64,000 nucleotides of DNA from Pelecanus crispus. Lineage: Eukaryota > Chordata > Aves > Pelecaniformes > Pelecanidae. The stretch covers positions 167,546,491 to 167,610,490 of the forward strand of contig NC_134643.1 in NCBI RefSeq assembly GCF_030463565.1. Direction: 5' to 3'. This document shows positions 1-64,000 of this stretch, piece by piece; within the stretch, counting starts at the first letter, position 1; the number at the start of each line of letters is the position of its first letter. The notes under the pieces are model-generated. The model saw nothing but the letters and a program-made list of their open reading frames with translations, was not told the DNA's origin and made no database searches. The position numbers and the translations under genes are program-made.

Positions 1-2687
1 ACTGACTTTTTTTTTTTTCAGAGGGAGAGAAAACAAACAAGCCAGGCCAACATAAATAATTTCTTTAAAACATTGCAGATTCCTACATGGACACCAATTT
101 TAATATTGCTTAAATTACATAGGAAATGAACAACATGGCTTTACATTGGTTTAACCAAACTTGTTCAGAAAGTAACTTAGTGACAAAATTTTTTATATGT
201 GGACAAAGCCTATTTTTAAAATACTTTAAATAGAAGATGAATGCAGAACCTGATGAAATCTACATTTTCGTTTTTGTCCTAACTCCTGACCCCACTGAGA
301 GGAAGACCGAGCAATCCCTCTGCACATATTTGTGTACACATGTACATTTCAGCTGTCACTCCTTCTGAGTAAACTTATCTTTAAAGTGGCAGCATTTAGG
401 TAGGTAAGTTTCTGAAAGACACTGAACTATAATGTACTTTGGTTTATTCTGAGAAACAAAATATCACCCCAATATTTAAATGTCTGTTTGTCACATTCTA
501 GGTACAGAAAGGATGATAATTTGTATACTTAACCCTCAAAAGCGATAGTAATAATGGTAAGAAAATATTTGAGAAGGTTGGATTTCTTTTAAGAAAGAGC
601 TTATATTTCAAGGTACCACACACCCTAGTGTCCATTACACCTCCTTCATTGAATCACTAATGGGTAACTAGAATTTCCTGAAAATAGTCCACTAATTATT
701 TTTTCCACATTAAGTTGTCCTATGCAGAAAGGCCATTTCAATTAATATGAAGGTGTGTGCGGGGGCGTGAAGCCCAGACTGTTCCCAGTCCTTTTAATCT
801 AACCAAATTTCTTGCAGACAGACAGAAAGTCTTTCAAAGGAAGGTGTTTTGATCATCTCTGGGAGAAGAATGTAGACTTCAATTACCCGTCCAATTATCC
901 CAGCCAGGAAGGCAATACAATTGCTTAATTTTAGAGTAATAAGGGACTTTAAAGGTGTGCCTTCTCAGCTTTCACCCAGGATTGAGCTTTCCATTGTCCC
1001 TCTCTAGCAGATGAAGCTACGCACGATGGCAGTCACTATTTCTGAATAAAAACCATCTGGAGAAGAATTCAACATATGCTAAGTTCAGTGATTTCACACC
1101 TTTAGGTGATTTGTTTTCTTTCTTGAATATGCTCATCTCAATTTAAAAAAGGATGGGGTTTTTGTATATTTTAGCCACATATAGTTTACTAGGGTTAGAA
1201 CAAGATAAAGAAAAATAAGCAATATCCTGCAATAAACAGCAAATCGTATCAAATGACCAAGTTCTTGAAAATACCTGGAAAGAATACAGGGGTAAACTTT
1301 TTTCCCCCAAAATCCTATTTTCTTTCCTATGTTGAGTCTACAAAGTGGCAATTCATCCCAGATGCAACAACTTTGTAACCACAGGTTTTTTGCTTTGGTG
1401 TGTCCATATCAGGCCTAGAGATACACCAGTAAGCCCTGCAATACATGGCATGCACATCACCCTCCTTCCCTTTTCCTTACGTGCCAGAGCAATCTGGGCC
1501 TTTCAAGTTCAAGTATCCTGACCCCAGCTTCCCGTGTATTTTATTTGCCTTTTCAGAATACAGTTATATTGTAACTTCAGTAGGTAAAACTGAATTATGT
1601 GGATTTGTTTAATCAAAGAGTTACAAAAGTGGTTTGAAGCAGCAGCCAGGAGAAAACACCTTCCCATCATCAGATCAGACTACCATGATGCTTATCTTGA
1701 GCTTCTTGTGATATAATTTTTAGAACGTGTCTGCTATATAGTTCAGTAGTATGACTGAGGGTTCATATCATCTGCAAGTGCCAGTCTTCCCTTGAGAAAG
1801 GGCCCTGCTTTTAGTTAAACATTCACATTATGTGTCCTGTCTATAAACCATTACAGCTGCCCAGCAGTTGAACTCTGGGTAATTACAAATGTAACTGAGA
1901 GTGTAAATCAAAAAGATGGAAAGAACAGCAGCTCCAGTCCATCAGGAGGCTGTCCAAGGACTGCATTTGCTCACTATGGTTCCTGAAAACCACCCTTGCA
2001 CAGATGCAGAGCAAGTCCAGCAATCCTCCATTACGTGGTCAGTGCAGCATTTGAGGCACAGTGCCTGGTGGCAGCGGGACTATTTCCACAGTAACACCAG
2101 ACCTTTAAGTAAAAACTGGTACTTGGAGTGGTAATAGGAACAGCATTCCTTGCCAACAGTTGCTGACAGATTCATCTGATGGGTAGCAAGCATCTGACTT
2201 TGGTTGCTATGAAATCTGGTTACAGAGAGCACTAGAAATAAAAGGGTTACAAGAGGTTTGACTAAAAAACTGCTAGATGGTAAACAGGCTCATCAGAAAT
2301 TTGCAGCAGCTACATAAGACAGTGATACTTCGGTAAGCAACAGAAGCTACACAATCCCAGATGGAATGACTATAATGTATATAGTGCCAGACTAGAGGCA
2401 AGACTATTAGATATCCATTCACACAGTCCAGGCAAAATTATCATCTGATCCATAATGTTATCTTTGAAGGCAGCAAAGGGTTCTTCAAATCTAATACCAT
2501 CAAAATACAGCCACTCATTCACCACATCAACAGACAGCCTAGCTTCTCCACAATTTGAATCAAATTTGGGAATATTTGGATTGAGTGAAATTCCAGGACA
2601 TGCTGCCATGCCTGAATTTTATGGAACATCATTGAGGATCAAGGAGCAGAAGGCTATCTATTCTCATATGGTCAACCTGTAACAACT

Positions 2688-2889
2688 ACTGGAGAAGCAG
2701 ATGATATGAAGATAGCCTGCTGAGCATTCACAGCTTTTAATGTTAAGTGAGGCTGCAGATCCAAACTAGGGGAGACACAGAAGAGATGCCTATGAAGACT
2801 AATTAATGAAGTTTCTTTGCATTTGATATTTAACATTAAAACTCTGTGGACTCTCAGCAGGCTATCTTCATATCATCTGCTTCTCCAGT
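2688..2889. repeat. Inverted repeat with 37-bp perfect core
   Basis: Left arm 2688-2746 and right arm 2830-2889 are reverse complements. Bases 2688-2724 and 2853-2889 match perfectly over 37 bp. The outer part matches with a few substitutions and one indel, including a shared TTAACATTAAAA block. The spacer is about 83 bp. A RAP2A pre-mRNA carrying it would fold into a roughly 60-bp stem. The origin is unknown: a template-switch inverted duplication or a decayed foldback transposon would both fit. Confidence 0.9.
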
Positions 2890-4321
2890 TTCTTCCTAGG
2901 AAAGAGTCTATCATCCCTCAGACAACTATCTGTATGAGGATAGCCACCTAAACAGATTCTACTCCAAAGATAATCTTATAATCAGCTATAACCCGTGCAC
3001 AGAACTCCTTTTTTAGAGAAGGAACACATCTGAAGTACAAGAACTGTCAAGCCCATGCTGTGGGTGATATGATCATCAAGTCTGTGGTCTACTCAATACT
3101 CTGTACTAACAAGATCCATACAAAAGGATTCAGGAATCCACTGCTCAAAACTCAAGGAATGAAACTGACGTCAAAAAGCAGGAGGTAAAGAGAGGAAAAC
3201 ATTCTGATGGTAAATACTTCTGCGCCCGAATGCAAAACCGAGGTAGGTAAATATACTGGGACTCCAGAAGAATTTAGAGAACCACATCCAAGAGGCTGCT
3301 CCACAAAATTTCTGCCTACCCACTTAATTTCTTGACAGGCCACATCCATCCAAGTTTTTTGTCAAAACAAGGTAGCTGCCTGAAGGCCTACAGCTGCGCA
3401 AGCCCAGCTGAGCCATATATTGGAACCACAACAGGGTCACAATCTCTTGGGATTTACAGATGAGGCATGCAAGCAGTCAAGTCCCTCAAAAGGCCTAATT
3501 CACTAAACATTCCTCTGAATCTAGCAACACACCAATAGTAAGATACTCAATAACAAACACAACAGGTATCACTTCCACACAAAGCCACAGGAATAAAAGC
3601 AAGTAGTGGCGATGCTGTTTCTCGCATTTAATGCAGCAGTCAGCGATTACAGCACTGATCAAGGAGGTGGAAGACCTGCACTATACACCTTCTTTGGTCA
3701 TAGGAGTTTCACATCTGCTTTTCCCAGAAGACTGCCTTAACCACTAGGCTACCAGTGAAGTTGAGAAAACACTCTTCAATCTCCCTGTTGAAGATGAGCC
3801 ACTATGAAGGCAAATACAAACACACAAAGGCAAATTCGTAGATCCTGAGGGAACAACAACAACAGAAAAAGGTCAGGTGTACCAGCTGAAGAAAGATACT
3901 AGGGACTAAAACCCAGGGATTTCTCAGGACTGCTTATTCACTTAAGATAAAGAAGTTACTGAAAAAATGCAAAATCAATATTCCATACAGTGAATGGTTA
4001 CCAGCAGACTCCCCTAGTTGAAGTGACTACAATATTTCAGGAAAGGTCAGCTGTTGCTCCATGGTGACATAGCGGCTTCCATTTTTCTCCCATTCTTTTA
4101 GAATTTAAGTGTTTTGATGAGTGAGAGGGCCTGCCCCTCAAGAGGAAAGATTCTATATACATAAGGAGATAGTTCAAGTGGTTTGCTGCAACAGAACTAT
4201 ACACCTCAGAGCAAAATAGATTCCTAAAGAACTGACACAGAAAAGAAACACTAAGCTGTTTTGCAAGACCCATTTCTCATTTATTCTCAATGAAGTGAAA
4301 GAAAAGAGAAGGCTGACACTG

Positions 4322-4867
4322 TGTCGTGCTTTAACCTCAGTTGGCAACTAAGTACCACACAGCCGCTCGCTCACCCACCCCGCCTGCAGTGGGATGGGGG
4401 AGAGAACGGGGAAAAAACATAAAACCCATGGGTTGAGATAAAGACAGTTTAATAGGACAGAAAAGGAAGAGAAAATAATAATAATAAAAGAATATACAAG
4501 TGATGCACAATGCAATTCCTCAGCACCTGCTGACTGATGCCCAGCCAGTCCCCGAGCAGCAGCCACTGCCCCCTGGCCAACCTGCACGTCCCCCCCGCCC
4601 CAGTTTCTATACTGAGCATGACATCATATGGTATGCAATAGCCCTTTGGTCAGTTCGGGTCAGCTGTCCAGGCTGTGCCCCCTCCCAGCTTCTTGTGCAC
4701 CTGGCAGAGCATGGGAAGCTGAAAAGTCCTTGACTAGAGTCAGCACTGCTTAGCAACAACTAAACCATCAATGTGTTATCAGCATTCTTCTCATACTAAA
4801 TCCAAAACACAGCACTGTGCCTGCTACTAGGGGGAAAATTAACTCTATCCCAGCTGAAACCAGGACA
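4322..4867 (-). mobile_element. Solo LTR of an ERVL-like endogenous retrovirus, degraded copy
   Basis: This is a 546-bp solo LTR in RAP2A intron 1, flanked by perfect 5-bp target duplications CACTG at 4317-4321 and 4868-4872. It starts TGTC and ends GACA in inverted form. It is homologous end to end with the LTR at 51996-52564: both share the GTTGAGATAA, ATGCACAATGCAATT and GAAAAGTCCTTGACTAG blocks and the TTAACTCTATCCCAGC end. The sense strand is minus, the same as the host gene. A minus-strand ATTAAA is retained (4448-4453 on plus). The CRE-like site is mutated to TGACATCA and the TATA region is decayed. A 5-bp duplication is typical of ERVL; the class is inferred. No internal retroviral genes are present. 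Confidence 0.9.
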
Positions 4868-7800
4868 CACTGGGGGGAAAAAAAAAAACCAACCAAAAAA
4901 CCAAACCCTCAGCAAAAAGCCCACACATCTCCTCCAGTGCATTGCATGTTCAGAAGATCAGTGCCAGGATTCCCTGCTTTGGACAGCATCCTGCACATTT
5001 GGTACAAAAACAAAACCAACTTCTCCTATGCCCAAACACCCCACTTTATACTAAGGAGGTTTATCTGTTAAAGAACCCAAGCAAATTAAACAGATTTAAG
5101 TGGTACTACATTGACTGCCCCTCTCCTTCCAAACCTAACACCACACCCAAACAGAGGAAAGCAATGGAAGAATTAATTCCAAATTACTGCTTGGATGTTG
5201 ATTGTGGACCGCAGTGTTAACCCAGCAGAAGGTGACTCATGCTTCTCTCTTCCAGGCATTGTAGGGAGTAACCTGCATGTCAGCTACCAAGAATCTAACT
5301 GCTTCTGAGACTAGCACAGCAGATGCCTTAAGCAGCGAGATGGAGAGCCTGGATTTGATCGGAGACCGAGAAGCACTCAGATTAGTTAGATTTTTTTCTT
5401 TTTTTTTTTTGCGGGGGGCGGGGTCTGGGTGGGGGCACATAACACTGGGGCACATATGAAAGGCATCTGATAAATTGCTCCAGAAGAAATAGTTAATGGT
5501 GATCATCATCTGCCCTCCAAATTATTTTCAAAAAGAAATTGAGTTCCTAAAGTTAAAAAAACCCCACCACTAAACCACAAAAACCCACCATTTGACTCGT
5601 TTTCAGCAGAATTAATCACAGCAGAAGAGGGGCAAATTTTGAACCTGCAGATAGATTACTACTAGGAAAACCCTTTACAACATCAAGTCCTTTTGGCTGT
5701 AGAAAGTAATCCACAGACTGAAAACATACCTTCTTAAAAACAGTGTACAAATAGCAGTATACAAATAAGGACACACACGCATCCAGGATTCTGCATCATG
5801 GCCAAATGTAATTAAATGCAGAGGTGAGTGAAAAGAAAAAAAGCCACCCAGATTCCAGGCGCCCCCCCCCCCCCATTTATAACTTCTCGAGAAAATGGTA
5901 TAAAACCCAAACATTTCATATTCATCATTTTGTTCTGACAAAAACAATGAGCTTCTAAAATTTAAAAATGAAACTGAAAACATGGCAAGGAAATTTCAAA
6001 AGAAAAGCAGTTCTTGAGGAAAGACTTAATTTATGCATTTCTAGATAGGTCTTATAAAGTTCATAGTTTTTCAAAAGAAAAAAGCATTACAATTATTTGC
6101 ACATTTATGAAACATTTCAGGTAAGAATTTTTACAGCAGCTAAAAAGATGTTATAGAAATGTGGGAAACTGCAACCAGATCTAATCAGATAAAGTAGGTT
6201 GATCAGTCCTGGCTTATCCTCTATACTGCAAAATGTATTAGGAGTAAGAGGGCAAACAGTACATTCTCCTACCAAAACTTGCTCATCACAGGAAGTGCAC
6301 ATATAACCCAGAGGCGATCTATGTGGCTATTTCTTGAAAGCATCTTTTTTTTTTTTTGCAATTAATCAGAAATCCAAGACCAAATCTCTTCTTCACAACA
6401 TTCAGGGCACAAGTTCAGTGTCCTTATCCAATTCATTTCCAGTTCAAATTAAACTGTAGTTGAATTTATACTCACATGGGAACCTCAAACACTATTGATT
6501 TTTAGTTAAGGTGGCTACCTGTTAACCACAACAATAATGGGAAGTCACCAAGCCACTCTATAAAGTAAGAGTTATATTTTATCTTACCCCAGACCACTAC
6601 CCTACTATATTCTAATATTTTAAAATGCTTTAACGTCTGCCTCATTACCCTGAGTTTTTGCAGAAGATAATAACAATATTTTAAAAGACATTAAATCTCT
6701 ATCTACATGACACAAGCAATGTTTCAAAACAAGCTAATCAACTCTAAAAACACCCCTGTTTTTGTTCTTCACCTGATCTTTCACCTAGTCTAGGCCTAAT
6801 CAAGACAAGAATTAAAACATTGTCACCATTGCATTTGTAAGGAGTACAGCACCAACTAATTGAGCTAGCCCCATGACACTAATGTTGAGAAAGGATAATG
6901 TAGTCATATCACACCTTTAATTCTCTTGTCTAGACTAGGATTTAAGGCAACGCAGCTGCTAAAATGCAACCCATTGACAAAGTGTTGGAGTTGCACTCAT
7001 CATTATAAACTGTACCTAGAGTATACTGTTTGCCTTAGTGCAGCAAAAACTAAATACTAGTCCTGTATTGGAAACCTTTAGGGAAAAAAAAACCCACAAC
7101 AAACCAAACAAAAAAACAGACAAGCAGGAAGCTAATGAATAAGAGAATATGAAGAAGCAGATAGCTATAATTCTTGTTACCTTAACAATCACATAAATCT
7201 TTGTACAAGTCACTACGTGCCAGGATAATTTAGCACTGCAGTCCCAATTGCTTCCCTATTCTCTCTCAAAACGTTATCATCACATACCACCTACACAATT
7301 TACAAGGAGAAAAAAAAGGAAAAAAAAAAAAAGATAGGTGTTTGAGCAACACTTGCAATATTTCAGAAATGAAATAACCAGTAACCACAGGTTTGTTCTT
7401 AGGTGCAAAAAATAAAAGTCTGACAGTGAATTATTAAGGGGCAAACTAGAAAAGGAATGGATTTAATGATTTTGGGGAGAGTCACCCACTCAGACATTTC
7501 AAATTTTATTCATCTAAAAACTTTCAATCACCAACGAATGTCTATATTTGAGATTTCAGTCCAAAAAGTATGCCTGCTAACATAAGAGTTTTAACTAAAA
7601 ATACTGCTACCCAGAATGTTTTATGTATGACCAAACAACAAAATTTGTTTCTATCCACATACTATCCAACTGAAGAGTAGAAAATCATGGTTATTTTGAA
7701 AGAAAAGATGCAAGTTACTGCCAACTGTGTTGGCTATAAAAAACAGTATTTAAAGAATTATTGTCCTCTAGGCAAAACAGAAATCCAAAGGCAAAACAGA

Positions 7801-8411
7801 AATTCTAATGAGCAATGATTTTTTTTTTGATAAAATTTTCCAAATATTCATTGCAAAAATCTGTGTCAAAACAGCTTAATGAATAGCAAGATAGAAAACA
7901 TTCAACCCCAAGCATTAATGCTATATGATTGTACTAAACCATGAAAGCCATTAGAGTCACTGTTATATTTGGTCTTTAACACATTAAATAGCATTTTTAC
8001 AACACAGACACAATCAAGCAACACTGCGCAACTGAAAACAAATTTAAGAAGTCTTGCCACAAACTATTCTACTATTTGACAATTGTAGCTATCCATATGT
8101 ATTCACACACCTCTATAACAACATGAGGTATAGCAGCAATTAAGACCTGAAAAGACAAGATGATGCTAAGCGATACAGGCACCATAAAAAAGATATGCTA
8201 TGCTCTAAACTAGCACAATCTAAACTAAACATGCATACAAACGGAGCTTGCCTACCTGGCTTTTTCAATAAGTCCAAAGAACACCTAAAAAGCAGGAGGG
8301 GATAAAAAGATTTATTTTCAGTGCCCACATATGGAAGTTACAATGTCACTTTACCTTACAAAGAAAAATAAATAAATCTTGGAAAGGAATACCTATTGAA
8401 TTATCGGGGCT

Positions 8412-8431
8412 GGGGGGGGGGGGGGGGGGGG
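8412..8431 (+). repeat. Homopolymer G run (20 G)
   Basis: Twenty consecutive G on the plus strand, so C in the RAP2A pre-mRNA. It can form a quadruplex on the template strand. The exact length is uncertain because long G runs are assembly-prone. Confidence 0.85.
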
Positions 8432-10935
8432 AGCAGCAAAAAAACCCCACCCCAAACAAACCCCAAAAAATCCATTACAAGACTCTGGTTATAATCATTG
8501 TCTCAAATTTTCATGGTTTCCACAGAAAGTAACTCAAAGTATTTCAGATTATCAAGAAAGTGAGAGTGGTGGGGGAAGAGTCAATAGAACTCTGCAAGTA
8601 CGGAATTTAATTCAAAAGCTTCTACAGGAAAACATTAAAGGTAATATGTTCTGAAGATGCATAAGCACCTTGAAATATTCGAGTTTAAGACTAAGCCAAG
8701 CAACTTTAAAATAATCTTCTATAGCCTAAAATTGCACGCTGTCAGAGACACTTTTTAGAGGTTTGTCTATGTATGAATTCCCTGCTTAAATCAAGAAACC
8801 TGTAATTTTTGTCTGACAGAATTAGTTCATTAATTTAAAATTAAAACAGAGGTAGATTCACTTAAAAAAAAAAAAAAAGAAAAAAGATCTAAACTCTTTA
8901 GAGCCAGAAAGAAGTGTTATAAAGTTATTTTAAAAGCATGAGAACACAAAGAGAAACTAAAAATCTGAGTTTAAAGCTAAATAAAGTTTACAGTAATGTC
9001 CTATATCCTGCAAACTTGTACTCTTTCTGTTATAGACACTTTCTAGGGGACGGTGTACATATCAGCTCCCCAATAAGACCTAGGAGATCACCATACAGCT
9101 GAAGGCTCTGATGTTAAATACAGGGTCAATTTGATATGACTGACTACTTGTATTTACCACTTTATATCTCTACAGATGCTTTAAATACTTGCATTTCCTT
9201 CTTGTAAATCAATAACGTTCTCACCTGAGAAACAGCTCTCCATAGGTGTCCCTTTAAAGAGGTCAGTAAAGCTCATCTGTTGCACTTAAAATATTTAACA
9301 CAATGGCCGATATCTGCACCATGTCAGAATTCCGTTCAGGTTCCTACATTTTCTTAGAAATATGTACTAGTGTTTGATTGGATTTAAAATCCATTAATCT
9401 GTTCTTGCAATAAGTGCTAAGTTTTATCTGATGGGTGCACAAGAGTAGCTGGCAGCTTGGCCGGGCATCCTGTGTAGGATGGGGGCCATGCTTAATACCT
9501 GCCCTGCCTTTTGCACGTAAAGATGAGTACTGTAATCAATCCACTACATTGAGATTATTTCAAGAAAAAAAAAAAACCCTCTTGCTAAAAAAGATTTCAG
9601 GATTTCAGTCTGTTCTTATTTCTAAGATCTCCACATGGCTAGCACCTATGAAAGTCCCTAAATACTTGTCAACCTTTTGCATACAGTACTTCAGAAGGAA
9701 CAGTATTTTCCAAGTTTCACTTCTGAACACTAAGGTAATTCTTCCTGGAAGGTTAGACCCACTTTTGTGGTTGAATGTGTTGTAGCAGTGTTTATGAAGA
9801 ATTCTCTAAGTAGTTCTCAAAATTAGAAAAAGACTTTCTTTAAAAAAAGATGATAAATACATAGAAATTCGGAAAACTGGTAAATTCAACCTTGCTTAAA
9901 GAATACTTATTGCAGTGAAGAGTGAAAGAACAAACTAAACTATTTAATCTCCTCAAAACTCTATATTTACTGACAGTCATCTCTATGATCATATTATCTA
10001 GTTTTAATAAGGATCTGGGCCCCAATGTGCTAAATGGTCTTTGAATAAAAACCATACTTAGTTTTCACAATACTTGGAAAGCAACATTTTCAAACTAGAC
10101 ATTTGAGCAATTTGTAATTTCAAGTATAGTTTTTCAGACTTAATCACCATTAAGTCACTAAATACATCAATTATCATCGACTCAGGATGCTGATTTCACA
10201 ATTAATAAATTTCAATAATTACATCTCTTGTATGTTTTAAATTACCACAGAGAATCCCTAGACTGGGAGGCAGACTTCCATCCTGATGATAAACACTACC
10301 ACAAAGAACACTCTCAACTTGGAGACACATTTCTGTGATATTTCACAGCAACATACCTAGATCATTTCGTCTGAATTTTCAGCCAATCTAAATTAATAAA
10401 TTTTCCGGTCTTTGCTTCCTAGAGAAAAAGCAATAGATTAATGAAAAGGTTTTTTTCACTACTTGAAAGAAACCATTTCTCAGAAATACTATTTTAAGTA
10501 GAATCTGTTAGATTCTCCAAAACATGAAGACAACAGTCCTGTCTTTAAAGCACTGCTCAGACATCTAAAGAAACTATTGCAAGTGAAGAACTCTGAATTA
10601 ACTTTGTGAGTTCTTTTTTTATTTCTGTGCTTTAGTTTTCTGCTTGAATGGAACTAACAAAACTTTTTCTATTTCATGGGTTTCTACTAAAAATATTTAT
10701 ACTAAAGTCTGTAGGACAGATTGAGAAATTACATCATTGAAGGCTACATAAGCACTTAGAATACATACCCAACGAGGTTTAAACATACCTTCATGGGACA
10801 AAGACATTGGGAAAGTAATTTACCATATTCTGAATTTTAATTTTGGAGATATCACCAGATTCTTTTCAGAGAGTTTTCTAATCACACAAAAGACAAACAC
10901 AAAAAGTGTTACAAGTTACCTAACTCCTTTTTCCA

Positions 10936-10936
<1 letters not shown>

Positions 10937-10967
<31 letters not shown>
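10937..10967 (+). repeat. Homopolymer A run (31 A)
   Basis: Thirty-one consecutive A on the plus strand. No retroposed body or target duplication is evident upstream, so I do not call it the tail of a processed copy. Confidence 0.85.
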
Positions 10968-10969
<2 letters not shown>

Positions 10970-13900
10970 ACACTGCTTAATCTGCAGACTCACTACTTAT
11001 TTCTAAACCTTGATATCTAACTGGAATGTACCACTTTAAATCCGTTCCATTTGACAGCTTCTTTTCTTACTTCACTGCAGACCTTCGCTGGCATGGGCCC
11101 CACTTATCCAGTTTAGTCTTGCTCTCATAAATAAAGGGTTTATCCAGAAAACAGCTCATTCTGAAACTACAGGGAATTCTGTCTGCAACATAAAAAACAG
11201 ACAGGTCTTTGCTGCCAAGCTTGCAAATCCATTTTGGAGGGAAAGAAGGTCTCAGAGTGGCAGCACCTACAAATGCACAGATAACATATTTTGTGCAATA
11301 TCTCACCAGGAGGCAGTAAGGCAGCAGTTGAGTCCCTTTCTCCTTGTATACAGAAAGTAAGGGGTATCCTTCAAAGCTACCACATGAAAAATATTATCCT
11401 TATGTACGCTGCATCCTCCCAACACTACAAGCCCTAAGCATTTGCAAGAATCAGAAGAAACAAGGCTTAATGGACATATTTGGCACAAGTGGGATCCAGA
11501 AACCGGTACTAGGTGCCTGAAATGCTAAGCTCATGGGGTTGGAACAACACATTTCAGGTAAGCAGTCAATTGTACAGTGAATAGGAGCTCCCAAACTGTT
11601 TACGTAGCTATCATCAGTGGTAACACCTGCAAACAAGCATGGAGGCACTCTCAAGTTCCTAAATCCAGAGACCAACCTTATACATATGGCCTCATTCTGC
11701 ACAACCCCCCACCCTACATTAGAACACAACCCCTCTGTCCTCCTACCTTCCGATGACACTCCTTATCCAGCAAAATAAGGCATCCACAGCTTCACTCTCC
11801 TAGGGCACATCCCCTTTCATCAGTGTTCTGCCCCCCCACACCCCATACAGATACTAAAGCACACGTTCCAGATAAGCAAGGCTAGTTGCAGGCACTGCAA
11901 GAACAGCTGATTGCAGACGTGATTGCTTGGTACAACACAAGCTACAGCCAAGCCACTCCTTGGGTAGAAACTATTGTAAGACACAGCATCTGGAGGAAGA
12001 AGAACAGCAGCTGTGATTTTGCACCACCAAGATCCTTCATCCAATGCTGGCAGCATGCTGCACAGTGGGAAACTCCGGCCCAGTGTACAGTGAGCACGTC
12101 TGAAACCTTTTCCTTCTCCTCATCCTATGCCTAGGCAGAACTGCTGGGGGTGCACCCGTCCACTCGGAACCGATAGGGCTCCCTTCCTGAAGGTAAAGCA
12201 CCCTAACTCATTCTTACAAACATCTAGACAAAAATATTTTATTTCCTTCAAAAAGAAGAATACGGTTTACCTTTAAACAGTTTCCCAGGAAAGAACTTTA
12301 ATTACCTGTTTAAAAGCTATGGAGGCATCCTCCACTCTTCTTAAGCTGTGCACCATGCCTGAAAGGGATGCAAGGCTCCCACACTGCACAGTGCACAAGG
12401 AAGCTTGACTTCGGAGTTTTGCCATTAGGAGTCTTCTCTGCAGACTGGAAGACCTGGATTTCGGTCCTGTTTCTAAGTCTATTTATGCATTTTTTAATAT
12501 TAAATAGTCATTTAATGAGAACAGAAACTATAGTGGCAAGAGTGATCTCAACCTCTTCTAATCACTAGCTTCAGAGTTAAGTAAAGGTCCACTTGTTTCC
12601 TCTCTTTCATTCACGAATATGTCATTCATTCCTATAAAGTAACTCAACTTCATCAGGTGGAGTGAAGGACTGCCCGAGCTTAGTTTGGCCTGGTATGTGG
12701 TGGTTAAGACCAGGGAGGCAGAGGACCCAAGCGTGCATCTCTTAACATGAAGAGGGAATTGCACCTGGCTTTTCTACTTCTTGGGAGAGTAATTTTAATT
12801 ACTCTATAATTATATGGTAACACAGGGATTCTTTCATCAAAAAAAAAAAAAGCGCAAGGGTAACATGTAAAATGCAGAGATACCTACCAGTTAGAGACCT
12901 GGCCAATTGGTTTTCAGGTACAATGAAAGTTCAGAGATTTTTAGATCAAGATTTTTAGTTTTAGTTTGGTTTTGTATCAATATAAGTATACAGTTGTAAT
13001 TTTCAGGTACACCTCATCGCAAATCCCTGAGTAAACAGGACTATGATTATTTGTCTCTCAACGTGGATTAAATGCATTTGTGCAACTGTAAATTATAATT
13101 TAGAAGTCCTTGTCCAGATACATACTATATCTGTAAATTTACGCATTCTTCCAGTTTAACTGGTAAAAAGGATGCAAGCTTAAGTCAACAGCACATTAGG
13201 TCTTACACTGCCTGCGAACTTAGGTCAAGTTCCAAAGCGTACCACCACCACCACCCCACCCCCCCCCCAAATATGAGGTAAGTTGACAAGGAAAGATCTG
13301 GTACACTTGCTGAAGCTACATCTTTTTAATATTGCAAGTCAACAGCACATCCCTTTCAACTACAACTCAGTTAAAATTTTCAGGATTTCAGCTGCTTTTA
13401 GATTACTTTGCATAAGTGAAATTCAGGATTAGAACTTGCTCTATGTCTTTCACAAAGTACCTAATCAAAAGCCAAAACTAGAAGTCTTGCAGTAAGAAAG
13501 ATGGCAGAAACAAAATAAGAGCAGCATTTAGATCCACTCTGAGCAGTGCTGAGTCAATGTAACTATGGAAGTACAACTTGCTTCCTATTCCGCTTCACCT
13601 ACCTACAGCTTGTCAGCTGGGGTCTGAACGCAGACGCTCCATTGTAAGGCGCAATGCAAGCTGCAAAAGCAACAGCTAGGCATTCGGAAACTAAATGAAT
13701 TTGTATCACTGATTAAACACAGGAAAACCAAAAGCATTTATTAATAAAAAGTCCACTCTAACTACTCAAGAACTGTTCAACTACAAGGTATGCGTGAACA
13801 ATAAGGATTGCAAGGATGTGGAAAATGCGTTTTCCATAACAGATTCCAAATAACTTCATTACATTGGTCTTTAGAAATCCCCAGTGAAAAAGTTAGGACA

Positions 13901-15256
13901 CACATTAAGAAACACCTACTATGAGAAAGTTGCAAGTCTCCAAAAATATCAGCGCTTTGTCTCCTCCCTCCCCTTTCCCCTACTCACCCTCCTCCCCAGT
14001 TTCAAAATACATCTTCCCCAGGCCTTGGTCTGGAATGGCAGTTTCTGTGAACGGACCATACCCAACCATATGATTAACCATTATCACCTTTTATGCTCCT
14101 CTCCACATCAAGATGGGAATCCAACAGCTGTGGTCCAACTAAGTTATTTACAAGGGTTTCCCTTTCTGATGTCCAAGCCAAAGCTACAACCAGTTCTGCG
14201 ACATTACAACCACTCTCCACAGGCAATAACAGACCTTGGTCTGTGATGATCTGGCCAGCGGCATTTTCTCATCCACGCTATGGTTCAAACGGTTGCTATG
14301 ATTTCAAATGGTGCATCTACCCTCATTTTGGTGTGACTGGCTACATTGCAGCTGCTGACATCTAACTGATCGATGCATACCTAAACGACGTAGCGGTTAT
14401 AAAAACAAACAGGCAGTATGCACCGGTGTTTCACCACTGTGGATTCACTCGTAACAGAGTGGCTGGCAACACGACCGTGGGAAATTTGAGAGAAGCATCG
14501 GCATACATAAGGCCTAACGCTCCCAGCCCTCATCGCTTTACCAAGGAAGAGGCTTTGCGTTCCGCACTTTTAAGAGGAGTGGGAAGTTCACAGAAATACC
14601 TATGCAGGTACCCGAAAAGGCGGATCTCTCTCCGCCTTTGAAGACGTGTGCTGCACGAAACCACCCAGGCGCTTCCCTTGCAAAGCAGCTACGGCACGTC
14701 CACTAAGAAAGTACACCGGGGGGCTGACCCGATACAGGATTCGGGGAACTGCTTTTCCGCCCCCCCGGTTACAGCCGCGGCACACACCGCCGCCCGCCCG
14801 CCCGCGGCCAGCCTGCCTGCCGTATTTCAGGCAGGAGCACCCCAAACTTACCGCGTCGTAACCGCAAACGCGGGGGAGGGCGAGCAGCGGAACCCGCCGG
14901 AGCCCGCCCCCCCCCCCCGCCCCCGCTCCGCCACCCCTGCGGCCGGCGCCCGCCCACAGGGAGCCCGGGGCTGCGGGCGAGGCACCGGCGAGGGCGGCGG
15001 CGGCGGGGGGGCCCGCCGCCCAGGGACGCCAGCGGGGAAGGCGGGCGGGAGGCGGGTGAGGGAAGGGAGCCGCGGGGCAGGCACCTGAGCGGGCAGCGGG
15101 CAGGGGATCCGGGCACTGCGGGGCGGCCCGGCGCGGGGGAGGGGGCGGAGGTTGGGGGGGGGGGGACGGGGACGGGCGGCCCGCAGGCCCCGGCGGGCCG
15201 GGCCGCAGGTGGGCGTCGGGCGCGGCCGTCGGAGGAGCGGCCGCCGGGCAAGTCAC

Positions 15257-15570
15257 CTCTTGACGCGGATGATCTGGTCGCGCATGGGTCGGATGTCCTG
15301 GAAGCTCTGCTGGTTGACCAGGCTGTAGACGAGGATGAAGCCCTGCCCGTTCTTGATGTAGAGGTCCCGCATGGAGGCGAACTGCTCGGTGCCCGCCGTG
15401 TCCAGGATCTCCAGGACGGAGGGGGAGGCGTCCACCTCTATCTCCTTGCGGTAGAAGTCCTCGATGGTGGGGTCGTACTTCTCGATGAAGGTGCCGGTCA
15501 CGAACTGCACCGTGAGCGCCGACTTCCCCACCCCGCCCGAGCCCAGCACCACCACCTTGTACTCGCGCAT
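15257..15570 (-). CDS. RAP2A: RAP2A exon 1: Ras-related GTPase Rap-2a, residues 1-104 and part of 105
   Basis: Rap2 is a membrane-anchored small GTPase of the Ras family that signals through kinases such as TNIK, MINK and MAP4K4 to control the cytoskeleton, adhesion and Hippo signalling. The exon reads [10 protein letters not shown] at the N-terminus, then the P-loop GSGGVGKS (residues 10-17), the switch I effector YDPTIEDFY (32-40, with the Rap2 hallmark Phe39) and the G3 box DTAGTEQ (57-63), ending at IIRVKR. It stops at a canonical donor (AG/GTGACT, 15256-15251) in phase 2. Exon 2, which would supply NKXD, SAK and the CAAX box, is outside the window. ATG 15570-15568 is chosen because it gives the conserved N-terminus and has A at -3. 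Thr27, Ile101 and the intron favour RAP2A over RAP2B (Ser27, intronless) and RAP2C. Compared with the human protein as I recall it, it has Ala48 and Arg94. The MBNL2 neighbour supports the assignment. Confidence 0.96.
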
Positions 15571-15900
15571 CCTCCCGCCGCCGCCAGCGCGGACGGACGG
15601 ACCGCCCGCCCAGCCCGCCCGACCCGCACCTGCCGACGGCCCCTCCTCACCCCCCCGCCATGGGCCGCCCCGCCCTGCCCTGCCCTGCCCTGCCCGGCCC
15701 GGCCCGCAGCCGCCGCCGCCCCCGCTCCGCTCGCTCCCGCCCGGCGGATGCTCCCGGCCGCGGCGGCTCCCGGGCGGCGCTGCCGGCGGCGGGGCCGCGC
15801 TCACGGGGCTGCGGCGCGGCTGAGGTGGGGCGCCCGGCCCCGCCCCCTCCTTCCCCTGTCGCCACGGCAACAGCCAACCGGCCGGCGCGCGGAGGGGGCG
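15571..15900 (-). promoter_or_regulatory. RAP2A: RAP2A 5' UTR and core promoter (approximate)
   Basis: This is GC-rich sequence directly upstream of the RAP2A ATG. No TATA box is visible on the minus strand, so dispersed CpG-type initiation is expected. The transcription start cannot be placed from sequence alone. The reading frame of RAP2A stays open through this region and on to 16464, but the upstream peptide is Ala/Gly/Pro/Arg-rich low complexity and is treated as untranslated. Confidence 0.6.
15858..15871 (+). promoter_or_regulatory. X-box (RFX-type site) in the RAP2A promoter
   Basis: GTCGCCACGGCAAC fits the RFX consensus GTNRCC-N(0-3)-RGYAAC exactly. It lies about 290 bp upstream of the RAP2A start codon. 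A related palindrome, GTCGCCACGGCGAC, occurs at 16128-16141 and differs at one base. RFX binding is inferred from the motif only. Confidence 0.55.
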
Positions 15901-15950
15901 CTGAGGAGGAAGAAAAGAGCGGGGAGGAGGGCGGGCGGGCGGCGCCGCGT

Positions 15951-15956
15951 CACGTG
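15951..15956. promoter_or_regulatory. E-box CACGTG (proximal)
   Basis: A perfect palindromic E-box in the CpG-island promoter, in the context CGTCACGTGGC. It is a candidate site for USF, MYC/MAX or TFEB-type factors. A second copy lies 74 bp further upstream of RAP2A. Confidence 0.5.
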
Positions 15957-16024
15957 GCACCTCCCCGCGCACCCCCCGCCCCCCCCGCCGGAGGGCGCCG
16001 GCCAACCGGCGGGCGCGGGGGCCG

Positions 16025-16030
16025 CACGTG
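16025..16030. promoter_or_regulatory. E-box CACGTG (distal)
   Basis: The second perfect E-box of the pair, in the context CGCACGTGACG, which resembles USF and TFEB/CLEAR preferences (GTCACGTGAC-like). Function is inferred. Confidence 0.5.
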
Positions 16031-16234
16031 ACGCCGAGGGCAGCAGCCACTCGGCGGGTGGCGGCGGCGGCGGCTGCTCCTCGTCCTCTCCCGTCCCCCG
16101 TCCCCTTGCCGTCCCTCTCCGGGCGCTGTCGCCACGGCGACAGCGGGCCTGCCCCCGCCCCGCAGCCCCGCCGCACGCGCTCGCCGGCGGGCCAACCAGC
16201 CGCCGCGCAGCCGTCACGCGCCGGGCGGCGTGAG

Positions 16235-16239
16235 CCAAT
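16235..16239 (+). promoter_or_regulatory. CCAAT box (NF-Y-type)
   Basis: The sequence GAGCCAATGGGAG matches the NF-Y core with good flanks and lies in the distal part of the CpG island, on the plus strand. It could serve RAP2A or a divergent transcript. Confidence 0.45.
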
Positions 16240-16732
16240 GGGAGCGCGGGAATGGGGGCGAGCGGGGTTGGGCGGGAGCTCGCCGGCCCCGCGGCCGGAA
16301 GTGGCTGTCAGGGGCCGGCGGCGGCGGCGGTGCCGGGGCTCTGGGCTCGGTGCTGGGCGGGGGGGGACACGACACATGGGATGGGGCGGTGCGCTTGCCC
16401 CGGGAGCGGCCCGTAGCCCGAGGGGGAGCTGGCGTCGGACCGGGGCGGGGGGTGCAGGGCTCATTGGGTGAGGCGGCGGCGGCGGCCCCTGCGCTGCCCC
16501 CTGTCCCGGTAGGTGGGCGGGAGTGGGGGAGGGGGGAGAGGCCCTTCCGAGCTGCCCGAGGGGAGATCCCCGTGCAGGCTCCCCGGTTCCGCTTCCCGGT
16601 GTGTTGGGGGAGAGGGGGCTCTGGCGCGGTGAGTTCTTGCCGTTTTAAACCTGGCAGGTGTTGGGAGGCAGGAGGTGGCTGCGGCCGGGCGGGTGCGGAG
16701 GGCCCGAGGCCGCCCTGCTAATCCTTCTCGTG

Positions 16733-16742
16733 TATATAAAAG
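16733..16742 (+). promoter_or_regulatory. TATA-like box at the island edge, plus strand
   Basis: TATATAAAAG sits exactly at the outer edge of the CpG island, facing away from RAP2A. A strong donor-like AG/GTAAGG lies at 17271-17278, about 510 bp downstream in the same direction. Together these would fit the first exon of a divergent non-coding transcript. No protein is evident. This is speculative without RNA data. Confidence 0.3.
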
Positions 16743-17849
16743 TACAGGGGATTCGTAAAATCCAACGCAGCGATGGTGTGAGCGTTCCCTGTGAATGCGC
16801 TGTGATTGTCATGCAGGCGTGCGCTTGCAAGGGGCGCCCTTACGTGTTTGTCACTAATGAGTGCCTACCTCCTTGTTCTGACAGATTGAGGGCCAGAAAA
16901 AGATGGTGGTATACTTTGAGAAAAGTACTCCATATAAACAGTGACGAAAATGAAGGTGACTGGTGAGAAGACAGAAACGATTTCTCATGGGAACCAGTAT
17001 CACTCTGGAAAGATGCTTGCATTTGTATGCTCATCTTTCTACTATGAGACAGACTCCTTAACCCTTCATTTTTTTTCCTCAAACATCACTGTTTCGAATG
17101 ATTTGCTATAGGGAGAAAAGACTTTATTTCCGTTAGAGGCTTGAGGTTCAGCTAGAGCCATTAGTCTGCTGTTCAGATACTTCCCGAAAGCTGTCAGAAA
17201 AGGAGCTCTCTCCCGGGGTTGCATTCCTTATTGTGCTGTTCTTCCCTCTGCATTGTCATGTCTTCATCTTAGGTAAGGCCTAAGGTGTCAGCCTGCTTTC
17301 CAGGCAAGTCCAGTTCTGCTTCCTTGTTGGTCTGCTTTCACATTTCTGAACCTAACTAGGAATTTTTGAGTGGCAGATGTGTTTCTGGCTTTTTGGAGCC
17401 CATTTGTCCTCTGTCTGAGTCTTTTGGTTAAATGCTTGCCTTGTGCAGTGTTTTAAGCTTTCTAGTGTTTTGCTTGTGCCTTCTGCTGTCATAGTTTGGC
17501 TTTTCCTCTGATGTTCAGGCTGTTTTTTTGGTTTGGTTGTTTTTTTTTTTTTTTGACTGCAAAGCTTCAAAACAAATTTATCTTAGTAGGATGTCCACAG
17601 CTTTGGTCTGTCTAGAAGGAAGAACATTATTCGCTGGCTTCTCGCAGTGCCCTTGTAGTCAAAAACCACCAAAGCAAAACTGAAACCCCACACATCTGTG
17701 TGATGCAAATACATTCAATACCAAAGAGATACACGAAATTTTTTACAGGAATGTCAGAATCCACTTGTAAATGTTGCAGAGCCTGGTCAGTCTAGTCAGA
17801 AATGAGTAACAATTTCAGTGAATAATCTCATTTCTGTTGGTGACTTGAG

Positions 17850-18760
17850 ACCTTCAAGTAGTAGAAATGAGCCTACAAGAACATGTAATAGCACAAAATG
17901 CAAGATACCGCATGTGTGGATTAATAAGTGTTTGTAGTACAAATCTGGGAACCCTCCGGCAGAGTAATGGGAAAATACCTGGGTTTATTAGTCAACGATG
18001 AAAGGAAGCTCTCAATATAACGCGGTTGTGAAAAAACAAATATGACACTGGTGTGCACACAGTCAAGCTTCTGGGTGACTGGTGAGACAGTACTGTGTCC
18101 AGTTCTGACAAACTATGTCCAGGAAAGAGGAACTTGTACAGAAATACACCCAGGAGGGTTACTGGGAAAGAACAAAGCTTATCTACAAATAGAGTACACT
18201 AGGAATCTTTGATTAACCTAGGAAAAGCGAATGTGGAGGAGGCTTATTGAGTAACCAATAAGCCAGGGTAGAGTCAAGCTCAAGCGAGTAGGCATTTAAG
18301 CTAATGAAAAATATTGATAGAAGAGCGTGGATCTAAACTGATTATAATCTAGATAGAAAACTAAGAGCTATCTCGGAGGACTGAGGATTTCGCCTTCCGT
18401 TAAGAACAGGGAAAGATGAACATGTCTAACAGGCTTTAAAATGTGTTGCGCTTCAGAACAGGAAGATGATGTGCTGTCATACAAAATAGGTTTAAGTGAT
18501 CTGTGTTGAAGGGAGGAGATTTGGGCCTCCCTTCTTACTCATTCCAAGACTGGAACAATCTCCTGATGTTCCGTACTTCTCAGAAAGAAGCTGTCGACTG
18601 CTGGTTCGTGATGAGGATGATGATTAGAGTGAGAAGGCAGTGATTCAGAAAGAGGTAACAGGAGTGGCCTCACTGGAAAGATTTACATGAGGTGTTCAGC
18701 CTCATAGATTGCTGAGTTTGATGGGCAGCAAAGCGTTTTTTCACTTAATGATAGTGGGGT
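17850..18760 (+). mobile_element. Ancient CR1/L3-type LINE fragment, sense orientation
   Basis: The sequence follows the 3' part of the L3/CR1 reverse-transcriptase reading region in decayed form. It runs from an ATACCTGGGTTTATTAGT-like block, through an ACACTGGTGTGCA block, to GTACTGTGTCCAGTTCTGAC and an ACCCAGGAGGGTTACTGGGA block. Many indels and stops mean it encodes nothing now. Recognition is by textual similarity to the family as I know it, and the limits are approximate. Confidence 0.5.
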
Positions 18761-19154
18761 GATATGTGCAGGGACTAAAGAAACATATATAGAGGGACAG
18801 TATATATAGCATGGAGGATGGAAAAGGAAAAGCAGGATGGTCAGCCAGAGGAGGTGCTGGATGCCTTGAATGGATGACTGGTCCCAAGGATCTCAGCCAC
18901 TTCACTTGTGAGGCTGAACAACTTACTATTGCTCTATTTTTCTAGCCTTCACCCGTGGTTGATTTTGATTCATCTGGGGAAAACGACGACATTGAAAATT
19001 CAGCCGGTACATGCTGGAGGCTCAGCCCTAAAAGCAAATACGGTATCAGTTATATGGAGTTATTTATAGTGCGGTGGAGAACATGGGGCCTTTAGGTGTT
19101 GCCAGTCTTTCTTTTATGCACATTGCTTATACTTTTGTTATTCTCTACCAAAAA

Positions 19155-19168
19155 GTGTGTGTGTGTGT
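19155..19168 (+). repeat. (GT)7 microsatellite
   Basis: Seven GT units, short and probably only weakly variable. Confidence 0.9.
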
Positions 19169-22100
19169 AAAGTAGTAAATTCCAGTGGAAGAAAAACTTC
19201 CTGCCACAAAGATTGAACGGGGCAAGGCTTGCCAGGCAGATTATCTCGGCCCACAGCATGCTTTCCCAGCATGACTTCCTTTGCAGCTTCTCTCAGGAGA
19301 CTCAGGAGTCATCTAGTCCTCTGTGCTGTACAGCTGGGGTTTTGCCAGCTTCCTAGGATTTAGAAACTTCAGTTTCATTGCTCACTTCTCAAGTCTTTTT
19401 AGGTCTTATTTCAAATGATCTTATTTCAAATTTCAGCAGCCTGTGGCTAACCACACTGTCTTATGATAGGCTGGAGTTTCTCAATAAATACTGAATTTTT
19501 ATCTTATGCAGAAACCAACATACTGTTTCATAAGGCTTTTTGCTAGCTATTGTAGCCTCTGACTAGACGTTAGGGTACGTGTATGAAAGAGGAACAAGGC
19601 CTCTGACATGTATTTCCATTCCAAGGCCAGGGGTTGCTAATTCTTCAGCAGTAACAGTATCAGTGGCAAGATGTAAACTGGAGCAGTAAGAAAAATGGGG
19701 AAATCCATAGCCCCCTCTCTCTGAGAGCTGATGATGGTCCCCTGACACCAGAGCACAAGAGAACATGTGAAATAGAGCCTGTCTACTCTACAAGCTGTTC
19801 TAGTGTATATTTGTTTTCCATGGTCAAGAGCTCTTTTAAGTGCATGTTAGTAGAACAACAGTGATTTCCTGTCCTTGCTTACTGTCATATTTTTATATTC
19901 AGGCTGGAAATGCAGTTCTGTCATCACATGGATTGCTCCTAACCATATGTCATTACAGTATTTTAGGAAATGTAGCCAGTGTTAAGGATTGAGATTATGT
20001 TTAGTCTTTAATATTTCTTGCTAAATTAATTACCTTATTAGAACTGTCCGTAAAGTTGTTATCAAATTCAGGATGCAACTAAGTGGAGTGAAAGGAGGCT
20101 GACTTTTCTTACCCTACCCTTAGCATTTTCAAGTGATCACACTGTTAATTTCCCTTTCATCCCAGCAGTGATATTGTCCATTTTTCTACTGACTGCAAAA
20201 TTGTAGGTGCTTGACATCTCTGTTCATAAAAACTGCAGCTTCCTTAGAGGAGGGCAGGGACCACCTGAGTGCACTTGTAAAGGGAAAGAAGGTTGGACCT
20301 CCTCCGTCCTGTTTGGCAGCGGTCGGCTGGCAGCTCTGATTGCCCAAGAGCGCGACCAGTGACAGCAAGTGCCGTCTCCAGCCTGATGGAGGGCGTGGGG
20401 TGGGATTTAATATACTGCACTGGAAGAGCGTGTTGCGGAAGCTAGGTTTCATTAACTTCACCGCTTGCAGGCCGGTTTGGGTTTGCTGAGGTTTTTTGTT
20501 TTGTTCTTAAGGAAATCTAAGCGCTTGTTTTTGAAGGTGTAGTAGGTGTGCTTTTGTTTTGTAGTGGTGAAGCCTAGCGAGAGCTCTGAGTGAGATGACT
20601 TTCTGTGTCTGCGTTAAGCCTTACTGAAGTCAGGTGTGCTCTGTGCAAAGATGAGATAACAGCTCTGTATAACCTCACTGTAAGATCAGAGTCAGAATTT
20701 GCAGTGATGAATTGCAGTCATCATGTCTGCATTGGTTGGGGTTAACAGTTCCCTAAGCTGTCCTGTGTACCATCCCGGGCTCAGCACCCCAAGCTGGTAA
20801 ACTAGGGTGCATGGGGGCAGAAGCTCAGCTGATCCACTGAGTGTAGTAAGTGTGGTGGTGATCAGCATTGCCGTGCTTTAGTTCTGGTACCTGGTTTTGG
20901 GAAGACAATTCACAAAGCTGAGGTAAGCACTAGGAAGTTCTTGGCAAAATTGAGACTTTAGCACTTGGATTGCCAGCAGTCAAGCATGCTCAGTGGGGAG
21001 ATCTTAAACCAGCTGATCGGAAATGTTGTGTGGGCAGCTCTTTTCTCCTCAGTTTAAATTGCTTATAGCCTTCATTTAAGCATATTTAGAGTCAGAGAGG
21101 CAAAGGCTGAAATGGTCTCTTACACTTTCTGCGACTCTATAGGGGTGTAAGCAGACCCCACCTGCTTGCTGCGTTAGCTCCCCCATTCTGCCCAGACCCA
21201 CACCGCCTTTCTTCCTCTTACACCTGTGCTGGGCCATTTTAGCTCACTAAATTTGTAGAAAGCGAATCCAGACTAGAAATGCAAATTGTTTTATAATTGC
21301 TAGCTGCCAGCAACTCAACCATGAAAGAGGAACAGAGTTAACGCCATCCTCAGCGTGAAACAGTTTAAACCCCCACCTATTGCTTCCCAAGAGGCTGTTT
21401 TGTGTTGTGAAGGAAAACAAACTAGATTACATTCCAGCAGAACGAGATTTAATTAATGTGTTTTACCTTACAACTGGAGAGGACAAGTGTGAACACAGTT
21501 ACTGTGGCTTCACCAATAGGTACTCACTCAGTTGCCGTACCTGCTACTTTCAGTTGTGTGCTCCAGTCCCCAGGGTTTGGGGTTTTTTTGGTTTTTACAG
21601 TTTGAAAGAGATGGAGACAATACGAGTAGGCATACCGAAGTGTTCTCTCAGTCATAATTTAATTTTCTAACCAGAAAGGAGCATTAAGGCTTTGGTCCCA
21701 TGGGTTTGTTTCAGAGGCTGGCCAGTTTGGTAGCTCTGCAAATCGCGACAGCTTTCTGTTGTTATCATCTCATTAATGTTCTTCCCTGACATTGCAGATT
21801 AACCATTCAAAGGAAGGGGATCACTCATCGAGGGATAGGGCTGATGTTCTTTTAACTACTTCATGCAGTCAGGTAGCCATCCCTGTCACGTAATAAGGTC
21901 GTCGTGTTTAATTAAAGATGGTGGTTAAATTTAAAAAGAATAATTGCTCCTGGCCCCTCTTTTTATTAGGAGTGAAAATTTGATCGAACCATTCCCCAAA
22001 GCACCAAGAAATCTAAGTGAAAATACTGCGATTTAGCTTGTGACCTGATTTTTATTGTTTTTAGTGGAGTTTTGGTGGGCTTCTGCAGATGTATTACGGC

Positions 22101-24640
22101 ATTTCACAACAATGTTTTCTTTGCTTCCCATAAAAGCAAACAGAAGACCTTGGTGGTGTTACTAATTTTAATGAAAAGCTTCCATTGCATATCTGAGTTT
22201 TGTAAGAAATACTCATCTGCCACTAAAGTTAAGTTAAATAGCTGTCGCTCAGATGTAGCTTCAAAACAGGGGAAGGCAGTTTCAGGATATAAAAAACCAC
22301 AGTAAAATAAACTAAAACCAGCTAATTTATTATTCCATTTGACTCTTTCTTTCTCCTTATCATGTTCAAAAATAAATCAATTCAATTGCAAGACTTAAGA
22401 GAAAGTGAAGATAATGATAGTCTGTTTTTATTAAGGTACAAAAGTCTTGCAGTATCTGTCACAAGTCACATAGCCATTTTTTTTTTTTCTGAGTCAGACT
22501 TGAAAGGAAATAAGTTTAACTCCTCCTTTTTAATAACCAGAGTATAAGCATCAGGGACTTGTATTTCACAAGCATTAGATTTTGTAGGCGTCAATAAAAA
22601 TTTAATATTACAGTTATATTTTCTTTTTACATGGTTGTTTTGAGCAAAATATTCAGAACTGAATTAAATTGTAAGATGCTTTAATTGCTGTGAGTTACAC
22701 TGTAAATTAAAATAAGATTTCCAATACACTTTCCTCATATTTATTATATATGCATTTTCTTAAAAGGGGCAGCATTTAGTCTCCATCGCATCTGTGAACA
22801 GTTCATAACTTAGATCAGTTCAATTCAGTACATGTCCTAAAACTGAGTTGGTCATTTTGGTGTATGTCCAAGTAGACACATTTGTTCTGGGTGTTTGGAT
22901 TTACATCATCTCTTCTAGGCAGTGAAGCTGGTTGCTCCGCAGAGTATCCAAAGCAAACTGCGTAAGACCCCTGAAAGGTCCCCGAAGAGAGGCAGGTTTT
23001 AAGGGCAGACCACAGAGAGGTAGGTTTTAAGGGGGCTGTGAGATCCCCCGAAAAAGACTCTGCAGCGAATTTGTCAGCAAACGCTGACCCCGTCTTCATA
23101 CACAGATGGACATGTGTGCCCAGCTCAAGCGTAGGCCCACGCTCCCTCCCTCAGTGAATGCATGGATACAGATAGGAGGTGGTTTGGGGATATGGGTGTG
23201 GGGAGGCAGGTCTTGCCTGTAGAATAACTTGTCTCTTTCTACCTGAAGGTCTTCTGGAGTTCCCACTTCTGGGAGCTTGTTGAGCCTAACCTCTAATTAA
23301 CAGAGCAGGAAGTTTTAACTGAGTGCTTCAGAACTGTGAGTTTTATATATGATCTTTATCAACATAGGAGTTGCTAACCACTGGCCTTCAAAGATAAACA
23401 TTAAAGGCCTGAAAATCATGAGGGTTTGCATCCCAACAGCATCTACTGGATTTGCCTTTTAGTCTCTAGATATTGTTGCTGCTTCTTGCTGCTTTGTCAT
23501 ACATTAAACGTTTGGGTTTTTTTAACAGAAGCCAGGAGTCTCATGTTCTTGATTCCAGTAGCTGGTGCTTTAAGAAGACCCAACGTCATAAATTTGTGAT
23601 AAAATCGGAAGTTTTGGCAACACTGACTATGGATGGAGTAAAAGTAGCTCAGTAATCATTCTGAGCCTGGAGAAAAGATTCATGCAAGGGAAAACCAAAA
23701 AGGAACTGAGTTTGTGAGGTGTACGAAGCTCTCATACTCTTCTTTAGGTCTTCAGTGCTGTACCTGAATGCAGTCATGTGACTACTGCTTTCAAGCAAAC
23801 TTTCAGAGCTGTGTTATAGTGGGAGGCCTATCCTACAAGCGCGAGATATGCGTATGCTACTTTAAAGAAGAACCACAGCTCATTTGCTTGAGGAAAAGAA
23901 TACAAAGAATTAGCTCCAGTCTCTCTTTGCATTTCCTCTTGGGACTTCAGTGAGGGCTGACACAATTGCAGGTAGATTCTTGCAAAATAATTTGGGAGCA
24001 ACTCGGAACACACCAAACATCCATAAATTTTCCAGAATTATTCTGGAGCTTTCATGTAGATCTGGTCCCACTGCACATAGCTGAACTTTGTCAGGATAGC
24101 TTTTCTGGGGCAGCTTCCAACGAGATTTCCTCGTGGGTTTGGGATGAACATAGAGGGCATATTAGATGACTGATGAGTCTGCCAGGACTGCTCCGTGACA
24201 GTCTTCTCAAGGTGGTCAGTGTCTGCTAGTTTCTCTCTCCTTCTGGTTCTCCTGTCGTCTTCCAAATCAATGTTTTTCTCACACTTGGATCTCTTTTCCA
24301 GTTACTCAGCAATGGGGGAAAAAAACCAGATAACATTTTGTATTTACTTAAGAGTTTGATGCAGCAGTGCAGCAAGGGGGTTATCTCTTAGGCATTTTTT
24401 TCATGGTGTCATAATTCTTGGTTCTACACTTCCTGCAAACTTCTCTTCCTCATGTGGCTTCTTCTTGGTTTCCTTCTTTTTTTAATGTAATGTTCTCACA
24501 ACTCCTCTTCCACAAGGCCATGCTTTCATGGTATGTTAGCTCTGACAGGGAAACTAGGTGACCGAATTCCTACTCTTCCTCCCTAGCTACTGACCATATC
24601 ATCCCGCAGTGGTCTCTCATCCAGTTAGCACAGAGCCTTT

Positions 24641-24690
24641 GGGCTCCAACACACCGTTGCTCCTCGGGCTCCAACATGCCATTGCTCCTC
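24641..24690 (+). repeat. 25-bp tandem duplication
   Basis: Two adjacent 25-bp copies (24641-24665 and 24666-24690) beginning GGGCTCCAACA and ending TTGCTCCTC, with a few mismatches. It is a simple local duplication. Confidence 0.85.
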
Positions 24691-25069
24691 CATTTTCAGT
24701 CACTGCCTGTGGGGCTATTGCTGCAGTTTGAGGAGTTGTAGGAAGGAAATCAGTGCTGTTCAGTTTTTTAATTATGATTGCATTTATGTCATTCGTATTT
24801 TCTACCTCTTGGTACAAAAACTCCACCAATGCTTTGATTAAAAGTTCAGCATTTGTAAATTCTTTGGGTGTATCACATCCTGATATCCCAGCCCTATAAA
24901 CATTCACTGGTTTGTATAGCTCTCAGTTTCTGAAATCACCCATGAAGGGGATTATTTCTACCCCTACAGAGGGACAGCACTGAAGCATCTTACTCAGGAA
25001 GATCACTGCCGTGAGCAGCTACAACTGAAACATACTGGAATTTCTTTAGAGCTACAGAAAAGATAGGGT

Positions 25070-25910
25070 GATGAGTGGATTTCAAGAGATCACATAGGTC
25101 ATGCTGTCCTGTGGGGCAGTTTGAGTGCATCAGGGTAAGTCCTGATGGACATCTGCACAGCCGCTTCCTAAAGACCTCATGCGATGGAGGTGCCACATCA
25201 GCCCTAAGCAACCTATTCCTGTCTGTATTGTGTTTGAGGTTCAACTTGAATCTCCCTTTGTGTAGTTTGACCCTGTTACACCTTGTCCAGCTCGCTCAGG
25301 TTGTGAAGCTGCGTGTCCCCTTTTCAGCAGACTTCTAGGAACTTTAATAAAATCAGATTTTTCCCTTGGTCTTCTCCAGGATAGAAGTGCCATGAGCAAC
25401 ACTGACTAGACCTCTGATTGAACTGACATCTTCCCTGGATTTTTTCTGACTAGAGCATCCTTTTCCTGAAGCAGAGCATCCCAGACTGCACACAATACCT
25501 CAGCTGAGGCCTTCCGAGAGCTGAGTAGGTAGGACTCACCTTCTTGCCAGTGTAGGCTTCTGTTTGTACCTATCAGTATAACCTGGAACTTCTTTTTACT
25601 GCAAAACCATGGTGGAGTTAATTTGTATTAAGCTTGTGATCTGTAATTAGCCTCTCCCACCCAGCTCCTTCATGAAGAACTTTTGCACAGCTAGTTGCAT
25701 CTCATCCCAATTTTGTAAAGCTGATTATTCTTATCTAAGTGCAGTACCGTTCACTTGTCTTCACTGAATTACATCATAGTTTTCATACTATTTTTTCCCA
25801 ATTTGTCAAGACAATTTTGAATTCTAATTTTGTCCTCCAGTATACTTGCAGGTCCTTCTCAGCTTTGTATCATCCTCAGATCTAATATGCATCATCTGTT
25901 CCAACAGATG
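25070..25910 (-). mobile_element. Ancient CR1/L3-type LINE fragment, antisense orientation
   Basis: The plus strand reads as the reverse complement of a CR1/L3 3' region. Family-typical phrases appear in order: an AGCAACCTATTCCTGTCTGT block, a TTACACCTTGTCCAG block, a CAGACTGCACACAATACCTC block, then CAAGACAATTTTGAATTCTAATTTTGTCCTCC-like text and CAGCTTTGTATCATCCTCAG. It is far more decayed than the CR1 at 33.4 kb and has no octamer tail. Limits are approximate. Confidence 0.55.
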
Positions 25911-28900
25911 TAATACACCAATAAGTGACTGGTTGCTGGATTGTTCCCTAATCCAATAAGTATCTATTATCTTTACTGTTATTACATCAAAAACTAGATT
26001 TTAGCAAGTTCAGCAGCAGTGTATATCAGATACAGCTTAGAGGTGTCTGCTCTGTGACTGCAAAAAGTGATGGCAATGCAGAGTACAGAGATCTGAGCCA
26101 GCTAGCATAGATAGCACATAAATACTCAGTAAACTTGAAATAGTAATTAGTAGCATAATTTGCACTGTTCCATCTAATTCTCTAGGTAGTGGTTGTTTTT
26201 TTTCCTCAAGATATCTACAGAAACTTGCTGCCTGTTTAGATATGGCTGCACCGTTGATCATACCCCCACTGAAAAAAAAAATAATCATTTAAGTAAAAAT
26301 TGTGATGGCTCAGCTTTTTCATGGTCTGGGACATAAGTCACCTCAATAGCCACATCCCATCCAGGCAGCTGTTAGTAAAATCTAATTGTTTAATAAAAAA
26401 GCCTAATTAATAATACGTGTCACCATATAACTTTCTTATACTTACTTTTGCTTCCTAAAATTTGCATCGCTGGGTCATCAAATGTACTCTTGCATCAAAG
26501 CTACCAATTGCTTACAAATCAAATCCTTGATTTGCATCCACACAAAGGAAGTAAGATCCTGAAAAAGTCCAGAATTGTGTGTACTGCTGTCTTTGGATAA
26601 AGATGCAAGACTCCGGTGTAAATACACAGAGGCCACAGAGACCTGTGAGAGGCCTGTGGGAGACCCACCCAGAGTCTGAAGACCTGGGACCACAGTATTC
26701 AAAGCCCTGCTCTGAATCTCTGAATCTTGCTCCAAATCTGCTGGTTTTGGGGCCCAGAGCCACGCAGCAGTGCTTGTGCCCTGCTAAGGGAGTAAGCGGG
26801 TTTGCAGAGGTCCGGTGCCACGCAGGCACGGAGGTCTTTGGTTGGGCTTCTCGCTGGTGCAGGCATCCATCATTGCTCCTCAGCCTGGTGCGACGCAAGG
26901 ACACCTGAAGGCAGAGGCAAGTCTGCAGGCAGTATCTGCTGGAGGCTGCTCAGCTGATCCGTTGCTTTATGTCAGTCATTCCTTTAAGTTAAAAACATTT
27001 TAATGGGTCATTCTCAGTAGTTTCAGCTGGGAAGGCATCAGATAATATGCAGGTGGCAGATAACCTGTGGAGAGCACGTAAGTATCCAGGGAAGAATCGT
27101 GGAGATTGGTGGTCCAGAGAGACATCATCACGTGTGTAGCATGCAGCAAATGAGACCTGCTTGTTGGATGAGAGCTAGCAGTAAATCAATGCAAATCTGA
27201 GCTGGGAGAGCATGGGGTAAGGGGCATTTCTTCCCACGCAGCCCTGGTGTGGAGGGGTCTCCTGCAGTACCACCCTGTGGCTCTTGGCCTTCAGTGCCTA
27301 AATCACCTGTGAAGGTGGTTCAGGAGCCCCTAAGTCATTCAGGTGTTTGAAAAATGTCGTCCTGTACAGCTTTTCGGCTACAGTCTCTAATGGGATACAG
27401 GAGGGAATTTGTGTCCCTGAAGTAATTTAAAAGTTGTTTGGAACAAAACCCAGAAAATAACCATTTAGGTCTCCAAAACAATTCTTTACAAGAAGAAATA
27501 GCTGCAGTTTAATGTGGGAGGAAGAGAAACCAAGCCAGCAGTAGCTCCAGATCAAGCCACGAACAAATGTGCTACGTGTCAGATGGTGATATATCCAGAA
27601 AAGCGCTATACCTATATGTCTCCGCTGCGGTGTAGGTATGGCTGCCGCTCGTGTTAGGGCTAACTGCACATGTGGGGACGTGGCGATGCAGCCCGGCCTC
27701 TGTGTGTCCATCCGGGGGGGATGGGGGGGGTAAATGTGTGCCCCCCTGCTCCCCACAGGGCTATATTCAGCGGGTACCGGAGCTCCGTCTCATCTGAAGG
27801 CGAGGTGAGTGCGTATGTATGTTAGCTGTGGTTATATGTGTAACCACTGTGCTGGCATGCCCCACACCTGTTTCGGAGAAAATAATTTTCTATCAGATAA
27901 CCTTGTATCTCCCTCTGCGTAAAGAAAAATACGAGCAGCAAAAGTGACTGGTCACTGTGGCCCTGAAATGTTCTCTTTGCCATACAAATCAGCCACCACA
28001 TGTCTAGTTAAGGACTAGCTGCTAATAAAATACTCTTACAAGCAAAGTTTTTAAATTCTTGAAAGCGTGCTGGGAAAAAAAAATCGGTGTTGTATTTTAA
28101 AAAGTGATAATTCAATTTGCATATATTATGTAAGTACCTGTGTGTGTATACATGTAAGTGTATTCTCTCCCTGTGTGTGCCTATGTGTATGTAAACAGGT
28201 TCAAACCCCACTGAGTTTTATTTAAAACTCATCACAATCAAGAATTTTTAGATGGTTAATTCTTGCCTGTTTGAGCAGGAAATTATATTTTCTCATGTTC
28301 TAAATTAGATAGCTGTCCAGATAAAAATGATGATAATATAGCTAACACACGCACACGCGCACACAAAAAAACTATTTACAAAGAAAAGACAAAGCAGCGT
28401 GTTTTGGTTAAACAGACTATTTACAACTCTCTTTGCACTTTTTTATTTCCTTTATTTTGGTATTTTAGCTAGTGCCTAAGAAACGGATTGTCTCTGATGC
28501 TGATATATTGTTACACAGAGCCATTTGATTAGAGGAAGAAACATCTATTTAACAAGACGTAAAGGAAATAAAAGAGCAAGAACAGTTTTAGCTGCAGTAT
28601 TTTCCATGGCCTTGAAAACCTTCAGCCAGAGTCTCAGCTGCTATAAATTGGCATAAACTCCACTATCTTAAAGCTGTGTGTTGGTTTATGTGACCTGAGG
28701 AGATGACCTCTGGGATTTGTGGGACCACTGTATAAATACCAGAGCTTTCAACCTGCCAGGGTCAAACTAAATAATGCTTGTGGTCCAGTCCTGGCTCCGT
28801 GCTTATGTGTCGCTCCTGGATTTAAGCAGCATCGCGTGGAGCAGCAGAGGGGAGAAGGGAGCCTTCAGCAGCTCTGCACTTCTCCCCAGCAAAACCCCTG

Positions 28901-31900
28901 CCAGGGTGTTGCCATTTTCATCTTGCAGGTGAGGAAGCTGATGAAGAAAGAAGCTGTCCCCTCACTGCTGTGCTAAAAAACGCACTTTTTTTGTAGCCAA
29001 AACAAGCAATGGCAGAGCTTTTTAGTACTAAGTGAGGGGCAAACCCTGCTCCAGGGGAACCTCTGGCAGGACAAGAAAACTTTGTTGCTCCAAGCCCCTC
29101 ACTTGCCACTGGAGTGACGCAGAAGTCGGTGGAGAAAAGGGGAACGACAGCAACAACATTCATGTCCTCCAGAGGCTAAAACCGGAGGGGCGAGGTGCTG
29201 CTCCGCAGTGCTGCAGCACTCCCCTTGCGCCCACACGGATGCTTCATTCGTGTGAGGGCAAAACAAATTAAATGTTAGGCCCCCATCAGCTCTCACTGTG
29301 CAACCATACCCATCTGCAGCGGGTGGGTAGATGGACACGCCGGGACTAGAGTGGGCGAACTAAATTGTTAGGAATGTAAATGCCTGAGGAATGGCGGTTT
29401 TTAATTTTTATTTTTCCCCTGAAATAAAAGAGGCAGCGATGAACCCAAACCTTGGGAGCTGAGGATCGGCAAAAGGTGCCGATCCAAGCTTTATCCAGAG
29501 GAAAAAGGCAGCAGTCTGTGAGGTGCCAGGGATGCTCCCAGCAGCAGCAGCGGAGCACGGAGCAATTCTTCCCCGTGGCAGGCACAGCGGGCTTGCTGTA
29601 CTAGCAGGCGTAGCTGGCAGGCCGCTATCATCATAAACCTCCAGCTATTTTCATTTCATCAAAACAAATGCAAACTCCTAAACGGGTACAAAATGCTCTG
29701 AAAGGGTCTTGGGCTTTTCCTAACATGGGAAAGGCGCAGCGAGCCAAGCCCCATGTCTCGTGCCCGCATGGGGAGGGGGTGCAGAGGGACACCAGGAAGG
29801 GCTGAGGAGCTTTTGCTGGGGGGCTTGCTTGGAGCTGGGTGAACAGCCGAAGACATGAGCCTGTGTCACTAGCATTCAGGTAGCAGGACGGCTGCAGGGT
29901 TGAGGGCCTAAGGCACACAAATCCAGCGGGATCTCTCTTCTGACGGGGCAGGAGCTTTGGTAGCACCTTGGCTGCCAGTGGCAGCGGAGCAGATGCCATC
30001 AATGGCCAAGGGAAGTTGAGGGCAGAAGCAGGCAGGCAGAAGTTGCCAGCAAGCCTTGTCTCACCTCAGCTGCCTCCATGGTCTGTAGGTGTCCCACGGG
30101 AGCTAATCAACCTTGCAGGCCCCCAGCCTTCTTAAATTTACTGATTTAAAAATAGCCTCAGGCTCCTTCAGGGGCTGCAGCTGAGGAGACTCCCTCATAA
30201 CCTGGCTGGCTGAACGGGCTGTGTAAAACCCACCTGGTCCGCAGGGGACATTTTCCAAGTGTGATAGAAATAGACATTTCTACATTTCTGTCTTTGCTTG
30301 TGTTCCGATTCCCCCGTGTTTTGCAAGAAGGAAACATGGCAGAAGGGGATGGCTCCAGGGCAGCCAGCGCTGGCATCCACCAGAGATTTGGCAGAAGAAA
30401 TCCCAACAAGGAGAAGCAAACAGGACTTAACTACAGAGGCCACAGGCTTTCCTTCTTCATACTTAATAGCTTCTTAGAGGGGTCCTGCTACTGCCGATGC
30501 CAAAGGTTAGGGGACTTTGGGTTTTATTTTGAACAGTGGTATTATTTTGCATGTGCAGGGACAGGACAGCTGGTGAGGCCTATAGGATTTTGCCATAGGG
30601 ATGTGCTGGACTGCTCAGGATGAAGGGGCATCCCCCGGGCTGTGCCTCTGAGTCCTCTCCTCTGGGCCCTCCCATTGCCTCCAGCTCTGCCAGGAGGCTG
30701 CAGGACGTTCCTACAGTAAATCTAGTAATATGGCTGGTGGACAAAGCTGCTCTCTTTTACTCAGGCACCTGAGAGGACCTTCAATGGCTTGTCCACAGTT
30801 AACTTGGTTATCCATGTGGTGATTGCCACAGACAGACACCTTGGGATCCTGAAAAAAACCATTATGCTTCCATTTCCAACAGCCAGGGCTCTTTTCACTG
30901 CAGAGCAGCTACCAGCAGCTCCTGCAGAGCACGAGCACACGGGCAGTCTCCATAAATCCTCACACTAGCTTATCCTAATACCATGCACAAGTAACCCAGC
31001 CGAAGTTTACTCCTTTCAGCTGTGCATCCAGCTCCAGTAATAAGTTTCTAATCCCAACGAAGCCCAGCTGCTGCAGGTCTGGCTGCTGAGGAGCCCCAGC
31101 ACAAACTCCGGCCGGTTCGATGGGCAATCGGCCCCGTTAATGGGAGCTCCTGACACCATGACACTGCAGCACACATTTCTAGATAAAATTCACGTTGGGA
31201 CATGTTTCTGTCGCTGGGCAAACTAAATCCAAGTTCTAAAAATACCACATCTTATCAGGGCTGTTTTCTTTTATCAGTTTTATTGCAAATTGGCTCAAGC
31301 GTATGGACTCCTGGAGCATGAAGCCACATCCAGCTACATCTTAGAAAGAAGCTAAAAAATAAAGGAGAGGCAGCTGTTTCTCTCTGCAGTATTTGTGAGG
31401 TAATAATAGTAACAATAAAGGGAAGTAAAATAGAGCAGTTTCATTGTGATATTTTCAAAAAAGTAAGGATTCAATTGAGTATAAAATGATCATTGATTTT
31501 AGGCACTTTGATGGACTAATGTTTGATTCTAACGGAGTCATTTTCTGAGAAGAGCAGAAGAAATCTGTGTCAAGAGGAAACAACCCTCACTTTGTATAGA
31601 GAGGTGCTGCTGAGTAGCATTGCCAGAGTCCTTTATTTAAATAGGAATAATTATATTGCACAGGAAACTTGGATTTGAAAACAGTTCCTCTGATAATTAC
31701 TCCTGAAGAGGAATGTATCTGTTGCTTTTACCAAAGCCTGAAGACCGGTCTCTTCATTATGGCTAAAATTAAAGCAAAGGGAGAGGAAACAAACAAGAAA
31801 GGACATAAAACTCCCAATGCCAGGTCCAAAAAAAAGTCCTTTCCACCAAGAAGTGGTGAAACATCTTTTAGAGTGAGCATCTGATGTAGATGGAGATGAG

Positions 31901-33426
31901 AGGCAAGTAAGACAATAATTATGCCGCACTTGGTTTCCACTTGGAAAGGAATTCCTACTGGCTCCTCGCCGTACAATGTCCCCTCACTGCTCTACACCTT
32001 CTGCTTTCCATTGGGTTTCCACCATGCCCGCAAGCTCTCATCAAAACCTTTCCTATGGACAGCATTCACTGTGAAAAACTGGAAAATTTCTCTGGCCAAA
32101 TAATGGTAAGCAGAGAGTTGCTTCTGCTGCTGAAGTGGGGTTTGTTTGCAGTCAGCCTGGATTGCAGCCTGCCCTCCATCCTCTCCCTGACCTTAAAATG
32201 TTGGACGGAGCGGGCAAGGCACTGCCTGCATGAAAGTCAGATCCTCTCCAGGAAGGTTTAGACCACTCTACCTCCCACGCAAAGCAAATCTGTAATTAAA
32301 CGATGCTTTAAATGCTCAGACTGTTGTGGTTTCCCGCTTTCCCACTTTAGTTATGAAAATGAAGACCATCTGGTCAGTCTCACTGGAAGTGACTGTCACA
32401 CAGGCTTTCATAAGCTTGCAAGGAACTTCTCTGCGTGGTCACGAGCAGCGTGGCTCTTAATTTGGATCCAAGGGTCTCCTAAGGAAGGCCAGCAGAATCA
32501 AGTGGGTGAAGATAAAAGCGTCTGCACACAGATTAAACCAGGACTGACTGATACCATAAGTAGCACGAGGACATTTTCCCCCTGAAGTTTCTCTAAGCAT
32601 TAAAGGATTTGTATTAATGTGCATGTGCAGCGGTGGGGAAAGATATTTGATTACGGCAGAACAGGTCACTTACAAATCATCTCCTCGCCTTTCAGGCAGC
32701 ATGCTCAATCCGTGCTGGCAAGAGAAATCCGTTCATTGCAACTAATGGGCCTAAATGACCCATTAAAGCGCTGCAATGGTGCAAGGACCAAAAATGTGCT
32801 CCTCAACCACATGACGGTAAAAAAGCCTATGTCATTTCTAGAATGAAAGGAAGAAAAGAGGAAGAAGATGCTTTAAAAAAACAACCACCCTCAGACAAAA
32901 ATAAAGGCGCAGAAGCTGGCAGGCAGCATGGGGTTCCTGCAGTTCACATACGCTCAGAAGAGCAGCTCAGGTGAAAGCCAGAGCACGAAGGATGTGGCTC
33001 TCTGGGGGCAGGAACAGGGATGCACAGCACCTCGCCGTGTGCCCCAGCTCGATGGAGGAGGGGGTCACCCTCGGCATCTCTGTAGACAGCCGGGCTGGGA
33101 AGGCTCCAGAAGAGGCAATCCTGCCAAGAAGTTGAATGTTGTTGCCCTCTGGCAAAGCCTCAGTCGCTCGCTCTCCATTTGCTTATACAGGAAGCCTGGG
33201 GCTGAATGCAAAAAGCATGAATTTTGTGTGGTAAAAGCATACTTCTGCTGTGTTCTGCCTGCGCACAGAATAGGATGTTCAGAAGAAAACTATTGCCACT
33301 GTTTAGGCAATCCATATATATATACTGTGCTACATCTGGCAAATAGAGTGGCTGCAAGTAAGGAAGTGCAGAGCTGGATGACAATTTCATGTAATTTGGT
33401 TTCATTTGCCTTACAGGCTCTCTGTA

Positions 33427-33800
33427 TAGAATTATAGAATCATAGAATGGTTTGGGTTGGAAGGGACCTTTAAAGGTCATCTAGTCCAACCTCCCTGCAA
33501 TGAGCAGGGACATCGTCAACCAGATCAGGTTGCTCAGAGCCCCGTCCAACCTGACCTTGAATGTTTCCAGCGATGGGGCATCTACCACCTCTCTGGGCAA
33601 CCTGTTCCAGTCTTTCCCACCCTTGTTGTAAAAAATGTCTTCCTTATATCTAGGCTAAATGTACCCTCTTTTAGTTTAAAACCATTACCCCTTGTCCTGT
33701 CACAACAGGCCCTGCTAAAAAGTCTGTCCCCATCTTTCTTATAAGTCCCCTTCAAGTATTGAAAGGCCACAATCAGGTCTTCCCGGAGCCTTCTCAACTA
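33427..33800 (-). mobile_element. CR1 LINE, 5'-truncated 3' end
   Basis: This is a classic avian CR1 tail in reverse orientation. The octamer end (ATTCTATG repeats on the minus strand) is at 33430-33450, followed by the GGTTTGGGTTGGAAGGGACC block, the CCACCTCTCTGGGCAACCTG block and the CCCTTGTCCTGTCACAACAG block. The minus-strand frame retains a decayed ORF2 C-terminus (a DRTRGNGFKL-like motif at about 33.70 kb, then SLDIRKTFF). Like most bird CR1s it is severely 5'-truncated, to about 375 bp. Confidence 0.93.
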
Positions 33801-34587
33801 CAAATAAAATTGGACTTGAAGAAGTTCAGCCTCTTCCGTCATCCAATTAACGGGAAATAAAAGTCCATAGGCCACAGGAGGGGTTGCCAGTGTGCTTCTA
33901 CTGTCACCTGTAAGCACTTACCATGGACTCTGAGACAACAGCTGAGGAATGGTCAGTGCCATCAGCCCAGCGACTTCTCCAGCAATTGGTCTTGGCAAGT
34001 TCACACTCATGGAGGAGGGCACCAATTCTTTATTAGAAGAGTTCAACCTCATTTATTTCCTCTAGAATGAGTATAAAGGTATCACTTTTAAGGTCAATAG
34101 AAAGGGAAAATGCATTCTGTCACATCCTGTAGTTAGAAAGCCTACTGAAATCTGCTCAAGGCTGATCACTTTTTTTCCATGAGAGTCCTTGTTCACTTGT
34201 GCTTGCTTACGTAGCTTTTCTTTTGACGTATTCAGCTTGAGGAAGGACACAAAGCAGGACTCTTGCATTTCACCATTTATCTTAAGCCTGGAAATGAATG
34301 TGTAGGCTCTACCTAACACCTGTCCAAGGACAGCTTGTTATCAAGCCTTACAGACAGAGAAATTAAAGCAACACAACTACATTGGACAGAGTAGGGTACA
34401 ATTGTTTCACATGAAACATTTAAACAGAATGATTTATTTGCATATAGGGACAGTTCATCCCATTGCAACTGCCTTCAGATTAAGTTACACTGATAACATC
34501 ACACCTTCATTGGCATAATAATTGAATAAAGCCTATGTGAAGATTAAGCCTGAAGAAATTATATTACATGCCAAAGGTTTACCATAT

Positions 34588-34728
34588 GCTGGGTTAGCTC
34601 AGTTGGCTAGAACATGGTGCTAATAATGCCAAGTTCACAGGTTCAATCCCTGCTTACTGCAGGGGGGTTGGGCTCGATGATCTCTCAAGGTCCCTTCCAA
34701 CCCAAAGCATTCTATGATTCTATGATTT
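34588..34728 (+). mobile_element. tRNA-Ile-derived SINE with CR1-like tail (TguSINE1-like)
   Basis: The 5' head (about 34588-34662) resembles tRNA-Ile(AAT), with an A-box TTAGCTCAGTTGG (34594-34606), the anticodon-arm text GTGCTAATAATGCC and a B-box GGTTCAATCC (34640-34649). The acceptor stem is not preserved. The 3' part reads GGGCTCGATGATCTCTCAAGGTCCC-like sequence and ends in two ATTCTATG octamers, the CR1 terminal signature, so it was mobilised by CR1 machinery. This structure matches the passerine SINE family TguSINE1 as I know it. It is not a functional tRNA gene. Confidence 0.85.
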
Positions 34729-37700
34729 CTCTCTTCATTCCTCCCTAAACATGGTGAGAGATAAGAACATCTTGAACTCACCAAATCTGTAAAATTGGTG
34801 TTGCCAGTTTTTATGACTTTCTTAAGAATTTTATGAACTGCTCTTTAACTTTACCTCCATGAGCACATGGAAAACATTTCTAGGCATCATGGTAGCAGAG
34901 AAAAAGCTTAAATATGCAAGCTGAATGTACTCCAAGTACCTACAGAGAAGAACAGGGTTTTTAACTACTAGACCATTTAAGCCAATCTCATGATTTTGTC
35001 ATTTCTTGTGCACGATGGTGTTTTAAAATCCATCAAAACCATTGTTATGATTGACGGTCCCTTGTGAAAACAGGTGGGGTTCATTGACTGAACTCATTTG
35101 AGGTGTTGTAGAGCATCTGAGACACCTGCATGGGGCTGGCAGACTTAAGATACCCACCCAGACCTGTGCTGCTCCACAGCAGCAGCTTTAGGCCAAGTGG
35201 GTACCCTGCAGTGTCTGAAACGATACGTGACAGCTACAGAGAGAAAGCTGGATCCCACCCTAACAGCTTTCCAAGTGTGAAAAACTCGCTTGCAGTCCTG
35301 AGCTGTGCTGTCAGCTACCCACTTCAGCATCTCTGAATGTGCTCCGCTGGCGTTCAGCGTGGTGACTACAACCATAAAACAAGGAAATAAAAGCATTTCC
35401 TCCCTCTGTCCCTCCGTGAAAAGGGGAACCATTCGTGGCAAATGTAAACACAGCGCAGGTTTAGCATCGGCACGAACCTGCCTGACCATCCCTTCCTACA
35501 AGGTGAACCTTACACCATTGTGGTTGCCCTCATCACCACCACATTCCGGCATCTATTTGGTCCGGTGACCCTCTGAGGAACCACCCACCACGCAGGCTAC
35601 ACCCTGACTGTTTTGTGACAATTAGACTAAGGAGGACACTCACCAGAATTTGTTTTTCTTAAAAGCAGCATCCAAATCCAGCTCTTTGAAGATGAGAGGA
35701 GCAGGGCGTCTTTCCTGTAGTGATTTTCCTAAATCATAAAGCCAAGTGTATTTTCCTCACTCTGTAAGAAGCTTTGGTGGAAATAATGCAACTACAACAC
35801 AACATTGCATAAGCAGCTCACACCAGTATCTTCCTTTCACATTTCTCAGTGTTTTTTTTTTTTTTCCCCTGCTACAGCAGAAGGTATTTTCATGTAATGA
35901 AACATGTGATTTATTTCCTACAATTTCTATGGTTTCTATAATTACAGAATTAGAAGAATTTAGAAGACATTTCTGTAATTTATTCATTCACAGATAATCT
36001 AACCATATATTCTATACCTATCACTATTTGCTCGAATACAATACATTACATCCAGCAATAGTAACTGGTTTAATGCAACAGCTGAGCTGGTATTGCCCTC
36101 ACACACACTCCCAAATCCAGCAATAAAAATCATCTTGACCCATGCAAAAAGCCTCCAGAACTGCCAATTAGATGACATTAAAAAGGCAGGTTACTCGACA
36201 AAAGGCTTGGCTAGAGAAATATCTGCAGGCATAAAGATCATGGTATGCATATGATCAGATGCCAAAGAAAGTTTTCAGCCATTCCAGGAAAGGCACTTTT
36301 TTGGGTCCCGTGAATTCATGCAATTAATGCCACTAGCAGAAGCCTCAATGCCCACACTGTCAAGAGGCCTTGCCCACAAGTCCTTTTTTCCATCATCACC
36401 CACAGTACAGAAATGTTGGGCTGTTCCTAAGCTCTCTTCTGGAGTGAAACAACTCTTCCTGAAACAAAACCCAGCTGCTGTTTCGGTAACTTGCTGAACA
36501 GACACTCCCAAAATGCAGCATGGACAAGGCTGAACCAGTTTTGGCTTCCTTTGCTGTACACAAACATGCAAAGTTATCCCAGCAGGCTCTGATCCCTCAA
36601 ATGTCACATCCCCTTTTGTTTCATCCTATTAATTCCAGTGGGCTGCAGAAAAACCCACCCAGCCCTTGGATGACTTCAGACTTTTGAACTGAAAACCAAG
36701 CAAAACATACTGAAAACAATAATTATGCCTTATGGTCATGGCTACACTACATGGGGCCAGAGGAGATACACAGCCAAACGCCGTGAGCGTGGACCTGGCC
36801 GGTCTGCTGGAGAGAAGGCTGATGTTGAGCAACGCGATGCTGCTGCAGCGCTTGGCCTGGGGCGAGGGATGCTCCCTGCGGGGGAGCCGCCTTTGGCACC
36901 AAAGCTGTGGCCACCGTCTGCCCATGAGGACGCGTGTGGCGGGGAGAACGCCAAAGGTTTCTGAAGCCTCTTCTCTAGGAGGCGCTTGCTTCATTTTGGA
37001 AAAGCTGATGCTATCTGAAGGGGGTACGCTCTGCACGCGGAGGTGTACGGAGATTGCTGGTTTGGTGTGGCTCCTGAAAGCTCAGGGCTCCCACGAGGGC
37101 TTCACCACTGCCAAAAAAGTGCCAAAGTTGACAAGAAACAAAGCAGCTTTTAGACAAGAAAATCGACATGTCCTGACCTTTCTTGGCAGCTGACAACTGT
37201 CCAGGGTGGGGTTTAACATAAGACAGTGTGAAGAGAGAGGGTTTCTACTCCCGAATCATTAGGAGCTGAATCTGAATCATTTGCTGCTTCTGCTCGACAG
37301 TGCCCTTGCAGCCCTCTAATGCTGCAGTCCTTCTCTGTCCCTGCAAGTCATCCCCGTACCTCCTCTCCATCCCACACGTTGGTTCTCGGCAGGCTTCTGG
37401 CTCGGTACGTTTGGGGTGATACATCCAAATGGGCTGGTCAACCTGGTGGTTTTCCACATCACTTGTGACCTTGGGCTCCTCTCAAACCAGCCCCGTGCTG
37501 ATGCTATGTATACAACTCTATGACACAAACTCTTCTTGATCCTGCAGGGGTTGTATTTCCTTTCTTTAAAGCATTTAAAAAGATAGATCAGAGAAGATCG
37601 CTTGAAGAAACCATGGAGCTGCAAGGCAGAGGTTTTAATCCCTCCTCTGCCACTAGCTTGCCGTGCGATCTCTGCCCTTGGGCACGCAACTCCTCTGCGA

Positions 37701-38219
37701 CGCTGCTCTCCCCAGAGGTAGACAGACAACGGGGATTATTGGCTGGTGTAACACTCTCCGAGACGTAGGCAAGAAAAGAGGATGCAGAGGATGCGCCGGC
37801 GAAAAAAATCCCCTAACGGTGAGGCATCTGCGAGCCACACCGCTGAGATAACCGCTGCCTGCCTGCACGCCAGCGGCACGGGCAGGCAGAAAGGGCACGA
37901 AATGACTGACTGCGGCTAAAGCCGTGCAGCGCGGCGTCCTCGGCACACCGTCTCCAGCATGAGAAGGGTACGCGCTTCCTCATACAGCGTCTGCGCGTGC
38001 CCCGAACCAGGGGACTGCACTTAAGGATTTGTTACTTGAACATGCAAACTAAGGGAAAAAAAAAAAAAAAGAATAAAATAGAATTTTAAAAAAATTATAT
38101 ACTTGTTAAAGACTCCTCCACTTTCCTTTGACTATTTTCGTTACCCCAGGCCCCTCTTCCCAGAGCCGCGCCACAAGAAAGGATCGCCCCGACTCCGCTC
38201 TCATTTTAAAATGCTTCTT

Positions 38220-38225
38220 TTTATT
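38220..38225 (-). terminator. MBNL2: Candidate distal poly(A) signal of MBNL2
   Basis: TTTATT on plus is AATAAA on the transcript strand. Sequence below it becomes GC-rich, consistent with the end of the transcribed 3' UTR. Predicted cleavage is at about 38195-38210. Confidence 0.4.
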
Positions 38226-38534
38226 TCAGTGGTTGTACATTGGGTGAATGAATTTAACGTCACAACAGAAATAGAATGGCTATTTAACAGACCACTAGTA
38301 GTTATATGCTGAAAAAGAGTGAATGGAGGGGTTCTTTTAACTGTTACCGAAATATTCATCATACGCGTCGTCAATTAGGCTGGATGAGAGAGGCAAACAA
38401 AAAGGTATTTTGGTGAGGTGCTGTATCCTTTGAAGAAAAGAAACACTGAGACATCTCAAGTAACTTGAAACTGTGTCCCAGCTACAGTATTCACTGTCTC
38501 TGTGTTGGCCCATCTCATGGTTCTTTCAGGGGGT

Positions 38535-38540
38535 TTTATT
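38535..38540 (-). terminator. MBNL2: Candidate alternative poly(A) signal of MBNL2
   Basis: AATAAA on the minus strand, in the context CAAATAAAACC, about 315 nt upstream of the distal candidate. Another AATAAA is at 39980-39985. Several MBNL2 3' ends are plausible. Confidence 0.35.
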
Positions 38541-41015
38541 TGTTGTGTGTTTTTTTTTTTTAATTAAACAAAGCATTTAAAATTTAATCATTTTCATTAG
38601 ACTTTTTTTTTAAATATAAACAAAGTTTTGGCAAATAATATTTATACAGAAAAATAGTTTTAGATCTTCCCAAATTTTGAAATAGTCTATAAAATTACTT
38701 TATAAATAAATAAAATGCAGAATCTGTTGTACACGTATTTGCACATCTCTGTAATTGCCTCCTTACTGTTAGCATAGGTTTGTACTTGTACAATTTTCAG
38801 GAATATTACAAAGTCATAAAGTCGGAAAGTGGATCTCTTATTAAAAATACATTTTCTCTTTTTGTCTGTCAGTTTATCTGGATGAAAGACCTGATGTATC
38901 TGAAGCTTCGTCATCCATGGGCAAAAAATAGTAATATTGGATTAATTGTAAAAAACATAGAATAACAGTTATTTCTAAACATAAAAAGTTCACACAAAAC
39001 AATGTCTTGAAGAGTTATCTACATAAAATATTTAAACGACATGGATAATTTACCATTTAGTATTATACAATAAGCTACCCAAATGCCTAAATTAACTATT
39101 ATAAAAAAATAAAAACAACTTTGACAGATATAGGCAAGTTGCAGTGTCAACTACCTAGTTATAATGACTGAGAAAGTCTACAAATATTAGTGTTTTAATA
39201 GTATATAATGGTGATACCTTAACTGCTAAAGTAACAAGTTAAGATACATTATTTTTCCACAAATTAAAACTAACGCAACGTTACAAGCACTATGTTAATT
39301 TTACAATCGAATCGTGATTATTTTTTTCTTTCGGATGATCAAATCTCCAGCTTTATATATAAATAGATAGTAATTAGACATCGGACAAACAAGATTTAGC
39401 CCAGAAAATAATTTCCTAGACAAATAATTATATGGTTAGTGCCTTCAGTCGTTCAGAACAGGCAGTGCTGCCAAAGTTTAAAATAGTTTACAATCAATCT
39501 GAAGAGGTTAAGTTAAAATACTGCAATCACTAATAATGTCCACATAGAAAACTTATGCTGCAAACAATTATACATAATATCCACTTATAACAGCTGTCTT
39601 GTTTTTTTAAACAATAATTTAAAAACTATGTCATTTATGTGATACATGTGCAACATATAAAATGTGAAATATGAAATATTTGGTACAATAGTGCTTGAAA
39701 CAAATCTCAAATCAAACAAATGAAATTTTAATTATACATATAGAATTACCTTGTAAATCAACAAAGTATTTAAAAAAGTAAACAACATTAAAATCTGCTT
39801 CATCCATATATATGTATGTATATATAATATGTATATAATCGTATTAAAGATATCTTCATACTTTTGTGACATAAAATATGTTTTTAAAGAAAAACAATTA
39901 AAAGAACTATTTTTTTCTCCACTCTAATCTGGTTACAATCGTACAATCCAATTAAAAAAAAATGCAAATACAGTAACGATTTATTAAACTGAATCTCATT
40001 CTACATTCTTAGTGTTCAGTTAATAGTCTAGATTAAAGTCACCTATGAAGTTTCAGTGACTCAACTGAATTTTAATTAAATTAGAGTATCATACAAATCT
40101 TTTCATCTACAGCCTTCTTTTTCGCCTTTTCTTTCGTTTGGTCTTTTTTTGTTTGATTTTACACTTCTAGAAGTTACTTCTTAACAGCTTGGGTCTTTTT
40201 GGTAACCTGACTATGAGTTTGAAAGATTATTCGCTTCTGGTGAGATTTGACTGTTGGCATCAGGCTCACTTTCATCAAGTCTGATGTGACAAAATTTAGG
40301 CACTTCTGCAAAGTCTCTTTTAAAAACATTATAAATATACTTGTAAAATAATATTTTCAAGACTTTGTTCTTTTGGGGATTGAAAGGGGTATGAAGTTCA
40401 TACTGTGCAAAATCTTTTAATTTTCTTCTGCTATTCTGCTATGATTCAAATGCAACTTCTCCATACAAGTCAAACACCAACCATGTGCATCAAAAGAATT
40501 TGTGCTTTACTTTGGACTTCTGGCTAAAAATATTCAGATTGGCAGGGTGATGTGCAGGACACTGGGCTGCGTTTCACTTCCTCTGTCTTGGAATCAACTC
40601 GCTAGGGGAGCAAAACCAAGATTTTTTTTTTTTTTTAACCGAGAAGAAAAACCCCAATCATAGCTCGGGTGAAAATTAAACCTGCAACTGGGGTAAGTTT
40701 TTAGCCGATACAACTTAATTATTGCTGAGCTCAAAAGATTCATAAACACTGAATCTCACGAGACTAATTTGACTGGACCATTTCCTTTAGGTATAGTTAT
40801 GGAGAAAAGACAATATTTGCAAGAATTAAACTATGCTTAGAAAATCTTTAAAACTAAATGTTACCCTTTATGTCTTGAAACATCACAGCTGGTATCAGGT
40901 AGTTAACTATTTTAGGTTGGAGTATAGTAAGCATACCATATTTAATATTCATATATGACATAGCAGCACTAGCTTTTTCGAGTTTGTGATTTGTCCGTAA
41001 GAACAAATTCTTGAC

Positions 41016-41143
41016 TTAGCATGCAGTTTGTGGCAACTCTAGAGAGGAGGAGACGGGGTAGTATGTACAGTAGCCGTGCTTGGCCGTCCGCAGGGAGGCT
41101 TCGTGACACTCCGTTCCGCTCCTGCCGGCTATTTCAGGATTAT
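41016..41143 (-). CDS. MBNL2: MBNL2 terminal coding exon, read in two frames
   Basis: A strong acceptor (CTTTCCTTTCTCTTGACAG, AG at 41145-41144) precedes the exon. If the 36-nt exon is joined directly, ATT-G plus AT gives ...S-I-D and the frame continues DNPEIAGRSG...KHGYCTYYPV, ending SSSLELPQTAC, with TAA at 41016-41018. If the 95-nt exon is included, its final CAG is followed by ATA-ATC-CTG-AAA-TAG, giving Q-I-I-L-K and a stop at 41129-41131, only 15 nt into the exon. Both C-termini match the known MBNL2 isoform design. The last 18 residues of the long form are nearly identical to human, while the first part differs at many positions (human from memory). The exon is CpG-rich, unlike its AT-rich 3' UTR. 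Confidence 0.95.
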
Positions 41144-41248
41144 CTGTCAAGAGAAAGGAAAGCGTGATCGCGCTTTTAGGTGACACGGGGAGAGCAGTTC
41201 GCCCAGACGGCCAGCACCGGACTAACTAAGCTTGGGCGCAGCTCGTAC

Positions 41249-41537
41249 GGGACAGCATCCCAAACGGGACAGCATCCCAAACGGGACAGCATCCCGTATG
41301 GGACAGCATCCCGTACGGGACAGCATCCCAAACGGGACAGCATCCCAAACGGGACAGCATCCCGTATGGGACAGCATCCCGTACGGGACAGCATCCCAAA
41401 CGGGACAGCATCCCAAACGGGACAGCATCCCAAACGGGACAGCATCCCAAACGGGACAGCATCCCGTATGGGACAGCATCCCAAACGGGACAGCATCCCA
41501 AACGGGACAGCATCCCAAACGGGACAGCATCCTGTAT
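41249..41537 (-). repeat. 17-bp minisatellite, 17 copies, with a UGCU hairpin in each unit
   Basis: The core GGGACAGCATCC starts at 41249 and recurs every 17 bp without any indel up to 41521. Cores are separated by 4-base linkers AAAC, GTAT or GTAC. The core is an imperfect palindrome (GGGA-loop-TCCC). On the transcript strand of MBNL2 the unit is GGGAUGCUGUCCC, a 4-bp stem with a UGCUG loop. The array is intronic, about 105 nt upstream of the terminal exon acceptor. Because 17 is not a multiple of 3 and no unit creates a stop, it produces long spurious frames (about 250 codons) on both strands. Confidence 0.95.
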
Positions 41538-43484
41538 CCTCACGCTGCCTGGGAGGCGATTGCTTTTCACAAACCTGGCCGTCCTCCTCCCGCGCACACG
41601 TCCTCACGCGCGTGAGAACACGCGGAGGGGATATTTTACGTGCCAGAATACTGGAGACCGTGCGGAAGCCACGAAGGAAGGGCCTGGCCGCAGGCAGGGT
41701 GCACACCCTCAGCGCCCCGGCTGTCAGCGGAGGGGGAAGCAGCCCTGGCCTCCCGAGGAGGCTCACAAGTGCATGGGTGCCTGGCGCGATTCTCCAGCTC
41801 CCACCCTGCTCCCACAAAGTCAGGAGCGACCAGGGGAAACGGTGGAGGCAGGGCCCCTCGCCACTAACAAGCAAAAAAAAATGTACCGGGCTGGCTGCTT
41901 TCAACAAGCTATAGTGTCTTTTCAATGCACTTTTAGCAGCTGCTTATTTCCTAAAAAAATTATCTGCAGGTCAGCAAACTTCGGAGGCTTTTCACGCTTC
42001 CTTAGGTCAGGAGACCCAGGGGGATGATCGTAATGGTACCCCTGTGCGCCTAGCTAGTCACTAACCTTGCTGCTTTACCTCCACGATGTCTCAAACTGAG
42101 GGTGAGGCAACCATTTTACAGACGCAAACTCTCGCGCTTCCAATACTGCGAAGGTTAAATGCACGATGTGCCCAGCACCTGACTCAACCTGCTCACAGCA
42201 TTGGAAAACACTCCAGATTTCCATCACCTGCCTGAAACGGCTGCCAGTGAAAGCGATGTCAAGAGCCAGGGGTGTGATGTTTTATCATGCCATTGCTAGT
42301 CTGTGCTCCAGACTTAAGCACAAGTCAAGGAATCGGAGCGCATCACCTGCTCTTCCTGTTTCATTTGGCACTCGACATATTTTTAAGCTGTATTTGTAGG
42401 TGGCAAGACAGTCATGACAGCACTTTGACCTACTTGTGTATTACGAAGCTAGACCGCTGCTTAATGCAATATTTATTTTAAAAGGAAAAAAAAAAAAAAA
42501 AAAGGTGTTTTGAAAATAATTTCAGCAACATACTACCTCTGACATACAGATTGCTGAGAAGAAACACACTTGCCTCTGCATGGAAGGTGCTTGTTCTAGT
42601 CCCCTGCCCGGTCACATTTTAACACCCCTGCAGTTTGGCCTGCTCCGAAACCAGTGAGGATTGCTTTGTTCAAGGTACGGCATGGCGTGGCATGCCATCC
42701 AGACTCCTAACTACTACAGACAGCTGCCTAGAGACCTCAGTTCAACAAAAATATCGCCAATGAGACGAAGCGTTTGCAGGAGCGACGTAAATGCTGTCAC
42801 ACCTGAGAGCCGCCCTCCTCTCTCCCGGAGGAGGAGGGGAAGAGCCCGGTTCTGCAGAGAGGCAGGATATGCAAAACCCCTGAACCCCAATTCCTACAGC
42901 ACCTACAACTTGCCCCTTCTGCTTGAGCTTGCCATCCAACCCACACGGCAGGAGTGACGACTCCCATTGCTCCGGGAGGCAAGGGACCGTCTCCAACGCT
43001 ATGTGCTCTCTGTACACAGCTACCAGCTCCCTGACCCCACATAACTTGCTGGCATGCCAAAAAGTCATCTCTGATTACCATCAGCACTGAAAATCCGGTG
43101 ACACGCGAGGCCCCATTGTAATGACACTGTACAAACACCTGCTGCTCCAAAGGGCTTAACATCTAAATACATCATACATACAACAAGGACATATATTTTT
43201 AATGAACTTCCACCCATTGTGAGTTTGTTAGCTTATCGCCTATCTTCTGTTTCCTATTGAAATAACAAAGAAATACCTTTGCTGGAATAATAAAGCCCTG
43301 CCTGTGATAGCCCTGGTCCATCTACAGCACAGTGATTCGACAGTCCGTACAAAGAATGTAGCCGTGCTGAAAATAAGAAGTGACCAAGATTATCAGCACT
43401 GATATTTTTAGCAGGTTACAACCCAACATGTCTATGTAATTAATAAAGCAGCTTTAGCTATACTGGGTTAGCCATAATCACGCA

Positions 43485-43538
43485 AGTGTATTTAAAGGAT
43501 CCTAAGGACTGAGTGTACTTAAAGGATCCTAAGGTCTG
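43485..43538 (+). repeat. 27-bp tandem duplication
   Basis: Two adjacent 27-bp copies (43485-43511 and 43512-43538), each containing AAAGGATCCTAAGG and differing at two positions. Confidence 0.9.
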
Positions 43539-46500
43539 ATTTAATGGGACACAACCTGAAATCTACTCAGTGTAAAAAACCAGAATTTCAGACACTGCAG
43601 TTGCCTACATCGCCTGCCAACTTTTGAGGGGATAAAATTGCATTTTCCTATAGCTTTTTTCTCCCCGCACAGGAAGACAGATCACTGCCCCTTATGCCGA
43701 GACATCCTAAAAGGTGAAACTGCCCCACAACACTGGTGCTCCTAATTCCTCCAAGAATGCATGACAGAGGCGGCAGAAGGCCTAATCTCAGGCTGTGTCT
43801 CGGGAAAAGGGTAGGACGGTCCCTGGTGCTTCGATCAACCCAAGCGCAACCCCCGCTGCCGCGTGCCAGGCGGGACGGAGGGCCCCGGGCAGCGTGGAGG
43901 AGCAGGGACCCCATCTCTGCTCCACTCTGGCGAGTGGCAGAGCCCAGGTAAGGACGTCCACCGCCCCGTCCCTATTCCTGCCGCTTCTCCCCTCCTCTGG
44001 AAACTCAGGAAACAGCAAAGACAATGTAAACACTTTCCTTTTGTGTGCGAGCACGTCCTGTTTACGCGGCTGTGGGTGCAGGAGGAGCAGCTGGAGCTCG
44101 CCCCGCTGCCGGCTTCTCCCGCTGCCAGTGGCTACGGAGCTGGCTTGCTCCCACATCGTCCTCACCGTGCTGCCACTCGTGCAGGGGATGGAACTAGGGC
44201 ATGTTGCACCCTGGCTATTTCTAGTACACGTAGGAGTCCTCCTAGGAAAAAAAAAAAAACCCTCCAGTCTCTCCTTCAGAACAAGCTTCTCCACTGTGGA
44301 GATGCAGAACTGAGGAGCTACTTTTTTTTTTTTTTTTAAACCTTAGCCACAAAGTGTAAAACGTATCCCGTAGTCTTTAATTATATGTTCACACCCTACT
44401 TCTCAAAAAGATATCACAACTCTGCCATAGCTACATACACATGTATCAGCTTCTGCAACTGTTTTTTTCACTGTGTCTGACAGAGAAACATAAAATGCTA
44501 AACTGCTTTACATGGAAAACACACTGTGAACCTCTTCTGTTTAATCTACAAACGAAGTAATAAACTGTGATGGAAGACGGAGGCTATCTAACTCTGCATC
44601 GCTACTAATTGCTCCATCATCTACGTGCTGAAAAAGGAGAAGCTGTACAGAACATACCGACCAAGGAACATCCCTGCAAACACCTATTACAGAGTCTGCC
44701 CTCCCTCGTTACTTGTAAATAGGTGCAACAACCTTCATGTTCGCTACTGAATTACATCTTAAATGTACATATGTATGACTCGTCACATTCGCAGTGATAC
44801 TATTATATCATTATACTTCACAGTAACTTGAGATAATGTATTGACACTTTTACCAGGGTATATATAAGCATAAAAAACCTGAAAAATAAGACTACACAAT
44901 GCATGTGCATTGTCCCATGTACAAAGGTCTACAGGTCAAGCATGGGAAAGCATTTTCTCATGCTCTGTATGAATAAGATCCACAGGTATGGATACAGATG
45001 TGCCAGAAAACATACCTTCTGCTCCTGCAGGAAGAGATCTAGCAAGAATGCTATTTCTAGCAGAAGCAGAATGGCCTGGTGCTTATAGTCTGGGGTAGTA
45101 ATGCACAGAAGATTTAATAACAGCAAAGGGCATTTTTTGGAGGCAATCACAGACATAGGGTACCCTCTCCATTGCCTTCTTGCTTGGTACCCGTTTGAAG
45201 TGCCAGAAAGCTGGCTACCCTTAGACTGAAATCATTAAAATTGTGCCAATGTTAGTTACTAGATCCCACTGAAACTGCAAATACATACAGTGAACCTAAA
45301 TTCCTGCAAACTACTTTCTAACTGCCAAGAAGCGCTTGCCCTTCCAAATTTTCCAGCTCTTTAGAGGCGGCATTTTCAGCTCCCAAATGCCAAGACTTGA
45401 CTTTCTCTCTTTTCTATCAGAGCATGGCTCTTTTAGACCTTTACCTTCAGGACCTCTGAATGACCACAGCGGTCATTAAGCCCCCTGTGCAACACAGCAC
45501 GTCCCTAAATTCAGCCAGGGTTGCTCCTAAGGGTGATGCAGTTCTGCAGTGTCGTCCATGGGAATGACAACCACGAGAGGTGTTACTGCCAACGATTTCA
45601 GCTTCTCACCAACCCACCGTATGCAGCAGACCAATCGACATCAGCTTGGGACTTCCTCAGACCCAGCAAATGCGGCTGCGACCGGTTATTGTCTCGACTT
45701 AAAAGGTAAAATTGAAAATCTCTTTTAAATTAAGGTGGAAATTCCACCCTCGTGAACTCTCTTCTGACACTCAGGTTACTACGTGCACTGCCTTACTTGA
45801 TACCGTTCCCGGAATTAGCCAAATTACCTAGAATCATGACTGGGTACTACAAATTTCAAGAATACCATTTGGCTTTAGATTTTCTGTTTTGAAGCTACAA
45901 CTCATGAAGCTTCTTTATTCCCCATGTCTTAAATTCTGTTTCCAGCTGTGGATTTATTATACAATGATGAGTACAGAAAATTTACCATTCTGCATGAATT
46001 CAGTGTACAGGAACTCTTGTTCAACTAAAGACCTGTCACAGTGGATCAGCTGGAAAACATGACTTCGTATCTACCTCCAAGATGCTTCTCTTTCAGAAGT
46101 TCTGAAATTGTTTCTCCAAATTACACTTTGCTCTACCAGTGTTAATACATTTCAAGGGGGGATTAAGATCGTATTTGACCTCCACGTTGTGAAGCACTTA
46201 TCCCTCCAAAAATGAACTCATACATAGTTAACATTTTAGACTGCTCAGCTTTTCATTTAAGCACAATGTAGTAATAGGAGTTTCTTGTAGACAAGATTCA
46301 TTTCAGATTATTTCAGACATGTATGCCTCAGCTGGTCACCCTGTTTTACATCTTCCTAGCCTACCTCAGGCAACTTATTTTAGCATAAGACAGATTATCA
46401 ACTCATGATGCTTTTTTCCCCTCCACCAAATATAAGAGTCTGTGGCAAACAGTTCACACTGAGGTGTTTAACTTCCACACACCTGCGTCAGGGCAGATGA

Positions 46501-46812
46501 ATCCTACCACAGTGACATTTTCTATTTTCGTGGTTTTCACACAAGTAGCAGACTGGTCAGATATATCTAGGGTATACATTAAAAATGACAGATATTTTCA
46601 GACAGCCGACTCATATCAGGCTGTCTCATAACTTCTCCCGCTTTCTAAAAATAAAACTAACACCAAGTATTTCTTCCCTTTGACAAGAAACCCAAGCTAT
46701 TTATATTTCTCCATGCCTTTGGGAAATGCCTCCATCTCTTTATTTTTCATTTTCTTGTAGAATGCTCTTTTGTGGCATGTGCCTTGTCCTTGTTCTTCAA
46801 AATAAATCCGTC

Positions 46813-46833
46813 TTTTTTTTTTTTTTTTTTTTT
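46813..46833 (+). repeat. Homopolymer T run (21 T)
   Basis: Twenty-one T on plus, so A in the MBNL2 pre-mRNA. No retroposed body is evident beside it. Confidence 0.85.
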
Positions 46834-47050
46834 AATCAGAAGTGGAAAAGGATGAGTAAATATTCAGACATTTGCTGAGAGTAATCACTATCATATCAAT
46901 TATGCTTTGTCTTACTTAATTTTTTACATAGTCTTACAGATGGACTTCACATCCTATTTCTCCATGACTTCAGCAGCAGCACCTCCACGGAACTGAGCTT
47001 TCCAACCCGCCGCCCCAGGACTCTCACCGACACTCCCCCAAGGGATGGGA

Positions 47051-47391
47051 TTTCATAGAATCGTCTAGGTTGGAAAAGACCTTTAAGATCATCCAGTCCA
47101 ACCATTAACCTACACTACCAAGCCCACCTAAACCAATCAAGGGTAGACTAGACTAAACCATATCCCGAAGTGCCACATCTACCTGTTTTTTGAACACTTC
47201 CAGGGATGGGGACTCCACCACCTCTCTGGGCAGCCTCTTCCAATGCTTGACCACCCTTTCCGTAAAGAAATTTTTCCTAATTTCCAGCCTAAACCTCCCC
47301 TGGCGCAGCTTGAGCCCATTTCCTCTCGTCCTATCGCTAGCTACTTGGGAGAAGAGACCAACACCCACCTCACTACAACCTCCTTTCAGAA
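47051..47391 (-). mobile_element. CR1 LINE, 5'-truncated 3' end
   Basis: The element reads from a TCATAGAATCGTCTAGG start through CCAGTCCAACCATTAACCTA and CCACCTCTCTGGGCAGCC to a break at about 47391. The minus-strand frame preserves the CR1 ORF2 C-terminal region clearly: [10 protein letters not shown], then [20 protein letters not shown], then [17 protein letters not shown]. Only one octamer remains at the 3' end. It belongs to a different CR1 subfamily from the 33.4-kb copy (extra sequence after CCAACC). It is in the same orientation as MBNL2. Confidence 0.93.
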
Positions 47392-50300
47392 GAATTAATT
47401 TGCCCCCGTCCTCCACTGGCTGGAGCTGGCTCCAACTCTCGCTTGCACTAGAAGCAGCCTGCCTGCTCCTAACACTCAGGGTGGAAAGGTGCTGGGGTAC
47501 GCACACCTCATCTCTCCCACCTTAGCTGTTGTCCCGCTCCCTTTCCTGGCCCCGGCACGAGCTGTAATTCCCGCTGGAAGTCCCTTCCTGACCTACTGTC
47601 TGCACTACATTGCAGGTTTTGTCACTGCCACAAGAGCTTCTCTTCCTTGTCTCTACCACATACATTTGCGCATTTGCGCACCCATCATCTAACCTCAGGC
47701 CTGCGTCACTCATCTGTCCCTGTCCACTTCAAAATTCACAGTCACCAGTTTGCACCCCTGTAAACCTAATGTCAAACAAGCATCTTTCTGCGGGTTCATC
47801 TGCAAATACTGAAAAGAAAAAAAAAACCCAGTAAACGTATCCCCAAACAAAACCTAAAGGAACTACTAATAGGGTCGGAGGGACCTGCTGAAAGCAATTT
47901 GTTACCCTTGCTATCACTGTCAATCACTTCATCACTTTTCACAAACACATTGAGCTCCACCTTGCGTCGCTGGCTTCTTTCCTTTGCTACCCTTCCTCCC
48001 TCGATGGCCAGAAACCTCATCCTCATTTCCAGCACATTATGATTTAATGTATACGTGCTTCATTTTTCTTACCAACTGTGGATCTCTCCTCAATTCAGGG
48101 TTGAAGGAGGATTTTTTTCTTATTGCTTCTCCATTAATCCAATGCATCCCCAATATATTTGTCTACTTTGCTCATCGATAAGGTGACCTCTGATTTGTAT
48201 ACAAAGGGTGACATGTCTAGGCCACAGATGATCTCCTTGGTTGCCTGCCCACGCAGTAACTAACAGAGGGGGCATCAGGTGTTTGTTTCCTGAGGGGAGA
48301 AGGTCCTATTTGTTTGGCTTTCCCACAGCCCATCCCCTGACATGGTAATTCCAGTGCCCTGCTCCACCCTCTCTTTTCTTCCCTAAATCTGAGCATGCCC
48401 AGTTCTGTCTGTCCCATATGTTGATAATATGCCTCTGGAAATGGCTGAGGGTCAGATGTCCATGCTGGGCACATCTGCTAGCACATTTTCATCCCATCAG
48501 ACACAAGTTGTTGGCCATCAGGGTGTCATAAAGCTGACAGAGATGTTGTCTGAATCCAGTTCTTCATGATGATCTAAAGAGAAGATCAAGGCAAGTGTGG
48601 GATCCGAAAGGGCTCAAGGATTAAACAGCATCATTCTTCTCATTTAATATTCATGAGGTCCTGAAAGAGAGTCCAAAGCCACTTGTGCTGCCAACTCCTT
48701 AGTGTGCTTACAAGCTTCAGTAGGTATTTACTCAAGTAATAATGTATAATATTTAAGTTCAACTTAATAGGTATTTACTCACTCTGAAGAAACAGGACTA
48801 GTTGTTTGAGAAATTAAAGCAATCTGGCTTTATTTATTCTTCCTTAAAGTAATAAATAATGCAGTACTAAAAATTGATCATAACATACTGTAGTATATTC
48901 TACCAAAATCTATTTTTAACTAACCACACAGGCAGCAGATGGACTACATAGAAATGAGAAAACCACTGCTATAATATTTTAGGAGCACCGTACAGTGGCT
49001 GTTTTGAATAGCCACTCAATTTTACCTTTCAGCAGGTCTGAGCTACTGCAGTCATCTGTGTTTTTCACTTCCTACTTTCAGGTCATTTTCCTTCTCTTCT
49101 TGAATTTTAGAAACTGCCAGAATAGGCTTATGCAGAGGAACTGAGAGCACAGAGGACTGAGAGGCCAAGCACAAGTTGTGCATTACCTGTGAAGGTGCCC
49201 CTATTCCTCTTGTAGGGGTGCTACTTCTCCAAACCTGCATTTTCTTAGGTGTCCTCACCTAGCCTTTTTTTTTTCTTCTTTTAACAAACCCTGCTTTATA
49301 TTTTCCTCTTGCACATCATATATGCCCAAATCATGCAAAATGAGGCTGCCATTACACATATGGCATCCCTTTTAGGCAAACGCTGCCAACTGCACGCAGA
49401 GCACGGCTAGCGCTTCTGCGAGTTCCCCAGCTCTGAAACCCCTCCTCTCCCAAAACCTGGCACTTCAGTTCAGACTCCCTTCCAAGCAAGAGACGGTCCA
49501 CTGCAACATCCAGAACTTAAATCAAACACAGAAAGGTACCAAATTTATGTTCATCAAGGTATACTCATCAGACACCACATACAACGCTTGTGTCAGTTTT
49601 ATAAAACCCACTGTATTGGAACTTCTCTGGGGAAATCCTGGCTTTTGACTGCTTACCGCTTCCTTAATTTTCTTCTTATCTGAATACTCTCACATAAACA
49701 GACATACATACTATTGTGTGTCACTGCAGATAATACTGCGCCAAAAATGAAGTCAGTCAAAGTTAACAAATCTCTGCCTCAAGCTGAAAGTCACGACAGG
49801 TACAACACACAAACAAATAAATAAATAGGTGTTTCCACTACGGTTACGTGGGCAGCCTCCTGCACACTCAAGGCCAAAGACTGGCATTTCTGGTGGCCAA
49901 TAAATCATACACCGAGATAAAAATATGATATTTGTTTAATTCAAGGGAAAATAGTTGGAGCAGCTAGAGATGTCCAGATGCAATTATTTCAAAGAACAGA
50001 ATCCCAAACAAGTACATTTGGAGCTCTGCACTGCACTGTGTTGTTAAAATTTTATGATGGAAAAAAACAGACTCACACGAGCTGTATGTACATGTTAAGC
50101 ACAATGAAACAAACTCATTTTTTCCCAAATGCCTACAAAATGCGTTGACCTCAGAAAAATTTTCCTATGTTTAAATAATAAATATACGCCCCAAAAGACT
50201 TCAACTCAACTTGTTCAAGTATCATTTGTTGAATAATTGAAAGCAAGAACATAAAAGGACGTTACCATATCAAACATAAACGCATTTTTTTAATTGCAAT

Positions 50301-51995
50301 GATATGAAAGCTAAAACAGTCTATAACAGGAAAGGGAAATATGTCTTGATTTTTGTTACATAAAAGAGGTGTTTGCCTTTGTTACTGCTCATGTTATGTG
50401 ACACTGCCATCTAGCAGGCTATCAGAGGAACTCAGGTTTCAGTCCTCTACAGGGGTGGGGATGTGTGAGGGGGGAATTTCTTAAAAAAAAAAAAAAAACA
50501 CCAGAGATTTTCCATTTCTTCCCACTGGCTTCTTGTATATGAGCATGTGATCTAAAACTGTATGCAAGCCTGCCAGAAGTCTTCATCATCTACACAGAAA
50601 CAACAGTCTATCTTAAGACACCAAAAAATGTTATTAAAAGTAAACCAAAGACTTGGTTAAAGTTCGCATGAGACTTAAAACAGACTTCCTTTAAAGTTTC
50701 CAGGGCAATCTTTTGGTTTTGCTTCCTTGCTGCCTTACAGTTAAAGAAAACAAAGTTTTGCCACATATTTTGTAATGTCAGTTGTTTCAAGGCAATTCAA
50801 AGGGTCTTTTCTTGACACTGCTTGAGATTTGTTGTGGGCTTTAAGATTGGAAACTCTTACTTCTTGAGCCTGCAAACTGTTAATTCTGAAAGTTACAGCT
50901 ACTTACATGTAACTCAGTGTCTTCAGACAACAAAACTTGATTGAATTGAGGCTAGTGATTCTTGGGTGTCTAGCATGAAAGAGGCAGCAAGCGGTTTACA
51001 TTTGCCTTTCCTACCGTGACAAGCTATCGCTATACCTTCTCTAGAGGAATGACTCTTCATGATCAAGGACCGTTTAGGTTCATTTTTCCAGCCTGGTGCA
51101 GATACAAGGTGAGATGTCCAGTCCTGCACCCCAGATGCCAAGGCTTGCTAGTACCTCTACATGGATGGGCTTGCTAGATGCCCGACGCTGTTCTGCCCAG
51201 GGCTCGCTCCCTGCAAGCATCCCCTCTGATAATGTGTCTGAGAAAGGAGCTTATTCTTCTATCTCCTTTGTTGGAATTTTTCATTCAAATTGCCTTTTCT
51301 GTTGTTAGAACAGAATTTTCTATAGGAGTATTTAATGTGGGACTCTATGGAATTTCTAGACCAAAACTTTCAGTCAAAAAAAAGACAAGAATTGTTTAGA
51401 TACTTATTATTCACAGCAGAAGTGCTTTCCTACCTGTTCCCCCACTCCCTCAGAAACTGCAATTAAAGCTCTTCAAATCACTAACAAGAATTTTGCACAG
51501 GCCCTTATTTGTAATGTTGTTGTATACTGGCATTAAAGATGTAAATAACATTTGTTTCCCCTTCCCACCTTCCTTCTCAAAAGCTTGCTTTCAAGCAACA
51601 AAAAAGACTGTTTCCTACTACCTTCCAGATTTTCCAAATCATTTTCTCAGTATGTTGCTACTCTTCTCCCCATTTACAAGTGCAGCAGGTTTCCACAAGG
51701 AGGAAAGGCATCGTGAGACAGAAAAAGCCTTGTCGCTCCTCAGCAGCGCCGACGACAGCCCTTTGCCCTGCCGGAAGGCTTCCCAGGGTTAGGCTAGAGA
51801 GGAAAGCCCTTTTTGGGGACACCACGGAATATTTGCAAGAGGGAGCAACCGGCGCTTCTGCTTTACACAGAGGAAGAAAATAGCTTGAGTAGGTGCCACG
51901 TGACATTTCGGTCTAAGGGGAATTGGCCTCCTCTGGGAGTGGCAGCTGCCTTTGTGGGCACTTTGGCAAGGAGAGGTGCTCTGTTGCTGCACGTC

Positions 51996-52564
51996 TGTCC
52001 TGGTTTAGCCCCAGCCAGCAGCAAAGCACCACGCAGCTGCTCGCTCACTCCCCCTGCCCCAGTGGGATGGGGGAGAGAATCGGAGGAGTAAGAGTGAGAA
52101 ACACTCCTGGGTTGAGATAAGAACAGTTTAATAATTGAAATAAAGTAAAATAGTAATGCTAATAGTAACAGTATAATAATGATAATAATAATAATGATAC
52201 ACGAAGCAAGTGATGCACAATGCAATTGCTCACCACCCACCAACCAATACCCAGACAGTTCCCAAGCAGCGATCACTGCTCCCCGGCCAACCCCCCCCAG
52301 TTTATATCCTGAGCATGACGTCATATGGTATGGAATAGCCCTTTGGTCAGTTTGGATCAACTATTCTGGCTGTGCCCCCTCCCAGTTTCTTGTGCACCTG
52401 GCAAAGCATGGGCAGCTGAAAAGTCCTTGACTAGCATAAGCAGTACTCAGCAACAACTAAAACATCAGCGTGTTATCAACATTCTTCTCCTACTAAATCC
52501 AAAACACAGCACTATGCCTGCTACTAGGAAGAAAATTAACTCTATCCCAGCCAAAACCAGGACA
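51996..52564 (-). mobile_element. Solo LTR of an ERVL-like endogenous retrovirus, better-preserved copy
   Basis: This is a 569-bp solo LTR in the MBNL2 intron with perfect 5-bp target duplications ACGTC (51991-51995 and 52565-52569) and inverted ends TGTCCTGGTTT / AAACCAGGACA (one base differs). Sense is minus, as for the host gene. It keeps a perfect CRE, TGACGTCA (52316-52323), and a TATAAA (52306-52301 on minus), which form an intact-looking promoter. A minus-strand ATTAAA (plus 52127-52132) is a possible poly(A) signal. A TAATAA-rich stretch lies at about 52.16-52.20 kb. It is homologous along its length to the LTR at 4322-4867. No internal viral genes are present. Confidence 0.93.
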
Positions 52565-55500
52565 ACGTCCTGGCCCCCCTCCCTCCCAAGGGAGCTGCCA
52601 CGCACGGTGTCTCAGATCCCCACTAAACATTTGGCATGTTCGTATTTTACTTTTTAAATTCTGGGGCAAATACTTTAATTGTTCTTTTGTCTGTGGCACT
52701 CTAATGTAACATAACTTTTTATTTTCACTTCATTGTATTTTTACAGATTTTGACAAAACTGAAGGCTACTGAATGATTTCATAATTAATATCTGCATAAT
52801 TGCCACCTAATTTAGTGCAAACGCTGATGCATAATTTAAAACAGCTGTGCTTGATAATCACAAGCCTTAGCACAAGCCAGCCTGTTGATCTTATATTTCT
52901 TTTCAGACATGGCCTATGAGTATTTCATTTTTCTATTGGCTCTGCCTTTTAATTTTTCCTTCTTGCTTAAAGGTCATATAGTAGAATAACGTTGTCACTA
53001 AATAAGATCTTTAAGCAGCATCCTCTGTAATGCTATTTTTATACTGTCAGTCTTTTGCCCATTTTCATTGCTACAGAAAGTAAAGCCATGTACTGTTCTG
53101 CACTGAAGTGGTGTGAGCAAGACTATTTTCTTTAAAATAATTTGGAATTTGGTAATTGCCCTGTAATAAGCAACAACTGAGGAAGTAACCACTGAGCCTA
53201 AGGACACAGATTAAGACACAGAAATGCTGGTGTCTATCTCCCGTCGCAGTCAATGGGGTGATACAGCCTAGTCAGTGCGCAAGCAGAGCCTGGAGATGAC
53301 TTCATGTGATCACCCACTGCAGGCACAGGTCATTTGCTCACCAGGCTTTTAGTACCATTTGGGCTAAGGCCTCCTGCCTGTTGTCCAGCTGCCAGTTCAC
53401 AAGCGTGCAGATTTGTCTGTAGGTCCTCAATTGCATCTGCCAAACTTGTCAAAATGTTTTGGATAACCTAGACATCCAAGGTTATCTTAGGACAATCTTA
53501 AATGTCAGTACACACATGTTTAGGCAACTGAACCAAGCCCTGCGTGACTTTTGAAGAGTGAGCCAGACTATTCTCCAGACTTCATCTGACTGTGCTGATA
53601 ACCTTCACAGTCTACAGTGGGCACTTAAATGTCTAGCTTGCATGTAGACACCCATACTCAGACATCAACACTTAGGTGTCTTAATTTCGGGCTGAGTCCT
53701 AACCTTTTAATCCTTGTAGCACTCATCAATGCATGTATGTAAATAAGCAATAGTATGACTTTCTACTCAAGAAATTTAAAGCCCCCCAAAACAGGTGTTG
53801 GCATTATTCAAAATTTAAATTCAGTCCCAGAATTCAGAATAACCCCACTCTCAAATACTGCTAGGATAGATCATCCTCTGTGAAATCTTATGGCTACCTG
53901 TGAGCGAAGCTGAGGAGGTAACAGTTTCCTGGCTTACTCGAGTTCTGCTAGTCCACTAGCTACAGGAGTAGTAATGAAAAGCTTTGTTAAAGACCTCTGA
54001 AGTATATATTTACAAACAATTACTGTATTAATATTTTAAATAAGATGTTTTACATACCTCTGCCCACATGCATGCACTAGAGGGAGCTAGGACCAAATCC
54101 TCCGTATACATGCTCTAACGCTGCTTCTCACCATCATTTCACACTTTTTGGAACTTTGCTCGTTCCATCCTCCAAGAAAACGTCATCAGCATCCCCAGAC
54201 GACTGAACATAAGTTCATTAAAGATCTAACCCTGAAGTGAGGTTAGGCAGCTGCAGCTTCCAGCCCCACTCTGGTGGGAACGGCTGGAGCAGTTGTGAAG
54301 GGGGGAAGAGGAAAAGGGGGAGGGACCTCTCACCTCTGATCAGTCATGCTCCCAGACTGCTCATGTACCTTTGGAAGTCCACCTGCCTTTCACTGGAAAG
54401 CCCAAGCTGAAGTCCCCCCTCCATCCCCTCTCATCACAGCCTGGCAACCAGAGTAAGCGGGGACACCCCTTCACAAGATGTCTACACTCAGTCAATGGCA
54501 ACACCACCAGCTTGTGTATCAACTGAGTCATTTTTTAATCAGGATTTGTAAAACAGGGTTTGCTAAAGCACTTTTAACCCATCCTGTTTTCATTGCGCTG
54601 ACTCAAAGCGATTCTCCTCCCCTCTGAAGTACGCTGCAAAAAAATTATTTTGGTTTTAAAACCTAACTTCCAGAAGTCAGGAAAAGCAAGAGACTTCCAA
54701 TTTTCCACATGTTCTTAACTGGTGCCACCCTGCATGGATGTACTATGGTATACCATTCAACCCTACACAATCTCCTCACGTGCCTTGTGCCATATATTGA
54801 ATGCACAATGCATAGAGTTGCTAGCCAAGCATGACTGACAGTGCGTGTGTCAATGCAGGCACATTTTGAGCTACTACTCATGTTATTTTCAGAAAGAAAG
54901 GGCATACAGAAGACATGAGACATAGTTCATCTTTTTTCAAAATACAAGCTGACAGCACATACTAAATAATTTACTGGACCCAACAGAGCTGTTAGGTTTT
55001 TTTTAGCCATCAGCTGAGACTCCATAACTTTGGGGATGTTGACTTTTCCTTCCACTGGTGCTTCAAGGACACCGGGATCACCACACTCAACCCAAGGAAG
55101 TCCAGCAATCTTTCCCCAGGCCAGAATACTAAACCAATGATATTCAGCTAAATGATTAAGCCCTGTTACAACTTTCTTTTTGTGCCTGGCATTGTGAAGA
55201 GAAGCTGAAATGGGACGGGCTGAAGGCTGCAGGTTGATTAAAAAAGTGCGGTAGAGACACTGGCAAGAGGAATCCGTACCCCACAGATATGTAAAGCAGT
55301 GTGGCACAGACCAGGAAAGGAAGTTTTATCTAGATGGGAATAAAAAAGCCCTTTTCTGAAATACACAGGAGAGTTTAAATCCATACAAGAGGACACAAAG
55401 GATGTTACGACCTTGAACAAATTCTTAACCCAAGTTGATTACCTGTTCCTTCTACGTTTCTTGGGCTAAAGAAATACTGGGAGTTAGGACCACAGAGTTA

Positions 55501-55978
55501 CTATGGGGCCTTTCCCAGTGTTGTAGCTTTGTCTCCAACTCTTAGGAGGTTGTAAATAAACAACAAACTTGGAGATTTGCCTCTTATAAAGAAAAAGTAA
55601 CTGCTACTACTTTCCCTACTTTCAAATACACAGTTTTTTTACAGTAGCTTTTAAAGATTTACAATGACTAAAACAAAGACAGGAGTGAGTTGAAAAAGAC
55701 AGCGATGGCACACGCTACAGAAGCCAACGAGAAAAGCTGCTGGGGTGGGACTCATCTCCTCCATGTGCAGTGGTGCAGAGCTTTGGTTACGCACCTACGC
55801 TCCTTCCACAGGCAAGAGAAAGAGGCAGGACCCTCCAGGGCAATTTACCTTGCCCTAACACGGGCTTCTAGAAAAGCAGATGAACTAGATGCCAAACTTC
55901 TAAATGGCTGAAGCTAAAAAAGTGGAAACCCATCCCCGTGTTAAACTATCCTTTAATTTCAGCATGGAGTTATATGTA

Positions 55979-55996
55979 CACACACACACACACACA
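55979..55996 (+). repeat. (CA)9 microsatellite
   Basis: Nine CA units followed by an AT-rich stretch. It is likely length-variable. Confidence 0.9.
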
Positions 55997-56800
55997 AATA
56001 TATGCAAGTAAATAAATACAGACAGATACTTTTTACAACTCCTGTTAAATTTAAAATGCTCTAATCCTCCAATGCAAACAAAATCTGCACTGGGAAAGGA
56101 GGGGCTCTGCCTGCTGTCCTGCTAGATGAGAAAGTGCATTAAGGCACACCTATGTCTCCCCAGTGGCACTAGGTACTCGTGTGAAAGTATTCCCATTAAT
56201 GAAAAAAAAAAAAGACTGCTTACTGGTCCTTTTGTAGGTGTACATGTATTTATTCAACTTCAGCCACAGTCGGCCCCTCTGGCGCTCCGGAGTGCAGGTG
56301 GTGGAGCTGCCCTGGCTGCACTCCCGTGCTGGAGAGGGGCCCCAGCTGACCCCCTCCCCAAACCGCCCTGTTTTCTCATAGTCCCTTGGCATCTTCAAGT
56401 CCCTCTGTCACCAATTTGGGATCACAAAACTACACTGGATACCACCAAACAATTTTCTGCTGCAGATGCTGTTCTGGGAAGGACAGTGAAATGCACCATT
56501 TGCCTGCTGCACTTTCTTCCTTGTTCCAAGCATTTTTTCATTAAAACAAGCTAGCTCTCAGAAAAGAACGCACAAAACGACAAACCTCTTTTGATGAAAA
56601 TGCTAGAAGCACAAACACCACAATGTTGGCAAAAGAGCCTTTAAAAAAAAAAACCAGAGAAAACGGACTGGTTTTTGTTTCTTTAAGAAAGTAGGGTGTA
56701 TTTCAGAGGTAGTATATTTTTCCTAAATTATTATAAATAAACTCTTGCAACAACTTCTGTTTTTCCATGGGATACTTAGATAGTTTTGGGACTGACAGTT

Positions 56801-56824
56801 AAAAAAAAAAAAAAAAAAAAAAAA
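56801..56824 (+). repeat. Homopolymer A run (24 A)
   Basis: Twenty-four A on plus, so U in the MBNL2 pre-mRNA, about 1.2 kb downstream of the 95-nt exon. Confidence 0.85.
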
Positions 56825-57886
56825 TCTGCTGGTATAACATTACTAAACAAAGCATTTTGACTGATTTCTTTGTAATTCCTTGGCAGGTGGAGGGGAATGA
56901 ATCAACGGGTGAGCGTTTCTACTAGGTCTGCAACAGCTTGTCGGTCTGGCCAGGAGCAACACAAGGAAAGGTGACGGGGCCATAGCCCTTTGCTTTCGCT
57001 CGGTGAGCAAATCTGCTTGCTTCCTCCTCAGTTTGACCTCTCAAAACCTGAGGGAAAACAGCTCTCAGGGGGAAGTGCCTGAGCGTGGTCCTGAAGCAAC
57101 AGAAAAGCCAGAGTGACCCAGCTGCTGCGCAAGCCCCTCTCCGGGCAGATGCCAGGCGTGTCAGGGTGGGAATCTCTACAGCCCCAACGGAGGAGTCAAA
57201 GCTACACACTCAGAGCTGCAACAGATACCTCTTCCCTGGGAATCAGGTCCCAGGAGGAGGGGGAAACCCTACCAACATGAAAACTGCCATTAACGTAACA
57301 AACCGCAGAAGAAAAAGAGAAAGGATCATCTTTCCTGGCCTGCCTCTGCCAATAACCCTACCGGTTCTTCGTAACAACGTCCTTCCTCGGGGAAATATAA
57401 TTCCCAGGTTAAAAAGACACTTGCAAACATAAAGCAGGCATGGTCATAAATATCTCAAGTGCTGTTTTGATCACTAGCATTTACAGAAAACATACAATTT
57501 TGTTTCTATTTTTTTTTTTTTTGTTCCAGCTACCTTGTCCCGCTTGTGATTTTAGGCAGCTTCCTTGCTTACAAATTAGTCACTTCCACACACGGCATGG
57601 AGAAGGCTACATTAACACACCTGAACCGTTTGAAACCTGTGATGATCTTCCTTTTGAACTTAGGAGTTAATAATAGGCTTTTGTAAGTAGTCCAGTACTA
57701 CGGTGATTCTAACTCCAGCTGGGTTAATTACACAGTAATTAGGTACAAACATCGCAACACAAAACACAGCTACATCATTATTTGCAACAAATGTTAACTC
57801 TAAATAAGTGCAACCTGTCCCACAAACACTTGCTATAAACGACTTAAAAATAAAAGTAAAATTTGATGGGGTAAACACAGGAAAAA

Positions 57887-57915
57887 AAAAAAAATTCTCC
57901 GGGAGAATTTTTTTT
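57887..57915 (-). repeat. Perfect hairpin downstream of the 95-nt exon
   Basis: Bases 57887-57899 (A8 then TTCTC) pair with 57903-57915 (GAGAA then T8) around a CGG loop, giving a 13-bp uninterrupted stem. It lies 83-111 nt downstream of the weak GTTTGC donor of the regulated 95-nt exon in MBNL2 pre-mRNA. A role in splicing is inferred. Confidence 0.85.
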
Positions 57916-57998
57916 GTTAAAAAAAAAATTAAAATAAAAATCTCAGCACTCATTTAGAGTTCGGGATCTTGTGAAAGAAAGCTTTAAAAGGAGCAAAC

Positions 57999-58093
57999 CT
58001 GATTTGCTGTGGCTGTTGCGGCGAAGGGAACACTTGTTGCAGGAGTTGTTGCTGCAGAGACAGTGGCGGCCGTAGCGTTGTGCATCATGGGTA
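57999..58093 (-). CDS. MBNL2: MBNL2 alternative 95-nt exon
   Basis: The exon encodes (V)[19 protein letters not shown] then [12 protein letters not shown], matching the Ala/Thr-rich C-terminal segment of MBNL1 and MBNL2. It is 95 nt long, the known size of this alternative exon, and is flanked by AG (58095-58094) and GT (58998-type donor at 57998-57997). It starts in phase 1 (G/TA completes Val) and ends in phase 0 at CAG. Because 95 is not a multiple of 3, its inclusion switches the frame of the terminal exon. Both splice sites look weak (GAAAG acceptor without a long pyrimidine tract, and a GTTTGC donor), fitting regulated use. Upstream intron sequence contains UGCU motifs. Confidence 0.95.
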
Positions 58094-59502
58094 CTTTCAG
58101 GAGGGGAACCATGGAAGCAATGAACAGGAGGGTGCAGCATTATGGTAAGAGAAGTGGTATTTTTGGCATGGTGAATATCAAGAGCGGCAAGCCATCGTCA
58201 TGGGTTAAACCGGCAGATGGCATGCAATCACAGTGCAAAGCGAGAAAGCGTGGCGGAGAAATAAAAAAAAGGGAAAATAGCTTATTACAAGTACAATTAA
58301 AGGAAGGTTGTCAACACGATCGGCGATTCCCAGAAAAAAGGACAAGGACCATTGAAAATGCGGGTGTTATCTCTAAGAACAGGATTACTTGTGCAAATGA
58401 GGCCTCTACCAAAATAGCCTGTTACCTGAGAATTGTTACATGGGCAATTTGTTTTCCCCCAGTATCAATATAAAGCACTCCAAAATAAAATTCTGCTAAA
58501 AAAAATACAGTGGGAAGGAAACTGATAAATGTTTATCTTAATTTTTAAACACAATTAAAAAATGAATTATTTTCATGTATCTTCTTTTTGAAGTAAGCCA
58601 GATACTCGCTGTCTTCCTTTACAATTCAATTTATGCATTTTTTTTCTACTAGCACTGCATAACTGCTAGACTTTATCAGAGTTAAATTACCGTCTGCTTT
58701 GAGGCAAAAATCAGGAGAAGGATGATAATAATTTTCCTGATTTAAATACTACTTTGTTTGATCTAAAAAAGCAAGGTCGATTTTGTGAAAGCTGCTGCTT
58801 TTGCTCATTTTAAGAATGAATTTTAATCAGCATCTTCATGGGAGAATTATCAACTTGATGTTTTAAAGGCTTGATATTTTAACTGCTTATCTGAGTAGTC
58901 CCACAAAAAAAAAAAAATCACTGGGATAGGGCTATAGAATAGAAGAAAGATTACTTTTCTGTCTCAGGGGCTGTTGCACTGGACTTCCATTTTTCCATGC
59001 CCAAAATGTTAAGTCCAAGCTGCAAATATATTTAAAGGAGGGGCGAGATTCAGATCCCAGGTTTCAACAGAACCTCTGTGGATCAAAGTAGGCATTTCTG
59101 GGAAACGCTGATAAAACTTTCTAACACACAGCAAAAAGGAGAAATAGGCACACCACTATGAAACTTTAAAACACTGATGAAATTTGCTGGCTTTTTCCAG
59201 TATTTTATGATTTTATAGTACTAGACAGTATAAATTATAAAGAGAAATAAAACTTTGAAAACTGAAAAGCAGACTGGAATTCATGGTATTATGCTTTTGC
59301 AGTGTAGTTGTTATAGCAGGTGATATTACATCTGAACTGCGGCTTTCATCTGCAAATCTAAACACTCTGCAAAGTCAACCAGAAGGACAAGCGAACCTTT
59401 AATTCTAGTCATTGTCTAAATCTCGCCTACCATTTTTGAAACAAGTTGAATATACATCATATACAATACAAAAAGAGATCAATAAAGAAATTTGGAACCT
59501 AC
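58094..59502 (-). other. MBNL2: MBNL2 intron between the 36-nt and 95-nt exons
   Basis: About 1.4 kb of AT-rich intron with canonical GT-AG ends. No mobile element was recognised. Open frames here (for example 58009-58473 on plus, which begins at GTG) are antisense shadows. Confidence 0.85.
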
Positions 59503-59538
59503 CAATACTGGTAGCGGGTGTCATGCACAAAACTGACC
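59503..59538 (-). CDS. MBNL2: MBNL2 36-nt exon
   Basis: The exon encodes (G)SVLCMTPATSI plus the first base of the next codon, identical to the same segment of mammalian MBNL2. It is exactly 36 nt, the family size, with acceptor CACGCAG (AG at 59540-59539) and donor GTAGGT (59502-59497). It enters in phase 1 and leaves in phase 1, so it can be skipped without a frameshift. A TGCATGACAC segment in the exon is repeated just upstream of the acceptor. Confidence 0.95.
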
Positions 59539-62500
59539 CTGCGTGTCATGCAATGATAGGTGAAAAAAGTGGATAAAGGGAAGAAACAGGTTAGCCATTT
59601 AGAGTTAACATTCAAAGTGAGATTCAAGCATAACCACAGAGAAGTAAGTTAGTTAAATGAAACTGTAAGGTCATTCATAGTTTTGCTTTAACACAAAAAA
59701 GGTGATTATGTTCTTACTAAACTCCTACCTGAGTATACTGCGTGACTTTTGGCATGTTTCTGTGTATATACAAGATACTTCATAAACTTTTTTATTTAGT
59801 ACCTTTATTCTTTCACTTAGTACTTCTGCAGCAACAGGTTTTCATTTATAGAAACACCTCTGGTTAAATATTACACATCTTTGGTTAAATATCACATTAT
59901 CTGGGAATTTTAGAACTCATTGCATAATTCAGACAGCTCAATGTTGCGCAGATCAACATTCACCGACTTTTTGACGTGCAGCAGAGAAAGACGTTAAAAT
60001 GGAATTAGCCAATATTGTTCCGCGGGGGCTTTGCCAAATTTAATGTACTTGTTCTTAACATAACACCTGAGATGGAGAGGTGCTTCTGACCAAAGAAAAC
60101 ACTCCTGTGACCACTCCCCAAGCTAAACACCTCAAAGTGTGTAATGTTCCAGCAAAAGGCTCCCAGTACACCTCAACACCTCAAAGATGCTCTGGAAGGA
60201 CTGCTCACCTGCCATGCAGTTTAGGTTTGGTGCCTAGTCCACCTTTAACCTTTCTGGGAAGACCAAATGAAAAAGAAAAAAAAAAAAAAAAGAAAAAAAA
60301 GAGAATAGCATATTTTCAGTACAGTGCATATAGCAAGCTGGTGAAGGTGAGCAGGTAAGGAGACTAGTTGCAGGTACATGCATATTTGATACAAGGTCAA
60401 ATATGTTTCCTGTATTCCTGCTTAATTACTACAGCAGCCCCTTATCGGACCATTGCAGTAGCAGTGTAACTATGAATGACCTTACCCAAGAACAGTCCCC
60501 GGAGAATACACAAAGCTCCTCCTCTAGAGGCTACAGAAACACTAACAAACAGCAATGGGAAGAGAGAAAAGATCTGTTGATTTTAAGATCATTCACCAAA
60601 CAATAAGGAGAAGGTGACAAAGCAATCAAACTGATGTAAAACAAACAAAGTGCAGAACTTCAGAAGTAAGCCATGCTAAGTCAAGCCCCACACTTTATTA
60701 GGGGAGCAAGTGGTTAAGAAAGCAGAGAAGTTATATAAAACAATTAAGTTTTATATATATTCCAGCAGCAAAACTTGTCTTAAAATTTAACTTAACACAC
60801 ACAAGGAACACATTTGAAAATTATACCAGTTCAGAAAATATCACATCATCATTTAAAATCCAACAGATAATGTCATGCATTGCTCCTTCGACCTGGGTGG
60901 CATGACGGTCCTAACACCCACCAAATCCAACCTGCCCAGGAAATGTGGGAATATCAGGCGTAGCATCTTTAATGAAAAACTCATGAGACCCACTCATATA
61001 GATGGGGTTCCCCTTTCCTAAGCTCCTCCCATACCCCACTCCTCTCTCCAACATCCTTTCTAGGTGCTGCACAAAGAGCAGGAGGTTCGGCACCATGAGA
61101 AAGGTTTTCCATGCTGGGCCTGGGCTCCATCTGCTATCTTATCCCTCCGTTTCTTCTTTTTTCATGCACTTGTTTTGGGGCTTGCCAACAACCTGGCCCT
61201 CAAGGTTTGGTTCCAAGAGCCACCCTTCCTACCGTCAGAAATTTGTAAGATAAGACTATAATTACAACTATTAGTTGGGAAGAGGGATGGACAACAAAAA
61301 GCACAAAGAATAAGCTACTTAAGGAAGCATGAGCACTCCAAAAGTCTGGAAAATATCCAAATGCTATTTCATTGGAAAAGGTTTAAACTACTGTATTTTC
61401 CACAGTTAATTTTAAATCCTTGGCAATTGCAAATAATAGCGGTAAGCCCTGAAAGGGAGTGCTTAAGAGAAGGAATAATGCATATCATACTGCAAATTCT
61501 CAGGGTTACAGCGTAGAATAAATTTGTGGAAATTTCTGTATGTTTGTAAGCACAGGGCAGTCTTCCATTCATGTCCAAATAGGCAATCTCACTATTTTTT
61601 TTTTTTTTCAAACACTCCCATAAATGTCAGTATGTTTTCTGCCACAGATATTCTGGTGCACCAATGTGCTAAAAATACGGCATGCTATAACTTACTATTA
61701 TAAATACAGGGGCAGGCTCCAAGGTTGTTACTCAGGCCTTATAGCAAAATTCCATGAAGTCAAAGCCATCTGTGTTTGTTTTTATCTTTAAAAACATATG
61801 GGAATGCTGATAGATTGGGAAATCATCGTGTGTTGCGTTCCATCCCTTGTTTAACCGACATTATTTCTATAAACTAAAATAACATCGCTGAAATGTCAAG
61901 TGCATTTGCAAACACGTAGTTTTAAACGAATCTGGAAGTTCACACTCGATAACATTCTGATACTAAAATATGTAATTTGTTAATTACAAATGAAATCACA
62001 GAATTCGTTAGGTAGGATATCTACCTTTGGGAAGTTTGGAGTGGGGGTGACTGACATAATTTAGAGGGTTATGTTGTTATAGTTTACACGAGTACCTAGC
62101 ACATGCTTTCTTCTGCAGTGTTAAAGAGCAAGCCCTGCCACCAGCCACGGTGCAGTTCAAGCCACCTCTGAATGCTCTGATTTTTACAGAGTTCCGAGCA
62201 CTGAAATGCAAATTATGTTCACTCGTCTTCAGATCACCCCTATGAAGAATTATAACGCCAGCCACTAGCCGCAAATGCTCGGAAAAGTTCTAGTGGCATT
62301 CCAAAATAAAAACTACGAAAACACATTTGATGCCTCAAAGCCCTTTAGTGCGGCTGCGGGGAGCGATGTGTTCTGCCAGTGCTTCCATGCAGGCATCGAC
62401 TGGTGCTCCCCTTCTTGCTCGGCTCGTGCGCAGCTGGGGTAATCCCCACGGCTGCAAAACAGCTCCCGAGGGAGCAGGAGGATGCGCCTCGGCCATGGCA

Positions 62501-62874
62501 CACTTCCCGTGGCATCTCTGAAGCGTCATGCTTTTCCCAGCATTTTTGTTAGCGGAGCTTTGCCCTCTTGTCTCCTAGGAGGGCGCTGGCAGATAAAAGT
62601 CAAAATACAGCCAATTTAAGGTAGGAAAAAGGGGGGAAAACTCTGGTCAATGATGAACGAAGCTATGAATGTGAAAAGCAGCCTAACATCATGTTGAAAT
62701 TTCTCCTTCAATTCTCGTACTTTGCAGGAGGAATTAAAATAACCTGTAAATATCTGTGCAGACTTTACCTCAAGTAGGGCAGGGAGCGTAATAAAACCTT
62801 CTGTTAAGTGCAACTGCCTGACACGGAGGCTTACCTAAGGAACACAGAATTGGTTCAATGTGGGTACAACATAC
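59539..62874 (-). other. MBNL2: MBNL2 intron between the 154-nt and 36-nt exons
   Basis: About 3.3 kb of intron with canonical ends and no recognised mobile element. It includes an A-rich tract (about 60270-60302) and a short 21-bp duplication at about 59.87 kb (GGTTAAATATYACA). Confidence 0.85.
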
Positions 62875-63028
62875 CTGTTGGGATAAACGCTGCATGTTGC
62901 TGCAACTGAGCATTGGCAAGAGCCTGTTGATAGTGCAAGACACTGGGATTGAAAACGGCACTGGCACCATTGCTTTTTTCAAGTGCTTGTCTCTTTGGTA
63001 AAGGGTGAAGAACACCAGGAGGAAAGGC
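62875..63028 (-). CDS. MBNL2: MBNL2 154-nt exon
   Basis: The exon encodes [20 protein letters not shown], then [20 protein letters not shown], then [11 protein letters not shown] plus one base. This is the conserved region between the second zinc-finger pair and the C-terminus of MBNL2, and its KRQALEK region contains part of the nuclear localisation determinants. It is exactly 154 nt, starts in phase 0 after a TTTACAG acceptor and ends CAACAG/GTATGT in phase 1. The few differences from human (from memory) are Val for Ala after PPG, Ala for Thr in NGTS, and AN for TS in ALTSA. Confidence 0.97.
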
Positions 63029-63671
63029 CTGTAAATGAGAAAGTTAGTTAAAACGGCGTCATTTTTAAGACGTTGTCTGTAACTTATACATAAATACAAA
63101 AACTTATTATTTTTTAAAGCAGCTAAAGATGCCTCGCCATGCATATTAACTCAAAGCACAGCAATGTAAAATGAGTGAAATTTTGTTATTGATAGCAAAA
63201 GCGTGGTACTATTAACCTAAAACTGTAGCAGCACAACTACTGAAAAGAAAGGCCTTTAAAGCAACGAAAATGACATTGCCTTTAAATAGGTTTTCAAATA
63301 TTATAGGGAGAAAAAACCACTTGTGTTTCATTGCCAAGTATTTTCTTTTTTTAATTTAAATATTGTTTCCTATTATTATACAGATTAATGGATTACGTTA
63401 AGCGTTTTCAATTACAGAAGCAGTTTTATCTCAATTCGACTTTTCATGAGAGGATATTTAAAAAAATGAAACCATGTTAGGAACCAAACTAAATTGTCTG
63501 CGTTTATTACGTATGAGAATGAGATGGATAGAGTTTCTGGTAAATTAACGAGTATGTGAAATCATTTCCAGTTGATGTTCAAAAGTAAAGCGATACAAAT
63601 TTCATTAGTTGCTTCTCTGAAAAAAAAAAAAAAAAGCTACATGCAAAGCAAAAGGTGAAAGGTCAAAGTAC
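63029..63671 (-). other. MBNL2: MBNL2 intron between the 54-nt and 154-nt exons
   Basis: A 643-bp intron with canonical ends, AT-rich and free of repeats. In vertebrate MBNL genes the introns around the 54-nt exon are unusually conserved; conservation cannot be measured here. Confidence 0.85.
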
Positions 63672-63725
63672 CAGGTCTACAGTTGCTTCGAGAGGTCGCT
63701 TCATTGCTTTGGCAGTCGACTGAGT
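63672..63725 (-). CDS. MBNL2: MBNL2 alternative 54-nt exon (nuclear localisation exon)
   Basis: The exon encodes TQSTAKAMKRPLEATVDL in phase 0 on both sides, so it can be included or skipped without changing frame (...TVM-AFPPG when skipped). It is exactly 54 nt. The KRPLEA motif supplies the nuclear-localisation half-site for which this exon is known in MBNL1 and MBNL2. The acceptor (TTATTAAAAG, AG at 63727-63726) lacks a good pyrimidine tract and the donor is GTACTT, so both are weak, as expected of a switch exon. A YGCY cluster lies just upstream. MBNL proteins regulate this exon in their own transcripts (established for MBNL1). The zinc-finger exons are beyond the window. Confidence 0.96.
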
Positions 63726-64000
63726 CTTTTAATAACAGGCAGCGAGCACATGATGGCAGTGGGCCAATGGGATTCAAGCGAATTAACATACAGGTAAACA
63801 GCAAGCAGAGGTGCATCATGGGAACGGCATTGCATTTGTGGATAGGTGAGAAGGAAAAAAATATTCTGAATGCAATATACAACATACAAAACACTAGGCA
63901 TGCACAACAACAAAAATGTCTTCTAAAGAAATGAATATTACATTTCGAATTAGTACCGAAGCAAAAATGCATCTACTATACCTTAGTTAAAAGCATATAA
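63726..64000 (-). other. MBNL2: MBNL2 intron upstream of the 54-nt exon (partial)
   Basis: Intronic sequence running off the window edge. Transcript-strand YGCY motifs are dense near the exon: UGCC, CGCU and UGCU overlap at 63738-63748, UGCC is at 63755-63758, and two UGCU are at 63800-63807. Confidence 0.8.

Follow-up and report, generated by a model that had tools for sequence, protein, structure and literature searches.

A tandem array of UGCU-containing units lies in the last intron of MBNL2, and it raises the question whether it serves this gene as an MBNL response element or is a repeat that grew there by copying. MBNL proteins prefer YGCY/UGCU motifs and regulate MBNL exons, according to passages of two published sources (PMC13044900, PMC4176163) that agree with the earlier note on this DNA. 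Our in silico analysis of the window (the whole stretch of 64,000 nucleotides) points to copying: we consider it likely that the array is a lineage-specific minisatellite, grown from a two-unit duplication and near-neutral for MBNL2 splicing.

Tandem Repeats Finder places the array at 41247-41532 of the window, with a period of 17, 16.8 copies, 93% matches and 0% indels; its score of 481 is the top among the 14 rows for the window. Between 41249 and 41521 the starts of the 17 cores succeed one another at intervals of exactly 17 bp, in agreement with the seventeen units counted by the earlier note. The features of the array are as follows.

41249..41537, minus strand: minisatellite, 17 units x 17 bp, core on the transcript strand GGGATGCTGTCCC, spacers GTTT/ATAC/GTAC
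41249..41384 (41249-41316 and 41317-41384), no strand assigned: two identical 68-bp four-unit blocks, spacer order AATCAATC...
41245..41261, no strand assigned: left edge unit, GTAC plus core, in keeping with the initial unit of the orthologues (SSYGTAS, but SSHGTAS in P0125)
41521..41537, no strand assigned: right edge unit, ending CCTGTAT, in keeping with the final unit where orthologues have two (..GQHPV/E, then the right flank)

On the plus strand 16 of the 17 units share the core GGGACAGCATCCC, the final unit ending in CCT; on the transcript strand GGGACAGCATCCC reads GGGAUGCUGUCCC. Every unit carries a UGCU on the transcript (minus) strand, as had been claimed: the array holds 17 YGCY there, all of them UGCU, and 0 on the plus strand. 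The spacers on the plus strand are AAAC (11 times), GTAT (4 times) and GTAC (twice), and their order after the cores is AATCAATCAAAATAAAT (A for AAAC, T for GTAT, C for GTAC). Spacer order matches itself at lag 4 in 10 of 13 positions and makes units 1-4 and 5-8 the two identical 68-bp blocks, which, as read from the sequence, appear to be a sign of block copying. Units of minisatellites and VNTRs measure about 10-60 bp, a class into which 17 x 17 bp in tandem falls, and the array is probably a variable-number repeat. Elsewhere in the window the core is found more loosely: with up to 3 mismatches, GGGACAGCATCCC has 35 matches (17 of them in the array), whereas shuffled sequence gives 12.8 on average. 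No Rfam family matched the window at its gathering threshold.

The array and the terminal acceptor are surrounded by a GC-/CpG-rich stretch (41001-42000, with more peaks to about 44.2 kb), in which 250-bp GC rises up to 0.64 and CpG is near expectation in places. The 500-bp GC is 0.35-0.52 in the intron beyond 44.5 kb and 0.23-0.36 in 38.5-40.9 kb. A local recombination hotspot was considered as the cause of the expansion and dropped, since GC-/CpG-rich surroundings alone are no test of recombination.

To place the array in the gene, we used a human MBNL2 protein as query; its best match in a protein search is 98% identical over 100%, and the exons concerned are numbered e5-e8 here. The query matches the minus strand of the window at 63725-63660, 63028-62873, 59539-59504 and 58094-57996, and an alternative C-terminus matches at 41144-41019. 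MBNL2 is thus read on the minus strand, which bears out the gene and transcript strand assigned earlier, and its parts in the window are the following.

63672..63725, minus strand: MBNL2 54-nt exon (e5), from the protein match, ends approximate
62873..63028, minus strand: MBNL2 exon 6 (e6), from the protein match, ends approximate
59503..59538, minus strand: MBNL2 36-nt exon (e7), from the protein match and exon joins
57999..58093, minus strand: MBNL2 95-nt cassette exon (e8), adjoining the array-bearing intron
41144..57998, minus strand: last MBNL2 intron, 16.9 kb, containing the array
40960..41143, minus strand: start of the MBNL2 terminal exon, with two reading frames, acceptor after AG

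The array spans 106-394 nt upstream of the terminal-exon acceptor (the exon starts at 41143), which confirms the distance of about 105-395 nt given before; the e8 donor lies 16,462 nt (about 16.5 kb) upstream of the array. GT/AG splice sites flank e7 and e8 as well as the start of the terminal exon. Joining e7 (36 nt), e8 (95 nt) and the terminal exon gives a protein ending ...ATANQIILK, and joining e7 directly to the terminal exon gives one ending ...SIDNPEIAGRSGTECHEASLRTAKHGYCTYYPVSSSLELPQTAC; the terminal exon is accordingly read as IILK and a stop with the 95-nt exon, and as DNPEIAGRSG...ELPQTAC and a stop without it. Bird MBNL2 proteins have both C-termini (18 tails among the 120 proteins listed): the final 42 residues of the long tail in P0021 (Donacobius) and P0038 (Egretta) are the same as those of the window, and the IILK tail is found in P0048 and P0120. 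These tails mark the window as bird DNA, as the earlier note took it to be, probably from Neoaves.

Three further observations concern coding sequence in the window. The long tail (40960-41143) is 71% identical to the human tail, the e5-e8 pieces being 91-100% identical; it also differs between birds and a turtle or mammals (for example IAGRSGTECHEASLRTAKHGYC vs IISRDGMECQETSLRMAKHCYC in P0002). A minus-strand sequence at about 15.25-15.57 kb is RAP2A-like. An open reading frame at 47153-47521 on the minus strand holds a reverse-transcriptase-like fragment, presumably akin to the 3' ends of avian CR1 LINEs.

Both C-terminal isoforms read in the window splice to one acceptor, that of the terminal exon at 41143. 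The choice of terminal exon, proposed as the target of the array, is therefore without a visible alternative here; any effect of the array on this acceptor would be expected to retain the last intron or to cause premature polyadenylation. In human, the last exon (e10) is described as having a shorter variant, paired with e8 or e9 (part of PMC13044900).

We then asked how the motif content of the array compares with that of the rest of the gene. Ahead of the terminal acceptor, 16 YGCY fall within 300 nt, 12 of them belonging to the array; the exon is not known as a regulated one. These motifs stand where MBNL can act, and they count against the neutral reading. In mammals, regulation of e8 by MBNL is described, and both MBNL2 e5 and e8 are reported as MBNL-regulated (passages of PMC13044900). 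YGCY clusters are found upstream of both exons in the window, including one feature next to e8.

58094..58393, minus strand: YGCY cluster, 11 in 300 nt, directly upstream of e8 and a putative MBNL response element of the gene's own

Only 2 YGCY lie downstream near e8; upstream of e5 there are 11 in 274 nt (63727-64000), upstream of e6 there are 9 and upstream of e7 there are 3. These counts are not a clean control, as e6 is off the review's list of MBNL-controlled exons yet has 9, and e7 is on the list yet has 3. Judged by motif content, MBNL2 has candidate autoregulatory YGCY clusters without the array. The clusters upstream of e8 and e5 suggest that this bird may have retained MBNL autoregulation, with the reservation that 9 motifs precede e6 and only 3 precede e7.

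The mere presence of YGCY in an array is unremarkable, because the chance of the motif on one given strand is 0.44: in 200,000 composition-matched shuffles of a 17-mer, YGCY occurred on the given strand in 44% and on either strand in 57%. A YGCY within a 3-7-nt loop of a 4-bp stem, on either strand, occurred in only 0.4% of such shuffles. This figure is a further point against neutrality and is out of the ordinary, but the array is predicted to fold differently from that arrangement, and the gene was brought into the argument post hoc. The idea that YGCY are densest in the array was rejected for the window: the CpG-rich region of RAP2A reaches 27 per 300 nt on the minus strand, and 29351-29650 holds 19. 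We also rejected a REST/RE1 half-site array. Scored against a half-site consensus, the unit agrees at 8 of 10 positions; this reading is without signal because other positions in the window score as well (18 others on the plus strand and 12 on the minus strand score equal, the maximum being 9).

The origin of the array was approached through related loci. All six frames are open through the array, which allowed two chance open reading frames to be used as protein-search probes. The transcript-strand frame found no protein at E <= 10 among 7995 scored candidates. The plus-strand frame found 6 proteins among 7991 scored, and 5 of these (P0121-P0125) are the same locus in relatives that we infer to be birds. 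The sixth, P0126 (E 1.8e-3), is by eye an unrelated repeat protein and was kept outside the counts. Among P0122-P0125, all in one frame, the left flank is identical at 17-21 of 22-23 residues (for example MTRGEQFAQTAGTGLTKLGRSSY in P0123 and VTRGEQFAQTASTGLTKLGRSSY in the window) and the right flank at 89/124 (P0122), 92/124 (P0123), 48/117 (P0124) and 94/124 (P0125). P0121 changes frame after the array and, unaligned in the new frame, is 55% identical across 66% of the query.

Counted from flank to flank, the 96 codons of the window make 17 units, the 11 codons in each of P0122-P0125 make 2 units, and the 14 codons of P0121 make about 3 units. Copy number thus differs between genomes, 17 vs 2 or about 3 units, at five loci that are known from proteins alone and may come from assemblies of a kind in which tandem arrays can suffer, since short reads can break or shorten them. 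Long arrays elsewhere would be missed because only open-frame loci could be found. At the level of protein sequence, these loci establish few-copy states in relatives, not uniqueness of the long array. Collapse of one uniform array in the relatives is argued against by the second units, which differ among them (RRGQRPE, RTGQHPE, RRGQHPV, RTGQHPV).

Constraint on UGCU, which the earlier reading would predict, was not supported at these loci. On a codon reading, unit 2 would be consistent with UGCU in P0123, P0124 and P0125 (3 of 6 judgeable units); the motif would be changed in unit 2 of P0122 (perhaps to CGCU, which is still YGCY) and lost in units 2 and 3 of P0121. The first unit keeps the GC in 5 of 5 relatives, the flanking bases being third codon positions and unreadable. 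Conservation of the array and its UGCU as an MBNL response element is therefore not found in the five orthologous loci. The earlier note had held that absence of the array in close relatives with identical splicing, or free mutation of UGCU in other alleles, would refute its reading; this applies in part, the long array being absent at five loci and UGCU changed or lost in three of the six judgeable units.

The search for related DNA gave nothing further. The two-unit pattern had 0 matches in viral contigs and in genome contigs (which include no eukaryotic genomes), 40900-42100 had no match to phage records in near mode, and no relatives of P0123 were found in viral contigs. The plus-strand open reading frame at 41180-41914 (244 aa, antisense) runs through the array and has open counterparts in the five relatives, one of them frame-shifted after the array. 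These counterparts are probably a matter of ascertainment, because only open loci could be found; an antisense product would be the less probable reading.

According to the scenario that we favour, the 17-bp unit would first have been tandemly duplicated to the two copies found in related assemblies. Slippage or unequal exchange would then have raised two copies to 17, partly through copying of a 68-bp four-unit block, and the result would most likely be near-neutral for MBNL2 splicing. The ancestral two-unit state, this mutational route and the near-neutrality are what we infer from the comparison. Copying is supported by the exact period, the two identical 68-bp blocks and the identical cores (16 of 17). 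Each unit would carry UGCU because a single sequence was copied into all of them, and the uniformity of the motif is best read as reflecting copying rather than demonstrated selection. The odd right edge unit (41521..41537) is probably ancestral and not a recent mutation, because by its codons it would fit the last unit of the orthologues. Variation biased to the spacers was also considered as a sign of core constraint, and rejected: the units copy few variants, the odd last core fits the edge unit of the orthologues, and the spacer C/T falls in CpG. We met no such array in an MBNL intron among titles and abstract openings of the literature on minisatellites, introns and MBNL.

The predicted RNA fold bears on whether MBNL could nevertheless act through the array. 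Folded by itself, one unit gives a 5-bp hairpin (-4.5 kcal/mol, or -6.0 when the spacers are included), and the inter-unit register is equally good (-4.4 kcal/mol; -8.5 with flanks). The 293-nt array forms long inter-unit helices with an MFE of -179.9 kcal/mol, vs -142.1 for 98 CUG repeats (294 nt). Its z-score of -16.2 (200 dinucleotide shuffles) mostly reflects tandem repetition, because 37 of 1000 permuted-unit tandem arrays fold as well (best 3.7%; mean -126.7, sd 26.5). In the MFE structure 16 of the 17 UGCU pair their GC with that of another such motif, and the mini-hairpin is formed by 1 of 17 units; the last U is unpaired in 17/17 and the first U in 0/17. Robustness was checked over temperature and dangles, and the pairing states of the U residues are the same at 25, 37, 41 and 60 C.

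The best-surviving alternative, which we hold to be unlikely, sees in the array RNA a natural helix to which MBNL binds, slowing use of the terminal acceptor and, through last-intron retention or premature polyadenylation, giving negative feedback on MBNL2. The long hairpins fit it, with UGCU paired as GC steps beside an unpaired U, as in CUG repeats, and with a lower MFE than CUG repeats of nearly the same length. MBNL1 is described as having a strong preference for unpaired U and tolerating paired GC (parts of PMC4176163, a 2014 review); a comparison of six MBNL1 sites given there found no clear link between structure and affinity, mismatches in CUG helices are required by MBNL1, and a GC-rich TNNT3 stem-loop close to a 3' splice site is bound. 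Exons are repressed when MBNL binds near their 3' splice site (passages of PMC4176163 and PMC13044900). Against it stand the first U, never unpaired, and the five relatives with 2 or about 3 units, together with the permuted-unit arrays that fold equally well. MBNL1 affinity also falls when CUG helices are stabilised (part of PMC4227782).

Motif accessibility at a 100-nt pairing span also speaks against this helix. At this span, the probability that all four bases are unpaired is 0.008 in the array vs 0.228, 0.140 and 0.116 in the e8, e5 and e6 clusters, and the probability that the GC is unpaired is 0.094 vs 0.268, 0.204 and 0.184. The array is below the intron background on both measures (0.061 and 0.152, n = 205), and the 4 YGCY lying on the acceptor side of the array are at least as closed (0.006 and 0.013). 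At 50 nt the array is again lowest for all four bases (0.055 vs 0.225 for e8, 0.130 for e5 and 0.127 for e6); its value for the GC (0.317) is top among the array, e8, e5 and e6 sets, which favours the earlier reading. In view of the modelled fold, MBNL binding to the array RNA is plausible, and a CUG-like inter-unit helix would be likelier than mini-hairpins as the bound form. Still less probable is the fuller version in which a two-unit duplication grew into a CUG-like, non-CUG MBNL-binding hairpin that confers length-dependent feedback on last-intron removal and MBNL2 dose, lacking in relatives with 2-3 units.

That the array acts on splicing without MBNL, by a stable structure that shortens the effective distance to the acceptor or by GGG runs near the 3' splice site, is very unlikely. 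The very stable fold begins 106 nt from the acceptor, and GGG, the site of hnRNP H/F, stands on the transcript strand in 16 of 17 units; the z-score, however, is mostly tandem repetition, as the permuted-unit comparison showed, and the five relatives are without the long array.

We find highly improbable the proposal of the earlier note that 17 independent UGCU-loop mini-hairpins form an MBNL-dose-responsive switch of terminal-exon choice. The lone-unit hairpin agrees with it, and so does a pairing span of 35 nt, at which intra-unit hairpins reach 0.41 and GC accessibility 0.61; at 50 nt these values are 0.15 and 0.31, and at spans of at least 70 nt they are 0.00-0.06 and 0.05-0.11. The mean hairpin probability is thus 0.00-0.06 in 6 of the 8 span settings, and the claim of an own hairpin for each unit was not supported. 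In the growing transcript (17 lengths, MFE), pairing goes across units from two units on and never leaves more than one intra-unit hairpin, and the acceptor is common to both isoforms. Mini-hairpins might exist briefly, with a resting fold predicted to be otherwise. The least likely reading is a wrong copy number through assembly artefact: misassembly readily affects tandem arrays, and no difference separates the two 68-bp blocks, but there are three spacer types in an order that is irregular outside these blocks, and the array edges fit the edge units of the orthologues.

The minisatellite reading agrees with known intronic minisatellites and VNTRs in the exact tandem period, the near-identical units, the block copying and the few-copy state in relatives; unlike the usual VNTR, the unit holds UGCU, is partly palindromic and belongs to a gene whose product binds UGCU. 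Like MBNL response elements (MBNL1 e5; MBNL2 e5/e8), the array places many YGCY in the few hundred nt before an MBNL2 acceptor; unlike them, it precedes a common terminal exon and not a cassette, its motifs are mostly paired and it is short in five relatives. Like the CUG/CCUG repeats of myotonic dystrophy it has a predicted long hairpin with GC steps beside an unpaired U; unlike them, its unit is 17 nt, GC-rich and with one UGCU each, the Watson-Crick stretches are longer, the first U is paired in the MFE, there are 17 units only, and it is known here from sequence and predicted fold.

Should the array be a mere repeat expansion, it neatly illustrates how copying gives rise to motif-rich arrays next to suggestive genes, the few-copy state being still visible in relatives. 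If MBNL binds it, the loci would offer a natural length series (2, about 3 and 17 units), lying outside human disease, for the relation between repeat RNA near an acceptor and the dose of its binding protein.
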